A stretch of 64,000 bases of DNA, taken from Gemmobacter nectariphilus. GTDB lineage: Bacteria > Pseudomonadota > Alphaproteobacteria > Rhodobacterales > Rhodobacteraceae. The position numbers and the translations under genes are program-made. Shown here piece after piece: positions 1 to 64,000 of the stretch. Numbering within the stretch: position 1 is the stretch's first letter; each line of letters begins with the position of its first letter. Where the stretch lies: NCBI GenBank assembly GCA_020721445.1, contig DYMU01000012.1:1-64000 (forward strand), in the 5' to 3' direction. Under the pieces are notes generated by a model. That model did not search any database. It was not told the DNA's origin and saw only the letters and a program-made list of their open reading frames with translations.

Positions 1-1
1 C

Positions 2-109
2 GATTATTGCACCACCGCAGCAACCGACCTGTCACACACCAAACTGCGCGACCTTACGCCGCTTGAGGCAATGTATGCCTACTTCGGGGCAGATGAGGCT
101 GTGAACTGA
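2..109 (+). CDS. C-terminal fragment of an unidentified protein (cut by window start)
   Basis: An open frame runs from the window edge to TGA at 107-109 and encodes the last 35 residues of a protein whose start lies outside the window. The tail reads ...LTPLEAMYAYFGADEAVN and is acidic at its end. There are too few residues to assign a family. The gap of about 66 bp to the following Nfu-type gene holds no clear terminator. I am confident only that the frame stays open to the edge and looks like coding sequence. Confidence 0.5.
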   Translation, partial: DYCTTAATDLSHTKLRDLTPLEAMYAYFGADEAVN

Positions 110-175
110 AGGGCGCACAGGTTGACTTGGGCTGTTCCAAGGCTCATATCCGACTAGAACCGTCGGAGATAGCCC

Positions 176-736
176 ATGTTCATCCAGACCGAGTCGACCC
201 CGAACCCCGCCACCTTGAAATTCCTGCCCGGTCAGACCGTGCTGGATCTTGGCACCGCTGATTTTCCGACCGTCGAGGCCGCGGCCAAATCGCCCTTGGC
301 TAGCCGCATCTTTGCGGCGGGCGGGGTGTCGGCTGTGTTCTTCGGCACCGATTTCGTGACCGTCACCAAGGCCGACGACGCCGATTGGCAGCATATCAAG
401 CCGGCCATTCTTGGCGCGATCATGGAGCATTATCAATCCGGTGCCCCGGTGATCGTGGGTGAGCAATCGGGTGGCGGCCATGCCGAACATTCGGGCGAAG
501 ATGCCGATATCGTGCGCCAGATCAAGGAATTGCTCGATACACGCGTGCGTCCGGCCGTGGCGCAGGATGGCGGCGACATCACCTTCCACGGGTTTGATCG
601 CGGCGTGGTCTATCTGCACATGCAAGGCGCTTGTGCGGGCTGCCCGTCTTCGACCCTGACCCTGAAAATGGGGATCGAAAACCTGTTGCGGCATTACATC
701 CCCGAAGTGCTTGAGGTGCGTCCTGTCGCCGTCTGA
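176..736 (+). CDS. NifU/NfuA-type Fe-S cluster carrier protein
   Basis: This 186-residue protein has the two-domain layout of alphaproteobacterial and mitochondrial Nfu proteins. Residues 1 to about 90 form the Nfu N-terminal domain, with the family opening MFIQTESTPNPATLKF. Residues about 105-186 form the NifU C-terminal domain. The cluster-binding CxxC is C153-A-G-C156, followed by PSS, as expected for a protein that carries a 4Fe-4S cluster between subunits and passes it to client enzymes. The ATG at 176 follows a GGAGA-like sequence. Its end overlaps the start of tsaB by about 26 bp, so the two are probably co-transcribed. Function is inferred from family membership. Confidence 0.93.
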   Translation: MFIQTESTPNPATLKFLPGQTVLDLGTADFPTVEAAAKSPLASRIFAAGGVSAVFFGTDFVTVTKADDADWQHIKPAILGAIMEHYQSGAPVIVGEQSGGGHAEHSGEDADIVRQIKELLDTRVRPAVAQDGGDITFHGFDRGVVYLHMQGACAGCPSSTLTLKMGIENLLRHYIPEVLEVRPVAV

Positions 737-1367
737 CGCGGTTCTGGCCTTTGACACATCGGCGGCGCATTGCGCCGCCGCTTTGCTTTTGCCCGACGGT
801 CACTGCCTGATCCGCATCGAGGACATGGCCAAAGGTCAGGCCGAACGACTGCTGCCCCTGCTGGAAGAGGTTCTGGCGCAGGCCGGTCTGACCTGGCACG
901 CGCTGTCGGCGCTTGGCGTTGGCACCGGACCCGGCAACTTTACCGGCGTGCGGATCGCGGTCGCCGCGGCGCGCGGACTGTCCTTGTCGCTTGGCATTCC
1001 GGCGATCGGCGTCACGCGGCTGGAGGCCTTGGCTTACGGCCTGCCCCGCCCGATCACCGTGATCGAGGATGCACGGCGCGACGAGGTTTACGTGCAGCGG
1101 TTTGACCGTGCAGGTGCAGGTGCCGCGTCCCTGGCCCCTGCCCTTGCCTTGTCGGTTGATGGGGCGGTCACCGGTTCCGGGACCGCGCTGTTGGGGTTGC
1201 CCGCCGTGATACAGCCGGTGCCTCTTGTCGAGGCGATTGCCCGCATTGCTGCCTTGCGCAGCAGGTCTGGCACCGAACCGGCACAACCGCGCCCGGCACC
1301 ATTCTATCTGCGCGGTGCCGACGCCGCCCCGCCCAGCGATCCGCCGCCGGTGATTCTGGATGCCTGA
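711..1367 (+). CDS. tsaB: tRNA t6A37 biosynthesis protein TsaB
   Basis: TsaB partners TsaD in making N6-threonylcarbamoyladenosine at position 37 of ANN-decoding tRNAs. The protein (218 residues from the TTG at 711) shows the ASKHA opening strand LAFDTSAAHCAAALL and the family signature GTGPGNFTGVRIAVAAARG. Both are diagnostic of TsaB/YeaZ. Length is normal for the family. No ATG is available at the N-terminus; the TTG at 711, inside the nfu-type gene, is the best available start, and a slightly later one is possible. It overlaps rimI by 8 bp. tsaB-rimI pairing is common in proteobacteria. Confidence 0.92.
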   Translation: MRCVLSPSDAVLAFDTSAAHCAAALLLPDGHCLIRIEDMAKGQAERLLPLLEEVLAQAGLTWHALSALGVGTGPGNFTGVRIAVAAARGLSLSLGIPAIGVTRLEALAYGLPRPITVIEDARRDEVYVQRFDRAGAGAASLAPALALSVDGAVTGSGTALLGLPAVIQPVPLVEAIARIAALRSRSGTEPAQPRPAPFYLRGADAAPPSDPPPVILDA

Positions 1368-1773
1368 TCCGGGCGATCTGGCCGGGCTGCATGCCGCCTG
1401 CTTTTCCACGCCGCGCCCGTGGTCGGCACCCGAGATTGCGACGCTTCTGGCCAGCCCGCATGTGTTCCTGATCCGCGAATCGGCTGGCTTTCTGATCGGT
1501 CGCGCCCTTGCCGGAGAGGCCGAGTTGCTGACCCTTGCCGTCGATCCGGCCCAGCGCCGTCAGGGCATTGCTGCAAGACTGGTTGACGCCTTTCTGGCGC
1601 AAAGTCGGGCGCGCGGGGCCAAGATCGCGTTTCTTGAGGTGGCCGCCAGCAATGCAGCCGCCCTTGCGCTGTATCACCAGGCCGGTTTCCTAATGGCCGG
1701 GCGCAGAAAGCGCTATTATGCCGCCCCGAATGGCACATATGACGATGCGCTGGTCCTGAACCGCGCCTTGTGA
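1360..1773 (+). CDS. rimI: GNAT family N-acetyltransferase, RimI-like (ribosomal protein alanine acetyltransferase)
   Basis: This 137-residue GNAT-fold protein has the acetyl-CoA binding segment LAVDPAQRRQGIAARLVDAF (R/Q-x-x-G-x-A/G type) at about residues 63-82. The C-terminal part EVAASNAAALALYHQAGF is typical of RimI. RimI acetylates the N-terminal alanine of ribosomal protein S18, and the position directly after tsaB is the usual genomic neighbourhood. The ATG at 1360 overlaps the end of tsaB. The exact substrate is inferred from the family and neighbours. Confidence 0.87.
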   Translation: MPDPGDLAGLHAACFSTPRPWSAPEIATLLASPHVFLIRESAGFLIGRALAGEAELLTLAVDPAQRRQGIAARLVDAFLAQSRARGAKIAFLEVAASNAAALALYHQAGFLMAGRRKRYYAAPNGTYDDALVLNRAL

Positions 1774-1849
1774 CAGCGGCGCGCGCCATCCGCCCGGCTT
1801 GATTTTTGCTTGCCAGATCAAATCCGAAGCCGCGCTTTCCAAATGCCAC

Positions 1850-1879
1850 TTGACCCTTTGCTGCGACCCTGACCTAATT
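1850..1879 (+). promoter_or_regulatory. Candidate sigma-70 promoter for the BMP/nucleoside transporter operon
   Basis: TTGACC at 1850-1855 is followed by 18 bp and CTAATT at 1874-1879. The site lies about 85 bp upstream of the substrate-binding protein start. An inverted repeat, TTGAT (1799-1803) and ATCAA (1817-1821), lies just upstream and could be an operator. Both calls come from pattern matching only. Confidence 0.4.
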
Positions 1880-1963
1880 TGCGGGTAGGCCGGGCCTTTC
1901 CCCCACGCGGGCTGTGACCCGGCAAAAAGACGAAACGTGACAATGACAACCGGGAGAGCCTTG

Positions 1964-2959
1964 ATGACCATGATGAAACAGCTTTTGGGCGCTGCGGCAG
2001 CGCTGGCGCTGACCGCTGGCCTTGCCAGTGCCGAACCGGCGATCATCTTCGACCTTGGCGGCAAGTTCGACAAGTCGTTCAACGAGGCCGCCTTCAACGG
2101 TGCCGAAAAATGGGCCAAGGAAACCGGCGGCACCTACAAGCAGTTGGAAATGCAAAACGAAGCCCAGCGCGAGCAAGCCCTTCGCCGTCTGGCCGAAGCC
2201 GGGGCCAACCCGGTTGTGATGACCGGCTTTGCCTTTGGCGATGTGCTGAACACCGTGGCCCCCGATTTCCCGAACACCAAGTTTGCCATCATCGACATGG
2301 TGGTGGATCAGCCGAACGTGAAATCTGTCGTGTTCAACGAACATGAAGGCTCGTATCTGGTCGGCATGATGGCCGCCTTGGCCTCGAAAACCGGCACCGT
2401 CGGCTTTATCGGCGGCATGGACATTCCGCTGATCCGCAAGTTTGGCTGCGGCTATGCCCAAGGCGCGGTTGCCGCCAACCCGGATGCCAAGGTGATCTTG
2501 AACATGACCGGCACCACCCCGGCGGCCTGGAACGACCCGGTCAAGGGCGCGGAACTGGCCAAGGGCCAGAAATCGCAAGGCGCGGACGTGATCTATGCCG
2601 CCGCGGGCGGCACCGGCGTGGGCGTTTTGCAAGCGGCGGCCGATGAAGGCATCCTGTCGATCGGCGTGGACAGCAACCAGAACTACCTGCACCCCGGCAA
2701 GGTTCTGACCTCGATGGTCAAGCGCGTCGACAATTCGGTCTACGACGCCTTCAAGGAAGGCACCGAGATGACCACCGGCATCAATGTCATGGGTCTGGCA
2801 AATGATGGCGTCGCCTATGCAATGGACGAAAACAACGCGTCGCTGGTGACACCGGAAATGCAGGCGGCCGTCGATGCGGCGGCGGAAAAGATCAAATCGG
2901 GTGAATTGGTCGTTCACGACTACATGTCCGACAACACCTGCCCGGCCGCCACGTTCTGA
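1964..2959 (+). CDS. BMP family ABC transporter substrate-binding protein (purine nucleoside type)
   Basis: This is a periplasmic binding protein of the BMP/Med (PnrA) family, about 331 residues from the ATG at 1964. That ATG follows GGGAGA with good spacing; upstream in-frame GTG/ATG codons at 1937-1943 are less likely. The N-terminus is a classical signal peptide, with lysine, then an Ala/Leu-rich stretch ending ASA. The mature start has IIFDLGGKFDKSFNEAAFNG, the family hallmark (D-x-G-x-x-D-x-S-F-N). BMP proteins bind nucleosides such as adenosine, guanosine and inosine. The downstream ATPase, two permeases and purine nucleoside phosphorylase support purine nucleoside uptake. Its stop overlaps the ATPase start by one base. 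Confidence 0.92.
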   Translation: MTMMKQLLGAAAALALTAGLASAEPAIIFDLGGKFDKSFNEAAFNGAEKWAKETGGTYKQLEMQNEAQREQALRRLAEAGANPVVMTGFAFGDVLNTVAPDFPNTKFAIIDMVVDQPNVKSVVFNEHEGSYLVGMMAALASKTGTVGFIGGMDIPLIRKFGCGYAQGAVAANPDAKVILNMTGTTPAAWNDPVKGAELAKGQKSQGADVIYAAAGGTGVGVLQAAADEGILSIGVDSNQNYLHPGKVLTSMVKRVDNSVYDAFKEGTEMTTGINVMGLANDGVAYAMDENNASLVTPEMQAAVDAAAEKIKSGELVVHDYMSDNTCPAATF

Positions 2960-4542
2960 TGGCGACTCAGGCGCAAAACATGGGGCGGCAGGCAACTGCC
3001 GCCCCCTTTGCCATCGAGTTGAAAGGCATTTCCAAAGCCTTCGGTCCGGTTCAGGCAAACAAGGACATCAACTTCGCGGTGCCGAAGGGCACGATCCACG
3101 GTATCATCGGTGAAAATGGCGCCGGAAAATCGACGCTGATGTCGATCCTGTATGGCTTTTACAAAGCCGACTCGGGCCAGATCTTCATCAACGGCCAGTT
3201 GACCGCGATCCCCGACAGCCAAAGCGCCATTCGCGCCGGGATCGGGATGGTGTTTCAGCACTTCAAGCTGGTGCAGAACTTTACCGTGCTGGAAAACATC
3301 ATTCTGGGGGCCGAGGACGGCGCGCTCTTGAACACCTCACTGTCCAAGGCACGGCGGGTGCTGCGCGAACTGGCGCAGGAATATGAACTGGATGTCGACC
3401 CCGACGCGCTGGTCGAAGACCTGTCGGTGGGCCATCAGCAACGGGTGGAAATCCTGAAGGCGCTGTATCGGCAGGCCGACATTCTTATCCTGGACGAACC
3501 CACCGGGGTGCTGACCCCCGATGAGGCCGACCATCTGTTTCGCATCCTGAAGGGGCTGAAAGATCAGGGCAAGACCGTGATCCTGATCACCCACAAGCTG
3601 CGCGAGATCATGGAGGCGACCGACAACGTCAGCGTGATGCGGCGCGGCACCATGGTGGCCACCGTGAAAACCGCCGGGACCAGCCCCGAGGCGCTTGCCG
3701 AATTGATGGTGGGCCGCAAGGTGCTGCTGGAGGTGGACAAGGGCACGCCCAACCCCGGCAAGGTGGTGCTGTCGGTTGAAAACCTGGCGGTGCGCGATGA
3801 ACATGGCGTGGAACGGCTGAAAGGCATCAGCCTTGAGATCAGGGCGGGCGAGATTCTGGGCATCGCTGGGGTGGCGGGCAATGGCCAGTCGGAACTGCTG
3901 GCAGCCCTTGGCGGCATGATGCGGGCCAGCGGTCGGGTTACCCTGAACGGGGCCAACCTGCCGCTGTCGGGCGCCGGGTCCGATGGCCAAAGCAGGCGCG
4001 CGGCGGGCATCGCCCATGTGCCCGAAGACCGGCATCACCACGGCCTGATCCTCGATTTCTCGGCCTGGGAGAACATGGCCTTCGGCTATCACAACGCGCC
4101 GCAGTATCAGAAAAACGCGCTGTTCATGGACAATGACGCCCTGATTGCCGACACCGAACACAAGATGGCCGAATATGATGTGCGCCCGCCGATCCCGTCT
4201 TTGGCGGCCAAAAGCTTTTCCGGCGGCAACCAGCAAAAGATCGTTGTCGCGCGCGAGATGGAGCGCAACCCCGACCTTTTGCTGATCGGCCAGCCCACCC
4301 GCGGTGTCGACATTGGCGCAATCGAATTCATCCACAAGCAGATCATCGCCCTGCGTGATGCCGGCAAGGCGATTTTGCTGGTCAGCGTCGAGCTGGACGA
4401 GATCCTGTCGCTGTCCGACCGCATCGCCGTGATGTTTGATGGCCGGATCATGGGCCTGCGTGACCCTGCCCACACCAATGAACGCGAGCTGGGCCTGCTG
4501 ATGGCCGGGGTGGACGCAGCGCCCGGCGGCGGGGCTGTGTGA
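2959..4542 (+). CDS. ABC transporter ATP-binding protein (two fused ATPase domains, nucleoside/sugar type)
   Basis: This 527-residue protein has two ABC cassettes, as in the RbsA/NupA/YufO type. Domain 1 has Walker A GENGAGKST, signature LSVGHQQRVEI and Walker B ILILDEPT. Domain 2 has a degenerate Walker A (GVAGNGQSE) with signature SGGNQQKIVVAREM and LLIGQPTRGVD. One degenerate site is normal for this class. The stop codon of the binding-protein gene overlaps its start (TGATG). It energises import by the two permeases that follow. Substrate is inferred from the BMP protein and the downstream phosphorylase. Confidence 0.94.
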   Translation: MATQAQNMGRQATAAPFAIELKGISKAFGPVQANKDINFAVPKGTIHGIIGENGAGKSTLMSILYGFYKADSGQIFINGQLTAIPDSQSAIRAGIGMVFQHFKLVQNFTVLENIILGAEDGALLNTSLSKARRVLRELAQEYELDVDPDALVEDLSVGHQQRVEILKALYRQADILILDEPTGVLTPDEADHLFRILKGLKDQGKTVILITHKLREIMEATDNVSVMRRGTMVATVKTAGTSPEALAELMVGRKVLLEVDKGTPNPGKVVLSVENLAVRDEHGVERLKGISLEIRAGEILGIAGVAGNGQSELLAALGGMMRASGRVTLNGANLPLSGAGSDGQSRRAAGIAHVPEDRHHHGLILDFSAWENMAFGYHNAPQYQKNALFMDNDALIADTEHKMAEYDVRPPIPSLAAKSFSGGNQQKIVVAREMERNPDLLLIGQPTRGVDIGAIEFIHKQIIALRDAGKAILLVSVELDEILSLSDRIAVMFDGRIMGLRDPAHTNERELGLLMAGVDAAPGGGAV

Positions 4543-4609
4543 TGGGAATCGTTTTCTCCGTGACCGCCCCGCTCACCCACCCTGTCCTGCTGTCAAGAAA
4601 GTCCGCCTG

Positions 4610-5713
4610 ATGGATCGTTTGCCAAGATGGGCCGATGTCGCCCTTGTGCCGCTGATTTCCCTGCTGTTCGCCGCGGTCATTTCTGCGCTGGTGCTGCTGG
4701 CCATCGGCCAAAGCCCGGTCGAGGCGTTCAAGGTGATGGCGACCGGCGCGGTCGGGTCGGCCTATGGCTGGGGCTATACGCTCTACTACGCGACCAGTTT
4801 CATCTTCACCGGGCTGGCGGTGACGGTTGCCTTTCACGCCGGGCTGTTCAACATTGGCGGCGAGGGTCAGGCGCAACTGGGCGGGCTTGGGGTCGCCTTG
4901 GTCTGCCTGTCGCTGCCATGGCCGCACTGGACACTGGCGCTTGTGGCGGCCACGCTGGGTGCAGCGGCATTTGGTGCGGCCTGGGCTGCCATTCCAGCCT
5001 ATCTGCAGGCAAAACGCGGCAGCCATATCGTGATCACGACGATCATGTTCAACTACATCGCAGCGGCGCTGCTGGTCTATCTGCTGGTCGATGTGCTGCG
5101 CCCCGCCGGACAGATGGACCCGGCCTCGGCGCGCTTTCCCGTTGGGGCCAAGCTGCCTGCGCTGAATGACATTCCGGGCTTTGACCTGATCTTCACCAAA
5201 CCTGTGCCCGCCAATGTCACCTTGTTCGTCGCGCTTGGCATGGCCGTGATGGTCTGGGCAATCTTGTGGCGCACCCGGCTTGGCTATCAGATCCGCGCCT
5301 TTGGCAAATCTGAATCGGCGGCGAAATACGCCGGCATCAATCCGGTCAGGATCACCATCATCGCCATGCTGCTGTCGGGTGCACTGGCAGGAATGATGAG
5401 CATCAACAACGTGATGGGCGAGGCCGAGCGGCTGTTGCAAAACTCATCCGAAGGCGCGGGCTTCATCGGCATCGCGGTGGCGCTGATGGGGCGCAACCAT
5501 CCGATCGGCGTGGTGCTGGCAGCACTTCTGTTCGGCTTTCTCTATCAGGGCGGCGCGGAACTGGGCCTGTGGACCAGCATTCCGATCGAGATGCGGATCG
5601 TGGTGCAAGGCCTTGTCATCCTGTTCACCGGCGCCTTGGATGTGATGGTGCGGATGATCCTGCAGCGCATCTTCGGGATGTTTCGATCCTTCAAGGCGGT
5701 GGGGGCGGCGTGA
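4610..5713 (+). CDS. ABC transporter permease, nucleoside-type subunit 1
   Basis: This 367-residue inner-membrane protein has about 8-10 hydrophobic segments and belongs to the BPD_transp_2 (RbsC/LivH-like) permease family. The motif FTGLAVTVAFHAGLFNIGGEGQ is typical of nucleoside permeases of the NupB/YufP type. It follows the ATPase gene after a 67-bp gap without a terminator. It ends in a TGATG overlap with the second permease, indicating translational coupling and a heteromeric channel. Confidence 0.92.
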   Translation: MDRLPRWADVALVPLISLLFAAVISALVLLAIGQSPVEAFKVMATGAVGSAYGWGYTLYYATSFIFTGLAVTVAFHAGLFNIGGEGQAQLGGLGVALVCLSLPWPHWTLALVAATLGAAAFGAAWAAIPAYLQAKRGSHIVITTIMFNYIAAALLVYLLVDVLRPAGQMDPASARFPVGAKLPALNDIPGFDLIFTKPVPANVTLFVALGMAVMVWAILWRTRLGYQIRAFGKSESAAKYAGINPVRITIIAMLLSGALAGMMSINNVMGEAERLLQNSSEGAGFIGIAVALMGRNHPIGVVLAALLFGFLYQGGAELGLWTSIPIEMRIVVQGLVILFTGALDVMVRMILQRIFGMFRSFKAVGAA

Positions 5714-6681
5714 TGGACTATGCAACGCTTCTGCAAGTGCTTGACACCACGCTGCGCCTTGCCACGCCCTTGCTGCTGGCCTGCCTTGCGGGGCTTTATT
5801 CCGAACGCGCGGGGATTTTCGACATCGGGCTTGAGGGCAAGATGCTGGCGGCCGCGATGGCGGCAGGCGCGGTGGCCGCGTTGACCGGGTCGGCCTGGGC
5901 AGGCTTGCTGGCGGGGATCGGTGCATCGCTGGTGTTTGCCGCCCTGCACGGGGTGGCGTCGATCACCTTCCGGGGCAACCAGTTGATCTCTGGCGTGGCG
6001 CTGAATTTCCTGTCCTCCGGTATCACGGTGCTGGTGGCGCAGGCGCTGTTCCGCCAGGGCGGGCGCACCCCGCCCCTGACCGGCGACGCACGCTTCAACC
6101 CGATCACGCTGCCGGGGGCCGATGCGCTTCGGGACATTCCGGTGATCGGCCCGCTCTATCACGAGGTGATTTCGGGCCATTCGGTTCTGGTCTACATCGC
6201 CTTCCTGATCGTGCCGCTAACCTGGTGGGTCTTGTTCCGTACCCGGTTCGGCCTGCGTCTGCGCGCCGTGGGCGAAAACCCGGCGGCGGTCGACACCGCA
6301 GGCGTGTCGGTCGTGGCCCTGCGCTTTGCCGCAGTCGGCATCACGGGCATCCTGTGCGGGCTGGCCGGGGCCTATATGGCCACCGCGCTGCAAGCCGGTT
6401 TCGGACGCGAAATGACGGCAGGGCGCGGCTACATCGCCCTGGCAGCGCTGATCTTTGCCAAATGGCGTCCGGTGGCGGCGATGTGGGCCTGCCTTCTGTT
6501 CGGCTTCTTCCAGGCGCTTGCCCTGCGGCCGGACGTGGTGCAGGCGGTGGTGCAAGTCAAGGTGCCGGTGCCCTTCCTTGACGCCCTGCCCTATATCCTG
6601 ACCGTGCTGGTGCTGGCGGGGTTTGTCGGAAAGGCCATTCCCCCCCGCGCTGGAGGAGAGCCCTATGTCAAGGAACGCTGA
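5713..6681 (+). CDS. ABC transporter permease, nucleoside-type subunit 2
   Basis: This 322-residue permease of the same BPD_transp_2 family as its upstream partner has the matching motif TPLLLACLAGLYSERAGIFDIGLEGK near the N-terminus. The ATG at 5713 overlaps the stop of permease 1 (TGATG), which fixes the start. It should pair with the upstream permease to form the membrane channel. The gene is followed by a palindromic repeat element rather than an obvious classical terminator before the phosphorylase gene. Confidence 0.92.
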   Translation: MDYATLLQVLDTTLRLATPLLLACLAGLYSERAGIFDIGLEGKMLAAAMAAGAVAALTGSAWAGLLAGIGASLVFAALHGVASITFRGNQLISGVALNFLSSGITVLVAQALFRQGGRTPPLTGDARFNPITLPGADALRDIPVIGPLYHEVISGHSVLVYIAFLIVPLTWWVLFRTRFGLRLRAVGENPAAVDTAGVSVVALRFAAVGITGILCGLAGAYMATALQAGFGREMTAGRGYIALAALIFAKWRPVAAMWACLLFGFFQALALRPDVVQAVVQVKVPVPFLDALPYILTVLVLAGFVGKAIPPRAGGEPYVKER

Positions 6682-6706
6682 CCGCGCCGCCCTGCAAACC
6701 GCCGCC

Positions 6707-6832
6707 GGGGGTTTCACACCCCCCGACCCCCGTGGGATATTTGGGGAAAGAGAAAGAGGCCACGAGGCAGCAGGCTTTCTCTTTCCGAAAATATCCTCGG
6801 GGGGTCCGGGGGGCGAAGCGCCCCCGGGTCTT
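6707..6832. repeat. Intergenic palindromic repeat, copy A
   Basis: An inverted pair has arms at 6735-6756 and 6775-6796 that match at 20 of 22 positions. Each arm has the core GGATATTT followed by GAAAGAGAAAG. The pair is flanked by G- and C-runs, including a GGGGGGCGAAGCGCCCCC hairpin on the right. Related copies occur at 14.8-15.0, 21.0, 50.0 and 57.2 kb. It sits between co-directional genes of one functional cluster and could act as an mRNA stability or processing element. Confidence 0.8.
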
Positions 6833-6855
6833 GCCAGCGCAAAAGGACTTGCATC

Positions 6856-7659
6856 ATGACACCTTTCCAAGATGCCCTCACCATTGTCCGTGACCGTGCC
6901 GGGGATGAGCCGGTGAAACTGGGCCTGATCCTTGGGTCAGGGCTGGGTCATCTGGCGCATGCCGTATCGGGTGTTGCCATTCCCTACGCCGCGTTGCCGG
7001 GCTTTCCGCATGCCGCCGTGTCGGGGCACAACCCGAACCTTGTGATTGGCGATCTGGAAGGTGTGCGCGTGGCGGTGTTGGGCGCGCGCGAGCATTACTA
7101 TGAAAAGGGCAACCCCGCCGCGATGCGACCGGCGCTGGAGGTGCTCAGGGCTTTGGGGGCGCAAAGCCTGATCCTGACCAATGCCGCGGGGTCGTTGCGC
7201 CCCGACATTCCCCCGGGTGATCTGATGCTGCTGTCGGATCACATCAACTTCAACGGCCTGAACCCGCTGATCGGCGAGCCGACCGATGCGCGTTTTGTGC
7301 CGATGACCAATGCTCACGACCCCGCCCTGCGCGCCGCCCTGCGGGCCAGTGCGCTGGCCGAGGGGATTGATCTGCAGGACGGCGTTTACGCCTGGTATTC
7401 CGGGCCGTCCTTCGAGACGCCCGCCGAAATCCGGATGCTGCGGCTTCTGGGGGCCGATGCCGTGGGCATGTCCACCGTGCCAGAGATCATCCTTGCGCGC
7501 TTTCTTGGCCTGACCTGCGCGGCAATTTCCACCATCACCAACATGGCGGCGGGCCTGTCGGAGGAGAAGATCAGCCATGAGCATACCAAGGCCATGGCCC
7601 CCTTGGGTGCGGCAAAACTGGAACGCATCCTGAGGCATTTTCTGCGGCTGCACCAGTAG
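6856..7659 (+). CDS. Purine nucleoside phosphorylase (PunA/human-PNP type)
   Basis: This 267-residue enzyme cleaves purine nucleosides with phosphate to the base and (deoxy)ribose-1-phosphate. The phosphate-binding GSGLG is at residues 27-31. Other family motifs are GHNPNLVIGDLEG, GAREHYYEKG, NAAGSLRPDIPPGDL and VGMSTVPE, typical of trimeric PNPs of the PunA family. It starts at the ATG at 6856. Placement after the nucleoside transporter suggests salvage of imported nucleosides. The repeat element between them may separate their expression. Confidence 0.93.
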   Translation: MTPFQDALTIVRDRAGDEPVKLGLILGSGLGHLAHAVSGVAIPYAALPGFPHAAVSGHNPNLVIGDLEGVRVAVLGAREHYYEKGNPAAMRPALEVLRALGAQSLILTNAAGSLRPDIPPGDLMLLSDHINFNGLNPLIGEPTDARFVPMTNAHDPALRAALRASALAEGIDLQDGVYAWYSGPSFETPAEIRMLRLLGADAVGMSTVPEIILARFLGLTCAAISTITNMAAGLSEEKISHEHTKAMAPLGAAKLERILRHFLRLHQ

Positions 7660-7738
7660 GGCGGATCGTGGTTTGACTTCGCCCGCAAACGAGGGCAACG
7701 CTGAGGCCTGACCGCCCCTTCGCGCGCCGGGCCCTGCC

Positions 7739-8659
7739 ATGCAAATCTATCTTCCCATTGCCGAGTTGTCGGTCAACGCCTTCCTGCTTTTGGGAATTGG
7801 CGGGGTTGTGGGCTTTTTGTCGGGCCTGTTCGGCGTGGGTGGTGGATTTCTGATCACGCCCTTGTTGTTTTTCATCGGCATACCACCGGCCATTGCCGTG
7901 GCCACCGGGGCCAATCAGGTGGTGGCGTCTTCGATTTCCGGCGTGCTGGCGCAGGTAAAGCGCAAGGCGGTGGATTTCCCGATGGGCTTTGTGCTGCTGG
8001 CCGGGGGCCTGGCCGGGTCTTTCATCGGGGTCTGGGTCTTTGCGCGGCTGACTGCCGCGGGGCAGGTCGATCTGTTCGTGCAGCTTTCCTATGTGCTGTT
8101 TCTGGGTGGCATCGGGTTGATGATGTTCTGGGAATCGGTCGGTGCATTGCGGCGGTCCAGCAAGGCCGGGGCGCCTATCCGCCGGTCACATACCCATAAT
8201 TGGGTGCATGGTCTGCCGTTCAAGATGAAATTCCGGGCCTCTGGCCTTTATATCTCGGTGCTGCCGCCCTTGGCCGTGGGGGCGCTGGTGGGGTTTTTGG
8301 CCGCCATCATGGGGGTCGGCGGCGGGTTCATCATGGTGCCCGCCATGATCTATCTGCTGGGGATGCCAACCAAGGTGGTGATCGGCACCTCATTGTTCCA
8401 GATCATTTTCGTCACGGCCTTTACCACCATCATGCATGCCGTCACCGCCAATACCGTGGACATGATGCTGGCGGTTCTGCTGATCCTGGGCGGGGTGATC
8501 GGTGCCCAGCTTGGGGCGCAGGTCAGTGGGCGGCTTCGGGCGGAACAGTTGCGCATCCTGCTGTCGCTGATGGTGCTTGGCGTGGCGGTCAAGATCGCCG
8601 CCGACCTGCTGTTGCGTCCGGCCGAGCTTTACACCATCACACCGGGGTTGCTGCCATGA
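7739..8659 (+). CDS. TauE/SafE (TSUP) family membrane transporter
   Basis: This 306-residue polytopic protein has the duplicated TSUP signature: GFLSGLFGVGGGFLITP near the N-terminus and GFLAAIMGVGGGFIMVP in the second half. TSUP proteins export or import small organosulfur or sulfonate anions; the substrate cannot be read from the sequence. Its last bases overlap the start of the TIGR02186 gene (ATGA). This pair is recurrent in alphaproteobacteria and suggests a joint function. Confidence 0.9.
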   Translation: MQIYLPIAELSVNAFLLLGIGGVVGFLSGLFGVGGGFLITPLLFFIGIPPAIAVATGANQVVASSISGVLAQVKRKAVDFPMGFVLLAGGLAGSFIGVWVFARLTAAGQVDLFVQLSYVLFLGGIGLMMFWESVGALRRSSKAGAPIRRSHTHNWVHGLPFKMKFRASGLYISVLPPLAVGALVGFLAAIMGVGGGFIMVPAMIYLLGMPTKVVIGTSLFQIIFVTAFTTIMHAVTANTVDMMLAVLLILGGVIGAQLGAQVSGRLRAEQLRILLSLMVLGVAVKIAADLLLRPAELYTITPGLLP

Positions 8660-9411
8660 TCCGCGCCCTGCTGTTCTGGCTGCTGCTGTTTGGGCCCGCC
8701 TTTGCGTCCGAAGGCATCGTGGCCGGGCTAAGCCAGAACCGAGTCTCGATCACGGCCGATTTCAACGGGTCCGAGATCCTGATCTACGGCGCGGTCAAGC
8801 GTGACGCACCTGCGCCCAAGGGACAGATGCATGTGATCATCACGGTCGAGGGGCCGAAGACACCGATCATCGTGCGCAAGAAGGCCCGGCGTTTCGGCAT
8901 CTATGTGAACGACGAGTCGGTTCAGATCAAGAGCGCGCCCTCGTTTTACGCCGTCGCCACCACCGGGCGGCTGGCAGAGACATTGTCCGAGACGGAAAAT
9001 CTGCGGCACCGCATTACCCTGCCATTGGTGATCCGGCCTGTGGGCATCAGCGCGCAGGCCGAAGATGCACCTGACTTTGTGGCTGCGATGATCCGGGTAC
9101 GGGAAAAGGAGGGCCGGTATCGTCTGGTGGAACGTTCGGTCCAGTTCACCGAGGCCACGCTGTTTCGGGCCGATATCGACCTTCCGGCCAACCTGAGCGA
9201 AGGATTGTATGGGGTGCGGGTGTTTCTGACCCGGAATGGTCAGGTGGTCGACAGGTTCGACCAACAGATCAACGTGCGCAAGGCAGGGTTGGAGCGGGTC
9301 TTGTTCAACATGTCGCGCGAACAGCCCTTGCTCTATGGCCTGTTGTCGCTACTGATCGCGGTGGTTGCCGGCTGGGCGGCCTCGGCGCTGTTCAGGCAGA
9401 TGAAACGCTGA
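8656..9411 (+). CDS. TIGR02186 family membrane-anchored protein
   Basis: This 251-residue protein has a signal sequence (residues 1 to about 18, ending FASEG), an extracytoplasmic beta-rich region (RVSITADFNGSEILIYGAV) and a single C-terminal transmembrane helix (LLYGLLSLLIAVVAGWAASAL). The layout matches the TIGR02186 / putative transmembrane family found beside TSUP transporters. Its ATG overlaps the TSUP stop, so translation is probably coupled. The biochemical role is unknown; a periplasmic accessory to the transporter is an inference. Its 3' end overlaps the convergent MATE gene by 20 bp. Confidence 0.85.
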   Translation: MIRALLFWLLLFGPAFASEGIVAGLSQNRVSITADFNGSEILIYGAVKRDAPAPKGQMHVIITVEGPKTPIIVRKKARRFGIYVNDESVQIKSAPSFYAVATTGRLAETLSETENLRHRITLPLVIRPVGISAQAEDAPDFVAAMIRVREKEGRYRLVERSVQFTEATLFRADIDLPANLSEGLYGVRVFLTRNGQVVDRFDQQINVRKAGLERVLFNMSREQPLLYGLLSLLIAVVAGWAASALFRQMKR

Positions 9412-10708
9412 CCGGCGCTTGTGCCCGCCGCCACAGCAGATGCGCCGCAACGCCCCGTGTGGCGTTCATGGCCATCAGCGCCGCCCAAAGACCGTGGTTG
9501 CCAAACGGCCCCATCAGCAACCCCAGCAGCAGGGCATAAACCGCGACCGAAAGCGCCACCACCTGAAGCATGGCACGGGTCATCGTGGCACCAATGAAGA
9601 TGCCGTCATAAATCCAGCTTGCCACGCCGATCACCGGGGCGACGATGATCCATGGCAGATACAGCCGTGCCTCGGCGCGCACATCGGCGGCGGTGGTCAT
9701 CAGGTCGATCAGCGCAGGCCCCGCTGCCACAAAGCCAAGCGCCATCACCAGACTGCCACCCCAGCCCCAGACCATCGACAGCCGTGCGGCGCGGCTTATG
9801 TCGCGGCCCGCCCGCGCCCCCACCGCCTGACCGACCAGCGTCTCGGCGGCGGTGGCAAAACCGTCCAGCGCATAGGCGGTGATCGCCAGAAATTGCATCA
9901 AGACCTGATTGGCCGCCAGAGGCACATCGCCAAAACCTGCGGACAGGAACATGAAGGTGGTGAATGCGCCTTGCAACAACACGGTGCGCAACAGAATGGC
10001 GCTGTTGACCGACACCATCCGGACCAGCGCCGCCCGGTCGCGGAGGCGGCCAAGGGCTGCGGCAAAGGCAGGACCAAAGGCATCGCGGCACAGCCACAGG
10101 CCAAGCGCCAGCCCTGTCCATTCCGCGATCAGCGAGGCAATCGCCACCCCTTCGACCGACCAGCCAAGGCCCATGACAAAGATCAGGTCCAGCACCGCGT
10201 TGACGCCATTGATCCACAGTTGCAGGCCAAGCACCGCGCGGGTGCGCTCGATCGCGATCAGCCAGCCGTTGACCGCATAAAGCGCAATGGTGGCGGGGGC
10301 CCCCCAGATGCGGATCTGCAAATAGCGCTGTGCCAGGGCCTCGACTTCGGGTGTTGCGGGGGCCACCTGAAACGCCGCCCAGATCAGCGCGCTTTGGGCC
10401 AGAACGATCACGCCCCCCGCAGCAGCCGCAATCAACAGGGCGCGAAACAGCGTGGCATCGCGCTCGGCCAGGTCGCCCGCACCATTGGCCTGGGCCGCAA
10501 GCCCGCCGGTGCCCATGCGCAGGAAACTGAACACCCAGTACAGCGAGGCAAGGATCACCGCGCCGATCCCCACCGCCCCGATCGGCGCCGCCTGCCCCAA
10601 CTGGCCCACCACCGCCGTATCGACCGCGCCAAGGATCGGCACCGTGACGTTCGACAGGATGAACGGCCAGCTGATTGCCCAGATCCGGGCATGGGTGATC
10701 TTGCTCAT
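9392..10708 (-). CDS. MATE family efflux transporter (DinF/NorM-like)
   Basis: This 438-residue protein has about 12 hydrophobic segments in two homologous halves. MATE-type motifs include GAVDTAVVGQLG near the N-terminus and ALDGFATAAETLVGQAVGA in the second half, the latter characteristic of DinF-like MATEs. It would export organic cations or drugs using an H+ or Na+ gradient. Its ATG overlaps the stop of the upstream thioesterase gene (ATGA), so it is the third gene of a thioesterase-thioesterase-MATE operon. Confidence 0.92.
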   Translation of the reverse strand: MSKITHARIWAISWPFILSNVTVPILGAVDTAVVGQLGQAAPIGAVGIGAVILASLYWVFSFLRMGTGGLAAQANGAGDLAERDATLFRALLIAAAAGGVIVLAQSALIWAAFQVAPATPEVEALAQRYLQIRIWGAPATIALYAVNGWLIAIERTRAVLGLQLWINGVNAVLDLIFVMGLGWSVEGVAIASLIAEWTGLALGLWLCRDAFGPAFAAALGRLRDRAALVRMVSVNSAILLRTVLLQGAFTTFMFLSAGFGDVPLAANQVLMQFLAITAYALDGFATAAETLVGQAVGARAGRDISRAARLSMVWGWGGSLVMALGFVAAGPALIDLMTTAADVRAEARLYLPWIIVAPVIGVASWIYDGIFIGATMTRAMLQVVALSVAVYALLLGLLMGPFGNHGLWAALMAMNATRGVAAHLLWRRAQAPVSVSSA

Positions 10709-11220
10709 TCAGCCGGGCTGCCGGGCGGTTGCGGCATCAGGAAATGACCGGTGCCTTGGGCAAACAGCCGGGCGCGATTGTCCTGCCACGCCTCGACATG
10801 CACCGAGGCATAGCGCCGCCCCGACCGGTTGATCCGTGCCCGCGCATAGGCATCGCGCGGCAGGCCTGCGCGCAGATAATCAACCGTGAAATCAATGGTC
10901 TTGGGCAGGCGGATCGGCGCGTTTGCAGCCGGGGTGTCCGTCTGGCCAGACTCCATCGCCTCCCACAGCGTGCCCCAGGCCAGTTCGATGATCGCCGCCA
11001 CCTCAAGGAACGCCGCCGTCACCCCGCCATGCAGGGCCGGGATGCTGGGGTTGCCGATCAGCTTTTCGTCAAACGGCAGGATCGCGGTCAGCTCGTCCCC
11101 GCGCCGATCAAAGGTGATGCCCAGATAGCCGATGTAGGGCACCCCCGACAGCAACCCCGACAGGGCCGCATCGCGGCGTTGCTTGATCACCTGAACCGGT
11201 TCCGGTCGCTTTATTGTCAT
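10705..11220 (-). CDS. PaaI-like hotdog-fold thioesterase (second of a tandem pair)
   Basis: This 171-residue protein has the PaaI/YbgC-like hotdog pattern: GNPSIPALHGGVTAAFLEVAAI (loop and central helix) and TIDFTVDYLRAG (strand). Such enzymes hydrolyse acyl- or aryl-CoA esters. The ATG complementary to 11218-11220 overlaps the stop of the upstream paralogous thioesterase. It is longer than its neighbour, with extra N-terminal residues. Substrate unknown. Confidence 0.85.
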   Translation of the reverse strand: MTIKRPEPVQVIKQRRDAALSGLLSGVPYIGYLGITFDRRGDELTAILPFDEKLIGNPSIPALHGGVTAAFLEVAAIIELAWGTLWEAMESGQTDTPAANAPIRLPKTIDFTVDYLRAGLPRDAYARARINRSGRRYASVHVEAWQDNRARLFAQGTGHFLMPQPPGSPAE

Positions 11221-11651
11221 GGCCCTGTGCCCTTGTGGCGGTCCAGCGTGAAGGCCCCGGTCGCGGCGGCGACGGGTCGGCTTTCGTCGCCGTCGGTGGC
11301 AGTGACCCGGACAAAGGCCACCGAGCGGGTAACGTGATAGCAGTCCGCCCGCGCCAGAATGGCCTGCCCCGGCGTGGCCGCGCGGAAATAGTCGATCCGC
11401 AGATCCAGCGTGGCGGTCGAGGTCGGTGCCGTCGGATGGCACATCACCGCCGCCCCCGACGCGGTATCCATCAGTGCCGAAACCGCGCCACCGTGGATCA
11501 CCCCGGTTGCGGGATCACCGACAAAGCGCGGATCATAGGGCATGGATATGGCTGCCTTGCCATCGCCAAGGCTTTCAAACTGCATCCCCAGGGCACGGGC
11601 ATGCGGAATGGCTTCGATGAATTGGCGGGCGATGCGGATCAGGTCGGTCAT
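11217..11651 (-). CDS. PaaI family thioesterase (hotdog fold)
   Basis: This 144-residue hotdog protein has the PaaI-type motif GVIHGGAVSALMDTASGAAV, in which the HGG and the helix Asp are part of the active site, and LDLRIDYFRAA. It starts at ATG 11651 on the minus strand; in-frame codons further upstream extend into the divergent promoter region and are not needed. It is divergent from the first MerR gene. With the second thioesterase and the fatty-acid genes nearby, a role in acyl-CoA turnover is plausible but not shown. Confidence 0.87.
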   Translation of the reverse strand: MTDLIRIARQFIEAIPHARALGMQFESLGDGKAAISMPYDPRFVGDPATGVIHGGAVSALMDTASGAAVMCHPTAPTSTATLDLRIDYFRAATPGQAILARADCYHVTRSVAFVRVTATDGDESRPVAAATGAFTLDRHKGTGP

Positions 11652-11766
11652 GGGATTCCCTTTCGTCCATATTCCCGCCTTCACCAGCCGCTGCAAGGGG
11701 GCCTGCCGCACAAGCCGTTGCACAGGGGGGCAAGCCGGCTTAGCCTGCCGATCGGAGGAGACTGCG

Positions 11767-12153
11767 ATGTCCCAGACAAGCCGCCTGAGCTTCAAGGAAA
11801 TGTGCGCCCGGTTTGACGTGACCCCGCGCACCTTGCGGTATTACGAGTATATCGAGCTTATCGCGCCCGAACGGGAAGGCCGCGCCCGGTTCTATGGCCC
11901 GCGCGAACTGGCGCGGATGAAGCTGATCCTGCGCGGACGGCGGTTCGGCTTCAGCCTTGAAGAAATCCGGCAGTGGCTGGCGATCTACAGCCAGCAGGGC
12001 ACGCGGCCACAACTGGAAAGCTTCCTCGGGCTGGCCGACCGTCAACTGGCCGATCTGGAACGTCAGCAGGCCGAACTGGAAGCCACGATCGCCGACCTGT
12101 GCGCCCTGCGTGCCACCACGGTTCAGGCCCTGTCGCAGACGGGCCAAAGCTGA
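11767..12153 (+). CDS. MerR family transcriptional regulator 1 (LiuR-like)
   Basis: This 128-residue regulator has an N-terminal winged helix-turn-helix (FDVTPRTLRYYEYIELI) and a MerR dimerisation coiled coil (residues about 75-120). It lacks the Cys-rich metal-binding loop of true MerR. FSLEEIRQWLAIY is the typical linker. Start ATG 11767 follows GGAGGAGA. It is followed 116 bp later by a close paralogue and then an acyl-CoA dehydrogenase gene. MerR proteins of this subtype (LiuR and relatives) control branched-chain or fatty acyl-CoA catabolism in proteobacteria. Confidence 0.88.
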   Translation: MSQTSRLSFKEMCARFDVTPRTLRYYEYIELIAPEREGRARFYGPRELARMKLILRGRRFGFSLEEIRQWLAIYSQQGTRPQLESFLGLADRQLADLERQQAELEATIADLCALRATTVQALSQTGQS

Positions 12154-12189
12154 CATCACGTCAGCCAAGGGCGTGACGTGACGTTACAC

Positions 12190-12203
12190 TGACGTTAACG
12201 TCA
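12190..12203. promoter_or_regulatory. Palindromic LiuR/MerR-type operator
   Basis: The perfect 14-bp palindrome TGACGTTAACGTCA lies between the two merR genes, about 65-80 bp upstream of the second one. Its core ACGTTAACGT resembles the LiuR motif described for proteobacterial acyl-CoA catabolism regulons (as I recall it, TT-x-ACGTWWACGT-x-AA). A partial copy (GTGACGTGACGTTAC) lies immediately upstream at 12174-12188. It probably controls the second regulator and the acyl-CoA dehydrogenase gene behind it. Confidence 0.7.
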
Positions 12204-12269
12204 AGCACTCTGGTAGGCTGCACCAAACGGTCACATCTGCCTGCCAGACAGTCTGTGACCCGAAAGCTG

Positions 12270-12671
12270 ATGATGATGATGCCAAACGACCTGATGACGA
12301 TTCGCCAGATGTGTGACGCCTTTGACGTCACCCCCCGAACCTTGCGCTTTTACGAGGCGAAGGAACTGCTGTTTCCGCACCGGGACGGCACCCGCCGCCT
12401 GTTCACCCGCCGCGACCGCGCCCGGCTGACGCTGATCCTGCGCGGCAAACGGTTCGGCTTCAGTCTGGAAGACATCCGCCAGATCCTGGACCTTTATGAC
12501 CGTGACGGATCAAACCACGCCCAGACCATCCGCACCTATGAACTGGCCCAGCAGCGTCTGGCCCAGATGGAGGCGCAGCGCGCCGAACTGGACCTGGCGA
12601 TTGCCGACCTGAAAGCCGAACTCGACGCGGGCGAGGCGATGATCGCCACCCTGCGCCGCGCCGCCGAATGA
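12270..12671 (+). CDS. MerR family transcriptional regulator 2 (LiuR-like paralogue)
   Basis: This is a regulator of about 133 residues, paralogous to the gene upstream. Shared blocks are FDVTPRTLRFYEAKELL, LILRGKRFGFSLEDIRQIL and a C-terminal coiled coil (about residues 85-125). Several start codons are possible: GTG 12255, a run of ATGs at 12270-12279 and ATG 12294. No strong ribosome binding site decides, and ATG 12270 is used here. It lies directly downstream of the TGACGTTAACGTCA palindrome and 45 bp upstream of the acyl-CoA dehydrogenase gene, so autoregulation and control of that gene are likely. Confidence 0.87.
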   Translation: MMMMPNDLMTIRQMCDAFDVTPRTLRFYEAKELLFPHRDGTRRLFTRRDRARLTLILRGKRFGFSLEDIRQILDLYDRDGSNHAQTIRTYELAQQRLAQMEAQRAELDLAIADLKAELDAGEAMIATLRRAAE

Positions 12672-12716
12672 CCCGCTGACAAAGACCGCACCGACGACCA
12701 AGGGAGAGATCGACCG

Positions 12717-14492
12717 ATGCCAACCTACACCGCGCCCCTCAAGGACATGCAATTCCTGCTGCACAGCGTACTGAATGTCACCGCATCCGATACCCCCGGC
12801 TATGGCGACCTGGACGAAGGCTTTACCGCCGCCGTGCTGGAGGAAGCGGGCAAGGTGGCGTCAGACCTGCTGGCCCCGCTGAACGCGGTGGGCGACCGCG
12901 AGGGCTGTGTGCTGGAAAACGGCGTGGTGCGCACGCCCACCGGCTTCAAGGCGGCATTTGAGGCCATGAAAGACGGTGGCTGGACCGCGCTGGATTGCGA
13001 TCCTGCCTATGGCGGTCAGGGCCTGCCCTATCTGATGGGCACCGCGGTGGGCGAGATTTTCGTCAGCGCCAACATGGCCTTCAACATGTATCAGGGCCTG
13101 ACCCACGGTGCCTATTCCGCGATCCACACCCATGGCACAGCCGAGCAGAAGGCCACCTACCTGCCCAAGCTGGTGTCTTGCGACTGGACCGGCACCATGA
13201 ACCTGACCGAACCGCATTGCGGCACCGATCTGGGCCTGATGCGGACCAAGGCAGACCCGCAGGCCGATGGCAGCTATCTGATCACCGGCACCAAGATATT
13301 CATCTCGGCGGGGGAACATGATCTGGCTGAAAACATCATCCATCTGGTGCTGGCAAAGGCCCCCGGCGGTGGCGAAGGCAGCAAGGGCATCAGCCTGTTC
13401 ATCGTGCCGAAATTTCTGGTGAACGAAGACGGCAGCCTTGGCGCACGCAACGCGGTGTCGGTCGGCAAGATCGAAGACAAGATGGGCATCCACGGCAGCG
13501 CCACCTGTGTGATGAACTATGATGGCGCAAAGGGCTGGCTGCTGGGTGATCTGCACAAGGGCATGCGCGCGATGTTCACCATGATGAACGAAGCCCGGCT
13601 GGGTGTGGGCCTGCAAGGCTATGCGCAGGCCGCCGTCGCCTATGAGAACGCGCTGGCCTATGCCAAGGACCGCCTTCAGGGGCGCGCGGTGACCGGCACC
13701 GAAAACCCCGGCGGCCCCGCCGATCCGCTGATCGTGCACCCGGACATTCGCCGCAACCTGATGGAGCAGAAAAGCTTCGTCGAAGGTGCCCGTGCATTGA
13801 CCTTCTGGGCCGCGCATCTGATCGACCGCTCGGTTCGTCAGGGCGATGCCGAGGCCGAGGGCTTGGTGTCGCTGATGATCCCGGTCATCAAGGGCTTTCA
13901 GACCGACAAGGGCTTTGACATGGCGGTGCAGGCCCAACAGGTCTTTGGCGGGCACGGCTATATCGAGGCCTCGGGCATGTCGCAATTCGCCCGCGACGCC
14001 CGCATCGCGATGATCTACGAAGGCGCCAATGGCGTGCAGGCGCTGGATCTGGTGGGCCGCAAACTGGCGCAAGATGGCGGCAAGCATGTGATGGCCTTCT
14101 TCGAGATGGTGAAAGCCGAATGCAAGGCGCATGACGGTGACGCGCGGATGGACGGCTTCACCGGCCCGCTCAAGACCGCGTCGAAACAGTTGCAGCAGGC
14201 GGCCATGTTCTTCATGCAGGCAGGGATGAAATCCCCCAACGCGGCCTTGGCCGGGTCTTATGACTTCATGCACCTGATGGGCCATGTCTGCCTTGGCCTG
14301 ATGTGGACGCGGATTGCCAAGGCTGCATACGCCGCGCTCGACGCCGGTGCCTCGGACCGCGATTTTCTGGAGGCCAAGATTGCCACAGGTCGCTTCTACA
14401 TGGCCCGCCAACTGCCCGCCTGCACGATGCATCTGGCACGGATCGAAACCGGCGCCGAAACGGTGATGGCACTGCCAGCCGAAGCGTTCTAA
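12717..14492 (+). CDS. Acyl-CoA dehydrogenase with C-terminal extension domain
   Basis: This 591-residue FAD enzyme catalyses the first step of beta-oxidation. It has the long form with an extra C-terminal domain, as in the fadE-like enzymes related to DmdC (3-methylmercaptopropionyl-CoA dehydrogenase). Motifs are [14 protein letters not shown] (FAD/substrate loop), [13 protein letters not shown] and [13 protein letters not shown], with E435 the likely catalytic base. [10 protein letters not shown] is also typical. A GGGAGA ribosome binding site precedes the ATG. Substrate chain length is unknown; a DmdC role cannot be excluded, but the downstream thiolase and FadJ favour general fatty-acid oxidation. 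Confidence 0.92.
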
Positions 14493-14559
14493 CCTGAACC
14501 TGTCACGCGAAGGACGATCTTTCTGCGAAAGATCCCCTGCCCCAGAGGGAGTTCACCAG

Positions 14560-14772
14560 ATGCCCAAACGCTTCCGCCTGACCCGTCGCTTTCCTGTCGC
14601 CATGACGGAAGATGGCTATCGCAGGCTCAAACGCTTCTCGGCCGAAGCCGGATTGGACGAAGGCGAGGCGCTGTCGTTTCTTTTCGAGCATTTCGACAGC
14701 GTCACCAACAAGGACAACCTGACCCACCGCTTGCGGCTGTTCAATTCGGAACTGGAGGACAGAAAAGGCTGA
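14560..14772 (+). CDS. Small conserved-looking hypothetical protein (70 aa)
   Basis: This 70-residue basic protein (MPKRFRLTRRFPVAMTEDGY...) has a predicted helix around residues 20-45 (YRRLKRFSAEAGLDEGEALSF). It has a good GAGGGAG ribosome binding site before ATG 14560, and its codon use resembles the neighbours. The layout (basic beta-like start, then a helix-turn-helix-like pair) recalls ribbon-helix-helix proteins, but this is only an impression. It lies between the acyl-CoA dehydrogenase and a repeat element. Function unknown. Confidence 0.65.
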   Translation: MPKRFRLTRRFPVAMTEDGYRRLKRFSAEAGLDEGEALSFLFEHFDSVTNKDNLTHRLRLFNSELEDRKG

Positions 14773-15079
14773 TCGCCCGTCTTTTGTTGGGCCGAGGATG
14801 CCTCCGGCGGGGGTATTTCGGCCAAGAGGAAACGGCGGCGGCGAAGGTAGGGAGTTACCCCACCCTGAATCACCCACCGATCCTGTCGGTTTGTCAGGGT
14901 GGGGCATTGGAAGCGTCCGCTTCCCCTTGGGCGGTCATCGGCTCCCCAGCCTGTACCGCGGAACCAGAAGACCGGAACAAGGTTAAGAAAGCCTTATTCC
15001 TCTTGGAAAAAATACCCCACGGGGGTGCGGGGGTGTGAAACCCCCGCGGACAACGGCAGGCTTGGAAGGGCCGGTGGCA
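14773..15079. repeat. Gene-free 307-bp stretch with palindromic repeat copy B
   Basis: No credible gene is seen here. The left arm at 14810-14831 (GGGGTATTT then CCAAGAGGAA) and the right arm at 14997-15018 (reverse orientation) match at 19 of 22 positions and are separated by about 165 bp. The right arm is followed by a GGGGG/CCCCC hairpin around 15021-15047. This is the same family as the copies at 6.7, 21.0, 50.0 and 57.2 kb. The intervening DNA shows no recognisable feature. Confidence 0.75.
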
Positions 15080-15715
15080 ATGGTAGCGATGCTTCACTGC
15101 TTTGGCGAAAGCGGCAATGCCTACAAGGTGGCGCTGGCGCTGACCTTTGCCGAGGTTGACTGGCAGCCGGTCTTTGTTGACTTCTTCGGTGGCGAAACCC
15201 GGACTGACGCCTTCCGGGCGCTGAACCCGATGGGGGAGGTGCCGGTTCTGGTGGATGGCGACATGACGCTCAGCCAGTCCGGGGCGATCATGGATTACGT
15301 CAGCTCACGCTCTGGCAAGCTGGGGGGGCGCTCGGCCATTGCCCGGCGTGAGGTGTTGCGCTGGATGTTCTGGGACAATCACAAGCTGTCGGGATTGATC
15401 GGCAGCACGCGATTCCTGATGAACTTTCTGCCCGCCGACAAACGCCCGGCCGAGGTGATTGCGTTCCAGCAAACCCGTCTGAAGGCCTCTTACACTGTGC
15501 TGAACGACCATCTGGCAAACCATGCGTGGCTGGTGGGTGAGGCTGTCAGCATCGCCGATCTATCGTGCTGCGGCTATCTGTTCTACCCCGAACCCTTTGG
15601 CTTTGACCGCAAGGACTGGCCCCATATCGACGCCTGGCTTTCCCGCATCGCGGCGATGCCCGCCTGGAAACACCCGTATGAATTGATGCCCGGCAACCCG
15701 TCGGATCGGGCATAA
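15080..15715 (+). CDS. Glutathione S-transferase family protein
   Basis: This 211-residue protein has an N-terminal thioredoxin-fold domain (about residues 1-78) and a C-terminal helical domain. The glutathione-site elements are NPMGEVPVLVDG (cis-Pro) and LSQSGAIMDYV (the Q-S motif contacting the gamma-glutamyl group). ATG 15080 is favoured by GGAAGGG nine bases upstream; an ATG at 15089 is also possible. It lies 11 bp before the thiolase gene, so it is likely co-transcribed. Its substrate is unknown. Confidence 0.88.
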   Translation: MVAMLHCFGESGNAYKVALALTFAEVDWQPVFVDFFGGETRTDAFRALNPMGEVPVLVDGDMTLSQSGAIMDYVSSRSGKLGGRSAIARREVLRWMFWDNHKLSGLIGSTRFLMNFLPADKRPAEVIAFQQTRLKASYTVLNDHLANHAWLVGEAVSIADLSCCGYLFYPEPFGFDRKDWPHIDAWLSRIAAMPAWKHPYELMPGNPSDRA

Positions 15716-15726
15716 GGAGGCTTTGC

Positions 15727-16938
<1,212 letters not shown>

Positions 16939-16944
16939 CCGGCC

Positions 16945-17394
16945 ATGCAGGCGGTCCGCATTCTTCAGGACTATCTGGATGACATTGCCGCCGCGGTGAT
17001 GAGCGGTGATTATCCGCGCTATCGCGACGGCGTGGTGCTGCCGCTGCATCTGGTCACACACACAACCAACCTGTCCGTCACCACCGAAGACGGCCTGCGC
17101 AACGGCTTTGACGCCTTTCGCCTGATGCTGCGGACCCAGCGGGTGACCGACTATATCCGCCTTGTCGAAAGCGCCCAGGCGATCGACGAAGAGCTGATCT
17201 CTGGCCGCTATGTCACCCATCTGATTGCGGGTGGGATGCGGGTCAATGACCCGTTCCAGTCGCAAATCACCCTGCGCCGAGAGGCCGGTCGCTGGCGTGC
17301 GGCCTCGATCACCAATGCCCTTTCCAATTCCCGCTGGCCGCTTGTGATGCCCAGCCTTGCCAATACCGACCCTCTGAAAGGACCGGAGCAATGA
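16945..17394 (+). CDS. NTF2/SnoaL-like hypothetical protein
   Basis: This 149-residue protein looks like an NTF2-like or SnoaL-like cone fold. It starts with a helix (AVRILQDYLDDIAAAVMSGDYPRY), followed by alternating strands (VVLPLHLVTHTT, QITLRREAGRWRAASI). It is tightly packed between thiolase (6 bp gap) and fadJ (ATGA overlap). That implies a role in or control of beta-oxidation, but I do not recognise a characterised homologue. Catalytic residues are not evident. Confidence 0.75.
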   Translation: MQAVRILQDYLDDIAAAVMSGDYPRYRDGVVLPLHLVTHTTNLSVTTEDGLRNGFDAFRLMLRTQRVTDYIRLVESAQAIDEELISGRYVTHLIAGGMRVNDPFQSQITLRREAGRWRAASITNALSNSRWPLVMPSLANTDPLKGPEQ

Positions 17395-19577
17395 CCGATT
17401 TCACCATGATCCTTGACGCCGATGGCGTTGCCACAATCACCTGGGATGTGCCGGGCAAGTCGATGAACGTGATGTCGCTTGCGGGCTTTGCAGAACTGAA
17501 CGCGCATATCGACACGGCACTGGCCGATGCGGCGGTGAAAGGGATCATCATCACGAGCGGCAAGAAGGATTTTGCCGGCGGGATGGATCTGAACGTGATC
17601 GCCAAGATGCGCGATGACGGCGGGGCCGAGGGCATCTTTACCGGCGTCATGCAGATGCACCAGATCCTGCGCAAGATCGAGCGTGCCGGGATGGACCCAA
17701 AAACGCTGAAAGGCGGCAAGCCGATAGTCGCCGCCTTGCCCGGCACCGCGCTTGGCATCGGTCTGGAACTGCCGCTGGCATGCCACCGCATCATTGCCGC
17801 CGATAACCCGAAGGCCAAGATCGGCCTGCCGGAAATCATGGTCGGCATCTTCCCCGGCGCTGGCGGCACCACGCGCTTGGTGCGCAAGATGGGCGCGATG
17901 ATGGCGGCCCCCTTTCTGCTGGAGGGCAAGCTGTCCGACCCCAAGGCGGCCAAGGCGGGCGGAATCATTGACGAGGTGGTCGCGCCCGAAGATCTGCTGA
18001 CCCGCGCAAAAGACTGGGTGCTGTCGACAAAAGAGGCCGATCTGGTGAAACCCTGGGATGCCAAGGGCTACAAGATGCCCGGCGGCACGCCCTATCACCC
18101 CGCAGGCTACATGACCTTTGTCGGGGCCAATGCCATGGCGCTGGGCAAGACCATGGGGGTTTATCCCGCCGCCAAGGCCCTGCTGGGTGCGGTCTATGAA
18201 GGCGCTTTGGTGCCCTTTGACGTGGCCCTGAAGATCGAGGCGCGGCAGTTCACCAGCGTCTTGATGAACCCATCCTCGACCGCGATGATCCGCAGCCTGT
18301 TCATCAACAAGGAAGCCTTGGAAAAAGGCGCAAACCGCCCGGACGCGCCGGATCAGACCGTGAGAAAGGTCGGCATCATCGGCGCGGGCATGATGGGGGC
18401 AGGCATCGCCTATGTCAGCGCCAATGCCGGGATCGAGGTGGTGCTGATCGACGCGGCGCAAGACGCCGCCGATCGGGGAAAAGCCCATTCCGCGGCGCTG
18501 CTGGACAAGGGCATCCAGCGCCGGAAGGTGACGGTCGAGAAAAAGGCCGAAGTTCTGGCCCGCATCACCGCCACCACCGATTACGCCGCCCTTTCGGGGT
18601 GTGACCTGATCGTCGAAGCGGTGTTCGAAGACCCAAAGGTGAAAGCCGAGGTGACGGCGCGGGTCGAAGCCGCCACCGGCCCCGACTGCATCTTCGCCAC
18701 CAACACCTCGACCCTGCCGATCAGCAGCCTGGCCAAGGCAAGCGGGCGACCCGATCAGTTCATCGGCATCCACTTCTTCAGCCCGGTGGACAAGATGATG
18801 CTGGTCGAAATCATCCGCGGCAAACAGACCGGCGACCGTGCCGTGGCATGCGCGCTGGATTTCGTGCGCCAGATCCGCAAGACCCCCATCGTGGTGAACG
18901 ACGCGCGGTTCTTCTACGCCAACCGCTGCATCATTCCCTACATCAACGAAGGCATCCGCATGGTGGCCGAAGGGGTGGAACCGGCGCTGGTGGAAAACGC
19001 CGCCAAACTGGTCGGCATGCCGCTGGGTCCGCTGCAACTGGTGGACGAAACCTCGATTGATCTGGGCGTCAAGATCGCCCGCGCCACCCGCGCCGCCATG
19101 GGGGATGCCTATCCAGATGGCGCAGTAGATGCGGTGCTGTTCTGGATGGCCGATCAGGGCCGCCTGGGAAAAAAGGCCAACGCGGGCTTTTATGCCTATG
19201 ACGACGCAGGCAAGCGCCAAGGGCTGTGGGAGGGCCTTGCCAGCCAATACCCGGTCGCCAAGGATCAGCCCGACCTGACGCTGGTTCAGCACCGCCTGCT
19301 GATGGCGCAGGTGCTGGAGGCGGTGCGGGCGCTGCAAGACGGCGTGCTGACCGACATCCGCGAAGGCGATGTGGGGGCAATCCTGGGCTGGGGCTTCGCG
19401 CCATGGTCAGGTGGCCCGTTCGGCTGGCTTGACATCATCGGCGCGGCGCGGGCGGTCGAGATCTGCGATGCCCTGACCGCCAGCTTTGGCGCACGCTTTG
19501 CCGCACCAGCTCTGCTGCGTGACATGGCGGCCTCTGGGGCCACCTTATACGGCAAGACCGCCCGCCAAGCGGCCTAG
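17391..19577 (+). CDS. fadJ: Fatty-acid oxidation multifunctional protein (enoyl-CoA hydratase / 3-hydroxyacyl-CoA dehydrogenase)
   Basis: This 728-residue bifunctional beta-oxidation enzyme has an N-terminal crotonase domain (residues about 5-300). Its two candidate catalytic Glu residues lie in GLELPLACHR and GLPEIMVGIFPGAGGTT. An NAD-binding 3-hydroxyacyl-CoA dehydrogenase domain (GAGMMGAGIAYVSA near 330) has the HFFSPVDKM histidine motif, and C-terminal dehydrogenase repeats follow. Length matches FadJ/FadB. Its ATG overlaps the stop of the NTF2-like gene. The 3' end overlaps the convergent Hint-domain gene by 4 bp. Confidence 0.94.
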   Translation: MTDFTMILDADGVATITWDVPGKSMNVMSLAGFAELNAHIDTALADAAVKGIIITSGKKDFAGGMDLNVIAKMRDDGGAEGIFTGVMQMHQILRKIERAGMDPKTLKGGKPIVAALPGTALGIGLELPLACHRIIAADNPKAKIGLPEIMVGIFPGAGGTTRLVRKMGAMMAAPFLLEGKLSDPKAAKAGGIIDEVVAPEDLLTRAKDWVLSTKEADLVKPWDAKGYKMPGGTPYHPAGYMTFVGANAMALGKTMGVYPAAKALLGAVYEGALVPFDVALKIEARQFTSVLMNPSSTAMIRSLFINKEALEKGANRPDAPDQTVRKVGIIGAGMMGAGIAYVSANAGIEVVLIDAAQDAADRGKAHSAALLDKGIQRRKVTVEKKAEVLARITATTDYAALSGCDLIVEAVFEDPKVKAEVTARVEAATGPDCIFATNTSTLPISSLAKASGRPDQFIGIHFFSPVDKMMLVEIIRGKQTGDRAVACALDFVRQIRKTPIVVNDARFFYANRCIIPYINEGIRMVAEGVEPALVENAAKLVGMPLGPLQLVDETSIDLGVKIARATRAAMGDAYPDGAVDAVLFWMADQGRLGKKANAGFYAYDDAGKRQGLWEGLASQYPVAKDQPDLTLVQHRLLMAQVLEAVRALQDGVLTDIREGDVGAILGWGFAPWSGGPFGWLDIIGAARAVEICDALTASFGARFAAPALLRDMAASGATLYGKTARQAA

Positions 19578-20194
19578 GGGATGAACCCCGGCAGGTGCTG
19601 GCCCGCCGCGCGCAGGGCGGCACCTGCCTCTTCGGCCATCAGGCAGGCCACCAGATGCCGGGCTTGCGCCAACGTATAGGGCGTATGAACCGGCGCATGC
19701 CAGTCTGTTGCCTCCATCGTGTCACCGGGACAGGACAACAGCACAGCCCGGCTGGCATACACGATCTGCGGACTGGCAAATTGCAGCTGCATGACGCCAG
19801 ACCCGGCTGCGGGGCGGCAGCGGGTGATGCCGCGCCATCCTTGCAGTGCCTGCGCCGGCAGCAAGGCGAAGGGATCGCCAAACAACACCTCGGCAAGGTC
19901 AGCCTCGATCAGCAGCTTTTGTTCAGGCAGCAAGGTAAGCTCGTCGCGGTTGTCCAGCGCCCAAGGCGGCACCAGCACCGGCCAAAGCGCGGCAGGCCCT
20001 TCGCTCAGCGCCAGACGCTGCGCCCGCAAAACCGGCTGTGGCCCGGCGTCAAAGGTCATAACCCGCGCCCCCGGCACCAGATCCCCGGCCGGAACCCAAC
20101 CTTGCGGCGTGGCAATGCGGGTGGCCGCAAGGATGCCTTCGGCCACAACCGAAGGCCCGGTTTGCTCTGCATGTTGCGACCCCAGCCAGACCAT
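19574..20194 (-). CDS. Hint-domain (Hedgehog/intein type) protein without the catalytic cysteine
   Basis: This 206-residue protein matches the Hint_2 domain common in Rhodobacterales. TRIATPQGWVPAGDLVPGARV is the classic start of the fold, and LLPEQKLLIEADLAEVLFG is the downstream block. In self-processing Hint domains a Cys stands just before the TxIAT motif. Here the residues are EGILAATRIAT, with no Cys, so autoproteolysis looks lost or never present. It stands alone, convergent with fadJ. The function of stand-alone Hint_2 proteins is not established. Confidence 0.83.
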   Translation of the reverse strand: MVWLGSQHAEQTGPSVVAEGILAATRIATPQGWVPAGDLVPGARVMTFDAGPQPVLRAQRLALSEGPAALWPVLVPPWALDNRDELTLLPEQKLLIEADLAEVLFGDPFALLPAQALQGWRGITRCRPAAGSGVMQLQFASPQIVYASRAVLLSCPGDTMEATDWHAPVHTPYTLAQARHLVACLMAEEAGAALRAAGQHLPGFIP

Positions 20195-20320
20195 GCCCGT
20201 TCCTGTTTCCCGCCCGTTGCTGCCCGGATGTGGCGGCAGACGACACCGGCCAGACGTGTGCGTTACACTTGCGTCAAGGCCGCAACCGGGCCCGACCGCG
20301 GCAGAAGCGTGGCAAACCGA

Positions 20321-20983
20321 TCAAGATGCGTTCAACCCGTCAAAGCCATAGCCAAAGCGTGCAATATCCTCGGCGCACAGATCGGCGATCAGCGCGGCAT
20401 CGCGATCACTGTAATAGCGCCGCCAATCGGCCCCGCGGTCAGACATGTTCGTGCGCGGCACCGCAAGACGAAGCCCCAGATGCGCCTCGAACGGGGCAAG
20501 GTCGTGGGCCAGAACCTCCAGCCGCGCGAACAGACAGGCGCGTTCCACGCCCGCGGCATCGCGCATATAGGCGCCGTAAGGCCAAAGCTGAAACCCGATC
20601 CGGGTTTGCGGATGGTTGAGAAAGCCCGAAAAGTCCTGCGTTCTGGCCAGACCCACCGCCGGATGGGCAAATGACTGCGCGCGCAGCCAGTGGTAATAGC
20701 TGACCGCCCGATCCCATGGATTGCGTACCACTGTGAACGTGAAGAAACGGGCCACTTCTTCCGGCGTTACCAACCCGTCGATATCGGCCAAGGTGGAATG
20801 TTTCCACAACCGCCCGGCTGTCTTGACACCCTGCAACCGGCCCTTGCGCGCCCGGGCTTTTGGGGTGTCGCCAATCAGGATGTCGTCTTTCAAAGCCCGT
20901 GCCTCAAGCGCGATTGACAGCGCCGTGCCCCCGGTCTTGGGGATATGCACAAAGATATACCGCCGCCCCCGGGAAATGATCAT
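20321..20983 (-). CDS. Sulfotransferase family protein (Sulfotransfer_2 type)
   Basis: This 220-residue protein has the PAPS 5'-phosphosulfate loop FVHIPKTGGTALS (residues 11-23) and the 3'-phosphate motif VVRNPWDRAVSYY (about 91-103). Both are typical of sulfotransferase family 2 proteins of alphaproteobacteria. Start ATG 20983 is chosen because the motif lies 11 residues in, as usual; a longer upstream frame would run into the repeat element. The acceptor (polysaccharide or lipid) is unknown. Confidence 0.87.
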   Translation of the reverse strand: MIISRGRRYIFVHIPKTGGTALSIALEARALKDDILIGDTPKARARKGRLQGVKTAGRLWKHSTLADIDGLVTPEEVARFFTFTVVRNPWDRAVSYYHWLRAQSFAHPAVGLARTQDFSGFLNHPQTRIGFQLWPYGAYMRDAAGVERACLFARLEVLAHDLAPFEAHLGLRLAVPRTNMSDRGADWRRYYSDRDAALIADLCAEDIARFGYGFDGLNAS

Positions 20984-21011
20984 GCGGTGACCCAAGGACA
21001 GGGGCCGCCCT

Positions 21012-21161
21012 CGGGGGCATCGAGCCCCCGTGGCCGGCGTTGCCACGGATAGACCCATCCGGTCATCGCGCTGATGGTATTGCTGCTTGCCAAATACTCC
21101 CGCCGGAGGCTTCGACAGATGCCAAAGGTCGCTCCGCGGGGAGTATTTCCCAAAGCAGCAA
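21012..21161. repeat. Intergenic palindromic repeat, copy C
   Basis: A CGGGGGC/GCCCCCG hairpin (21012-21030) is followed by an inverted pair. One arm is at 21080-21100, read in reverse as GGAGTATTT then AAGCAGCAA. The other is at 21140-21161 (GGAGTATTT then AAAGCAGCAA). Between them lies a second GC-rich inner palindrome (CCGCCGGAGG and GCTCCGCGG). It is a diverged member of the repeat family found at four other loci, and it sits between two minus-strand genes. Confidence 0.7.
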
Positions 21162-21169
21162 ACATCGGG

Positions 21170-22117
21170 TCACACTGCGTTTGGCAACGGCGCACCATCG
21201 GCAAAGGCGATCAGATTGGCGACCGCCATCAGCCCCATCGCCGTGCGGACCTCCAGCGCCGCCGTGCCCAGATGCGGCAGCAGGGTGACATTTTCCATCG
21301 CGCACAGGGCGGCGGGAACCTGGGGTTCGTGTTCGTAGACATCAAGCCCGGCCCCGGCAATGGCCCCGCTTTGCAGCGCTGCGATCAGGGCAGCCTCGTC
21401 CACCACATCGCCGCGGCTGATGTTGATCAAAATTCCCTGCGGCGGCATCTGGGACAGGACTTCGGCATTGATCAGGTGATGGGTGGCAGCCCCCCCCGGC
21501 ACGGCGACCACCACGACATCGGCGGCCATCGCCTCGGCCATCGGCACCTGTCGGGCAGGCACGCCCGGATCGGCCACGGGCGAGCGATTGTAAAACACCA
21601 CCTGCATGCCAAAGCCAGCCTGTGCGCGGCGGGCGATGGCGCGGCCGATCCGGCCCATGCCGATGATGCCCAGCCGCTTGCCCGACACATGCATCCCCAG
21701 AAGTTGCGTCGGATGCCAGCCTTCCCACCGACCGGCGCGGACCAGACGTTCGCCCTCACCGGCGCGGCGGGCGGTCATCAGGATCAGCGTCAGGGCAATA
21801 TCGGCGGTGGCATCGGTCACGGCACCGGGGGTGTTGCTGACGGCCAGACCCGCGGCACGTGCGGCGGCCACGTCGATATGGTTGTAGCCCACACCGAAAT
21901 TGGCCAACAGGCGGGCACGCGGCACCGGCACATCGGCAAAGACATCGGCGAGGTAACGGTCGCCCAGCGTGGGCAGGATCAGGTCAAAGTCGCGCAGGCT
22001 GTCGCGCAATTCCGCCGCCGACATGGGCAGGGTGCTGGCCCGGGCAGTCACGTCAAATCGGGCCCGCGCGGCGTGCATCACGGCATCGGGCAAGGGTCGG
22101 GTGATCAGCAGGTTCAT
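21170..22117 (-). CDS. D-isomer specific 2-hydroxyacid dehydrogenase (glyoxylate/hydroxypyruvate reductase-like)
   Basis: This 315-residue NAD(P)-dependent dehydrogenase has GIIGMGRIGRAIARRAQ as its dinucleotide-binding loop. The catalytic Arg lies in INISRGDVVDEAALI, the Glu in DVYEHEP and the His in LLPHLGTA. It reduces glyoxylate, hydroxypyruvate or a related 2-keto acid; the exact substrate cannot be assigned. ATG 22117, preceded by GGAAGGA, overlaps the csaA stop (TGATG), making this the last gene of the ybjN-proC-csaA operon. Confidence 0.92.
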   Translation of the reverse strand: MNLLITRPLPDAVMHAARARFDVTARASTLPMSAAELRDSLRDFDLILPTLGDRYLADVFADVPVPRARLLANFGVGYNHIDVAAARAAGLAVSNTPGAVTDATADIALTLILMTARRAGEGERLVRAGRWEGWHPTQLLGMHVSGKRLGIIGMGRIGRAIARRAQAGFGMQVVFYNRSPVADPGVPARQVPMAEAMAADVVVVAVPGGAATHHLINAEVLSQMPPQGILINISRGDVVDEAALIAALQSGAIAGAGLDVYEHEPQVPAALCAMENVTLLPHLGTAALEVRTAMGLMAVANLIAFADGAPLPNAV

Positions 22118-22449
22118 CAAAACATCCTTCCGCCATCAGGCACGGTTTGGTCTGGCGACAGCAGAACAACTTCTCCATCCGCATCAGGCACACCCAATAT
22201 CAGCACTTCGGACAGCACCTTGCCGATCTGGCGTGGCGGGAAGTTGACCACGCCCACCACTTGCCGCCCGACCAGGCCCTGGACTGTATAGTGCCGGGTG
22301 ATCTGCGCGCTGGAGCGTTTCTCGCCGATACCGGGCCCGAAATCCACCCACAGCTTGATGGCGGGTTTGCGCGCCTCGGGGAAGGGTTCGGCGCGGGTGA
22401 TGGTGCCGACGCGGATATCGACCTTTTGGAAATCGTCGTAGCTGATCAT
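22117..22449 (-). CDS. csaA: CsaA-type tRNA-binding protein
   Basis: This 110-residue OB-fold protein of the CsaA/EMAP-II-like tRNA-binding family has DIRVGTITRAEPFPEARKPAIKL at the N-terminus and VVGVVNFPPRQIGKVLSEVLILG in the centre. CsaA has been described as a secretion-related chaperone and as a tRNA-binding protein. Length is normal. It overlaps proC at its start (ATGA) and the hydroxyacid dehydrogenase at its end. Confidence 0.92.
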   Translation of the reverse strand: MISYDDFQKVDIRVGTITRAEPFPEARKPAIKLWVDFGPGIGEKRSSAQITRHYTVQGLVGRQVVGVVNFPPRQIGKVLSEVLILGVPDADGEVVLLSPDQTVPDGGRMF

Positions 22450-23273
22450 TTGCCCAGTTCCCGCCCCCGGTCAGCCGCCGCCTTGACCGCGCGGCGCAAC
22501 AGCGGCGCAAAGCCGGTGTCCGGGTCCATCAGCACCGACAGCGCCGCCGCCGTGGTGCCACCGGGCGAGGTGACGTTGATCCGCAACTGCGCAGCACTTT
22601 CCGGGGCGCGGTGCGCCAACTCACCCGCCCCGGTGACCGTGGCGCGGGCCAGTTGCATCGCCATGGTGGTGGGCAGCCCCTCGGCCTCACCCGCGGCGGC
22701 AAGAGCTTCGATCAGGTGGAACACATAGGCCGGGCCGGAGCCGGAAACGGCGGTGACCGCGTCCATCTGTTCTTCCGCCTCCAGCCGAACCACCTGACCC
22801 ACGGCGGACAGCAGGTCTTGGGCCAGGTCCAGATCGGCGGGGCCGCAGGCACCATTGCCAACAATCGCCGTGATCCCGCGACCCACGGCGGCAGGCGTAT
22901 TGGGCATGGCGCGCACGATGTGGGTCGCGGCCCCAAACACCGCCTCGTAACTGGCAAGCGTGGTGCCAGCGGCCACAGTCAGGATCAGTGTGTCGCCGCC
23001 GCCCAAGCCCGCAATCTGCGGCAGCGCCGCACCCATCATCTGCGGCTTGACGGCAATCAGCACAACGGCGGGGGCTTGGGGCATGCCGTCGTTCAGGTGA
23101 ATGCCCTTGCGCACCAGCCCCTTGACCCAGTCCGACGGCTGCGGGTCCACCACCCATGTGGCCCCCAGCGACAGGCCCCGGCCAATCCAGCCTTCCAGCA
23201 GGGCCGAGCCCATCTTGCCGCAGCCCAGCAGCACCATGCCGCGGCGGTTTATCAGATCAAGTTGCATCATCAT
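22446..23273 (-). CDS. proC: Pyrroline-5-carboxylate reductase
   Basis: This enzyme of about 275 residues makes L-proline from pyrroline-5-carboxylate with NAD(P)H. The Rossmann loop is VLLGCGKMGSALLEGW, and VRAMPNTPAAVGRG and VTAVSGSGPAYVFH are ProC signatures, as is VTSPGGTTAAAL at the C-terminus. Three consecutive ATGs (23273, 23270, 23267) are possible; spacing from the GGGG ribosome binding site favours the third. The CCCCG/CGGGG hairpin at 23274-23289 contains that GGGG and could mask it. The gene is in an operon with ybjN-like and csaA. Confidence 0.94.
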   Translation of the reverse strand: MMMQLDLINRRGMVLLGCGKMGSALLEGWIGRGLSLGATWVVDPQPSDWVKGLVRKGIHLNDGMPQAPAVVLIAVKPQMMGAALPQIAGLGGGDTLILTVAAGTTLASYEAVFGAATHIVRAMPNTPAAVGRGITAIVGNGACGPADLDLAQDLLSAVGQVVRLEAEEQMDAVTAVSGSGPAYVFHLIEALAAAGEAEGLPTTMAMQLARATVTGAGELAHRAPESAAQLRINVTSPGGTTAAALSVLMDPDTGFAPLLRRAVKAAADRGRELGK

Positions 23274-23295
23274 CCCCGTCTTTGCGGGGCAGAGG

Positions 23296-23799
23296 TTAGG
23301 CCCGACCGTAAGCCTCGGCAATGGCGACTTTCATCGCATCGGCCGGGGATCTGTCGCCCCAGCCGACCAGTTGGAACGCCGGGTAAAAGCGTTCCGCCGC
23401 CATCACCGCGCTGGAGATCAGCCGGTCAATCTGCTCTGGCCCGGCCACCTGCCCGCCCGCCAGCACCAGACCATAGCGCCAGACCATCAGTTTTTGTTCT
23501 GCCCAATAGGTGAAAGCTCCGGTCCAGACCATGTCGTTGCAGCGGTTCAACAGATCATAAAGTGCGGGCATCTTGCCGTCTGGCGGCTCCATCTCGAAGG
23601 TGCAGATCAGGCGCAGGGTTTCATCCTGCGCCGACCAGGCCAGGGTCAGCGAATAGGTGCGCCATTGCCCTTCAACCGCCATGGCGATCTGGTCATCGGT
23701 GATCCGGTCAAACTCCCAGTCATGGTGTTCGGCCAGGGTCTCGACGATGTCGATCGGATGCACGTCGTCTGTCGACAGGAATTCTTCGGTTAGTGACAT
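23296..23799 (-). CDS. YbjN domain-containing protein
   Basis: This 167-residue cytoplasmic protein of the YbjN family has a type III secretion chaperone-like fold. Motifs include PIDIVETLAEHHDWEFDRITDDQIAMAVEGQWRTYSL and LICTFEMEPPDGKMPALYDLLN, typical of the alphaproteobacterial subgroup that precedes proC. Function is unknown; YbjN has been linked to motility and stress in enterobacteria. It is the first gene of the ybjN-proC-csaA-dehydrogenase operon, and 22 bp separate it from the first ATG of proC. Confidence 0.85.
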   Translation of the reverse strand: MSLTEEFLSTDDVHPIDIVETLAEHHDWEFDRITDDQIAMAVEGQWRTYSLTLAWSAQDETLRLICTFEMEPPDGKMPALYDLLNRCNDMVWTGAFTYWAEQKLMVWRYGLVLAGGQVAGPEQIDRLISSAVMAAERFYPAFQLVGWGDRSPADAMKVAIAEAYGRA

Positions 23800-24096
23800 T
23801 GCCCGGCCTCTTTATGATGCCTCTCGTTGGAACGAACCCACGAGATGCTGGGTGTCTGGCAAGCGCTGCGTATGCCCAACGCAGCCCTTACTAGATATGG
23901 TGTTGCAGAAGCGAAAGCCTGTAAAGTGATTTCTTGCGAAATCTTCTGTGGACAAGTCGGGTGTGTGTGGCCTGTCCCGAAAAACCGCTGTCAGGGATCG
24001 ACCGCATGTGCGTGCAGCCGCAAAGGCAGCAGCGATGTCTGAGGCCGGGGGGGGCAATGGCGACTGAAGAAGATGCGGATCGTCGTCAGCGCAGCG
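23800..24096. other. Gene-free 297-bp spacer between ybjN-like and ugpC ends
   Basis: No credible gene is seen. The stretch should carry the promoter and leader of the ybjN-proC operon on the minus strand. Two hairpins are visible: GATTTC/GAAATC with a 4-nt loop at 23928-23943, and TCTCGT/ACGAGA at 23822-23845 in the leader. The right part is the downstream region of ugpC and shows no strong terminator. Confidence 0.5.
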
Positions 24097-25134
24097 TCAG
24101 TTCAGGCGCAGGCCTTCTGGCGAGAACACATGCAGTGCGGCAGGGTCGGCACGCAGGGGCATTTGCGCCCCGGGTTTCGGTGTCAGGCCGCCCGGCAGCC
24201 GCGCGAGGATCGGTTCCGTGCCGACATGGCCGTGCAGAAAGGTATCGGCCCCGTGCGGCTCGACAAGTCTGACGCGAAATTGGGCGTCCGCATCGGGCGT
24301 CGGATGCAGATGTTCGGGACGAATGCCCAGTTGAACCGGACCATCGGGCAGATCAACCGGCATCTCACCCAAGGCCGAGCACAGGCGCCGGGCCCGGACC
24401 TGTGCCGGCATCAGGTTCATGCTCGGCGCGCCGATAAAGCGGGCAACAAAGGTGTTGGCGGGGCGGGAATACAGGTCCAGCGGCGCACCGATCTGTTCGA
24501 CCTTGCCACCATTCATCACGACAAGAACGTCGCCCATCGTCATCGCCTCGATCTGGTCATGCGTGACATAAAGCGTGGTGGTGCCCAACCGCTGTTGCAG
24601 CGTGCGGATTTCCAGACGCATCTCGCCGCGCAACTGGGCATCAAGGTTCGACAACGGCTCGTCGAACAAGAACAGGTCAGGCTCGCGCACAATCGCACGG
24701 CCCATGGCCACCCGCTGACGCTGCCCCCCTGACAGGGCGCGCGGCTTCTTGGCCAGATGATCGGTCAGCCGCAGCAAGGCCGCCGTGTCACGCACCTTGC
24801 GGTCAATCTCGGACCGGCCTTCGCCACGGATTTCCATGCCCAGCGCGATGTTGCGCGCCACCGACAGGTGCGGCAGCAGGGCATAGTTCTGAAAAACCAT
24901 GGAGACCTTGCGCCCCGACGGTGGCAGCCGCGTCACCTCATGCCCGGCAATGCTGATCTGGCCACTGTCCGGGGTTTCCAGCCCGGCCACAAGCCGCAGC
25001 AAAGTGGACTTTCCGCATCCCGATGGCCCGACCACAACGCAAAACTGACCCGCCAGAACCGTCAGATCCAACGCAGACAGAACCGGCGTCTTGCCAAAGC
25101 TTTTTGTCACGCCCCGCAGGATCAACCCGGTCAT
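24097..25134 (-). CDS. ugpC: UgpC/MalK-type ABC transporter ATP-binding protein (glycerol-3-phosphate or glycerophosphodiester import)
   Basis: This 345-residue ATPase of the carbohydrate-uptake CUT1 class has Walker A GPSGCGKS (36-43), signature LSGGQ (134-138), Walker B LFLFDE (154-159) and a C-terminal OB/regulatory domain with LGIRPEHL. Start ATG 25134 is at the natural family start. It is divergent from ugpA across a 175-bp spacer that carries Pho-box-like repeats in both directions. The Ugp assignment rests on the permease/binding-protein set and the downstream GpdQ-like phosphodiesterase; a different CUT1 substrate is possible. Confidence 0.86.
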   Translation of the reverse strand: MTGLILRGVTKSFGKTPVLSALDLTVLAGQFCVVVGPSGCGKSTLLRLVAGLETPDSGQISIAGHEVTRLPPSGRKVSMVFQNYALLPHLSVARNIALGMEIRGEGRSEIDRKVRDTAALLRLTDHLAKKPRALSGGQRQRVAMGRAIVREPDLFLFDEPLSNLDAQLRGEMRLEIRTLQQRLGTTTLYVTHDQIEAMTMGDVLVVMNGGKVEQIGAPLDLYSRPANTFVARFIGAPSMNLMPAQVRARRLCSALGEMPVDLPDGPVQLGIRPEHLHPTPDADAQFRVRLVEPHGADTFLHGHVGTEPILARLPGGLTPKPGAQMPLRADPAALHVFSPEGLRLN

Positions 25135-25177
25135 TTCGCATACCCCTTGCCTGATGCGACGGGCATAGGCGGGCGGT

Positions 25178-25195
25178 GTGACATCGGTGTGAAAG
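25178..25195 (-). promoter_or_regulatory. Pho-box-like direct repeat upstream of ugpC
   Basis: Read on the minus strand the site is CTTTCAC-ACCG-ATGTCAC, two 7-mers spaced by 4 bp. This is the 11-bp layout of PhoB boxes (CTGTCAT-N4-CTGTCAC type). TATGCC, about 10 bp further downstream (25162-25167), is positioned like a -10 element. It lies 44 bp before the ugpC start. Confidence 0.6.
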
Positions 25196-25208
25196 GAATA
25201 ATTCGAAG

Positions 25209-25248
25209 GCTTCACGCAACATTCACAGCAAATCCACGGGAAGTTCAC
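25209..25248 (+). promoter_or_regulatory. Four in-phase Pho-box-like repeats upstream of ugpAEB-gpdQ
   Basis: Four 7-mers spaced by 4 bp occur in perfect 11-bp phase: GCTTCAC (25209), CATTCAC (25220), AATCCAC (25231) and AGTTCAC (25242). Each keeps the TNCAC core of a PhoB half-site. The array ends about 60 bp before the ugpA ATG. PhoB control of ugp genes is well known in other proteobacteria; here it is inferred from the repeats. Confidence 0.6.
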
Positions 25249-25309
25249 CGCGTCACCATGCAGCCGTTGCACAGCTTGGCTCTGGTCGCGCGCACACCGG
25301 GGGGATGCA

Positions 25310-26188
25310 ATGCAGCAAAAGACGGCACCAATGATGCAAACGGTGGGGCTGCTTGCGCCGTCTTTGGTGTTTCTGGTGCTGTTCACCTACTGGCCGATGC
25401 TGCAATCGGTGTGGCAATCGCTGCGGATTGAAAGCTTCGGGTCCGATGAGGTCACCTTTGGTCTTGGCAACTTCCAACGGCTATGGACCGACGACAGTTT
25501 TCAACAGGCCGCGCTGAACAACCTTGTCTATGCCCTTGGCACAATCGTGCCCGGCATTGTGATCGCACTTGCCCTTGCAGTTGGCCTGCAAGAGGCGACC
25601 CGGTTGAACGCCGCCCTGCGGGCAATCGTGTATTTTCCAGTGCTGATCCCGCTGGTGGCGGCGGCGGCTTTGTTTTCCTTTGTGTTTTTGCCCGGCATCG
25701 GGCTGCTGGACTGGCATCTTGCCAAGCTGGGCATGGCGCAGATCAACTGGCTGGGCAATCCGAAGGTGGCGCTGTGGTCGCTGATCGGGCTGACGGTGTG
25801 GAAGAACGCTGGCTATTACATGCTGTTCTTTCTGGCCGGTTTGCAGGCGATCCCGAATGATCTGTACGAGGCGACACGGATTGAAGGCGCCGGGGTCATC
25901 GGGCGCTTTCGCCGGGTGACGCTGCCGCTGTTGGGGCCCACCTTCGCCTTTGTCTTCGTGATCGCGTTGATCAATGCGGTGACACAAATCGACCATGTGG
26001 TGGTGCTGACCAAGGGCGGGCCATCCGACAGCACCAACCTTTTGTTGTTCTACATCTATCAGCAGGCGCATGAGAATCTGGACTATGGCAAGGCCGCGGC
26101 GGCCACCGTGGTGACCCTGGCGCTGTTGCTGGCCCTGTCGCTGACCTCGCTGCGCAGCCTTGAACGCGGGGTGCATTATGAAAGCTGA
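25310..26188 (+). CDS. ugpA: UgpA-type ABC transporter permease
   Basis: This 292-residue inner-membrane protein of the MalF/UgpA permease class has six or so hydrophobic segments. The cytoplasmic EAA loop is YEATRIEGAGVIGRFRRVTLPLL, which contacts the ATPase. The ATG at 25310 follows GGGGGG. Its end overlaps ugpE by 11 bp. With ugpE it should form the membrane channel of the importer. Confidence 0.87.
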   Translation: MQQKTAPMMQTVGLLAPSLVFLVLFTYWPMLQSVWQSLRIESFGSDEVTFGLGNFQRLWTDDSFQQAALNNLVYALGTIVPGIVIALALAVGLQEATRLNAALRAIVYFPVLIPLVAAAALFSFVFLPGIGLLDWHLAKLGMAQINWLGNPKVALWSLIGLTVWKNAGYYMLFFLAGLQAIPNDLYEATRIEGAGVIGRFRRVTLPLLGPTFAFVFVIALINAVTQIDHVVVLTKGGPSDSTNLLLFYIYQQAHENLDYGKAAAATVVTLALLLALSLTSLRSLERGVHYES

Positions 26189-27002
26189 GGCCCGCTGGCT
26201 TGCCGCCGCCGTTCTGTCGCTGGTGGCGCTGATCTGGTCCACACCGCTGTTGTGGATGATGATCGCCGCGTTCCGCCCGCAAAACTTTGGCGGGCTGGAC
26301 ATGGCATCCTTGCTGCCCGACTTCGCACCGACGCTGGCCAACTTCGCCGAAGCCTTGGACAGCGCCGAATTTGCCCGGCTGTACCTGAACACCATCGTCG
26401 TCTGCACGGGTGTCCTTGTGGTGCAACTGGCCACGGTGACCTTGGCGGGATTTGCCTTTGCGCGGCTGCGCTTTCCGGGGCAGGGCGCGGTTTTTGTGCT
26501 TTTTCTGGTGCAGTTGATGATCGTGCCGCCGGTGCTGATCGTGCCCAACCTGATCACCGTCACCAGACTGGGGCTGTATGACACGCTGATTGCCGCGATG
26601 CTGCCCTACATGGGGTCAGCCTTTGGCGTGTTCCTGATGCGCCAGACCTTCCGCACCATCCCGCGCGATTTCGAAGAAGCGGCGTTGGTCGAAGGGGCTG
26701 GCTGGGGGCAGATCATCTGGCGGGTGCTGTTGCCTTTGGCGCGGCCGGGGATGCTGGCGTTTTCCATCGTCTCGGTCACCACGCATTGGAATGAATTCCT
26801 GTGGCCGCTGATGGTGATTTCGAACCCCGACAACCAGACCCTGACCATCGGTCTGGCGACGTTCACCCGGGGGGCGGAAAGCGCCAGCCAATGGGGTGTG
26901 ATCGCGGCAGGCACCTTTCTGGTGGCTGCCCCGTTGCTGGTGGCCTTCGTTCTGTTCCAGCGTCAGTTCGTCAATTCCTTCCTTTTTTCCGGCGTCAAAT
27001 AG
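26178..27002 (+). CDS. ugpE: UgpE-type ABC transporter permease
   Basis: This 274-residue permease of the MalG/UgpE class has the EAA loop FEEAALVEGAGWGQIIWRVLLPLARPG at about residues 165-190. ATG 26178 lies inside the end of ugpA (11-bp overlap), which points to coupled translation. The first hydrophobic helix is at about residues 8-30. It is followed after 11 bp by the binding-protein gene. Confidence 0.87.
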   Translation: MKAEARWLAAAVLSLVALIWSTPLLWMMIAAFRPQNFGGLDMASLLPDFAPTLANFAEALDSAEFARLYLNTIVVCTGVLVVQLATVTLAGFAFARLRFPGQGAVFVLFLVQLMIVPPVLIVPNLITVTRLGLYDTLIAAMLPYMGSAFGVFLMRQTFRTIPRDFEEAALVEGAGWGQIIWRVLLPLARPGMLAFSIVSVTTHWNEFLWPLMVISNPDNQTLTIGLATFTRGAESASQWGVIAAGTFLVAAPLLVAFVLFQRQFVNSFLFSGVK

Positions 27003-27013
27003 GAGCTGCTGCC

Positions 27014-28330
27014 ATGCTGAATTGGAAATCCACCGTTGCTGCCGCGACGCTTGCACTGGGGCTTGCCCCGGCTGCCTGGGCCGCGACCGAGATTGAGCTT
27101 TACTTCCCCGTTCCGGTGGAAGGCAAACTTGCCTCGGAAATGAAGAGCCTGATGGAACGGTTCAATGCCGAGCACCCCGAGATTGTGGTGACCCCGGTCT
27201 ACACCGGCAACTATGATGAAACCGCCATCAAGACCCGCGCTGCGATGAAGGCGGGCAATCCGCCGGCCGCGGTGATCATGTCGGCCAATTTCGTTCTGGA
27301 ATACCAGATCAACAACGAGATCGAACCGCTGGACCCGCTGATCGAAGCGGAAGGAATGACCCCCGACAGCTATATCGGGCAGTTCTGGCCCGCGCTGCAC
27401 CGCAACGCGGCCTTTGCCGGCCATGTCTGGGCGGCACCGTTCCACAACTCGACACCGCTTTTGTACATCAACGCCGATCATTTCCGCGCAGCGGGCCTGA
27501 ACCCCGACGCCCCGCCCGCCACTTGGGCCGAACTGGTTGATGCGGCCAAGAAGCTGACCGTGACCGACGGCACCAACACCACCCGTTACGGCTTCATGCT
27601 GCCCGGCGGCTATGACTATCTCGGCTGGATCATGTCGGCGTTGGCGATGTCGAATGGTGGCGAATACTTCAACCCCTATTACGGTGGCGAAGTCTATTAC
27701 GACACGCCGTCGATGCAGGGTGCGGTGCAGTTCGTTGATGACCTTGTTCATGTGCACAAGGTGATGCCTGAAGGCGTGACCGAAGGCAAAGCCGTCTCGA
27801 CCGCGTTCTTTGCCGGTCAGGCGTCGATGGTGACGCTGTCCACCGGGTCGCTGTCATTCATCCGCGAAAACATGAAGGACGATTACCGCGTTGCCTTCAT
27901 GCCGCGCAATCTGCGCAACGCCGTGCCAATTGGCGGCGCGTCGCTGATGATGCCAAAGGGCCTGTCAGACGAAGAAAAGGCGGCCTCGTGGACGCTGATC
28001 ACCTGGCTGACCAGCCCGGAAATCTCGGGCCATTGGAGCCGGTTCACCGGATACTTTGCGCCGAACAAAGCCGCCTACGACCTGCCGGAAATGAAAGACT
28101 TCCTGACGCAGAACCCCGACGCACAGGTGGCAATTGACCAGCTTGCCTTTGCTCAGCCGTGGTTTGCGACCTACAATACCGTCGCCGTGCGCAAGGCGCT
28201 GGAAGACGAGGTTCAGGCCGTTCTGTCGGGCAACAAGACCGCAGCCGAGGCCGTGAAGGCCGCACAGGCCACCGCGGATGAGATCCTTGCCCCCTACGTG
28301 GCACAAACCGCGTTTAAACTGCAAGACTGA
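27014..28330 (+). CDS. ugpB: UgpB-type periplasmic substrate-binding protein
   Basis: This 438-residue extracellular solute-binding protein of family 1 has a signal peptide (residues 1 to about 23, ending AAWA). The mature N-terminus TEIELYFPVPVEGKLASEM is typical of UgpB-like proteins, as is FNAEHPEIVVTPVYTGNYDETAIKTRAA. AGGAGCTG precedes ATG 27014. Known UgpB proteins bind sn-glycerol-3-phosphate, and some bind glycerophosphocholine. The GpdQ-like enzyme next door makes a glycerophosphodiester a good candidate ligand. Confidence 0.86.
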   Translation: MLNWKSTVAAATLALGLAPAAWAATEIELYFPVPVEGKLASEMKSLMERFNAEHPEIVVTPVYTGNYDETAIKTRAAMKAGNPPAAVIMSANFVLEYQINNEIEPLDPLIEAEGMTPDSYIGQFWPALHRNAAFAGHVWAAPFHNSTPLLYINADHFRAAGLNPDAPPATWAELVDAAKKLTVTDGTNTTRYGFMLPGGYDYLGWIMSALAMSNGGEYFNPYYGGEVYYDTPSMQGAVQFVDDLVHVHKVMPEGVTEGKAVSTAFFAGQASMVTLSTGSLSFIRENMKDDYRVAFMPRNLRNAVPIGGASLMMPKGLSDEEKAASWTLITWLTSPEISGHWSRFTGYFAPNKAAYDLPEMKDFLTQNPDAQVAIDQLAFAQPWFATYNTVAVRKALEDEVQAVLSGNKTAAEAVKAAQATADEILAPYVAQTAFKLQD

Positions 28331-28337
28331 CACCCCT

Positions 28338-28366
28338 GCCCCCGCCCGCCCTGTGCTGGCGGGGGC
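28338..28366 (+). terminator. GC-rich hairpin after ugpB
   Basis: A perfect 9-bp stem, GCCCCCGCC (28338-28346) and GGCGGGGGC (28358-28366), has an 11-nt loop and is followed by CCTTTCCC, a weak T-run. It may partially terminate or stabilise the ugpB message, leaving lower expression of the phosphodiesterase gene. Confidence 0.6.
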
Positions 28367-28393
28367 CCTTTCCCATGAACAAGGCCTGCCTAA

Positions 28394-29209
28394 ATGCTTA
28401 TCGCGCAAATCTCTGACCTGCACATCCGCCCGCGTGGCAAACCGGCCTACCGGGTGTCGGAAACCAATATGCTGGTGGCGCGCGCCCTGGCTGCCCTGCG
28501 GGCCTTGACCCCTGCCCCCGATCTGGTGGTGATCACCGGCGATCTGACCGATTGGGGCCTGCCCGAAGAATATGCGCTGCTGCGTCAGTTGCTGGCTGTG
28601 CTGCCGATGCCGGTGCTGATGATCCCCGGCAACCATGACCGGCGGGCGGAATTGCTGGATGCCTTTTCCGGCGCTGCCGATGGGCACGGCTTTATCGGCT
28701 TTGTCCATGACGCAGGTCCGTTGCGGCTGATCGGGTTGGATACGCTGGTGCCCGGCGCGTCACATGGCGCGCTGTGTGGCGACCGGCTTGCCGCGCTGGA
28801 ACATGCCTTGGCCGGGCGTGCCGATACGCCCACGATGATCTTCATGCACCACCCGCCCTTTGATTGCGGCATTGCGCACATGGACCGCATCGCGCTGACC
28901 GAAGGGCGCGAGGCGTTCTTGCGCATCGTCGCGGCCAACCCGCAGATCGAGAGGGTGCTGTGCGGCCACCACCATCGCCCGATCCAGACCCGGCTTGCGG
29001 GAACCTTGGTGCAGATTGCCCCATCGGTGGCGCATCAGGTAACGCTGGATCTTGGGCCCGACGGTGAAGGGTCCATGACCATGGAGCCGCCCGCCTTTTT
29101 GCTGCATCGCTGGGCAGACGGGGCCTTGGTCACGCATCAGGCCTATGTCGAGGCCTATCCGGGGCCGTTCCCCTTTGTGCTGGACGCAGATTATCTGGGT
29201 GGCGACTGA
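28394..29209 (+). CDS. GpdQ-like glycerophosphodiesterase (binuclear metallophosphoesterase)
   Basis: This 271-residue calcineurin-like phosphoesterase has metal ligands at positions nearly identical to those of GpdQ of Enterobacter: D8 and H10 (ISDLH), D50 (TGDLTD), N80 (PGNHD), a His in FMHHPP near 152, and H192/H194 in CGHHH. The C-terminal region (VEAYPGPFPF) also resembles GpdQ. It would hydrolyse glycerophosphodiesters to glycerol-3-phosphate and an alcohol. Placed at the end of the ugp operon, it suggests import followed by hydrolysis. A CpdA-like cyclic-nucleotide phosphodiesterase is the main alternative. Confidence 0.87.
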   Translation: MLIAQISDLHIRPRGKPAYRVSETNMLVARALAALRALTPAPDLVVITGDLTDWGLPEEYALLRQLLAVLPMPVLMIPGNHDRRAELLDAFSGAADGHGFIGFVHDAGPLRLIGLDTLVPGASHGALCGDRLAALEHALAGRADTPTMIFMHHPPFDCGIAHMDRIALTEGREAFLRIVAANPQIERVLCGHHHRPIQTRLAGTLVQIAPSVAHQVTLDLGPDGEGSMTMEPPAFLLHRWADGALVTHQAYVEAYPGPFPFVLDADYLGGD

Positions 29210-30072
29210 CCGCCCGGTTCAACCGCTTGTCCCGATGCTGACCAGATCGCCTGCACGGCCTCCAGCCAGCGGTGAATGCACTCCAGCGCCTCGGGTTCGT
29301 CCAGAAACGGAATATGGCCGCGCTCGGGCACCTCGACGCCACAGATGTCGGGGCGGCGGCGGCACATTTCGGCAAAGGTCTGGTGGCTGAGCACATCCGA
29401 GTTTGCCCCGCGGATCACCGCCATGGGCAGCCCGGCACAGGCGTCAAACAGCGGCCAGACATCGGGCAACGGGCCGGCCATCGCGGCATCGAGTGCGATG
29501 CGCAGCGCCGGGTCATAGGTCAGCCCGACATGATCGTCCAGTTGCACATAGTGGCGCACGGTTTCTTCCTGCCAGCGCAGGCTGGGCACGTGAAAAAAGC
29601 CGGGCATGGCGTGTTGCATCCGGTCGGCCACCTCGGACAGGGTCGGCACCGTGGGTTCCATCCCGACATAGGCACCGATCCGCAGCAGCCCGTCGCGTTC
29701 CAGCACCGGGCCGACATCGTTCAGGCACAGCCCTAACAGACGCTGCTTTTGGGTGGCCGCGATCACCAGACCCAACAGGCCGCCGCGCGATGACCCGATG
29801 ATCGCCACCCGGTCAAGACCCAGATGGTCCAGCAAGGCGACGGCATCCCTGGCCTCTTGTGCCACGGTATAGGTTGCCGGGCCGGTCCAGTCCGACCCGC
29901 CACGCCCCCGGCTGTCCAGCCGGATCAGGCGTACATCGGGTGGCAGGTGACGGTGCAGATAGTCAAAATCGCGGCCATCGCGCGACAGCCCGGCAAGTGC
30001 CAGCAACGGCAGACCTTGCCCCTCATCGCGATACGCAAGGTTTGCGCCGTCCTCGGCCCGGAATGTCTGCAT
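29191..30072 (-). CDS. Alpha/beta-fold hydrolase
   Basis: This 293-residue alpha/beta hydrolase has an oxyanion-loop region (LPLLALAGLSRDGRDF), the nucleophile elbow GSSRGG (Ser in G-x-S-x-G), an acid region in AVIRGANSDVL, and the catalytic His in PERGHIPFLDEPEAL. It starts at ATG 30072. It is the last gene of the minus-strand fabI-hbd run (40 bp after hbd), and its 3' end overlaps the convergent gpdQ-like gene by 19 bp. Substrate unknown; a short-chain ester or 3-hydroxybutyrate oligomer is speculative. Confidence 0.85.
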   Translation of the reverse strand: MQTFRAEDGANLAYRDEGQGLPLLALAGLSRDGRDFDYLHRHLPPDVRLIRLDSRGRGGSDWTGPATYTVAQEARDAVALLDHLGLDRVAIIGSSRGGLLGLVIAATQKQRLLGLCLNDVGPVLERDGLLRIGAYVGMEPTVPTLSEVADRMQHAMPGFFHVPSLRWQEETVRHYVQLDDHVGLTYDPALRIALDAAMAGPLPDVWPLFDACAGLPMAVIRGANSDVLSHQTFAEMCRRRPDICGVEVPERGHIPFLDEPEALECIHRWLEAVQAIWSASGQAVEPGGQSPPR

Positions 30073-30112
30073 CGCCTCGCTTGCCCCTCCCAAGGCGTGT
30101 GACGGGCGCGGG

Positions 30113-30973
30113 TCAGGCTATCGGATAGCTTGCAAAGCCCTTGCCCGATTTGCGCCCAAGGTATCCGGCATGCACCATTTGTTTCAACAGCGGGCTGGGC
30201 CGGTATTTCGGGTCGTCAAAGCCCTGATACAGCGTTTCCATGATGTTCAGCACCACATCCAGCCCGATCAGATCGCCCAATGCCAACGGCCCCATCGGGT
30301 GATTGGCGCCCAGTTTCATCATGCTGTCAATATCTTCGGGCGTGGCCAGACCTTCGTAGACGCAATTGATCGCCTCATTGATCTGCGGCGCCAGCAGGCG
30401 GTTGACGATGAAGCCATAGCTGTCCTTGCTGACGCGCGGGGTCTTGCCGATGGCGCGGGTCAACGCGGTCACCGCATCAGACACCGCATCGGTGGTTTGC
30501 AGCGCGCGGATGATTTCGACCAGTTGCATCACCGGCACCGGGTTGAAAAAGTGCATCCCGATCACCCGGCCCGGATGCGCCGAGGCAGCGGCCAGTTGCG
30601 TCAGCGAAATCGACGAGGTGTTGGAGGCAAAGATGGCCTGTTCCGGGCAGATCTGGTCCAGCTTGCCAAGGATCGCCGCCTTCACCTCAAGCTTTTCGAC
30701 GATGGCTTCGATCACGATGTCGCGGTCGGCCATCGGGTCCAGCGTTGTGGTGGTGGTGATGCGGGCCAGCGTGTCGGCGGCCTGTGCCTCGGTCAGGGTG
30801 GCTTTCTTGATCTGGCGGGCAAGGCTGCCCTCCATCGTCTTGCGGGCGCGGTCCAAGGCTGCCTGCGACAGGTCTTGCAGAACCACTGGGAACCCGGCGG
30901 CGGCGCAGACCTGCGCAATGCCGTTGCCCATGGTGCCCGCGCCGATCACGCCAATGGCTTGCAGGGTGGTCAT
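30113..30973 (-). CDS. hbd: 3-hydroxybutyryl-CoA dehydrogenase
   Basis: This 286-residue NAD(P)-dependent enzyme interconverts acetoacetyl-CoA and (S)-3-hydroxybutyryl-CoA. The Rossmann motif is GVIGAGTMGNGIAQVCA near the start. SNTSSISLTQLA and the catalytic-His segment GMHFFNPVPVMQLVE follow, then the C-terminal domain with GRKSGKGFASY. AAGGAGA precedes ATG 30973. It is 11 bp downstream of bdhA in the same operon. PaaH/FadB2-like names also apply. Confidence 0.92.
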   Translation of the reverse strand: MTTLQAIGVIGAGTMGNGIAQVCAAAGFPVVLQDLSQAALDRARKTMEGSLARQIKKATLTEAQAADTLARITTTTTLDPMADRDIVIEAIVEKLEVKAAILGKLDQICPEQAIFASNTSSISLTQLAAASAHPGRVIGMHFFNPVPVMQLVEIIRALQTTDAVSDAVTALTRAIGKTPRVSKDSYGFIVNRLLAPQINEAINCVYEGLATPEDIDSMMKLGANHPMGPLALGDLIGLDVVLNIMETLYQGFDDPKYRPSPLLKQMVHAGYLGRKSGKGFASYPIA

Positions 30974-30984
30974 CGCAGTCTCCT

Positions 30985-31767
30985 TCAATGGGCGGTCCAG
31001 CCGCCATCAATCGGCAGCGCGGTTCCGGTGATCTGGGCGGCGGCGGGGGTGCACAGAAAGGCCGCAAGCGCGCCGATCTGGCCGGGCTGCACAAAGGCGC
31101 GCGTCGGCTGCGACGCCAGCAGCACATCGCGGATCACCGCTTCCTCGGTGATCCCGCGCGCGGCGGCGGTTTCGGGGATCTGCGCCTCGACCAAGGGTGT
31201 CAGCACATAGCCGGGACAGATGGCATTGGCCGTCACGCCATGTTCGGCCCCTTCCAGCGCCAGCGTCTTGGTCAGACCAACCACGCCATGCTTGGCCATC
31301 ACATAGGCCGATTTGTAGGGCGACGCGACCAACCCATGGGCCGAGGCCACGTTGATCACCCTGCCCCATTTGCGCGCCTTCATGCCGGCAAAGGTGGCAC
31401 GGCACAGATGCCAGGCCGCCGACATGTTGATGGCAAGGATCAGGTTGTAGCGATCCACCGGAAATTCCTCGATCGGGGCGACGGTCTGGATGCCGGCGTT
31501 GTTCACCACGATGTCGATCTGGCCGAACTGCGCGGTTGTTGCGGCCACCAGATCGGCAATCTGGCCCGGGTCCGACATGTCGGCGCCATGAAACCCCACC
31601 GGCGCGCCGGTCTCGGTCTCGATCAGGGCGCGCTCTGCCTCAATCGCGTCGGGGTCGCCAAAGCCGTTCATCATGACGGCATGGCCCGCCTCGGCCAGGG
31701 CGCGGGCAACGGCCAGCCCGATACCCGAGGTTGATCCGGTGACAATCGCGGTGCGGAAATCGGGCAT
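30985..31767 (-). CDS. bdhA: D-3-hydroxybutyrate dehydrogenase
   Basis: This 260-residue short-chain dehydrogenase oxidises (R)-3-hydroxybutyrate to acetoacetate. It has the NAD loop TGSTSGIGLAVA, the NNAGIQ motif, the catalytic Ser-Tyr-Lys (NVASAHGLVASPYKSAYVMAKHG) and the HBDH-typical CPGYVLTPLVEAQIPE. The following atoDA gene pair supports the assignment, because acetoacetate is then activated to acetoacetyl-CoA. Confidence 0.93.
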   Translation of the reverse strand: MPDFRTAIVTGSTSGIGLAVARALAEAGHAVMMNGFGDPDAIEAERALIETETGAPVGFHGADMSDPGQIADLVAATTAQFGQIDIVVNNAGIQTVAPIEEFPVDRYNLILAINMSAAWHLCRATFAGMKARKWGRVINVASAHGLVASPYKSAYVMAKHGVVGLTKTLALEGAEHGVTANAICPGYVLTPLVEAQIPETAAARGITEEAVIRDVLLASQPTRAFVQPGQIGALAAFLCTPAAAQITGTALPIDGGWTAH

Positions 31768-31774
31768 GCTGGCC

Positions 31775-32431
31775 TCAGCTCAGGGTCATTTCGGGAACGT
31801 CGTCGGGGATCACCAGCGCGGCTTCGGTGGCGGCAAGGATGTCGTCCACGCTGACCCCCGGCGCACGCTCGCGCAAGATCAGCCCGGCCCCGGTGGGTTC
31901 GATCACCGCCAGATCGGTGACAATCAGGTTGACCCGGCGCATCGCGGTCAGCGGCAGGGTGCAGCGCGGCACGATCTTGGATGCCCCCTTGGCTGCGTGC
32001 TGCATCGCCACCACCACGCGGGCCGCCCCGGTGACAAGGTCCATGGCGCCGCCCATGCCCGGCACCATCTTGCCCGGCACCTTCCAGTTCGCCAGATGCC
32101 CGGCCTCATCGACCTGCAAGCCGCCCAGAACGGTCATGTCCAGATGGCCGCCGCGGATCAGGCCAAAGCTCATGGCGCTGTCAATGCTGGCAGCCCCCGG
32201 CACCGCCGAGACAAAGCTGCCGCCGGCATCGGTCAGATGCGGGTCTTCCATGCCTTCGGGCGGGCGCGCACCCAAGCCTATCACGCCGTTTTCAGCCTGA
32301 AAGAACACCCCCAGACTGGCAGGCACAAAGCTGGCCACCAGCGACGGCAGGCCGATGCCAAGGTTGACCAGCATCCCCGGCTTGATTTCCTGCGCCACAC
32401 GGCGGGCGATCAGCGTTTTGGCATCCATCAT
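31775..32431 (-). CDS. atoA: Acetate/acetoacetate CoA-transferase beta subunit
   Basis: This protein of about 218 residues belongs to the family I CoA-transferase B subunits. The N-terminus (MDAKTLIARRVAQEI), the active-site Glu in FQAENGVIGLG and the long segment ANWKVPGKMVPGMGGAMDLV match AtoA/ScoB. Two ATGs (32431 and 32428) are available after AAGGGGG; the second has the better spacing. It follows atoD after 7 bp. The complex transfers CoA between acyl-CoA and acetoacetate or acetate. Confidence 0.92.
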   Translation of the reverse strand: MMDAKTLIARRVAQEIKPGMLVNLGIGLPSLVASFVPASLGVFFQAENGVIGLGARPPEGMEDPHLTDAGGSFVSAVPGAASIDSAMSFGLIRGGHLDMTVLGGLQVDEAGHLANWKVPGKMVPGMGGAMDLVTGAARVVVAMQHAAKGASKIVPRCTLPLTAMRRVNLIVTDLAVIEPTGAGLILRERAPGVSVDDILAATEAALVIPDDVPEMTLS

Positions 32432-32438
32432 CGCCCCC

Positions 32439-33092
32439 TTAACTTGCACGGATCAGCAGGTGATCGACCAGAACACCCGGCGTCTTGACCGCGTCGGGCG
32501 CAATCACGCCCACCGGCACAATGCTTTCCGGCTCGGCAATCACGATGCGGCCCGCCAAGGCCATCACCGGGTTGAAGTTGTGCGCGGTCAGCAGATAGCA
32601 CAGGTTGCCGACGTAATCGGCCTGCCACGCCGCCAGCAGCGAAAAATCGGCCTTCAACGGGGTTTCCAGCAGGAACCTTTTGCCGTCCACCTCGATCACC
32701 TGCTTGCCATCTTCCACCTCGGTGGCAAGGCCGGTGGGCGTCAGCACGCCGCCAAGTCCCATGCCACCCGCGCGGATGCGTTCGACCAAAGTGCCCTGCG
32801 GCACCAGTTCCACCTCGATTTCGCCCGCGATCATCTTGGCCTGGGTTTCGGGGTTCAGCCCGATATGGCTGGTGATGACCCGCGCCACCGCCCCCGCCGT
32901 GATCAGCTTGCCAATGCCCTTGCCCGGCATCGCGGTGTCATTGCCGATCACGGTCAGACCGCGGGCACCGCGCGCCACCAGTGCATCAATCATTCGCTCG
33001 GGCGTGCCAACCGCCATGAAGCCGCCGATCATCAGGCTGGCACCATCGGGGATCATCTGTGCCGCTGCCGCCGGGGTTAACGCGCCTTTCAT
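32439..33092 (-). CDS. atoD: Acetate/acetoacetate CoA-transferase alpha subunit
   Basis: This 217-residue A subunit of a family I CoA-transferase has MIGGFMAVGTPERMIDAL (the GGF CoA-binding loop), SHIGLNPETQAKMIAGE, VPQGTLVERIRAGGMGLGG and TAHNFNPVMALAG, all AtoD-like. Its start overlaps the ackA stop (ATGA). It forms the heteromer with AtoA. Confidence 0.92.
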   Translation of the reverse strand: MKGALTPAAAAQMIPDGASLMIGGFMAVGTPERMIDALVARGARGLTVIGNDTAMPGKGIGKLITAGAVARVITSHIGLNPETQAKMIAGEIEVELVPQGTLVERIRAGGMGLGGVLTPTGLATEVEDGKQVIEVDGKRFLLETPLKADFSLLAAWQADYVGNLCYLLTAHNFNPVMALAGRIVIAEPESIVPVGVIAPDAVKTPGVLVDHLLIRAS

Positions 33093-34273
33093 GCCGCCTC
33101 CTGCTCTGCCAGACCCACCGCCGCGCGCGCGGCCCGGGCGATGACAAGTTCTTCGTTGGTGGGAACAACCATCACCGTGGTCCGCGCCTGATCGGACGAG
33201 ATCACCTGTGCGTTGTCGGCGTTTCGGGTGGGATCAACGTCGATCCCCATCCAGCCCAGATGCTCGCAGATGCGGGCACGAATCAGGCGCGAGTTTTCGC
33301 CAATGCCGCCGGTGAACACCAGCGCGTCAATGCCCCCGACAGAGGCCGCCATCGCCCCCACCTCGCGCTGACAACGCGACACGAAATAGTCGATGGCCTG
33401 CCCCGCCTCGACCGTGCCCGCTGCCTCCAGCGTGCGCATGTCATTCGACAGGCCCGACAGGCCCAAAAGACCCGACTGCTTGTAAAGCAGGTCGGAAATC
33501 TGCGCAGGCGTCATGCCTTTCTGATCCATCAGATACAGCAGCACCCCGGGGTCAAGTTGGCCGCAGCGGGTGCCCATCGGCAGGCCCTCAAGCGCGGAAA
33601 ACCCCATGGTGGACGCGACCGACTGGCCCGCCAGCAGCGCGCACATCGACGCGCCATTGCCCAGATGCGCCACCACAACCCGGCCCTTGGCCAGATGCGG
33701 CGCGATCTGGCCCAGCGCGCCCGCGATATAGTCATAGCTCAGGCCGTGAAAGCCATAGCGGCGCACGCCTTCGTCATAGAACGCGCGCGGCAGGGCAAAG
33801 ACATCATTGACCCAAGGGTGATTGCGGTGAAACGCGGTGTCGAAACAGGCCACTTGCGGCACATCGGGAAACGCCTCTGTTGCGGCACGGATGCCCGACA
33901 GGTTATGCGGCTGGTGCAGCGGCGCAAAGGCCGACAGGTCGGCAAGGTGGATCAACACCTCGTTGTTGACGGTAACCGGGGCCGAAAAAGCGTTGCCGCC
34001 ATGCACCACCCGGTGACCGACCGCCAACACCGCCAGATCAGGGTAGATCGCCCTCAGGCTTTTGATCGCTGCCTGCATCGCCCCTGTATGTGTGGTCAGA
34101 TCATCGGGGGCGACCGGGATCGGCGCCCCGTCCGGGCCTTTCAGCTTCAGCGTGCCCTCGGGGCCAATGCGGTCGGCAAGCCCGGTCGCCAAGGGCGCTG
34201 CCCCTTGCGCCGGATACAGCGCCAGTTTCAGCGAAGATGACCCCGCGTTCAACGTCAGGACCGCATCGGTCAT
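33089..34273 (-). CDS. ackA: Acetate kinase
   Basis: This 394-residue kinase makes ATP from an acyl phosphate and ADP. Family motifs are NAGSSSLKLALY at the N-terminus, GHRVVHGG, CFDTAFHRNHPW, RYGFHGLSYDYI and VVAHLGNGASM. Start ATG 34273 overlaps the stop of the upstream MaoC-Pta gene (ATGA), so acyl-phosphate formation and use are translationally coupled. Butyrate or propionate kinase activity cannot be excluded from sequence. Confidence 0.94.
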   Translation of the reverse strand: MTDAVLTLNAGSSSLKLALYPAQGAAPLATGLADRIGPEGTLKLKGPDGAPIPVAPDDLTTHTGAMQAAIKSLRAIYPDLAVLAVGHRVVHGGNAFSAPVTVNNEVLIHLADLSAFAPLHQPHNLSGIRAATEAFPDVPQVACFDTAFHRNHPWVNDVFALPRAFYDEGVRRYGFHGLSYDYIAGALGQIAPHLAKGRVVVAHLGNGASMCALLAGQSVASTMGFSALEGLPMGTRCGQLDPGVLLYLMDQKGMTPAQISDLLYKQSGLLGLSGLSNDMRTLEAAGTVEAGQAIDYFVSRCQREVGAMAASVGGIDALVFTGGIGENSRLIRARICEHLGWMGIDVDPTRNADNAQVISSDQARTTVMVVPTNEELVIARAARAAVGLAEQEAA

Positions 34274-35649
34274 GCCTTGGCCCCGGCGAAATGATGGATC
34301 GCCGCCACCGCGCAAGACGCCAGCCGCGACATCGGGCTGTCTGATCGTGAGTTCAAGATGACCGGCACCTTGGCCCCCAGCACCAGCCCCGCGCCTTCAG
34401 CATGGCTGACAAAGGCCAGTTGCTTGGCCAGCATGTTGCCCGCGTCAATGCCCGGCACGACCAGAATATTCGCCCGCCCCGCCACGCCGCCTTTCAGCCC
34501 CTTGGTGCGGGCGGCGGCCATGTCGATGGCATTGTCCATCGCCAAAGGGCCTTCGACCATGCCGCCCTTGATCTGGCCACGATCGGCCATTTTCGACAGC
34601 AGGGCCGCGTCAATCGACGACTGGATCGCCGGGTTCACCGTTTCCACCGCCGACAGCACACCCACCCGCGGCTCCATCTCCAGCGACAGCGCAAGGTCGA
34701 TGGCGTTTTGGCAAATGTCCATCTTGGTGGCCAGATCGGGGGCGATGTTGATGGCGGCGTCGGTCACCATGATCGGCTCGGGCTGGCCCGGCACATCCAT
34801 CACGAAGACATGGGTAAAGCGGCGGCCGACGCGCAGGCCGGTGCCTTTTTCCAGCATCGGTTTCAGCAGGTCATCGGTGTGCAGATGCCCCTTCATCACC
34901 GCCGCCGCGCGCCCTTCGTGCACCAGGGCACAGGCCAGGGCAGCGGCGGCAAGATCGCTTGGCGCGTCGATGATCTCGATCCCGGTCAGGTCAGCGCCGA
35001 TCTCGGCCGCCGTTGCCCGTATCCGTGCGGCATTGCCGATCAGGATCGGCGTGATGATGCTTTCGTGCCCTGCCAGCAAGGCCCCACCCAGCGAATTGGC
35101 ATCATCCGGGCAGACCACCGCTGTCGGCAAGGCCGGCAGCGGGCGGGCGCGTTCCAAGAGCGCCTCGAAATGCCGGTGCCGTTGCACGATCAGACCGGGG
35201 ATTTCGACCGTATCGCTTTCGAACTTTTCCGCCGGGGCCAACACCTCGGCCTCGCCGGTGATGATCATTTGGCCATCGGCACTGCGGCGCACGCTGGTGG
35301 ACAGGCGCACCGCGCCCTCGGTCAGCTTTTCCAACACCTCGACCCGGCAGATCACTTCCTCACCGGCATGGGCGCGGGTGTGAAAATCAAGGATCTGACG
35401 CCGATACAGCGTGCCTGCACCGGGCAATTGCGTGCCCAGCACGGCCGAGATCAGCGAGGCCACAAACATGCCCGGTGCAACCCGTTCGGTATGGCCATTG
35501 CCGTCCAGATCACTGTCGGTCAGGTGCATCGGGTTGTAGTTTCCCGAAGCGACCGCAAAGACATACAGGTCGTCATTGGTGATCAGGCGGCGCAACTCGG
35601 CAAAGTCGCCGGGCTGCAACTCGTCAAACGTTCGGTTCACCACATGCAT
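34270..35649 (-). CDS. MaoC-like hydratase / phosphate acyltransferase fusion protein
   Basis: This 459-residue fusion has residues about 1-140 as a MaoC-like hotdog domain and residues about 160-459 as a phosphate acetyl/butyryltransferase domain (HEGRAAAVMKGHLHTDDLLKP, FVMDVPGQPEPIMVTDAAINIAPDL, GPLAMDNAID). The second domain converts acyl-CoA plus phosphate to acyl phosphate for AckA. In the MaoC domain the usual catalytic Asp of the G-D-x-N-P-x-H motif is Asn37 (SGNYNPMH), so hydratase activity may be reduced or lost. There is a 1-bp gap to the DUF3141 gene. Confidence 0.92.
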   Translation of the reverse strand: MHVVNRTFDELQPGDFAELRRLITNDDLYVFAVASGNYNPMHLTDSDLDGNGHTERVAPGMFVASLISAVLGTQLPGAGTLYRRQILDFHTRAHAGEEVICRVEVLEKLTEGAVRLSTSVRRSADGQMIITGEAEVLAPAEKFESDTVEIPGLIVQRHRHFEALLERARPLPALPTAVVCPDDANSLGGALLAGHESIITPILIGNAARIRATAAEIGADLTGIEIIDAPSDLAAAALACALVHEGRAAAVMKGHLHTDDLLKPMLEKGTGLRVGRRFTHVFVMDVPGQPEPIMVTDAAINIAPDLATKMDICQNAIDLALSLEMEPRVGVLSAVETVNPAIQSSIDAALLSKMADRGQIKGGMVEGPLAMDNAIDMAAARTKGLKGGVAGRANILVVPGIDAGNMLAKQLAFVSHAEGAGLVLGAKVPVILNSRSDSPMSRLASCAVAAIHHFAGAKA

Positions 35650-35650
35650 C

Positions 35651-38128
35651 TTACTTCACCGCAACAGGGGCTTCTTCGACAGGTTTGGGCGCAGCCCCAC
35701 GGCGTGCCTTGGGTGCGGCAGTGACGGCCTCATTGGCGGGTGCGGCCAGCGGATCATCTTCCACACTGCCGGTGACAGGGGGCAGACCCAGAACTTCGCA
35801 GAACCGTTGCAACAAGGACAGGGTGCGCGGCGACATTTCTTCCAGCGTGCCCGGCACGTATTGCACCACCTTCAACGCCAGCTCCCGTTCTGCCTGTTCA
35901 GGCAGCAACAGGGGTAGCGTTTCAATGGCGCGGTCAAGTTCATAGGTGGCGATCAGGGTTTGCTGGTGGATGATCATCGCCCGGCGTTCGGCGCCCAGAC
36001 TGCGGAACGGCTCATCTTGCGTCAGCACCCGGCTGGCCCGTTCCAGACGGTCACGCCGCACCTGCCCGCGGTTTTCCGCCAGCAAGACCAGCATGCGGAT
36101 CACCGCCTCGGGGAAGCCGCCCAACTCCATCGTCATCAGCGCCTGCGACACTTCGGGCAGACCGCGCAATTCATCCTTCGACTTCAGGGTGCGGCGGGCC
36201 TCATGGGTCTTGCCGAAGGCGCGCGCCCAAGGATTGCCCCACAGGGTGTAGAACGCCATCTCGAAGGTCATGTCGCGCAGGTCGCGCATCACGTCGATCA
36301 TCTGTTCAGTGCTTTGCACCCACAGCGCCTCGGCTGCCAGAAAAGGGTTCTCGGGGGCGGTCTTGGCGCGGGTGTCGCGCACCTTTTCGGCCATCGATTC
36401 GACCTGCTTCATGGCCGGGTTGCGTGACGAGGCCAAGGCCCGCGTCAACCGCGCCGGATGCAGCGCGCGGCTGATCTCGGCCCCGGTCTGGGTTACCGTC
36501 GCCTGAATCATCGGCCGCAGCATCATGTCGTAAAGCTGCGATTGCACTTCGGACGCCCGGGCGACGGCGGCAAAGGGCCGTTCGTCATCGTGGCCATCGT
36601 CCAGCAGGCGGAGGTCATCCAGCGTGCGTTCGGAAAAACCGACGGTAAAGTGCTTGCGCCCGTCCTGTTCGGTGACATCCTCAATCTGCATTTCATACAG
36701 ACCGGGGGCAAGGGCCTCGATGGTCTTCAGGGTCGAGGTGACCTCGGAATGTTCCTTGTTGGCGATCTGGCTCGACACGAAGATGCCCAGATGGCCGACC
36801 TGATCGTGAACCATATAGACGATGCGCTGCCCGCGGATGCGGATTTCATCAACATCGGCATAGGTTTGGGCGATCCAGTTCAGCGCCTGCTGCGGCGGGG
36901 TGATGTTGTCGCCGTGGCTGGCAAAGACGATGATCGGCGCACGAATGGCCTTCAGGTCCACCGGGCGGCCGGGCTCGATCCGCGCCTCGTTCTTGATCAG
37001 GCGGTTGCCGACGAACAACTGCTCGACGATCCATTTGATTTCCGGCTCGTTCAGCAAGAAAAAGCCGCCCCACCAACGCTCGAAGTCAAGAAACGTCTTG
37101 TCACCCTTGTCAATGTCGCGGAACAGATCGGTATATTTGCGAAAAAGGGTGCGTGACGGGTTCATCTGCTCAAAGTTCTGCACCAGATGGGCGCCGTCGA
37201 AAATGCCGCCCCCAAGGTCTGACAGCATCATCGGAATCCAGGTGCCGCCCAGCACACCCGCGTTATAGCGCATGACATTTTCGCCCACACGGCCCGACCA
37301 CGGGTCAACCGGCGCACCGTTGATCACGATGGGGCCGGTCAGATCGGGGTTGGTCGCAGCCAAAAGCAGCGTGGCCCAACCGCCCTGGCAGTTGCCAATC
37401 ACCACCGGCTTGGACGCCCCGGGGTGCAACCGCATGACTTCGCGCACAAAGGCTGCCTCACTGCGGGTCACATAGGACAGATATTGCCCTTCGGCGGGTT
37501 CGCGGCGGAACGCCACGAAATAGACCGGATGGCCTTCGCGCAATGCCACGCCCACCTGACTGTCGGCCTTGAAGCCGCCAATGCCCGGCCCGTGCCCGGC
37601 GCGCGGGTCGATGACGATATAGGGACGACGGGTCGGGTTGATGGTCACGCCTTCGGGCGGCAGGATGCGCAGCAGGATGTAATTCGACGGAAATGGCAGA
37701 TCCTTGCCATCCATCACCAGCTCATAGTCATAGATCAGCACCGGCGGGCAACCTGCCGCCTCATGCTCCAGAAAGATGTCACCGCGCTTGCGCAGGGTGT
37801 CCATTGTCAGGATCGCACGTTCGGCGGCATCGCGCAAATAACCCGCCCAAGCCCCCGCCAACCCGCCTGTTGTCTGCACCCTCCGCAACGACTCCATCAG
37901 GCTTTCGGTCTTTTCGACCATGTCGCGGGTCCGCTCGCTGTGCGTGTCCACAATCCGTTTGGAATGCCGGGCGGCTGCCGTGGACAGGATGTTGCTGGTG
38001 GACGCTGATGCCGCAAGCTCGGTTTCCATCGCCTCCATCACGCGGCGCAAGGCGTCCAGCGCATCGCCTTCGGGACGCGGAACAGAAGGTTGGCGGGCAG
38101 GATCGAACAGATCGAAAACATTGGCCAT
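35651..38128 (-). CDS. DUF3141 family protein, PHA-synthase-like alpha/beta hydrolase
   Basis: This 825-residue protein has a helical N-terminus (1 to about 115), an alpha/beta hydrolase core (about 125-480) and a long helical C-terminus. The core holds G-N-C247-Q-G-G, a lipase box with Cys as in PhaC, plus D407 (SHGDNITPP) and H446 (QVGHLGIF). That Cys-Asp-His set has PhaC-like spacing. The family is annotated only as DUF3141 and sits by habit with pta-ackA-fabI in alphaproteobacteria. A role in polyhydroxyalkanoate or acyl-CoA chemistry is inferred. Start ATG 38128 follows a weak GAGGATAG-like site. Confidence 0.88.
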
Positions 38129-38138
38129 GGAACTATCC

Positions 38139-38903
38139 TCAGGCAGTGATGGAGAAGCCGCCGTCAATGTCGTGGACACCACCGGTCAGATTGCACGCTT
38201 CGGGCGACGACAGAAAAGCCGCCATCGCGCCGACGTCCTCGATGGTGGCCAGTTGATGCGTTGGCGCGCGGTCCGATGCCGCCGAAAGCAATTCGTCGAA
38301 ATGGTCGATCCCGCTGGCAGCGCGGGTTTTCAGCGGTCCGGGCGACAGGGCATGCACGCGGATGCCCTTTTCGCCCAACTCGGCCGCGGCATAGCGCACG
38401 GAACTTTCCAGCGCGGCCTTGACCGGGCCCATCATGTTGTAGTGCCGCACAACGCGGCCTGACCCAAAGAACGACACCGACAGACAGGTGCCGCCATTGG
38501 CCATCAGCGGTTCGGCCAGACGGATCATCCGCAGGAAGGAATGCACCGAGATATCCATCGCCAAGGCAAAGCCTTCGGCAGAACAATCGACCACCCGGCC
38601 ATGCAGATCGTCCCGCGGCGCAAAGGCGATGGAATGCACGATGGTATCCAGCCGACCCCATTGCCGGGCGATGGTGTCAAACACCGCCTCCAGCTGCCCG
38701 GCCTGACCCACATCCAAAGGCAGCGTAATCTCTGCGCCAAGCAGGTCTGCCAGCGGCCGCACATGGGGTTCGGCCTTTTCATTCAGCCAGGTCACCGCAA
38801 TATCTGCACCCTGCGCCCGCAGCGCCTTGGCGCAGCCCCAGGCGATAGAGTTTTCATTGGCAATGCCAACCACCAGCGCCTTCTGACCCTTCAAGGAAAA
38901 CAC
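38139..38903 (-). CDS. fabI: Enoyl-ACP reductase, FabI type
   Basis: This 254-residue short-chain reductase of the FabI class has the N-terminus [20 protein letters not shown], typical of FabI. The catalytic Tyr-x6-Lys is present ([14 protein letters not shown]), as are HSIAFAP and [12 protein letters not shown]. The start is GTG 38903, preceded by GGAGA with 7-bp spacing, which agrees with the family start. It is the first gene of the Pho-box-preceded operon and is probably an additional, not the housekeeping, enoyl reductase. Confidence 0.91.
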
Positions 38904-38933
38904 AGGCCGATCTCCACATTCCTGCCTACAGCG

Positions 38934-38975
38934 TTGACACGAATGTGAGCCCGCCGCGTGACTGTCTGGTGACAG
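38934..38975 (-). promoter_or_regulatory. Two Pho-box-like repeat pairs upstream of the fabI operon
   Basis: On the minus strand the distal pair is CTGTCAC-CAGA-CAGTCAC (38958-38975) and the proximal pair is GGCTCAC-ATTC-GTGTCAA (38934-38951). Both have the 7+4+7 layout of PhoB boxes, and the distal pair is close to the consensus CTGTCAT-N4-CTGTCAC. They end 30 bp before the fabI GTG start. In Sinorhizobium a pta-ackA operon is known to be phosphate-stress induced through PhoB, which fits. Confidence 0.65.
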
Positions 38976-39122
38976 GTGGGATACCGCCGCGTGACATTTG
39001 GCCAAAGCGTGCTGTTCGGTCGCGGCACGAAATGCCGGGCCACGGGATCGTTGCGCAAGGTCGTGCATCACCGCGCGCCGATGGCAGTCGGCACAGCCAA
39101 AATACCGGGCAGAAAGGGGATA

Positions 39123-39199
39123 TGGTGAACCCGGAGCGATTCGAACGCCCGACCCTCAGATTCGTAGTCTGATGCTCTATCCAGCTGAGCTACGGGTCC
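39123..39199 (-). tRNA. tRNA-Arg (anticodon ACG)
   Basis: A 77-nt cloverleaf is read on the minus strand. The acceptor stem is GGACCCG paired with CGGGTTC, the D-arm is GCTC/GAGC, the anticodon stem-loop has CTACGAA (anticodon ACG), and the T-arm is GGGCG-TTCGAAT-CGCTC. CCA is encoded at 39123-39125. The 5' end overlaps the last 10 bases of the upstream histidine kinase gene. Confidence 0.96.
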
Positions 39200-40671
39200 A
39201 CTGTGGGGGCGGATGTAGCGACCCCGGTGCGGCTTTGCAAGGGCAAAACACGCGGCGACGGCTGGGTGGTTTGCGAAACCGCCTTGGGCAGCCAGATCAC
39301 GAACTCGGTGCCATCGGCATCGCTGCGGGCAAGCTCAAGCGTGCCGCCATGGCCTGTGACCAGTTCGGATGCGATGGCCAGACCCAGCCCGGTGCCGCCC
39401 TTGCGGGTGCCGCCCTGAAAGGCTGCAAACAAATGCTCGCGCGCCTTGGCGGGCAGGCCGGGGCCGGTATCGCCGACCCTGATCCACCACCGCGCACCAT
39501 CCTCACCGGCCGAGATTTCGACCGTGCCGGGCTTGCCGGTCGCCTCGATCGCCTGACGCGCATTGCGAACAAGGTTTGACAGCACGCGAAACAACTGCTC
39601 GCCATCGGCATGCAGGGTCAGACCCGCCGGCACGTCGATCAGCGCGGTGGCCAGCCCGCCCGTCTGCAAGCCTTCGCCCTCGGCCACCTCTTCGACCAAA
39701 GGCCGCAACACGACGGCGGCAAGCTGGGGCGGCGCTTCTTCGGCCTTGCCAAAGGTCAGCGTGGTTTCGCACAGATGCACCGCGCGGCTGATCGAGTTCA
39801 CCAGCTTTGGCGCGGCCCGCGCCACCATCGGATCGGCGCTGTTTTCAATCCGGTCGGCAAACAACTGGGCTGTGGTCAGGATGTTGCGCAGATCGTGGCT
39901 GATCTTGGCCACCGCGCCCCCCAACTGGGCCAGGCGCTGCTTTTGGCGCAAGGCCGTGGTCAGTTGGGTTTGCAGGCTGTTCAGCGCCTCTTCGGCCGCG
40001 CGCAGCTCGACCACGCGGGCGGTGGGGGCAATGACCCGGCGGGCATCTTCGGGCGCCTCGGCATAGGCCTGCATGTGGCGCACCACGCGGCGGATCGGGG
40101 CCACGATCATCCGCTGCACCGAGATGAACAACAAAATCGCCGTCACCGCCGAAATCAGTGCCGACAACACCAGAATGCGCATGCCATAATCGACCATCGC
40201 CGCCCGCAAGGGCCCGGTCTCCATGGTGATCTCGATCAGCAACCCCGCCTGTTGCACCGGGTTGCCGATCACCCGGATCACCCGGTTCATCGGGTCGCGC
40301 AGCACACCGATCGCGTCGCGCACCAGATCCCATGGCCCCGAGGTGCGCAGGTCATAGGTGTCATGGATCGCCGCCGGAATGGGGGACGACAGCACCAGTT
40401 GGCGCACCTCATCGCGCCGCAACACCACGTTGAACACACCGGCGTTGACCAAAAGCTCGGCCTCAAGCTCGGGCGCGATGGTCTCATCCGTGGTCAGCAG
40501 CGACAGCGAGGCAATCTGTGCCTTTTCCAGCCGCAAGATCAGGTAATCAGCCCGGAACCGCGCAATCGACGGCACAAAGATCAACACCTCGGCCAGCATG
40601 ACAAACGCCACCGTCAGCATCAGGAAGCGCCCTGACAGGGTATTGAAGAACCCCTTTCCCGCGCGCGTCAC
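39190..40671 (-). CDS. Sensor histidine kinase (orphan)
   Basis: This 493-residue membrane kinase has two transmembrane helices (about 14-34 and 166-186) flanking a periplasmic sensor region. A HAMP-like linker follows (about 185-235). The DHp helix carries H259 in AKISHDLRNILTT. The HATPase domain has N-box LVRNARQAIE, G1 VGDTGPGLP and G2 GGTRKGGTGLGLAI. No response regulator is adjacent. Its TAG stop lies at bases 8-10 of the tRNA-Arg gene, so the kinase and tRNA genes overlap by 10 bp on the same strand. Confidence 0.9.
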   Translation of the reverse strand: MTRAGKGFFNTLSGRFLMLTVAFVMLAEVLIFVPSIARFRADYLILRLEKAQIASLSLLTTDETIAPELEAELLVNAGVFNVVLRRDEVRQLVLSSPIPAAIHDTYDLRTSGPWDLVRDAIGVLRDPMNRVIRVIGNPVQQAGLLIEITMETGPLRAAMVDYGMRILVLSALISAVTAILLFISVQRMIVAPIRRVVRHMQAYAEAPEDARRVIAPTARVVELRAAEEALNSLQTQLTTALRQKQRLAQLGGAVAKISHDLRNILTTAQLFADRIENSADPMVARAAPKLVNSISRAVHLCETTLTFGKAEEAPPQLAAVVLRPLVEEVAEGEGLQTGGLATALIDVPAGLTLHADGEQLFRVLSNLVRNARQAIEATGKPGTVEISAGEDGARWWIRVGDTGPGLPAKAREHLFAAFQGGTRKGGTGLGLAIASELVTGHGGTLELARSDADGTEFVIWLPKAVSQTTQPSPRVLPLQSRTGVATSAPTVDP

Positions 40672-40695
40672 CGTGTATTGCCCCCATCTGTTGCG

Positions 40696-42114
40696 TCAGG
40701 GCAGATACCGTTGCACCAACTGAACCACCCGCTTCAGCATAGGATTATCAAAGAGTTTCGGGGAAAAATAGGCTCCTGCCGCACGTTTCGAGATTTCGCC
40801 CAGCGTGGGGTAAGGCGCGACCATCCCGGCAATCGCCGACATCTTGGCCCGCGACGCAATCGCAAGCGCCCACAGGGCGATCAACTCACCCGCCTGCGGA
40901 CCGGCAATGGACGCCCCGACAGGCCGCCCCTTGACCACCATCACCTTCAGCAGACCCTGCGCCTTGCCTTCGGCCTGCGCACGGTCGTTGTGGTGAAAAT
41001 CCTGCCGCAGCACGCTAAGCGCCGGGCCATGCGCGCGGCGGGCCTCGGCCTCGGTCATGCCCACCTGCGCCAGTTCCGGGTCGGCGTAGGTGACCCAGGG
41101 GATGTGCCGCATGGTGGCGCGGGCAGGCAGGCCCAGCACGATCTGCCGGATCACGATACCCGCATGATAGCCTGCGACATGGGTGAATTGCAGCCCCCCC
41201 GCCGCATCGCCCACGGCATAGACCCGGCGGTTGGTGCTGCGCAGATCGGGGCCAACGGTCACGCCCTTGCGGTTATGCCGGACCCCCGCTGAATCCAGGT
41301 TCAACCCGTCCAGATCCACGCGGCGCCCCACCGCCATCAGCAGATGGCTGCCCTGCACCGTGCGGCCGTCTTTCAGCGTCACCGTGATGTCGCCCAGCTG
41401 CCCCGACAGGGCCGTCACCGGGGCGTCTTCCACAATCTCCACCCCCTCGGCGCGCAGCTTTTCCAGCACCAAGGCAGCCATTTCCGGGTCGTCCCGGCCA
41501 AGTGCCTTGGCACCTTCGACCACCGTCACCCGGCATCCAAGCCGGTTGTGTGCCTGCGCCATTTCGATGCCAATGGGGCCGCCGCCGATGACGATCAGAT
41601 GCGCGGGCCGTTCGCGCAGCGCGAAGATCGTCTCATTGGTCAGATAGGGCACGGTCTCTGCCCCCGGGATCGGCGGCACGAAAGGCCGACTGCCGGTGGC
41701 AATCACAAAGCGCCGCGCCTTGACGATGTGCCCGCCCGCCTCAACCCTGTCGGGCCCGGTAAACCGCGCCCAGGCCCGGATGACCCGCACGCCCAGACCT
41801 TCGAACCGTTCCTGACTGTCGACTGGCGCGATGGTGGCAATCACCTTGGCCACATGGTCCTTGACTGCGGCAAAATCCACCGCTGGCTCGACCGGCGTGA
41901 TGCCGAACTTGGCACCATCGCGCATCGCCTGCGCGGCCTTGGCGGCGGCCAGCAGCGCCTTTGACGGCACACAGCCCGCGTTCAGGCAATCGCCGCCCAT
42001 CTCGGCACCTTCGATCAGCACCACCCGTGCGCCCATCTGCACCGCCCCTGCGGCGATGGACAGGCCCCCCGACCCTGCGCCGATAATGCAGATATCTGTC
42101 TCGATCAGGTCCAT
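40696..42114 (-). CDS. MerA/Lpd-family pyridine nucleotide-disulfide oxidoreductase
   Basis: This 472-residue FAD flavoprotein has CIIGAGSGGLSIAAGA (FAD site), the redox pair C-x4-C in GGDCLNAGCVPSKALL, the NAD(P) site VIGGGPIGIEMAQAH, and VYAVGDAAGGLQFTHVA. It resembles mercuric reductases but lacks the N-terminal NmerA domain and the C-terminal vicinal Cys. The His of dihydrolipoamide dehydrogenases (HPTLSE) is replaced (PYPTLGE). It is encoded one base after the TVP38 gene, a pairing often seen in bacteria. The true substrate is unknown. Confidence 0.87.
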   Translation of the reverse strand: MDLIETDICIIGAGSGGLSIAAGAVQMGARVVLIEGAEMGGDCLNAGCVPSKALLAAAKAAQAMRDGAKFGITPVEPAVDFAAVKDHVAKVIATIAPVDSQERFEGLGVRVIRAWARFTGPDRVEAGGHIVKARRFVIATGSRPFVPPIPGAETVPYLTNETIFALRERPAHLIVIGGGPIGIEMAQAHNRLGCRVTVVEGAKALGRDDPEMAALVLEKLRAEGVEIVEDAPVTALSGQLGDITVTLKDGRTVQGSHLLMAVGRRVDLDGLNLDSAGVRHNRKGVTVGPDLRSTNRRVYAVGDAAGGLQFTHVAGYHAGIVIRQIVLGLPARATMRHIPWVTYADPELAQVGMTEAEARRAHGPALSVLRQDFHHNDRAQAEGKAQGLLKVMVVKGRPVGASIAGPQAGELIALWALAIASRAKMSAIAGMVAPYPTLGEISKRAAGAYFSPKLFDNPMLKRVVQLVQRYLP

Positions 42115-42115
42115 C

Positions 42116-42829
42116 TCAGGCCCCTTTCCGCAAGCGTTTGAAAACAATCGGCAGCGCCGACAGGGCGGCAAGCCCAAGGATCGGGCCAAGGATCTGCGGC
42201 GCAAAGATGATAGACAGGTCCGGCGTCTCGCCGCGCGCAAACACCTCACCCAAGCCCGCCCCGACCGAGGTGAACACCAGCCCGCCGGGGATGATGCCGA
42301 CAAAGGTGGTCAGCGCAAAGCGAAACAGCGACGTGCCGACAAAGGCCGGCAGCAGATTGGCAAGAAAGAACGGCACCGCCGGCACCAGCCGCATGATCAG
42401 CAGCGCCGACCATTCGTTGTCGCGCAGCGCCTGCTGCAACTTTGCGCCCGCCCCGCCCCTTTCCTCGATCCGCGCCGCAACATCGGCCCCGAACCCGGCG
42501 CGGGCGGCAAGAAACACCGCAATCGCCCCGATCGTGGCCCCGACGACGTTGTAAAGCACCCCCGGAAACAGCCCGAACAAAAAGCCCCCGGTCAGCGTGG
42601 CAATCGTCGCCCCCGGCAGGCTGAACGCCACGATCACCACATAGGCCGCGACGAACGCCAGACTGGCGAGGCCGAAGTTGCCATCACGAAACGCGATCAG
42701 CGCCTCGCGATGCTGGGCAAGCGCCGCAAAACTGATCTGGTCGCGCAGGGCAAAGGCCCCGATCAGGGCGGCCGCGGCAATGGCAATGATTGGCAGGCGT
42801 TTTTGCCAAGAGGTCTGGGGGTTGGGCAT
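42116..42829 (-). CDS. TVP38/TMEM64 (DedA-like VTT domain) membrane protein
   Basis: This 237-residue protein has about six hydrophobic segments. The core has FSLPGATIATLTGGFLFG, FLLARAG-like residues and LRLVPAVPFFLANLLPAFVGTS, the VTT/SNARE-associated motif pattern. Such proteins have been linked to membrane lipid handling or metal tolerance. It is the first gene of a two-gene operon with the MerA-like flavoprotein. It is divergent from rpmH across about 300 bp. Confidence 0.88.
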   Translation of the reverse strand: MPNPQTSWQKRLPIIAIAAAALIGAFALRDQISFAALAQHREALIAFRDGNFGLASLAFVAAYVVIVAFSLPGATIATLTGGFLFGLFPGVLYNVVGATIGAIAVFLAARAGFGADVAARIEERGGAGAKLQQALRDNEWSALLIMRLVPAVPFFLANLLPAFVGTSLFRFALTTFVGIIPGGLVFTSVGAGLGEVFARGETPDLSIIFAPQILGPILGLAALSALPIVFKRLRKGA

Positions 42830-43128
42830 GCGGTCCTCGGTAAAGCTGATCTTCTGTCCCTACGCGAGGATTGGCCATGTTGGCGCGGTAAAGGCGATTT
42901 GCGACAGCCGCCTCACGTCCCGTTGATCCGCATCGGGCGCAGGGTGCCGAAAATCGGCGATCTTGTAACAGACAACCCGGGGCGTGCGGGCGGGCAATGG
43001 TGGATTGTTGTCGAAAATCACCATGGTTCGCGTTGACTTGGCACGAAACCCCCCGTAAAGCACGGGCTTCAAGTTCCCTGCCCTCGAATCCTTTGGGGTT
43101 CGGGCAAGCCGTCTGATGGAGAGCCGCG
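42830..43128. promoter_or_regulatory. Divergent spacer with rpmH promoter
   Basis: A clear sigma-70-like promoter for rpmH is TTGACT (43033-43038), a 17-bp spacer, and TAAAGC (43056-43061), about 68 bp before the ATG. The rpmH leader holds an inverted repeat around CGAATCCTTTGGGGTTCG (43085-43102). The left half should carry the TVP38 promoter, but I see no convincing match there. No gene is seen in this 299-bp stretch. Confidence 0.6.
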
Positions 43129-43263
43129 ATGAAGCGCACATTTCAACCGTCGAACCTGGTCCGCAAGCGCCGCCATGGGTTCCGCGCCCGCATGGCCACC
43201 AAGGGTGGCCGTCTGGTGCTGGCCGCCCGCCGCGCCAAGGGCCGTCACAAGCTGTCGGCTTAA
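43129..43263 (+). CDS. rpmH: 50S ribosomal protein L34
   Basis: This 44-residue, very basic protein starts [18 protein letters not shown] and ends [11 protein letters not shown], the universal L34 sequence. ATG 43129 follows GGAGAG. It is followed after about 33 bp by rnpA, the conserved rpmH-rnpA order. It is below the size many gene finders report, but the match is unambiguous. Confidence 0.97.
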
Positions 43264-43296
43264 ATCCTTCGGCCCTGATACGGGCCGCAGCGGGAT

Positions 43297-43734
43297 ATGC
43301 AAGACATGACGCCGCCGAAGGAACCGGATCAAGGCATCGCTGCCGAAGACTCCGTGTCGCCTTCGACGGTTTTGTCTTGCCTTGGCACCTTGCGCACAAG
43401 ACCCGAGTTTCTGCGCGCGGCTTCCGCCCGCCGGCAGGGGGCGGGCAGCTTTCTGGTGCAGGCGCGCTTTCGCAATGATGGCACGCCGGGCGTTCAGGTC
43501 GGCTTTACGGCCTCAAAGAAAATCGGCAATGCCGTTGCCCGCAACCGCGCCAAGCGGCGGCTGCGTGAGGTGGCGCGTGCGGTGCTGCCGGCCTTCGGCC
43601 AACCCGGTTGGGATTATGTTCTGGTCGCCCGCCCCGGCGTCACCATCGAACGTCCCTTTGCCGACCTGCTGACCGATCTGCAAACCGCGCTGCGCCAGAT
43701 CCATCGGGGCCAGACTCCCGCAGGCCAGCCATGA
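43297..43734 (+). CDS. rnpA: Ribonuclease P protein component
   Basis: This protein of about 145 residues binds RNase P RNA for tRNA 5' maturation. The RNR signature is FTASKKIGNAVARNRAKRRLREV (residues about 70-92). The N-terminal 35 residues are longer than in E. coli. ATG 43297 or 43306 could be the start. Its end overlaps yidD by 4 bp (ATGA). Position after rpmH is the standard arrangement. Confidence 0.95.
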   Translation: MQDMTPPKEPDQGIAAEDSVSPSTVLSCLGTLRTRPEFLRAASARRQGAGSFLVQARFRNDGTPGVQVGFTASKKIGNAVARNRAKRRLREVARAVLPAFGQPGWDYVLVARPGVTIERPFADLLTDLQTALRQIHRGQTPAGQP

Positions 43735-44000
43735 CGCCGCTGGCCCATGTCCTTGCATTGCCGGTGCGCGCCTACCGACTGCTGCTCAGCCCCTGGGTCG
43801 GCCATGGCTGCCGCTATCAACCCACCTGTTCGGTCTATGCGCTTGAGGCGTTGGAACGGCACGGCGCGGTCAAAGGCGGCTATCTGGCGGCACACCGGAT
43901 TTGCCGCTGTCACCCCTGGGGTGGGCATGGCTATGATCCGGTGCCGGGGGCCGACCCCGCGCATGATGCCTCACTCCAGCGTGGCGATGATCGCGCGTAG
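43731..44000 (+). CDS. yidD: Membrane protein insertion efficiency factor YidD
   Basis: This 89-residue protein carries the YidD core YRLLLSPWVGHGCRYQPTCSVYALEAL and RICRCHPWGGHGYDPVP, with its conserved Cys residues. It assists YidC-dependent insertion. ATG 43731 overlaps the rnpA stop. The usual next gene, yidC, is here about 1.4 kb away on the opposite strand, and the yidD 3' end overlaps engB by 30 bp in a convergent arrangement. Confidence 0.94.
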   Translation: MTPLAHVLALPVRAYRLLLSPWVGHGCRYQPTCSVYALEALERHGAVKGGYLAAHRICRCHPWGGHGYDPVPGADPAHDASLQRGDDRA

Positions 44001-44624
44001 GGTTTCAATCCCGTCGCCCTTTTCCGAACTGGTCACCACGATTTCGGGGTAAGCCGCCGAATGTTTGGTCAGCGCGGCCTGCACCTGTGCGATGCTGTCT
44101 TCGCGCGTGACCTGGTTCACCTTGTCGGCCTTGGTCAGCACTACCTGAAACGTCACGGCTGATCGGTCCAGCAGGGTTAGAATCTCTTGATCGACTGCCT
44201 TCACGCCATGACGGGTGTCGATCAGCACGAAGGCCCGGCGCAGCGTCTGCCGCCCGGCCAGATAGGCCCGCAGCAGCGCCTGCCATTTTTCGACAATCGC
44301 AACCGGCGCCTCGGCATAGCCATAGCCGGGCAAGTCCACCATGTAGCGGTCGGCGCCAAGCGCGAAATAGTTGATCTCTTGTGTCCGCCCCGGCGTGTTT
44401 GACGCCCGCGCCAGCGTCTTACGCCCGGTCAGCGCGTTGATCAGGCTGGACTTTCCCACGTTCGAGCGCCCGGCAAAACACACCTCGACCCGGTCTGCCG
44501 GTGGCAAGCCGGACATTGCGACCACGCCTTTGACAAAATCGACCGGCCCGGCGAACAGCAACCGACCCCGTTCACGCGTCATGTCATCGGGTTCGGGGGC
44601 AAGGGGAAAACGCAGTTGGCTCAT
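43971..44624 (-). CDS. engB: Ribosome biogenesis GTPase EngB/YsxC
   Basis: This 217-residue GTPase acts in 50S assembly. G1 is AGRSNVGKSSL, the G2 Thr lies in NTPGRTQEINYF, G3 is DLPGYG and G4 is TKAD, followed by SSEKGDG (G5-like). It starts at ATG 44624, overlapping the MOSC gene end (44621), so it belongs to a yidC-MOSC-engB operon. Length is normal. Confidence 0.95.
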   Translation of the reverse strand: MSQLRFPLAPEPDDMTRERGRLLFAGPVDFVKGVVAMSGLPPADRVEVCFAGRSNVGKSSLINALTGRKTLARASNTPGRTQEINYFALGADRYMVDLPGYGYAEAPVAIVEKWQALLRAYLAGRQTLRRAFVLIDTRHGVKAVDQEILTLLDRSAVTFQVVLTKADKVNQVTREDSIAQVQAALTKHSAAYPEIVVTSSEKGDGIETLRAIIATLE

Positions 44625-45367
44625 ATCACCTCTATCTGATCGCCAATCGCGACCGGCCCCGACCGCGTGACCACGCCGTAGGTGCCAAAATCTTCATGCC
44701 CACAGGCGGCAGACAGGGCGCCCAGCGTATCGGCATCAGGCGCGCCGGTGTCGGGGTTTACCGTGGTTGCCTTGCAGCGGGTGATGCGGTCTTGCACCAA
44801 AAGCTCGGCCTCGCCAATGCGCAACCGCTTGCCCACCAGATCCCATTCGGCCCAAGCGGCCAGCCCATCCAGCCACAGATTGCCGCGCCAGCGGTGGATC
44901 GACAGGTTCTTGCCCATGCGGCGGCCCAGATCAGCGTTTGACGCCAGATTCAGAATGGCAATATGGCCATCGGGCACATCGGTCATTGCCTGACCCGGCA
45001 CATGGCCGACAGTGGCCGGCGCGGGGCGGTCTTGCGGCCACAGCGGGCGCAACCAAGCCAGCAGCTCCTCGCCATCGCTGTCAGGGGCGACCGTGATCTG
45101 CCCGGCGGTGGGATGCGTCAGTGTCACCCGACGCGCGGCCTCATCCATCTGCGCCCGGATTGCCATCAATTCCGGCCCGGCGACGCCGCGCAGAAAGTTC
45201 ATCTTGGGCGCCCATGCGACCAGCGCGTCGAACTTCGCCGCGTCATGCACCACGGCCCATTCCCGGTCGAACGGCAAAGCGCGCGCCGTGGTCAGGGACG
45301 CGCTTGCCAGTTCCTCAAAGCCGATGGACTTGATCGGATGGCGGCAAATATGGGCCAGCCGCATCAT
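44621..45367 (-). CDS. MOSC domain-containing protein
   Basis: This protein of about 248 residues has an N-terminal MOSC beta-barrel domain (RLAHICRHPIKSIGFEEL, FDREWAVVH) and a MOSC domain with DRITRCKATTVNPDTG, whose Cys could carry a sulfur. MOSC proteins act on molybdenum-cofactor-linked sulfur chemistry or as YcbX/mARC-like reductases. Two ATGs (45367, 45364) overlap the yidC stop (ATGA). The operon position between yidC and engB is common in this family of bacteria. Confidence 0.9.
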   Translation of the reverse strand: MMRLAHICRHPIKSIGFEELASASLTTARALPFDREWAVVHDAAKFDALVAWAPKMNFLRGVAGPELMAIRAQMDEAARRVTLTHPTAGQITVAPDSDGEELLAWLRPLWPQDRPAPATVGHVPGQAMTDVPDGHIAILNLASNADLGRRMGKNLSIHRWRGNLWLDGLAAWAEWDLVGKRLRIGEAELLVQDRITRCKATTVNPDTGAPDADTLGALSAACGHEDFGTYGVVTRSGPVAIGDQIEVI

Positions 45368-47220
45368 TTCTTCTTCGGCTTCACGCTTTTGTCTGCCACC
45401 GCGACGGCAGGTTTTTTCTTGAAACCCGACTTGATGTTGCCAAACAGATCGGGCTTGTGCCCGTGGCTTAGCATGATGGTATATTGCTGGGTGAAGGTGA
45501 TGATGTTGTTGGTGATCCAGTACACCACCAGACCGCTGGCAAACCCACCCAACATGAACATGAATATCCACGGCATGAAGGCAAAGATCTGCTGCTGCAC
45601 CGGGTCGGTGGGGGCGGGGTTCAGCTTTTGCTGCAACCACATGGTGATCCCCAGAATGATCGGCAGCACGCCGATGAACACCAGCGCCAGGATGCTTCCC
45701 GGAACCGGCGCCGCCCAAGGGGCCAGACCAAAGAAGTTGAAGATCGAAGAGGTGTCGGGCGCCGACAGATCGTTCAGCCAGCCAAAGAACGGCGCGTGGC
45801 GCAGTTCGATGGTGACGAAGATCACCTTGTAAAGCGCAAAGAAGATCGGGATCTGGATCAGAACCGGAAGGCAGCCCGCGGCGGGGTTCACCTTCTTGTC
45901 CTTGTACAGCTTCATCATCTCGCGCTGCATCATCTGCTTGTCTTCGCCCGCGCGCTCTTTCAGCGCCTCCATCTCGGGCTGAAGTTCCTTCATCCGCGCC
46001 ATGCTGACATAGGATTTATAGGCCAGCGGCAGCACCAGCAGTTTCAGCACGAAGGTCAGCGCGATAATGGCCAGACCCATGTTGCCGATGGTGGCGTTCA
46101 GCCAGTGCAGCACGGCAAAGATCGGCTTGGTCAGGAAGAAGAACCAGCCCCAGTCGATGGCGTCAATGAAACCGGGGATCGGCGCCCCCGTGCCATCCAG
46201 CGCCCCAGCGTTCTGATAGGTGCGGATGGTTTCCCATTCCTTTGCCCCGGCGAAAATCCGCGAGGCGCTGGTGATCGTGGCCCCCGGCGCCACCGACATT
46301 GTCGGCTGGCGGGTCTCGGTCTGGTAGATGTCAGCACCGGGCACATATTTCGTGACCGAGGTGAACGGCTTGCCCTGTTCGGGCACCAGAACCGTCATCC
46401 AGTACTTGTCGGTAAAGCCGATCCAGCCATCTGTCGTCGCCTCGACCACGGCGGCTTGGGCGCCCTCACGCGCGACCACCGGCAGATCGGCCACGTCGTC
46501 ATAGTCGGTTTCCAGCAGCTTGCCGTCAGCGCGCGATACAACACCTTCGTGGCTGACAAAGAAGTTCTCAAGATTGGTGGGTTTGCCATGGCGAGCCACG
46601 ATGCCATAGGGGTAAAGCCGCGCCTCGGCGGTGCCCGCGTTCTTCACACTGTCGGTGATGGTGAACATGAACTCGGAATCGACGGCGATCTGGCGGACGA
46701 AATCCAGCCCTTTACCATTCGACCAGGTCAGCGTGACCGGCTGACCGGGGGCCAGTGTGCCACCACCGGCGGGCAGCCATTCGGTGTTGGCCCCTGGCAC
46801 ATCTTCAAAGTTCAGCGCCCCTGCGGGGCCCCAGCCGAACAGCGCGTAATAGGCGTTCTCTTGCCCAACCGGCGACAAAAGCCGCACGATACCCGAGTCG
46901 TCAGCCAGCGTTTGCTTGTAGGCCTTCAGTTCCAGATCGTCGATGCGGCCGCCAAGCAGCGAAATCGAGCCCTTCAGTTGCGGCGTGTCGATTGTCAGGC
47001 GCGGGGCCTCGGCGGTGGGGGCGGCCTGCCCGGCAGGTGCCGCCGCGGCCACATCGGGCGTGACAGTCGCCGGGGGCGTGGTGCCTTCGGTCTGCGCCGT
47101 CACGGCTGGCGCGTTAGGGTCCACCACGGGCTCGGCCGGTGGAAACAGCACGAACCAGACCATGATGACCAGAAAGGACAGCACGGTTGCGAGGATGAGG
47201 TTCTTGTTCTGATCGTCCAT
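45364..47220 (-). CDS. yidC: Membrane protein insertase YidC
   Basis: This 618-residue inner-membrane insertase (Oxa1 family) starts MDDQNKNLILATVLSFLVIMVWFVLFPP (N-terminal anchor). It has a large periplasmic beta-domain (about 60-340) and then the five-helix insertase core with KSYVSMARMKELQPEMEALKERAGEDKQ and GCLPVLIQIPIFFALYKV. The tail is Lys-rich (KPKKK). ATG 47220 is the family start. Its 3' end overlaps the MOSC gene. Confidence 0.96.
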   Translation of the reverse strand: MDDQNKNLILATVLSFLVIMVWFVLFPPAEPVVDPNAPAVTAQTEGTTPPATVTPDVAAAAPAGQAAPTAEAPRLTIDTPQLKGSISLLGGRIDDLELKAYKQTLADDSGIVRLLSPVGQENAYYALFGWGPAGALNFEDVPGANTEWLPAGGGTLAPGQPVTLTWSNGKGLDFVRQIAVDSEFMFTITDSVKNAGTAEARLYPYGIVARHGKPTNLENFFVSHEGVVSRADGKLLETDYDDVADLPVVAREGAQAAVVEATTDGWIGFTDKYWMTVLVPEQGKPFTSVTKYVPGADIYQTETRQPTMSVAPGATITSASRIFAGAKEWETIRTYQNAGALDGTGAPIPGFIDAIDWGWFFFLTKPIFAVLHWLNATIGNMGLAIIALTFVLKLLVLPLAYKSYVSMARMKELQPEMEALKERAGEDKQMMQREMMKLYKDKKVNPAAGCLPVLIQIPIFFALYKVIFVTIELRHAPFFGWLNDLSAPDTSSIFNFFGLAPWAAPVPGSILALVFIGVLPIILGITMWLQQKLNPAPTDPVQQQIFAFMPWIFMFMLGGFASGLVVYWITNNIITFTQQYTIMLSHGHKPDLFGNIKSGFKKKPAVAVADKSVKPKKK

Positions 47221-47381
47221 CGGGACAGCCACCACCGTTGTTCAGTTCAGCGGTGGTTCAACAGAAGGGGGCGGCAAAGGTCAAGCGGTTTTCCCGGAAT
47301 GCACGATGCGAATGGCCGCAGGATTGGTGGATCAGGCGGTATTTGAAAAGCGCCGGGGCGTCGGCTGGTGACGCGGCGCGA

Positions 47382-48923
47382 TCAGGGGGCATTGCGCCCG
47401 ATCCGCAGCGCGCGTGCAATGCCCTGATCATGGCGACTAATCCAGCCAAAGGTCTCTTCCACCGCCATCGGGCGGGCGATGCCAAAGCCCTGCACATGGC
47501 CGCACCCCAATTGTGCCAGCGTGGCATGCTCGCCCGGGGTTTCCACGCCCTCGGCCACGGTGTCCAGGCCCAGCTGTTCACACAGGGACAGAATCGCTGC
47601 CACCATCTTCTTTTGTTCGGGGTCGGTATCGGCATGCGTCACGAAACAGCGGTCGATCTTGATCCGCTTCACGGCAAAGCGGCGGATATTGGCAATCGAC
47701 GCCTGCCCGGTGCCGAAATCGTCCAGATCAATGCCGCAGCCAAGACCGGCGATCCGGGCAAGGTTGGTCACGATCACATCGTCGTCGGACCGGGCCGCCA
47801 CGGTTTCCAGCACTTCGATGGTCAGGCGGTCCGGGGTCAGGTTAAAGCGGTCCAACTCCCATTTCAGCTTGTCCGCAAGCTTGGGGTTGCGCAGTTCGGG
47901 GGCAGAGAAGTTGACCGCCACCCGCGGGATCTTGTGGCCTGCCTTGTCCCAGCGGGTCAGCGCCGACAGCGCGCCATACAAGATCACCTCGCCCATCCGT
48001 TCCGACAGGCCCGCGTCTTCGACCAGCGGCAAAAACTCCAGCGGTGGGATGATGCCCCGCTCGGGGTGGTGCCAGCGGGCCAGCGCCTCAAACCCGCTGA
48101 TCTTGCCGGTGTCGGTGCTGATCTGGGGCTGAAACCATGGGCGGACCTGGCCTTCGTCCAGGGCCTGCTCCAACCCTGCCCGCAGTTCGGCACGGTCGGC
48201 GCGGCGGCGTGTCATGTCTGGCTGAAACGCCCTTATCGCACCCGGGCCGTTGCGCAACGCCTCATCCGCCGCGATGCGGGCCGCGTCCAGCAGGGATGCG
48301 CCGCGTGGCACGGGTGCGCGGTCGGCCAGACAGAACCCGACCGACACCGAAGGATGCAGCGTCACCTCATCCACCGCCAGCGGCGCCGTCGCGGCCGCCT
48401 GCAACCGTGCCGCCATCTGCACCGCATTTTCCAGATCAAACCGCCGCACCGGCGCAAGGCTGACGGCAAAGCCATCGCCCGGCAGCAACGCCACGACATC
48501 GCCTTCGCGCACCGCAAGACCCAGCCGTTCGCCGGTGCGCGCCACCACCCGGGTCCGGGCCAGGCGGCCATCCCGGTGCAAGACCACGTCCAGATCATCA
48601 AACATCACCACGAAACAGCCCGTGGTGCGCCCGTTCACCGGCAGGTCGGCCACAACCCGGTCCAACGCCTGCACAAAGGCCGCTTCGGTCGCAAAGCCGC
48701 CAATCCCCGCGTCAGCCACCACTGCGGGCCGTGCCCGCCGCGCCAGCCCGACCAGCCCAAACAGCACCGGGGCCGCGATGGCGACCGAAAGCATCAGACC
48801 CTCCCCCCCCAGCCAGTAGGCCGACAGGCTGAGCGCCGGCAACAGGACAATGCCCAAGGCCCCGCCGGCACGCCACGCCCGGGCCGCCAGATCTGCAGTC
48901 TTGCCCGAAATCCCGTCCTGCAT
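47382..48923 (-). CDS. EAL-domain cyclic di-GMP phosphodiesterase with degenerate GGDEF domain
   Basis: This 513-residue protein has two hydrophobic helices at the N-terminus (about 20-62). A GGDEF-like domain (about 80-235) has the signature reduced to PGDGF, hence probably not a cyclase. The EAL domain (about 245-500) has E279 in GFEALARW, VAVNFSAPEL, TIEVLETVA, DDFGTG, IKIDR and AEGVE. The EAL metal- and substrate-binding residues are all present, so it should hydrolyse c-di-GMP. The ATG at 48923 is chosen; a TTG 12 bases upstream is possible. Confidence 0.92.
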   Translation of the reverse strand: MQDGISGKTADLAARAWRAGGALGIVLLPALSLSAYWLGGEGLMLSVAIAAPVLFGLVGLARRARPAVVADAGIGGFATEAAFVQALDRVVADLPVNGRTTGCFVVMFDDLDVVLHRDGRLARTRVVARTGERLGLAVREGDVVALLPGDGFAVSLAPVRRFDLENAVQMAARLQAAATAPLAVDEVTLHPSVSVGFCLADRAPVPRGASLLDAARIAADEALRNGPGAIRAFQPDMTRRRADRAELRAGLEQALDEGQVRPWFQPQISTDTGKISGFEALARWHHPERGIIPPLEFLPLVEDAGLSERMGEVILYGALSALTRWDKAGHKIPRVAVNFSAPELRNPKLADKLKWELDRFNLTPDRLTIEVLETVAARSDDDVIVTNLARIAGLGCGIDLDDFGTGQASIANIRRFAVKRIKIDRCFVTHADTDPEQKKMVAAILSLCEQLGLDTVAEGVETPGEHATLAQLGCGHVQGFGIARPMAVEETFGWISRHDQGIARALRIGRNAP

Positions 48924-48994
48924 CGCCGCCCCCAACTGCCGCCAAGGGCCGTGCCCCCTGCGTCAGTTTCTAGGCCGCGCTTGTAAGCGAAGGC

Positions 48995-49864
48995 TTAATC
49001 CTCGCCCATAAGGTGTGAAGGATTTTCATGAAATGTTCCTGCGGCCTGCATCAGCCCGGCAAAGTCGAAAATCGACGGATCGGCCAGATGCGAGGGGCGC
49101 ACGTTCATCAGCGCACGGAACATCACCTGACGCCGTCCCGGCACCCGCGCCTCCCAGTCATCCAGCAGGCGCTTGACCTGCACCCGCTGCAAACCGTCCT
49201 GACTGCCGCACAGATCGCAAGGAATAATCGGGTAATTCATCGCGCGGGCAAAGCGGTCACAATCTGCCTCGGCCACAAAGGCCAAGGGGCGGGCGACGAA
49301 CAGATCGCCGTCTTCGTTCAACAGGCGCGGCGGCATGCTGGCCAAACGCCCGCCGTGGAACAGGTTCATGAAGAAGGTTTCCAGAATGTCATCGCGATGA
49401 TGGCCCAGAACCACGGTCGAGCAGCCTTCTTCGCGCGCAACGCGGTAAAGGTTGCCGCGTCGCAACCGCGAACACAGCGAGCACATCGTGCCGCCCGGCG
49501 CGATCTTGTCGACCACCACCGAATAGGTATCCTGATACTCGATCCGGTGCTGCACCCCCATCCGGCTCAGAAACTCGGGCAGGATCGTGGCGGGAAAGCC
49601 GGGCTGGCCCTGATCAAGGTTGCAGGCAAGCAGGTCCACCGGCAACAACCCGCGCCATTTCAATTCGTGCAAAATTGCCAGCAGTGTATAGCTGTCCTTT
49701 CCTCCCGAAAGGCAGATCAGCCAGCGCTCACCGGGTTTGGCCATGCCATAGGTGTCAATCGCCTCGCGCACCTGTTGCACCAGACGCTTGCGCAGCTTGC
49801 GAAACTCCAGCCCTTTGGGCGCGCCGTGGATCAGCGGGTGGATATCGTCGGCGTCATCAAGCAT
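48995..49864 (-). CDS. ttcA: tRNA 2-thiocytidine(32) synthetase TtcA
   Basis: This 289-residue PP-loop ATPase makes 2-thiocytidine at tRNA position 32. The PP-loop is SGGKDS (53-58), and the 4Fe-4S ligands lie in [11 protein letters not shown] (C-x2-C) and CDLCGSQ. The motif [19 protein letters not shown] is typical of TtcA. It starts at ATG 49864. The gene is about 70 bp upstream of the EAL gene on the same strand. Confidence 0.95.
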
Positions 49865-49950
49865 AGGGGCCTCCGCTGTTTGCACCGATATGCGGGCGAT
49901 GGTCACGCCGGTCAAGCTGCTTTGGCCAACCTCCTTTGCCAGACCGGGGC

Positions 49951-50056
49951 CTCCGGCGGGGGTATTTCAGCCAAGAGGAAACACGGCCCATTTCCTCTTG
50001 GCGACAAATACCCCGGGGGTGAGCCCCGCAGGGGCGAGGGGGCAGCGCCCCCTGCC
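49951..50056. repeat. Intergenic palindromic repeat, copy D
   Basis: This is the best hairpin of the family. The left arm 49959-49981 (GGGGTATTT then GCCAAGAGGAAA) and the right arm 49991-50014 (reverse) differ only in the 2-3 bases between the two blocks, with a 9-nt loop. It is followed by GCCCC/GGGGC and GGGGGCAGCGCCCCC hairpins to 50056. It lies between ttcA and an SDR gene, both on the minus strand. Confidence 0.8.
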
Positions 50057-50060
50057 CGGC

Positions 50061-50792
50061 CTAGACATGCTGCGCACCGTTCACCTCGATTTCAGCCCCC
50101 GAGATATAGCTGGATTGGTCCGAACACAGGAACCAGATCACATCCGCCACCTCGTTGGGCTGACCCAGCCGCTGCAACGGCAGTTTCTCCACGATCTTGT
50201 CGGTGCCGGGCGACAGGATCGCGGTCTCCACCTCGCCGGGCGCAATCGCATTGACCCGCACCCCAAGGGGGCCGAAATCATGCGCCATTTCCCGCGTCAG
50301 CGCCGCCAGTGCGGCCTTGGACGTGGCATAGGCCGCCCCGGCAAACGGGTGCACCCGGACGCCTGCGATAGAGGTGACGTTGACGATCGACCCCTTGGCC
50401 GCCGCCAATTCTTCCTTCAGCCCGCGCGCCATGATCACCGACGAGAAGAAATTGACGTGAAACACCTGACCCCAGGTCCGCAGGTCGGTGTCGAGTGTGC
50501 TCAGCCGTTTGCCGCCGTCGCCCTTCGGGCTGATCCCGGCGTTGTTGACCAGCGCATGCAGGCGGCCATTGATCTTGGCCTTGATCGTCTCGATCGCCGC
50601 GATGGTCTTGTTCGGGTCGGCAAGGTCAAGCTGGATGTGGTTCTCTTCGCCGCCCGGCCAGGGGCAGCGCGCATCGAACGGCTGGCGCGAGCAACTCAAC
50701 ACCCGCCAGCCTTCGGACGAGAACCGCTTGACGGTGGCATGCCCGATGCCGCGCGATGCCCCGGTCAGCACGATGGTTTTCTGCTCTGACAT
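50061..50792 (-). CDS. Short-chain dehydrogenase/reductase (SDR)
   Basis: This 243-residue SDR has the cofactor loop [13 protein letters not shown], the [12 protein letters not shown] segment, catalytic Ser ([15 protein letters not shown]), Tyr-x3-Lys ([10 protein letters not shown]) and the end pattern [12 protein letters not shown]. Substrate is unknown. ATG 50792 is the family-like start. The gene is divergent from argB with a spacer of about 117 bp. The resemblance to FabG-like reductases is general only. Confidence 0.88.
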
Positions 50793-50909
50793 CGGTGCCC
50801 CCTGCATTCGACACAAACCCTACTCTTATTGTCAAGAAAGACAAGCCAGCAACCTGACTTGGCACACCGCGGCAAAGGCGTTACCACCCTTGCAACCCCG
50901 GAGGTCCAG

Positions 50910-51809
50910 ATGAAGAAGCAGACCCTGACCATGCAAGATGCCCTGAACACCGCCAAGATGCTGTCCGAAGCCCTGCCCTATCTGCAACGCTATGCCGATG
51001 CGGTCGTGGTGGTAAAGTTCGGCGGCAATGCCATGGGCGACGATGCCGCGATGGCCGAGTTTGCGCGCGACATCGTGCTGATGCGTCAGGTCGGGGTGAA
51101 CCCGGTGGTGGTGCATGGCGGCGGGCCGATGATCAACGACATGCTGGCCAAGCTGGGCATCCAGTCCGAATGGGTGCGCGGCAAGCGGGTCACCGACAAG
51201 GCCACGGTGCAGGTGGTGGAAATGATCCTGTCGGGCCTTGTGAACAAGCGCATCGTGCAGGCGATCATGGATGCCGGGGGCCGCGCGGTCGGGATTTCCG
51301 GCAAGGACGACGACCTGATGGTCTGCGAAGCCGATGACCCGGAACTGGGCTTCGTCGGTCGCCCGGTGGAAATGAACGTGCAGGTGCTGCGCGACCTGTA
51401 CCGCGCCGGGATCATTCCGGTGATCGCGCCCGTCGGCACCGGCATGGCAGACAACGAGACGTTTAACGTCAACGGTGACACCGCCGCCGGCGCCATTGCG
51501 GGGGCCTTGCAGGCCGACCGTCTGCTGCTGTTGACCGATGTCGCAGGGGTGAAGAACGCTGCCGGAGAGGTGATGACCCAGATCACGCCCGACGAAATCC
51601 GGCAGATGACCGCCGAGGGCGTGATCTCGGGCGGCATGATCCCCAAGACCGAAACCGCGCTGCTGGCGATCGAACAGGGCACCCGCGCCGTGACCATTCT
51701 GGATGGCCGCATCCCCAACGCCTGCCTGCTGGAACTGTTCACCGACCACGGCGCAGGCTCGCAAATCCGCGCGACGGAACCACGGGTGAAACCGCGCGTG
51801 CGGCGATGA
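50910..51809 (+). CDS. argB: N-acetylglutamate kinase
   Basis: This 299-residue kinase catalyses the second step of arginine biosynthesis. It has [44 protein letters not shown] and [20 protein letters not shown], all ArgB signatures. ATG 50910 follows GGAGG with good spacing; an upstream extension into the spacer has no ribosome binding site support. In related genomes argB lies near engB/yidC; here it is in the same neighbourhood. Confidence 0.95.
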
Positions 51810-51862
51810 CCTCGGCGGTCACAACTGCCGTGACATCGTAGACAAGCGATAAGATGCGCCTT

Positions 51863-51882
51863 ACATTCACCGTTACGAATGT
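51863..51882. promoter_or_regulatory. Inverted repeat upstream of the sterol-desaturase-family gene
   Basis: ACATTC (51863-51868) and GAATGT (51877-51882) form a perfect 6-bp inverted repeat with an 8-bp centre, 8 bp before the ATG at 51891. The outer bases TT...GA extend it weakly. It overlaps the ribosome-binding region and could be a repressor operator or an RNA hairpin. No regulator gene is adjacent. Confidence 0.4.
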
Positions 51883-51890
51883 GAGGTGCC

Positions 51891-52679
51891 ATGTCCGAAA
51901 CCGCGGTCCGACTGACCATGTTCCTTGGGCTTTTTGCCCTGTTCGCAGCGCTAGAGGCTTGGGCCCCGCGTCGGGCACGCCGCGTGCCGCGTCAGGGTCG
52001 GTGGATCACCAACCTGTCGATCACGGTGTTGAACACGCTGACCCTTCGGGCCCTCGCGATCTTTCTTCCCTTGCTGGCCGTTGGGGCCGCGGTGGATGCA
52101 TCGGCCCAAGGCTGGGGCCTGTTGAACCAGACGGCATGGCCCTTGTGGATCGAGGCCCTTCTGGCGATCCTGATCCTTGATTTCGCGATCTGGGCGCAGC
52201 ACCTGATCACCCACAAAGTGCCGCTGTTCTGGCAGTTCCACCGCATGCACCACGCCGACCGCGATTTTGACGTGACCACCGCCGTGCGGTTTCACCCGGT
52301 CGAGATTGCGGCCTCGATGCTGCTGAAAATCGGGATCATCTATCTGCTTGGCCCCTCGGCCCTTGCGGTTTTGATCTTTGAGGTCGTGCTGAACGGCACC
52401 GCCCTGTTCAACCACGCCAACCTGCGCCTGCCGCTGTGGCTGGATCGCGTCGTGCGGCTGGTTCTGGTCACGCCCGACATGCACCGCGTGCATCATTCGG
52501 TGCATCGGCATGAGCATGACAGCAATTATGGCTTTGCCTTGTCGATCTGGGACCGCATCTTTCAGACTTACCGGCCGCAACCCGAGGCCGGGCATGATGA
52601 CATGGTGATAGGTCTGCAATGGCAGGACGACAAACCGACGAAGCTGGGATGGAGCCTGCTGCTGCCGTTCCGCCGCTGA
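51891..52679 (+). CDS. Sterol desaturase / fatty acid hydroxylase superfamily protein
   Basis: This 262-residue membrane-bound di-iron oxygenase has several hydrophobic segments and the eight-His pattern of the superfamily: HLITH, HRMHH and HHSVHRHEHD. Such proteins hydroxylate or desaturate lipids or carotenoids; the substrate cannot be inferred. Start ATG 51891 is consistent with the first helix (MFLGLFALFAALEAW). It is followed with an overlap by a ferredoxin-like gene, which might supply electrons. Confidence 0.9.
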   Translation: MSETAVRLTMFLGLFALFAALEAWAPRRARRVPRQGRWITNLSITVLNTLTLRALAIFLPLLAVGAAVDASAQGWGLLNQTAWPLWIEALLAILILDFAIWAQHLITHKVPLFWQFHRMHHADRDFDVTTAVRFHPVEIAASMLLKIGIIYLLGPSALAVLIFEVVLNGTALFNHANLRLPLWLDRVVRLVLVTPDMHRVHHSVHRHEHDSNYGFALSIWDRIFQTYRPQPEAGHDDMVIGLQWQDDKPTKLGWSLLLPFRR

Positions 52680-53323
52680 CGCTGGGCGCGGTCGCGGATC
52701 GGCTGATGCCCCATCAGCTTGAGGTGCTGGGCGGGTTTCACACCAAGGGGGATGAACCCGGCCTGCCGCCCGGCACCGCAACCCTGCTGCTGATCGGCCC
52801 GCGTGAGCCGGGGTTCTGGCAGCATCTTCAGGCGCAGCCCGAATGGGATGGCGCGCCCGAACCGATGGATCGCTGGTCGCGCCGGGTGATCGGGCGGCTG
52901 GCCTGTGATCTGGGGGCCAAGGCGCTGTTTCCCTTTGGTGGGCCGCCGTGGCATCCGTTCTATTCCTGGGCCTTGCGGTCAGGTGCGGTCTGGGAAAGAC
53001 CGGTGCGGCTTTTGGTCCACAGTTGGCAAGGGTTGATGGTCAGCTTTCGCGGGGCCTTGGCGGTGACGCAGCACCTTTCCCTGCCCGAGCCCGACACCGC
53101 TGGCCCTTGTGCCACCTGCCCCGACAAGCCCTGCCTGACCGCCTGCCCGGTGAGCGCGCTGACCGGGGCGGGCTATGACGTGCCTGCCTGTCAGACCCAC
53201 CTTGACCAAGGCGGCGCATGCATGACGGGGGGCTGTCTTGTGCGGCGTGCTTGCCCACGGTCGCAGACCTATGCAAGGATGCCTGAACACTCGGCCTATC
53301 ACATGAGGCAATTCCACCGATGA
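52649..53323 (+). CDS. Ferredoxin-like 4Fe-4S protein
   Basis: This protein of about 224 residues has C-x2-C-x4-C-x3-C-P (CATCPDKPCLTACP) near residue 160. Further Cys follow (ACQTHL, GGACMTGGCLVRRACP), enough for one 4Fe-4S cluster and possibly a second. The N-terminal 150 residues resemble QueG-like or ferredoxin-associated domains weakly. ATG 52649 is used; an upstream in-frame start (52619) is possible. It overlaps the desaturase gene by 31 bp, suggesting coupled expression and perhaps electron delivery to it. Confidence 0.8.
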   Translation: MEPAAAVPPLTLGAVADRLMPHQLEVLGGFHTKGDEPGLPPGTATLLLIGPREPGFWQHLQAQPEWDGAPEPMDRWSRRVIGRLACDLGAKALFPFGGPPWHPFYSWALRSGAVWERPVRLLVHSWQGLMVSFRGALAVTQHLSLPEPDTAGPCATCPDKPCLTACPVSALTGAGYDVPACQTHLDQGGACMTGGCLVRRACPRSQTYARMPEHSAYHMRQFHR

Positions 53324-53823
53324 AACGCTTGATCCTGACCCGCCATGCCAAATCTTCCTGGGATGACCCGCTGACGCCCGACCATGAGCGCCCCCTGAAC
53401 GAACGCGGCCGGGCGGCGGCGGCGGATCTGGGGCAATGGCTGGCTTCGCGCGGGTATGTGCCCGGCAAGGTGCTGTGCTCGGACGCGGTGCGCACCCGCG
53501 AGACATGGGAGCGGATCGCCCCTGCCCTGCCCGGCGCGCCGGTCTTGCAATTGAAGCCTGCGCTTTATCATGCCGGGCCTGATGTGATGCTGGCGGTGTT
53601 GCGCCATGCCACCGCCGATACGGTGATGATGATCGGGCACAACCCCGGCATGGCCGAGTTCGCGGCGCGCATCGTGGCCCATGCCTCGGTTGACCCGGAC
53701 TTTGCCCGCTATCCGACAGGCGCGACTCTGGTGGTGGACTTTGTCGCCGACGCTTGGGCCGTTGTCGGCTTTGGTCAGGGCGTTGTGGATGATTTCATCA
53801 TTCCGCGCGAGATCGTGGCCTGA
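53320..53823 (+). CDS. SixA-like histidine phosphatase
   Basis: This 167-residue protein of the histidine phosphatase superfamily starts MKRLILTRHAKSSW, with RHA holding the phospho-His (His in TRHAKS). LNERGRAAAADLGQWL, SDAVRTRETWERI and MIGHNPGMAEFA (second catalytic His) follow. SixA-type enzymes dephosphorylate His in phosphorelay or PTS proteins; the substrate here is unknown. ATGA overlap with the ferredoxin-like gene. Confidence 0.9.
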   Translation: MKRLILTRHAKSSWDDPLTPDHERPLNERGRAAAADLGQWLASRGYVPGKVLCSDAVRTRETWERIAPALPGAPVLQLKPALYHAGPDVMLAVLRHATADTVMMIGHNPGMAEFAARIVAHASVDPDFARYPTGATLVVDFVADAWAVVGFGQGVVDDFIIPREIVA

Positions 53824-53983
53824 ATCGTCCCGCTGTGGGACAGATGGCCTGATGGCGTAACATCAAGGACTTAGGCGCGGGCGTTTACCTAGCGTTAAGA
53901 TTTGCTTTGGCGGGCCTCCTTGCGGATGCGCCCGCTTTCGGGCATGGAGGCAGGCTTAAGTCCTCTACGAAAGGCGCAATGCC

Positions 53984-54169
53984 ATGGATTACGCAAAATC
54001 AGGCAACCCGAAACTGAGCAAAGACCAAGGGCGTCAGAAAGACCCCAACGCCAAGCCGGGCAAGGTGATGAAGGTCAAGGGCAGCACCAAGACCCCCAAC
54101 CTGCGACCGACCAAGGAAGAATTGCTCGAACGCCTGAAGGCGCAGGCCGGGGCCAAGGCAAAGGAATAA
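53984..54169 (+). CDS. Small basic hypothetical protein (61 aa)
   Basis: This 61-residue, Lys-rich protein (MDYAKSGNPKLSKDQ..., then a C-terminal helix EELLERLKAQAGAKAKE) follows an AAAGG-containing leader. Composition is hydrophilic, with many Lys, Pro and Gly in the first half, so it is probably disordered there. I believe such small proteins recur in Rhodobacteraceae, but I cannot name one. It could bind nucleic acid. It stands alone between sixA-like and degP-like genes. Confidence 0.6.
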   Translation: MDYAKSGNPKLSKDQGRQKDPNAKPGKVMKVKGSTKTPNLRPTKEELLERLKAQAGAKAKE

Positions 54170-54252
54170 GACAGGCCTTGCCGATGGCCGCGCCCGCGCG
54201 TCTGCCACGGCAGGCCGGAGGTCTGGTCACGGCGCAAGGGTTGCGTTGCAAG

Positions 54253-54330
54253 CAGGCCGGGCCGCAACGGCAGGGCGGCACAGGACGGGCCGCGCAGGAC
54301 GGGCCGCGCTGAACCGCAGGCTGGGCCGCG
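54253..54330. repeat. 14-bp GC-rich degenerate tandem repeats
   Basis: Copies of the 14-mer CAGGACGGGCCGCG occur exactly at 54281-54294 and 54295-54308. Degenerate copies occur at 54253-54266 (CAGGCCGGGCCGCA) and 54317-54330 (CAGGCTGGGCCGCG). They lie in the 250-bp gene-free spacer upstream of the DegP/Q-like protease gene. Function unknown; replication slippage is likely. Confidence 0.7.
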
Positions 54331-54420
54331 CAGCAGACCGTGTCCGCAAACCCCCCCGCAATCTTGCGAACCGGGCGGCTGACTGCCATATCCCGATGAC
54401 GGATTTTGCCGGAGGTTTTC

Positions 54421-55794
54421 ATGCTGCGCCATGTTGTCGTTGCCTGCCTGTGTCTGGCCCTGCCGCTGCACGCCGAGACCCGCGTGCCGGAAAGCCCCTC
54501 TGAGATCAGCCTGTCATTCGCGCCGGTGGTCAAGGCGGCAGCGCCCGCCGTGGTCAACATCTATGCCAGCCGCGTGGTGGAAGACCGGCTGTCGCCCTTT
54601 GCCGGTGATCCGTTCTTTGACCAGTTCTTTGAAGGCTTTGGCCAGACCCAGCCGCGGGTGCAAAACTCGCTTGGGTCGGGGGTGATCGTGTCGCCCGCGG
54701 GCATCGTGGTGTCGAACTATCACGTCGTGGGCCAAGCGACCGAAATCCGCGTCGTGCTGAACGACCGCCGCGAATATGCCGCCGACCTGATCCTGGGCGA
54801 CAAGGAAAGCGATCTGGCGATCTTGCGGCTGCAAGGGGCGGCTGACCTGCCGGCGCTGGCTTTGCGCGACTCGGATCAGGTGGAGGTGGGCGATCTGGTG
54901 CTGGCCATCGGCAACCCGTTCGGGGTGGGGCAAACCGTGTCGCAGGGCATTGTCTCGGGCCTTGCGCGCAGTTCGGTGGGGCAAGGCCGGGGCTATTTCA
55001 TCCAGACCGATGCCGCCATCAACCCCGGCAATTCCGGCGGTGCGCTGGTGGACATGCAGGGGCGATTGGTCGGCATCAACACCGCGATCCTGACCCGGTC
55101 GGGCGGGTCGAACGGCATTGGTTTTGCGATTCCGGCCAACCTTGTGCAGACCGTGGTGGCGCAGGCCCAAAGCGGGGCCAGCCGCTTTACCCGGCCATGG
55201 TCGGGTGTGACAGGGCAAGCGATGGATGCGGGCATGGCCGAGGCGATGGGCCTGGCCCGCCCCGATGGGGTGCTGCTGTCAGAAATCCACCCCGAAAGCC
55301 CGTTTGCCAAGGCAGGGCTGCGCCCCGGCGATGTGGTTTTGTCGATTGCCCAAGAGCCAACCAATACCCTGCAGGAAATGATCTTCCGGCTGGCCGCCCT
55401 TGGCGTGGGTGCCAAGGCCACCGTCACCTATCTGCACGTAGACGGCGAGGCCACGGCCGAGATTGCGCTGATTGCCCCGCCCGAGACGCCCCCGCGTGAC
55501 CCGGTGACGATCACCGATACCAGTGCCCTGCGCGGGTTGTCGGTGGCGCGGATCAACCCGGCGGTCAGCGCCGAGATGGGGTTGCCGGTCGATGCCGCCG
55601 GGGTGGTGGTGACCGATGCGCAGGGACTTGCCGCGCAGATCGGCCTGCGCGCGGGCGATGTGCTGCTGGCGATCAACAACCGCCGCGTCACCAGCCCGCA
55701 AGACGTGGCGCTTGCCGCCGCAGAGCCGACCCGCCGCTGGGCGATTGATGTGAACCGGGGCGGTCAGATCATCCGGATGCGCTTCCGGCTCTAG
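54421..55794 (+). CDS. DegP/DegQ-family periplasmic serine protease
   Basis: This 457-residue trypsin-like protease has a signal peptide (1 to about 18), the catalytic triad H101 (SNYHVVG), D131 (SDLAIL) and S205 (NPGNSGGALV), and two PDZ domains (about 225-330 and 360-455). It acts in periplasmic protein quality control. GGAGG stands just before ATG 54421. A two-PDZ protein of this length fits DegQ or DegP; which one cannot be told from sequence alone. Confidence 0.92.
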   Translation: MLRHVVVACLCLALPLHAETRVPESPSEISLSFAPVVKAAAPAVVNIYASRVVEDRLSPFAGDPFFDQFFEGFGQTQPRVQNSLGSGVIVSPAGIVVSNYHVVGQATEIRVVLNDRREYAADLILGDKESDLAILRLQGAADLPALALRDSDQVEVGDLVLAIGNPFGVGQTVSQGIVSGLARSSVGQGRGYFIQTDAAINPGNSGGALVDMQGRLVGINTAILTRSGGSNGIGFAIPANLVQTVVAQAQSGASRFTRPWSGVTGQAMDAGMAEAMGLARPDGVLLSEIHPESPFAKAGLRPGDVVLSIAQEPTNTLQEMIFRLAALGVGAKATVTYLHVDGEATAEIALIAPPETPPRDPVTITDTSALRGLSVARINPAVSAEMGLPVDAAGVVVTDAQGLAAQIGLRAGDVLLAINNRRVTSPQDVALAAAEPTRRWAIDVNRGGQIIRMRFRL

Positions 55795-55827
55795 CCGCCC
55801 GGCGGCGCGTGGCGTATCGTGGCCGGC

Positions 55828-57159
55828 ATGGCCGACCTGTTTGACACCGCCCCCCACCCGAAAGTCGAAGGCCCGCGCCCCTTGGCGGAAGGCCCGCGCC
55901 CCCTTGCCGACCGTCTGCGACCGACCTCGCTGGCGCAGGTGATCGGGCAGGCACAGGTGCTGGGCCCCGAGGGGCCGTTGGGGGCGATGCTGGCGGCAGG
56001 CAGCCTGTCATCGCTGATCCTGTGGGGGCCGCCCGGCGTGGGCAAGACCACCATCGCCCGGCTGCTGGCCGACGCAACCGAGCGGAGTTTTGTGCAGATC
56101 AGCGCGATCTTTACCGGGGTGCCGGAGTTGCGCAAGGTCTTTGACGCGGCCAAGATCCGCCGCCAGAACGGCCAAGGCACGCTGCTGTTTGTCGATGAAA
56201 TCCACCGTTTCAACAAGGCGCAGCAAGACGGGTTCCTGCCGCATATGGAGGATGGCACCATCCTGCTGGTCGGGGCCACCACGGAAAACCCCAGCTTTGA
56301 GTTGAACGCGGCGCTGTTGTCGCGCGCGCAGGTGATTGTGCTGGAACGGCTGTCGCTGGCCGATCTGGAGCGGTTGATACAGCGGGCGGAAATGGACATT
56401 GCGCGCAGCCTGCCGCTGACCGGCGAGGCGCGCGAGGCGCTGATGGATATGGCCGATGGCGATGGCCGGGCGCTTTTGAACCTGATCGAACAGGTCGCGG
56501 CGTGGCGATTGGATCATCCCATCGACCGCGATCAGCTTGCCAGCCGCCTGATGCGGCGTGCCGCGAAATACGACAAGTCGGGCGAAGAGCATTACAATCT
56601 GATCAGCGCCTTGCACAAATCGGTGCGCGGGTCGGACCCGGATGCCGCGCTTTACTGGTTTGCCCGCATGCTGGAGGGCGGCGAAGACCCGCGCTTTCTG
56701 GCCCGCCGCCTGACCCGGATGGCGGTGGAAGACATCGGGCTGGCTGAGCCGCAGGCGCATGCGGTCTGTCTGGATGCGTGGAACAGCTATGAACGCCTTG
56801 GCAGCCCCGAAGGCGAGTTGGCTTTGGCCAATGCGGTGGTCTATCTGGCGCTGGCGCCAAAATCGAACGCGGTCTATGCGGCCTACAAGGCGGCACGGGC
56901 GGCGGCGCGCGACACCGGCAGCCTGATGCCGCCAAAACATATCCTGAACGCGTCGACGAAGGTGATGAAGGAGATCGGCTATGGCAGCGGCTATTCTTAC
57001 GACCATGACGCCGAGGACGGCTTTTCCGGGCAGGACTATTTCCCCGAGGGCATAAAGCGACCGGTGTTCTATCTGCCGCCAGAGCGGGGGTTCGAGCGGG
57101 AGCTGAAAAAGCGGGTGGAGTATTTCGCGAAGTTGCGGGCGCGGCGGCAGGGCGGCTGA
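55828..57159 (+). CDS. rarA: Replication-associated recombination protein RarA/MgsA
   Basis: This AAA+ ATPase of about 443 residues acts at stalled replication forks. It has Walker A GPPGVGKT (67-74), Walker B LLFVDEIHR, sensor 1 GATTENPSFEL, and the C-terminal SLMPPKHILNA region of the family. An N-terminal duplication EGPRPLA-EGPRPLA (residues about 14-27) arises from a 21-bp tandem repeat (55867-55908). ATG 55828 is used; an in-frame GTG at 55819 is an alternative. Confidence 0.93.
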   Translation: MADLFDTAPHPKVEGPRPLAEGPRPLADRLRPTSLAQVIGQAQVLGPEGPLGAMLAAGSLSSLILWGPPGVGKTTIARLLADATERSFVQISAIFTGVPELRKVFDAAKIRRQNGQGTLLFVDEIHRFNKAQQDGFLPHMEDGTILLVGATTENPSFELNAALLSRAQVIVLERLSLADLERLIQRAEMDIARSLPLTGEAREALMDMADGDGRALLNLIEQVAAWRLDHPIDRDQLASRLMRRAAKYDKSGEEHYNLISALHKSVRGSDPDAALYWFARMLEGGEDPRFLARRLTRMAVEDIGLAEPQAHAVCLDAWNSYERLGSPEGELALANAVVYLALAPKSNAVYAAYKAARAAARDTGSLMPPKHILNASTKVMKEIGYGSGYSYDHDAEDGFSGQDYFPEGIKRPVFYLPPERGFERELKKRVEYFAKLRARRQGG

Positions 57160-57206
57160 CAATTCCAGAGCGCGATTGCGGGCGGTCTTCCGACAGGTCT
57201 GAAACG

Positions 57207-57260
57207 CCGGGGGGCTGTCTGCCCCCCGGGCCCCCCGAGGATATTTGTTGAAAGAGAAAG
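57207..57260. repeat. Intergenic palindromic repeat, copy E (half copy)
   Basis: A perfect 9-bp hairpin, CCGGGGGGC (57207-57215) and GCCCCCCGG (57221-57229), is followed by GGATATTT...GAAAGAGAAAG at 57239-57260. The latter matches the arm of copy A at 20 of 22 positions. No inverted partner arm is seen, so this is a half copy. It lies between rarA and crcB, both on the plus strand. Confidence 0.75.
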
Positions 57261-57325
57261 CTGCGGGGCAGCGAGTTGGCCTGCGGAGGTTGACAAAACC
57301 GCAGCCGAGGCACACAGAACGGCCT

Positions 57326-57700
57326 ATGATCCTGACCCTGTCCCAAGTCGCCTTTGGCGGCGCTATCGGTGCATGCTTGCGCTACCTTGCGAATGTGGGG
57401 GCGATGCGTGTGTTTGGGCCGGGGTTTCCCTATGCGACGCTGACAGTCAACATACTGGGGTCGTTCCTGATGGGGGTCCTGGTCGCCGTGCTGACGGCCA
57501 AGGGGGGCATGCGCTTTGCGCCCTTCCTGATGACCGGCATCCTTGGCGGCTTCACCACGTTTTCGGCGTTCTCATTGGATGCTGTCACCCTGTGGGAGCG
57601 CGGCCAGCTTTGGCTGTCGGCAGGCTATGTCGGCGCATCCGTTATTTTCTCGCTCGCCGCGCTGGTCGCCGGGCTTTCATTGGCAAGGTCTTTTGTATGA
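57326..57700 (+). CDS. crcB: Fluoride efflux transporter CrcB
   Basis: This 124-residue membrane protein of the Fluc/CrcB family has four hydrophobic helices. GGAIGACLRYL near the start, TLTVNILGSFLMG and GILGGFTTFSAFS are typical; the Phe and Asn residues line the pore. It acts as a dimer. No fluoride riboswitch is visible upstream. It overlaps rluC by 4 bp (ATGA). ATG 57326 is the family start. Confidence 0.94.
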   Translation: MILTLSQVAFGGAIGACLRYLANVGAMRVFGPGFPYATLTVNILGSFLMGVLVAVLTAKGGMRFAPFLMTGILGGFTTFSAFSLDAVTLWERGQLWLSAGYVGASVIFSLAALVAGLSLARSFV

Positions 57701-58743
57701 GCGGCGTGAAACTGTTGACGGTGTCCGAGGATGAGGGTGAGCAGCGGCTGGACAAGTGGTTCAAGCGCCGGTTTCCGCAACTGACCCAAGGCCATGTCGA
57801 AAAGATGTGCCGCACCGGGCAGATCCGGGTCGATGGCGCGCGGGTCAAGGCCGCCGACCGCGTGGCCCCCGGCCAAAGCATCCGCGTGCCGCCCCTGCCC
57901 GACACCGAGGCGCCCAGCCGCCCCTATGAGGGCCGGGTCAGCGCCGCCGACGCCAAGATGATTCAGGACGCCGTGCTGTGGAAGGATGAGCATATCATCA
58001 TCCTGAACAAGCCACCCGGCCTGCCGTCGCAGGGCGGATCGGGGCAGAGTGACCGGCATGTCGATGGCCTGACCGAGGCGCTGAAGTTCGGCTACAAGGA
58101 CCGGCCGAAACTGGTGCACCGGCTGGACAAGGATACCAGTGGCGTGTTGATGCTGGCGCGCACCGACCGGGTGGCGCGGGCGCTGTCCGAGGCGCTGCGG
58201 CACAGGAACACCCGCAAGATCTATTGGGCGCTGGTGGCGGGTGTGCCGCACCCGCGGCAGGGCACCATCAAATACGGGCTGATGAAGGCGCCGGGCCATG
58301 GCCGCGGCGGCGAAGGCGAAAAGATGGTCTGCGTCCATCCGGCCAAGATGGCCGATTTCCCCGATGCCAAGCGCGCCCAGACCGACTATTTCACGCTGTG
58401 GTTTCTGGGCACCCGGATGTCGTGGATGGCGCTGGAGCCGGTGACCGGGCGCACCCACCAGTTGCGCGCGCATATGGCCGAACTGGGCCATCCGATCATC
58501 GGCGATGGCAAGTATGGCGGCGGCGCGCAGGAAAACGCGGGCGATGGCTGGGGCGCGCAGGCCGGGGGCGAGATGTCGAAGAAAATGCACCTGCATGCCC
58601 GCAGCCTGACCGTGGAACACCCGATCACCAAGGAGTTGATGACCTTTACCGCGCCCTTGCCCGAGCATATGGCGCGGACGTGGAAGGTGTTGGACTGGAA
58701 CGAAAAGGACGTGCCCGCCGACCCGTTTGCGGTGTTCAAGTGA
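57697..58743 (+). CDS. rluC: 23S rRNA pseudouridine synthase RluC-type
   Basis: This 348-residue protein has an S4 RNA-binding domain (about 1-70), a catalytic domain with D144 in HRLDKDTSG, and the RluA-family ITGRTHQLR-like motif (VTGRTHQLRAHMAELGHP). RluC modifies 23S rRNA U955/2504/2580 in E. coli. Start ATG 57697 overlaps crcB. It is coupled to the ATP12 gene by a GTGA overlap. RluA/RluD alternatives are less likely because of length and neighbours. Confidence 0.92.
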   Translation: MSGVKLLTVSEDEGEQRLDKWFKRRFPQLTQGHVEKMCRTGQIRVDGARVKAADRVAPGQSIRVPPLPDTEAPSRPYEGRVSAADAKMIQDAVLWKDEHIIILNKPPGLPSQGGSGQSDRHVDGLTEALKFGYKDRPKLVHRLDKDTSGVLMLARTDRVARALSEALRHRNTRKIYWALVAGVPHPRQGTIKYGLMKAPGHGRGGEGEKMVCVHPAKMADFPDAKRAQTDYFTLWFLGTRMSWMALEPVTGRTHQLRAHMAELGHPIIGDGKYGGGAQENAGDGWGAQAGGEMSKKMHLHARSLTVEHPITKELMTFTAPLPEHMARTWKVLDWNEKDVPADPFAVFK

Positions 58744-59447
58744 GTGCATGGGCGCCCAAGCGGTTCTGGAAGGCGGCGACGACGGAGCCGGCCGAGGGTG
58801 GCTTTGCCATCCGGCTGGACGCCCGCCCGGTGAAGACCCCGGCCAAGCAACCGCTGATCGTGCCGACCCTTGCCATGGCGCAGGCCATTGCCGCCGAATG
58901 GGACGCGCAGCATGGCCTGGTGCGCCCTGACACCATGCCGCTGACCCGCGCCGCCAATTCCGCCATCGACAAGGTGGCGACCCAGTTTGACGGCGTGGTG
59001 GGCGAGATCGCCAATTACGGGGCCACCGATCTTTTGTGCTATCGCGCCACTGACCCGCCGGCGCTGATCGACCGGCAGACCGCCGCCTGGACCCCGCTGC
59101 TGGACTGGGCGCGCGACCACTTGGCGGCCCCCTTGCAGGTGACCCATGGCGTGATCCCGATCCCGCAGCCCGAAGACAGTCTGCGCCGCCTGCGCGCCCA
59201 TGTGGCGGCGCATGACCCGTTCCGGATGACCGCCCTGCATGATCTGGTGGCCATCTCTGGCTCGCTGATCCTGGGCCTTGCTGTTGCCCGCGGTCGGGTA
59301 TCGGCGGCCGACGCTTTTGCCATCAGCCGAATCGACGAGCACTGGCAGATCGAGCAATGGGGCGACGATGAGGACGCGGCGGTGCTGGAGCAGGCGCGGC
59401 GTGATGCCTTCCTGACCGCCGAGCGATTCTTGGGATTGTGCGGGTAA
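58740..59447 (+). CDS. ATP12 family F1-ATPase assembly chaperone
   Basis: This 235-residue protein resembles mitochondrial ATP12, the F1 alpha-subunit chaperone. FAIRLDARPVKTPAKQPLIVPT near the N-terminus and ALHDLVAISGSLILGLAVARG in the C-terminal helical part are family blocks. It starts at GTG 58740, overlapping the rluC stop. The N-terminal extension seen in the longer reading frame is an artefact of the rluC gene. Position after rluC is normal in Rhodobacterales. Confidence 0.9.
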   Translation: MSAWAPKRFWKAATTEPAEGGFAIRLDARPVKTPAKQPLIVPTLAMAQAIAAEWDAQHGLVRPDTMPLTRAANSAIDKVATQFDGVVGEIANYGATDLLCYRATDPPALIDRQTAAWTPLLDWARDHLAAPLQVTHGVIPIPQPEDSLRRLRAHVAAHDPFRMTALHDLVAISGSLILGLAVARGRVSAADAFAISRIDEHWQIEQWGDDEDAAVLEQARRDAFLTAERFLGLCG

Positions 59448-59690
59448 CAATCCTGCCTAAATGGCGGGCACGGCGATGCAATTCTGCGCGCAGCCCGGGA
59501 CAAGGCATGGATTTGCAAGGATTTTAGGCGTTTTCCCCAGACCCGCTTGACCTTTCAAACCGCTTCGGACGAAACTGGGGTCTGCTGGAAGGGGTTTACC
59601 TCTGTCAGTTCGGCCCCGACGGACCCAAATCCGGGTCGTCGGGCACCAAAAAATGTCGGCCCAAGGCCGATCACTCAGGATGAGGTAAGA
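59448..59690 (+). promoter_or_regulatory. bztA upstream region
   Basis: This 243-bp spacer holds the bztABCD promoter. TTGACC at 59547-59552 could be a -35 element, with a weak -10 (CGAAAC or GAAACT) about 17-18 bp downstream. Two GG-N9-GC arrangements (59467-59479 and 59504-59516) resemble sigma-54 sites but have one base too few between the elements. GGATGAGGTAAGA precedes the ATG. No confident single promoter call is possible. Confidence 0.35.
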
Positions 59691-60716
59691 ATGAAACAAT
59701 CCGTATTCCTCGGCACCCTCGCCGCCACCACGCTGCTTGCGGGTGCTGCATTGGCGCAGGGCACCTCGACGCTTGACACCGTCAAGGCCCGTGGCGAGCT
59801 GAACTGTGGCGTGAACACCGGTCTGGTTGGCTTTGCGGCGCCCGACGCCAACGGCAACTGGCAAGGGTTTGACGTGGCCATCTGCAAGGCCGTGGCGGCT
59901 GCGGTTCTGGGCGACGCGTCGAAGGTCGTCTATATCCCGACCACGTCGTCGGACCGATTTGAACAGCTGACCTCGGGCAAGATCGACCTGCTGGCGCGCA
60001 ACACGACCTGGACCTTCTCGCGCGATACCGACCTGCGCATGGATTTTGTGGGCGTCAACTACTATGACGGTCAGGGCTTCATGGTCCGCAAGGATCTGGG
60101 CGTGTCTTCGGCCAAGGAACTGAACGGTGCCACGATCTGCATCCAGACCGGCACCACCACGGAACTGAACCTGGCTGACTACTTCAAAGCCAACAACATG
60201 ACCTATACGGCGGTTCCGATCGAAACCAATGCCGAAGGCGAACAACAGTACCTGGCGGGCGCTTGCGACGCCTACACCACCGATGCGTCGGGTCTTGCCG
60301 CCACCCGTGCCGCCTTTGCGGACCCGGAAAACCACATCATCCTTCCCGAAATCGTCTCGAAAGAGCCGCTGGGGCCGTCAGTGCGCCATGGCGACAATGC
60401 CTGGGCCGACATCGTCGGTTGGACGCTGAACGCTTTGGTTGCGGCCGAAGAGTATGGCATCACCTCGACCAATATCGACGAGCTGGCGACCTCGTCGCAG
60501 AACCCGGAAGTGCAGCGTTTGCTGGGCACCTCGGGCGAGTTGGGCAAGATGATCGGGCTTGAGCCGAACTGGGCGATGAACGCGATCAAGGCCGGCGGCA
60601 ACTATGGCGAAATCTTCGCCGCCACCATCGGCGAGTCGACCCCGATCGGTCTGGCGCGTGGTCTGAACGCGCAGTGGACCCAAGGCGGCCTGCTTTACGC
60701 ACCGCCGTTCCGGTAA
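59691..60716 (+). CDS. bztA: Glutamate/glutamine/aspartate/asparagine ABC transporter substrate-binding protein BztA
   Basis: This 341-residue periplasmic binding protein of the AapJ/BztA family has a signal peptide (1 to about 22, ending ALAQG). STLDTVKARGELNCGVNTGLVGFAAPDANGNWQGFDV is the family start, and ATSSQNPEVQRLLG the C-terminal part. It binds acidic and amide amino acids. It is separated from bztB by 132 bp containing a hairpin, as expected for a highly expressed binding protein. Confidence 0.94.
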   Translation: MKQSVFLGTLAATTLLAGAALAQGTSTLDTVKARGELNCGVNTGLVGFAAPDANGNWQGFDVAICKAVAAAVLGDASKVVYIPTTSSDRFEQLTSGKIDLLARNTTWTFSRDTDLRMDFVGVNYYDGQGFMVRKDLGVSSAKELNGATICIQTGTTTELNLADYFKANNMTYTAVPIETNAEGEQQYLAGACDAYTTDASGLAATRAAFADPENHIILPEIVSKEPLGPSVRHGDNAWADIVGWTLNALVAAEEYGITSTNIDELATSSQNPEVQRLLGTSGELGKMIGLEPNWAMNAIKAGGNYGEIFAATIGESTPIGLARGLNAQWTQGGLLYAPPFR

Positions 60717-60729
60717 TCGGCTGACTTTG

Positions 60730-60757
60730 GGGCGCGCTGTCACGGCGCGCCCTTTTT
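60730..60757 (+). terminator. Hairpin with T-run between bztA and bztB
   Basis: An 8-bp perfect stem, GGGCGCGC (60730-60737) and GCGCGCCC (60745-60752), with a 7-nt loop is followed by TTTTT at 60753-60757. This looks like a Rho-independent terminator. Because bztBCD has no obvious own promoter, it probably works as a partial terminator that lets bztA be expressed more strongly than bztBCD. Confidence 0.85.
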
Positions 60758-60848
60758 CATAACCTGCAACAGGGTTATCCGCAGCGTCGGGGTTCACCCC
60801 CGCAACAAGGGCAAAGCCCGGTCACGCGCGGAGAATAGGGGAAAATGC

Positions 60849-62102
60849 ATGGCCGTTGTCACGGATGAACCGAAAGCGGGCTTTCGGCTTGGGATGCTTA
60901 TATACGACACCCGGTATCGCTCGATCACCATCCAGATCGTGGTGCTGATCTTGGTGATGGCGGGGGTGGCGTGGTTGGTCGACAACCTGTTGCGCAATCT
61001 TGCCGTGCTGGGTCGGGGGATCGATTTCAGTTTTCTGGGCAACCGGTCGGGCTATGACATCAACCAGACGCTGGTGGAATACACCAATGACAGCACCCAT
61101 GCGCGGGCCACGCTGGTGGGCCTGCTGAACACGCTGCTGGTGGCGTTTCTGGGCTGTATTGCGGCGACGGTTGTCGGGGTTCTGGCGGGCGTGTTGCGGC
61201 TGTCGAAAAACTGGGTCATTGCCCGGTTGATGACGGTCTATGTCGAGGTGTTCCGCAACATTCCGCTGTTGCTGTGGATCTTGATCATCTTTGCCGTCTT
61301 TACCGAGGCCCTGCCCGCCCCCAATGCGTTTCGCGGCGAAAACCCGGCCGCCAGCATGGTGCTGTTTGACACGGTGGCCTTTACCAACCGCTACACGGCG
61401 ATCCCGTGGCTGATCTTTGACAATTCGATGGGGTGGCTGACCTTGGGGTCGGTCTATCTGAACATCGACCTTGTGCTGATCGTTGCGGCCCTTGTCGGAG
61501 GTTTCTTTGCGAACCGGGCCATCCTGCGCCGGGCCAAGCGCATTCAGGAAGCGACCGGCGAGCGCCCCACAACCTGGTGGCAGTCGATCCTTGCCCTGTT
61601 TGGCCCGATCAGTGCGGTTTTCCTGTTTCTTGGCACCCATGTCGATGCGCCGGCCCTGCAAGGCTTCAATTTCACCGGCGGTTTGCAGGTGTCGAACTCG
61701 CTGGTGGCACTTTGGCTGGCGCTGACGCTTTACACCGCGGCCTTCATCGCCGAGATCGTCCGCGCCGGGATCAATGCCGTGTCAAAGGGGCAATCGGAAG
61801 CCGCCTTTGCGCTTGGCCTGCGCCCGGGCCGCACCATGAGCCTGGTGATCCTGCCGCAGGCGCTGCGGGTGATCATCCCGCCGCTGATCTCGCAATACCT
61901 GAACCTGACCAAGAACTCGTCGCTGGCCATTGCCGTCGGCTATATGGACCTGCGCGGCACGCTGGGGGGCATCACGCTGAACCAGACCGGGCGCGGGCTG
62001 GAGGCGATGATGTTGCTGATGCTGATCTATCTGGTCATCAGCCTGATCATTTCTGGCACGATGAACATCTACAACAATTCCGTCCGTCTGAAGGAGCGCT
62101 GA
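60849..62102 (+). CDS. bztB: Amino acid ABC transporter permease BztB (AapQ)
   Basis: This 417-residue polar amino acid permease has VARNIPLLL-like VFRNIPLLLWIL and the EAA loop SEAAFALGLRPGRTMSLVILPQALRVIIPPLISQYL (about 320-355). It is larger than ordinary HisM-type permeases, as are the Bzt/Aap permeases. It forms the channel with BztC. It ends one base before bztC. Confidence 0.93.
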   Translation: MAVVTDEPKAGFRLGMLIYDTRYRSITIQIVVLILVMAGVAWLVDNLLRNLAVLGRGIDFSFLGNRSGYDINQTLVEYTNDSTHARATLVGLLNTLLVAFLGCIAATVVGVLAGVLRLSKNWVIARLMTVYVEVFRNIPLLLWILIIFAVFTEALPAPNAFRGENPAASMVLFDTVAFTNRYTAIPWLIFDNSMGWLTLGSVYLNIDLVLIVAALVGGFFANRAILRRAKRIQEATGERPTTWWQSILALFGPISAVFLFLGTHVDAPALQGFNFTGGLQVSNSLVALWLALTLYTAAFIAEIVRAGINAVSKGQSEAAFALGLRPGRTMSLVILPQALRVIIPPLISQYLNLTKNSSLAIAVGYMDLRGTLGGITLNQTGRGLEAMMLLMLIYLVISLIISGTMNIYNNSVRLKER

Positions 62103-62103
62103 G

Positions 62104-63414
62104 ATGAAAGCCACCTCTGCCCCCTTCGTGCGCCGCGAAATGCTGGCGCCCGCTGCCCCGCCGATCACCGAGGCCGGTGCGGTGAAATGGTTGCGCGAGA
62201 ACCTGTTCTCGTCGCCGCTGAACGTGATCCTGACCGTGCTGGGCGTGGGCGCAGTGGTCTATCTGGTGTCGCATATCGCACCATGGATGTTGCGCGGCGT
62301 GTGGAATGCCGGATCGCTGTCGGAATGCCGCCAGATCATTGAGGCGCGCTATGGCGAGGGCGTGACCGGAGCCTGCTGGGCGCTGATCCGCGAACGCTGG
62401 CCGCAATACCTGTTCGGCTTCTATCCGTCCGAGCTGTATTGGCGCCCGGTGCTGGCCTTCGTTCTGATGCTGGTAGCGATTGCCCCGGTGCTGTTTGACG
62501 CCTTGCCGCGCAAGATGCTGTGGTTCGCGCTGGTCTATCCGGCGATTGGCTTCTGGCTGCTGTGGGGCGGGTCGGTCTGGGTGCCGGTGATGGCGCTGGC
62601 GGGCTTTGGCGTTGGCTATGGTGCGGCGAAAATCGTGCAACCGATCGCTGGTGCCATCCTTGGCGGCATCGCGGCGGTGCTGGCCCCGGTGCTGTGGTGG
62701 CTGTTCCTGTCCGGCCCTGCCGCCGAAACGCTGCAATCCGTGCTTCCCATCGCGCTGCAAGAGGTTCGCTCACGCGAGTTTGGCGGCTTTATCCTTGCCT
62801 TTACCATCGGCTTCACCGGCATTGCCTTTTCGCTGCCCCTTGGGGTGCTGCTGGCGCTGGGGCGGCAATCGGACATGTTCATCGTCAACAAGCTGTCGGT
62901 CGGGTTCATCGAGTTCATTCGAGGTGTGCCGCTGATCACCCTGCTGTTCACCGCATCCTTGCTGCTGAACTACTTCCTGCCGCCGGGCACCGATTTTGAC
63001 ATCATCCTTCGCGTCATCATCATGGTGGTGCTGTTTGCCGCCGCCTATATCGCCGAGGTGGTGCGGGGTGGCCTTGCCGCCCTGCCACGTGGCCAGTATG
63101 AGGCCGCCGACGCCCTGGGTCTGGATTACATCAAGGCGCAGCGTCTGATCATCATGCCGCAAGCCCTGAAGATCAGTATCCCCGGCATCGTGTCCACATT
63201 CATCGGTCTGTTCAAGGATACCACGCTGGTGGTCTTTGTCGGCCTGCTGGACCCGCTGAAAGGCATCACCGACGCCGTGCGCGCCTCGACCGACTGGAAG
63301 GGCGTTTACTGGGAGCCTTACATCTTTGTCGGCGCCATCTTCTTCATCATCTGTTTTGGCATGTCCCGATACTCGATGTATCTGGAGAACAAGCTGAAAA
63401 CCGACCATCGCTAA
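62104..63414 (+). CDS. bztC: Amino acid ABC transporter permease BztC (AapM)
   Basis: This 436-residue partner permease has FIRGVPLITLLFTASLLL, LPRGQYEAADALGLDYIKAQRLIIMPQALKISIPG (EAA loop) and a long N-terminal half with extra helices typical of BztC/AapM. It starts at ATG 62104 right after bztB and is followed after 12 bp by bztD. With BztB it makes the heterodimeric channel. Confidence 0.93.
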   Translation: MKATSAPFVRREMLAPAAPPITEAGAVKWLRENLFSSPLNVILTVLGVGAVVYLVSHIAPWMLRGVWNAGSLSECRQIIEARYGEGVTGACWALIRERWPQYLFGFYPSELYWRPVLAFVLMLVAIAPVLFDALPRKMLWFALVYPAIGFWLLWGGSVWVPVMALAGFGVGYGAAKIVQPIAGAILGGIAAVLAPVLWWLFLSGPAAETLQSVLPIALQEVRSREFGGFILAFTIGFTGIAFSLPLGVLLALGRQSDMFIVNKLSVGFIEFIRGVPLITLLFTASLLLNYFLPPGTDFDIILRVIIMVVLFAAAYIAEVVRGGLAALPRGQYEAADALGLDYIKAQRLIIMPQALKISIPGIVSTFIGLFKDTTLVVFVGLLDPLKGITDAVRASTDWKGVYWEPYIFVGAIFFIICFGMSRYSMYLENKLKTDHR

Positions 63415-63426
63415 GGGAACCGGACC

Positions 63427-64000
63427 ATGTCAGAAGCCATTGCCCGCGAAATTGACCGCAGCCATATGCAGGTCAGCGACGAAATCGCCATCCAGATCAC
63501 CCAGATGAACAAGTGGTATGGCACCTTCCACGTGTTGCGCGACATCAACATGACCGTGAACCGCGGCGAACGCATCGTGATCTGCGGCCCGTCCGGGTCT
63601 GGGAAATCGACGCTGATCCGCTGCATCAACCGGCTGGAAGAACACCAGCAGGGCCAGATCATCGTCGATGGCACCGAACTGACATCAGACCTGAAGAACA
63701 TCGACAAGGTGCGGTCCGAGGTGGGCATGGTGTTTCAGCACTTCAACCTGTTCCCGCATCTGACCATTCTGGAAAACCTGACGCTGGCGCCGATCTGGGT
63801 TCGCAAGACCCCGAAGAAAGAGGCCGACGAGGTGGCGATGCACTACCTGAGCAAGGTCAAGATCCCCGAACAGGCGCACAAATACCCCGGCCAGTTGTCG
63901 GGCGGCCAGCAGCAGCGCGTCGCCATTGCGCGCAGCCTGTGCATGAAGCCGCGCATCATGCTGTTTGACGAGCCGACCTCGGCGCTGGACCCCGAGATGA
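63427..64000 (+). CDS. bztD: Amino acid ABC transporter ATP-binding protein BztD (AapP), cut by window end
   Basis: The first 191 codons of the ATPase are present. Walker A is GPSGSGKS (54-61), the Q-loop is [13 protein letters not shown], the signature is [15 protein letters not shown] and Walker B is [13 protein letters not shown]. The rest, including the H-loop, lies beyond 64000. ATG 63427 follows the bztC stop by 12 bp. The truncation is a window effect, not a mutation. Confidence 0.94.

Follow-up and report, generated by a model that had tools for sequence, protein, structure and literature searches.

A predicted nine-gene operon in Gemmobacter nectariphilus joins a DUF3141-pta-ackA-fabI core to ketone-body genes behind a Pho-box-like repeat

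The pSymA plasmid of S. meliloti carries a DUF3141-pta-ackA-fabI run (L201), which we take to be the orfA-pta-ackA-fabI operon of that species. This operon (Summers et al. 1999) is reported to be PhoB controlled in a passage of PMC8231600, and with the matching run on pSymA this bears out the PhoB-induced pta-ackA precedent that the first-pass annotation had named from Sinorhizobium. Passages of the same paper describe Burkholderia group D1/D2 phaC-pta-ack-fabI clusters with a PhaJ-Pta fusion, AckA, a PhaC-like gene, and FabI/PhaB. The phaC2-pta-ackA genes of H. seropedicae also place a PHA-synthase-like gene alongside pta-ackA, and in the relevant passages of PMC8222739 pta, ackA, and phaC2 are raised in high, not low, phosphate. 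The literature passages searched offer neither an answer to the role of DUF3141 nor a reason for having a phosphotransacylase and AckA in phosphate starvation.

The locus described here lies in a 64,000-nt window of Gemmobacter nectariphilus (contig DYMU01000012.1 of GCA_020721445.1, positions 1 to 64,000). As in S. meliloti, DUF3141, a phosphotransacylase, AckA, and FabI are encoded in a single run, with these four core genes adjacent and on the same strand.

Gene content and distribution

The run comprises nine genes, all with open reading frames, in the following order:

38139-38903, minus strand: FabI-type enoyl reductase of the PRK07533 subfamily (NF005717, 420.7 bits; cut-off 337)
35651-38128, minus strand: DUF3141, PhaC-like alpha/beta hydrolase (PF11339, 750.8 bits)
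34270-35649, minus strand: MaoC domain fused to a phosphate-butyryltransferase-like domain (domain matches, residue alignment)
33089-34273, minus strand: AckA, acetate/propionate-family kinase (TIGR00016, 377.1 bits; cut-off 293.4)
32439-33092, minus strand: AtoD, 3-oxoacid/acetate CoA-transferase subunit A (TIGR02429, 214.8 bits; cut-off 128.5)
31775-32431, minus strand: AtoA, 3-oxoacid CoA-transferase subunit B (TIGR02428, 289.2 bits; cut-off 243.55)
30985-31767, minus strand: BdhA, D-3-hydroxybutyrate dehydrogenase (TIGR01963, 355.8 bits; cut-off 307.05)
30113-30973, minus strand: Hbd, 3-hydroxybutyryl-CoA dehydrogenase (NF004474, 416.3 bits; cut-off 408)
29191-30072, minus strand: alpha/beta hydrolase, Ser-Asp-His (domain match, residues)

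The successive junctions from fabI to the hydrolase gene are +10, +1, -4, -4, +7, +7, +11, and +40 bp, and the nine genes are presumably co-transcribed. The tight minus-strand layout is as first proposed, except that the range given for it began at 30072 and so excluded the hydrolase gene. The fabI start is the GTG at 38903, where homology to relatives begins; the reading frame itself extends upstream and is open to 39071. A sigma-70 consensus scan of positions 29000-39400, weakly informative for such organisms, finds no promoters (shuffles have a mean of 1.8). A tRNA-Arg gene is located beside the operon (39123-39199). The neighboring phosphodiesterase has no close copy (≤42% identity) in the same-genus genomes searched, which therefore offered no flank for reading an empty insertion site at this tRNA gene.

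The expected catalytic residues are present in DUF3141, FabI, BdhA, Hbd, and the hydrolase. FabI has the active-site Tyr155 and Lys162, and the genome codes for two other FabI-like proteins (41% and 39%). The DUF3141 triad is C247, D407, and H446, with the Asp and His present in 57/57 aligned rows and the Cys in 56/57, the sole exception (L070) being truncated at a contig end. Similarity to PhaC is weak, with 41.7 bits against the PhaC model TIGR01836 (cut-off, 365.3) and an E value of 0.0017 by sequence to the solved PhaC 5hz2. A structure model built from 17 close relatives is poor (mean pLDDT, 48.7), and an hhalign comparison with the genome's own PhaC, using a shallow alignment, is not significant. 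BdhA, whose closest solved relative is 3v2h (311 bits), retains all seven residues checked (Q94, S142, H144, K152, Y155, K159, and Q196), which we take to act in the active site. Hbd and BdhA act on opposite enantiomers, (S) and (R), respectively, which argues against a single linear pathway.

The fusion gene was first read as Pta-MaoC. The MaoC fusion stands, but the acyltransferase domain appears to resemble phosphate butyryltransferase more closely than Pta (195 bits to Ptb 7vg9 versus 58 bits to Pta 1td9), although it scores 284.6 bits against the Ptb model TIGR02706, below the cut-off of 410.5. Only one other PTA domain is present in the genome, within a 773-amino-acid frame. The Asp in the SGDxNPxH motif is the catalytic residue of (R)-specific enoyl-CoA hydratases (MaoC/PhaJ); the window protein reads SGNYNPMH where 5cpg has SGDRNPVH, and Asn occupies this position in 29 of the 31 rows having a residue there. 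This substitution speaks against a simple hydratase reading, and the activity of the MaoC domain cannot be assumed. The AckA pocket residues are V90, L119, F175, and A227; V90 corresponds to the Val of acetate kinases, the aligned propionate kinase having Ala, a difference presumably meaningful for distinguishing the two activities.

Conservation of the nine-gene order is partial among 27 distinct fabI-DUF3141 loci. The complete set is present in three; atoDA is in 22 and the hydrolase gene closes 16, whereas hbd is found in only seven. Of the added genes, atoDA and the hydrolase gene recur more often, and bdhA and hbd are optional; the loci that carry atoDA represent a sporadically distributed lineage. 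Culturable relatives with the operon include Fertoeibacter niger and Frigidibacter. The MaoC-Ptb gene is absent from five loci, two of which retain atoDA (L056, without ackA, and L061, with ackA), suggesting that the acyl-phosphate step is dispensable to the module.

The upstream repeat and Pho regulation

Two direct-repeat pairs are located 31 to 72 bp ahead of the fabI GTG start, together with an additional half-site:

38958-38975, minus strand: Pho-box-like 11-bp tandem, CTGTCAC-caga-CAGTCAC (13/14 match)
38934-38951, minus strand: second, weaker pair, GGCTCAC-attc-GTGTCAA (sequence reading)
38991-38997, minus strand: single ATGTCAC half-site, 22 bp farther upstream than the first pair

Scored as a 14-position CTGTCAY tandem with 11-bp spacing and a threshold of 11/14, the first pair is the sole 13/14 match in the window, both strands considered; two further sites reach 12/14 (25178-25195, minus strand; 54500-54517, plus strand). 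Twelve of the 26 fabI-first upstream regions, including that of the window, have a repeat scoring at least 11/14, all at positions -63 to -91, and the other 14 score below 11/14. Eight other spacings give 0 to 4 matches among the 26, no upstream matches at spacing 11 on the reverse strand, and, of the 113 remaining operon heads of these loci, 7 reach the threshold (Fisher P = 3.4e-6; P = 3.9e-5 with the window and a near twin removed). The Pho-box-like claim of the first-pass annotation is upheld for the first pair, which recurs at the same place in part of the relatives; the second pair is degenerate in the nearest relative (L069). More distant DUF3141 loci have no excess at spacing 11 (2/22, with other spacings giving 0 to 2; 22 of 24 loci were scored, leaving out L042 and L141), which is weak evidence either way, since the score is blunt: the region upstream of the S. 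meliloti pSymA run itself reaches 10/14 at best.

The genome has a phoB gene (PhoB equivalog, 338.4 bits; cut-off, 296.2) adjoining frames read as pstB and phoU. A 12/14 site, CTGTCAC-gata-GTTTCAC, is present upstream of pstS, and another 12/14 site is near ugp-like genes. Genome-wide, the Pho-box pattern with up to two mismatches has 225 matches, versus 113 for a reversed control, and no clear regulon is apparent among the 30 loci listed. From these sequence patterns, PhoB control of the nine-gene operon is likely, presumably through PhoB binding at the candidate repeat. We also considered control by PhaR, a polyester regulator. A longer TGCNGCANTGCNGCA motif, chosen post hoc, is matched at 10/12 or better in 7/26 upstreams (other spacings, 0 to 3), with the window upstream scoring 7/12; the published short PhaR motif is not enriched in the 26 upstreams (8 observed versus 6.1 expected; P = 0.27).

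Possible roles under phosphate limitation

We tentatively favor, at somewhat less than even confidence, a PhoB-activated operon that under low phosphate and excess carbon converts acyl-CoA via acyl phosphate to ATP and exchanges ketone bodies. Phosphate shortage with carbon excess would be the trigger for PhoB to activate the single operon. DUF3141, as a PhaC-like Cys acyltransferase, and FabI would then act on thioesters of short acyl or hydroxyacyl groups, after which the Ptb-like domain would exchange CoA for phosphate and AckA would use the acyl phosphate and ADP to form ATP and the free acid. AtoDA, BdhA, and Hbd would link acetate, acetoacetate, and 3-hydroxybutyrate reversibly to the CoA pool. 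Overall, the operon would release CoA, yield ATP independently of respiration, and drain or recapture C2 and C4 acids connected with the polyester pool; the substrates and the direction of flux are predictions from gene content. Counted against this reading are the 14 upstreams below threshold and the lack of excess in the distant loci, the five loci without MaoC-Ptb, the doubtful activity of the MaoC domain, the opposite enantiomers used by Hbd and BdhA, and the high-phosphate expression in H. seropedicae (PMC8222739, in the passages noted above).

The operon could instead be biosynthetic, with AckA/Ptb and ATP activating acetate or 3-hydroxybutyrate, AtoDA and BdhA/Hbd supplying hydroxyacyl-CoA, and DUF3141 polymerizing it under phosphate limitation as an additional polyester synthase. 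The PhaC-like Cys-Asp-His triad and weak PhaC-model matches are consistent with this, as are a phasin-family gene near DUF3141 on an S. americanum plasmid, the naming of such DUF3141-type genes as phaC by the Burkholderia authors (a passage of PMC8231600), and the PHB accumulation of S. meliloti on low-phosphate medium (a passage of PMC12542648). However, the genome already possesses a canonical phaC locus as well as another PhaC_N match, the PhaC similarity is far below the cut-off and not significant by hhalign with its shallow alignment, the frequent DUF3141 partner FabI removes a double bond and forms no hydroxyl, and MaoC has Asn for Asp; we consider this reading unlikely.

Slightly less probable still is that carbon supply controls these genes and that the repeat serves another regulator or is a remnant. 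The 14 relatives lacking an 11/14 site and the 22 distant loci without excess would fit, but the specificity of spacing, strand, and position, the gene-level control, and the similar sites at pst and near ugp-like genes argue otherwise. A butyrate-type electron sink (acetoacetyl-CoA through Hbd, dehydration, and FabI to butyryl-CoA, then Ptb/AckA or AtoDA with a gain of ATP) would explain why one operon combines Hbd and an enoyl reductase with a Ptb-like domain and a kinase but is improbable, as the only dehydratase-like domain mostly has Asn for Asp, hbd is in so few loci, and AckA V90 matches acetate kinases.

Returning to the favored PhoB-activated ATP and ketone-body reading, a more speculative form, to which we give only a small chance, is a horizontally spread module in which the Asp-less MaoC holds acyl-CoA for Ptb, and 3-hydroxybutyryl- or acetoacetyl-type thioesters released by the PhaC-like enzyme become ATP and ketone bodies. 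If true, this would be bacterial ketogenesis turned on by phosphate shortage.

Comparison with described systems

The S. meliloti run (L201) differs from the Gemmobacter operon in that fabI is last, pta codes for 318 amino acids without a MaoC domain, and atoDA, bdhA, hbd, and the hydrolase are not annotated in it. The passages on the Burkholderia D1/D2 clusters make no mention of atoDA, bdhA, or hbd (PMC8231600), and those on H. seropedicae phaC2-pta-ackA do not mention ketone-body genes (PMC8222739). The atoDA-bdhA-hbd extension of a pta-ackA operon, initially flagged as undescribed, was likewise not found in the titles, abstract openings, and passages searched. Relatives that add these genes hint at the likely substrates, namely C4 thioesters, acetoacetate, and 3-hydroxybutyrate. 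The DUF3141-pta-ackA-fabI core is already known from Sinorhizobium, and the addition of atoDA, bdhA, and hbd is what appears new against the literature searched.

Operon organization and conservation

The first-pass annotation proposed a run of nine minus-strand genes, which is borne out by the ORF listing and family searches, with tight junctions (+10, +1, -4, -4, +7, +7, +11, and +40 bp in gene order). The first four products are FabI, DUF3141, a fused MaoC and PTA_PTB protein (MaoC-Ptb), and acetate kinase (AckA), followed by two CoA-transferase subunits (AtoD and AtoA), 3-hydroxybutyrate dehydrogenase (BdhA), 3-hydroxybutyryl-CoA dehydrogenase (Hbd), and an alpha/beta hydrolase.

29191-38903, minus strand: operon of nine ORFs
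39123-39199: tRNA-Arg gene, upstream of the operon

On the downstream side, a phosphodiesterase gene converges on the operon, its end overlapped by the last gene; it comes after transporter genes that we read as putatively ugp-like from ABC-transporter and solute-binding domains, with no curated match. The plus strand carries, at 12717-19577, a likely fatty-acid oxidation cluster of acyl-CoA dehydrogenase, thiolase, and FadJ-like genes.

DUF3141 is uncommon in the genus (2 of 16 genomes, source genome included); it exceeds the cut-off in 20 of 198 family genomes, near full-length in 16 including the source, and in 31 of 385 genomes drawn from the class. Among 41 mapped loci of relatives (L-numbered), fabI directly precedes DUF3141 in 29, or 27 distinct loci once duplicate contigs (L035 = L064 and L048 = L069) are merged; the window is outside these 27. 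MaoC-Ptb is present in 22, ackA in 23, atoD with atoA in 22, the hydrolase at ≥60% identity in 16 (partial in L071), hbd in 7, and bdhA in 6 (truncated in L040). The complete nine-gene order occurs in three of the 27 (L037, L057, and L069). L070 has its 5′ end cut and retains the remainder of the set. Reduced forms include fabI-DUF3141 alone (L066), with only a hydrolase at 42% identity (L039), or with atoDA without MaoC-Ptb and ackA (Pannonibacter L056), and DUF3141 with MaoC-Ptb, ackA, and the hydrolase (Lampropedia L067). The Paracoccus sp. M683 locus (L065) has a shortened atoD (12415-12687) and no atoA behind it.

A candidate PhoB site upstream of fabI

Sites were scored out of 14 as matches to two CTGTCAY half-sites 11 bp apart.

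38975-38958, minus strand: CTGTCAC-N4-CAGTCAC before fabI, 13/14
25178-25195, minus strand: Pho-box-like repeat by the ugp-like transporter genes, 12/14
54500-54517, plus strand: third window site of at least 12/14, inside the ORF listed at 54406-55794

On scanning both strands, only the fabI repeat reaches 13/14 in the window. The 25178-25195 site falls within a listed ORF (24097-25386), and from the start of the ABC domain we judge it to lie ahead of the real start. Elsewhere in the genome, similar sites precede pstS (CTGTCAC-gata-GTTTCAC, 12/14) and the gene divergent from it (TTGTCAC-atta-GTGTCGT, 11/14). A PhoB equivalog is present, adjoined by frames read as pstB and phoU; within this 3.7-kb locus no site of at least 11/14 precedes phoB, save one on the other strand.

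Conservation was assessed in the 200 bp before fabI of 25 loci and the window (26 upstreams); L051 and L063 were excluded on account of a divergent fabI (57-58%) with an uncertain start. The repeat is partially conserved: 12 of the 26 upstreams reach at least 11/14, every one at -63 to -91, and 14 fall below. Eight alternative spacings give 0 to 4 upstreams at this threshold, and the reverse strand at spacing 11 gives none of 26. As controls from the same loci, 8 of 168 other genes reach it and, among operon heads called by script, 7 of 113 (Fisher P = 1.6e-7 and 3.4e-6, respectively, and 3.9e-5 against operon heads once the window is removed together with L069, its near twin; these values are rough because the loci are mutually related). 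PhaR-like TGC/GCA palindromes occur upstream of fabI in L068, L071, L034, and L040, beside the Pho-box-like repeat in the first two; none is present in the window's fabI upstream.

Enzyme identities and predicted function

An alignment of 57 DUF3141 rows (duplicates counted, L063 left out) has Cys in NCQ(G/A)GW, Asp in GDxITPP, and His in GHLGIFV, a triad kept in every row bar L070, which is cut before the Cys. Matches to PhaC models are weak; the solved PhaC 5hz2 is matched with E = 0.0017. The structure model was too poor for use. The MaoC domain has (R)-specific enoyl-CoA hydratases as its nearest solved relatives.

34270-35649, MaoC domain residue 37: Asn (SGN, versus SGD of 5cpg)

This is the position of the catalytic Asp of PhaJ. 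Asn occupies it in 29 of the 31 rows with a residue, window included (28 from the lineage of the window, with two duplicate pairs among them, plus L152); the two Asp rows (L145 and L148) are both more distant, and 11 further rows are gapped. The acyltransferase domain, with 195 bits to phosphate butyryltransferase 7vg9 versus 58 bits to Pta 1td9, is by similarity nearer the former enzyme. AckA has Val where an aligned propionate kinase has Ala, and Ala where its best-matching acetate kinase, 1g99, has Pro, both at pocket positions. All residues checked in the window's BdhA, Hbd, FabI, and hydrolase are present.

We read this, from sequence, as a putative phosphate-starvation operon that would free CoA and make ATP from short thioesters, and may trade acetate, acetoacetate, and 3-hydroxybutyrate; the regulatory half of this reading is firmer than the flux half. 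Flux could run in the other direction, the enzymes feeding a further polyester synthase. Another contig of the genome carries a canonical polyester locus, in which phaC is accompanied by genes read as phasin, phaR, and phaZ, and a second PhaC_N match lies elsewhere. The genome also has two further FabI-like genes and another CoA-transferase pair; its sole other PTA domain is part of a 773-aa frame taken to be a malic enzyme fusion. A single linear pathway is disfavored by the MaoC Asn, by Hbd and BdhA acting on opposite enantiomers, and by the loss of MaoC-Ptb from some relatives.

Plasmids and comparison with known operons

In the DUF3141 tree, Phreatobacter, Rhabdaerophilum, and Stappiaceae branch among Paracoccaceae, as does Lampropedia with weaker support; several deep forks are open, and L063 and other short or distant rows were omitted. 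This placement would fit horizontal transfer. DUF3141 matches 176 plasmid records, 109 of them typed conjugative; 92 matches cover ≥80% of the query, and the weakest are phaC genes. An S. americanum conjugative plasmid (L199) has a short fabI remnant (8879-8974) ahead of DUF3141. On Rhizobium etli p42d (L198) none of the other eight genes is found near DUF3141, and a Sulfitobacter conjugative plasmid (L202) has, at 5643-8737, a short DUF3141 form and FabI beside a sigma factor, without pta-ackA.

DUF3141, Pta, AckA, and FabI share one neighborhood, in variable order, at 12 of 24 more distant DUF3141 loci, with fabI first in L141. None of the 24 has atoDA within the run, although L138 has the pair ~6 kb off on the opposite strand, and no description of the atoDA-bdhA-hbd extension was found in the titles, abstract starts, and passages of the open-licence literature searched. 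At 22 more distant DUF3141 loci the repeat is not in excess (2 of 22 at ≥11/14). Upstream of the DUF3141-pta-ackA-fabI run of Sinorhizobium meliloti pSymA the best site is 10/14, and the simple score can therefore miss such sites; we take this run for the operon that is reported to be under PhoB control.
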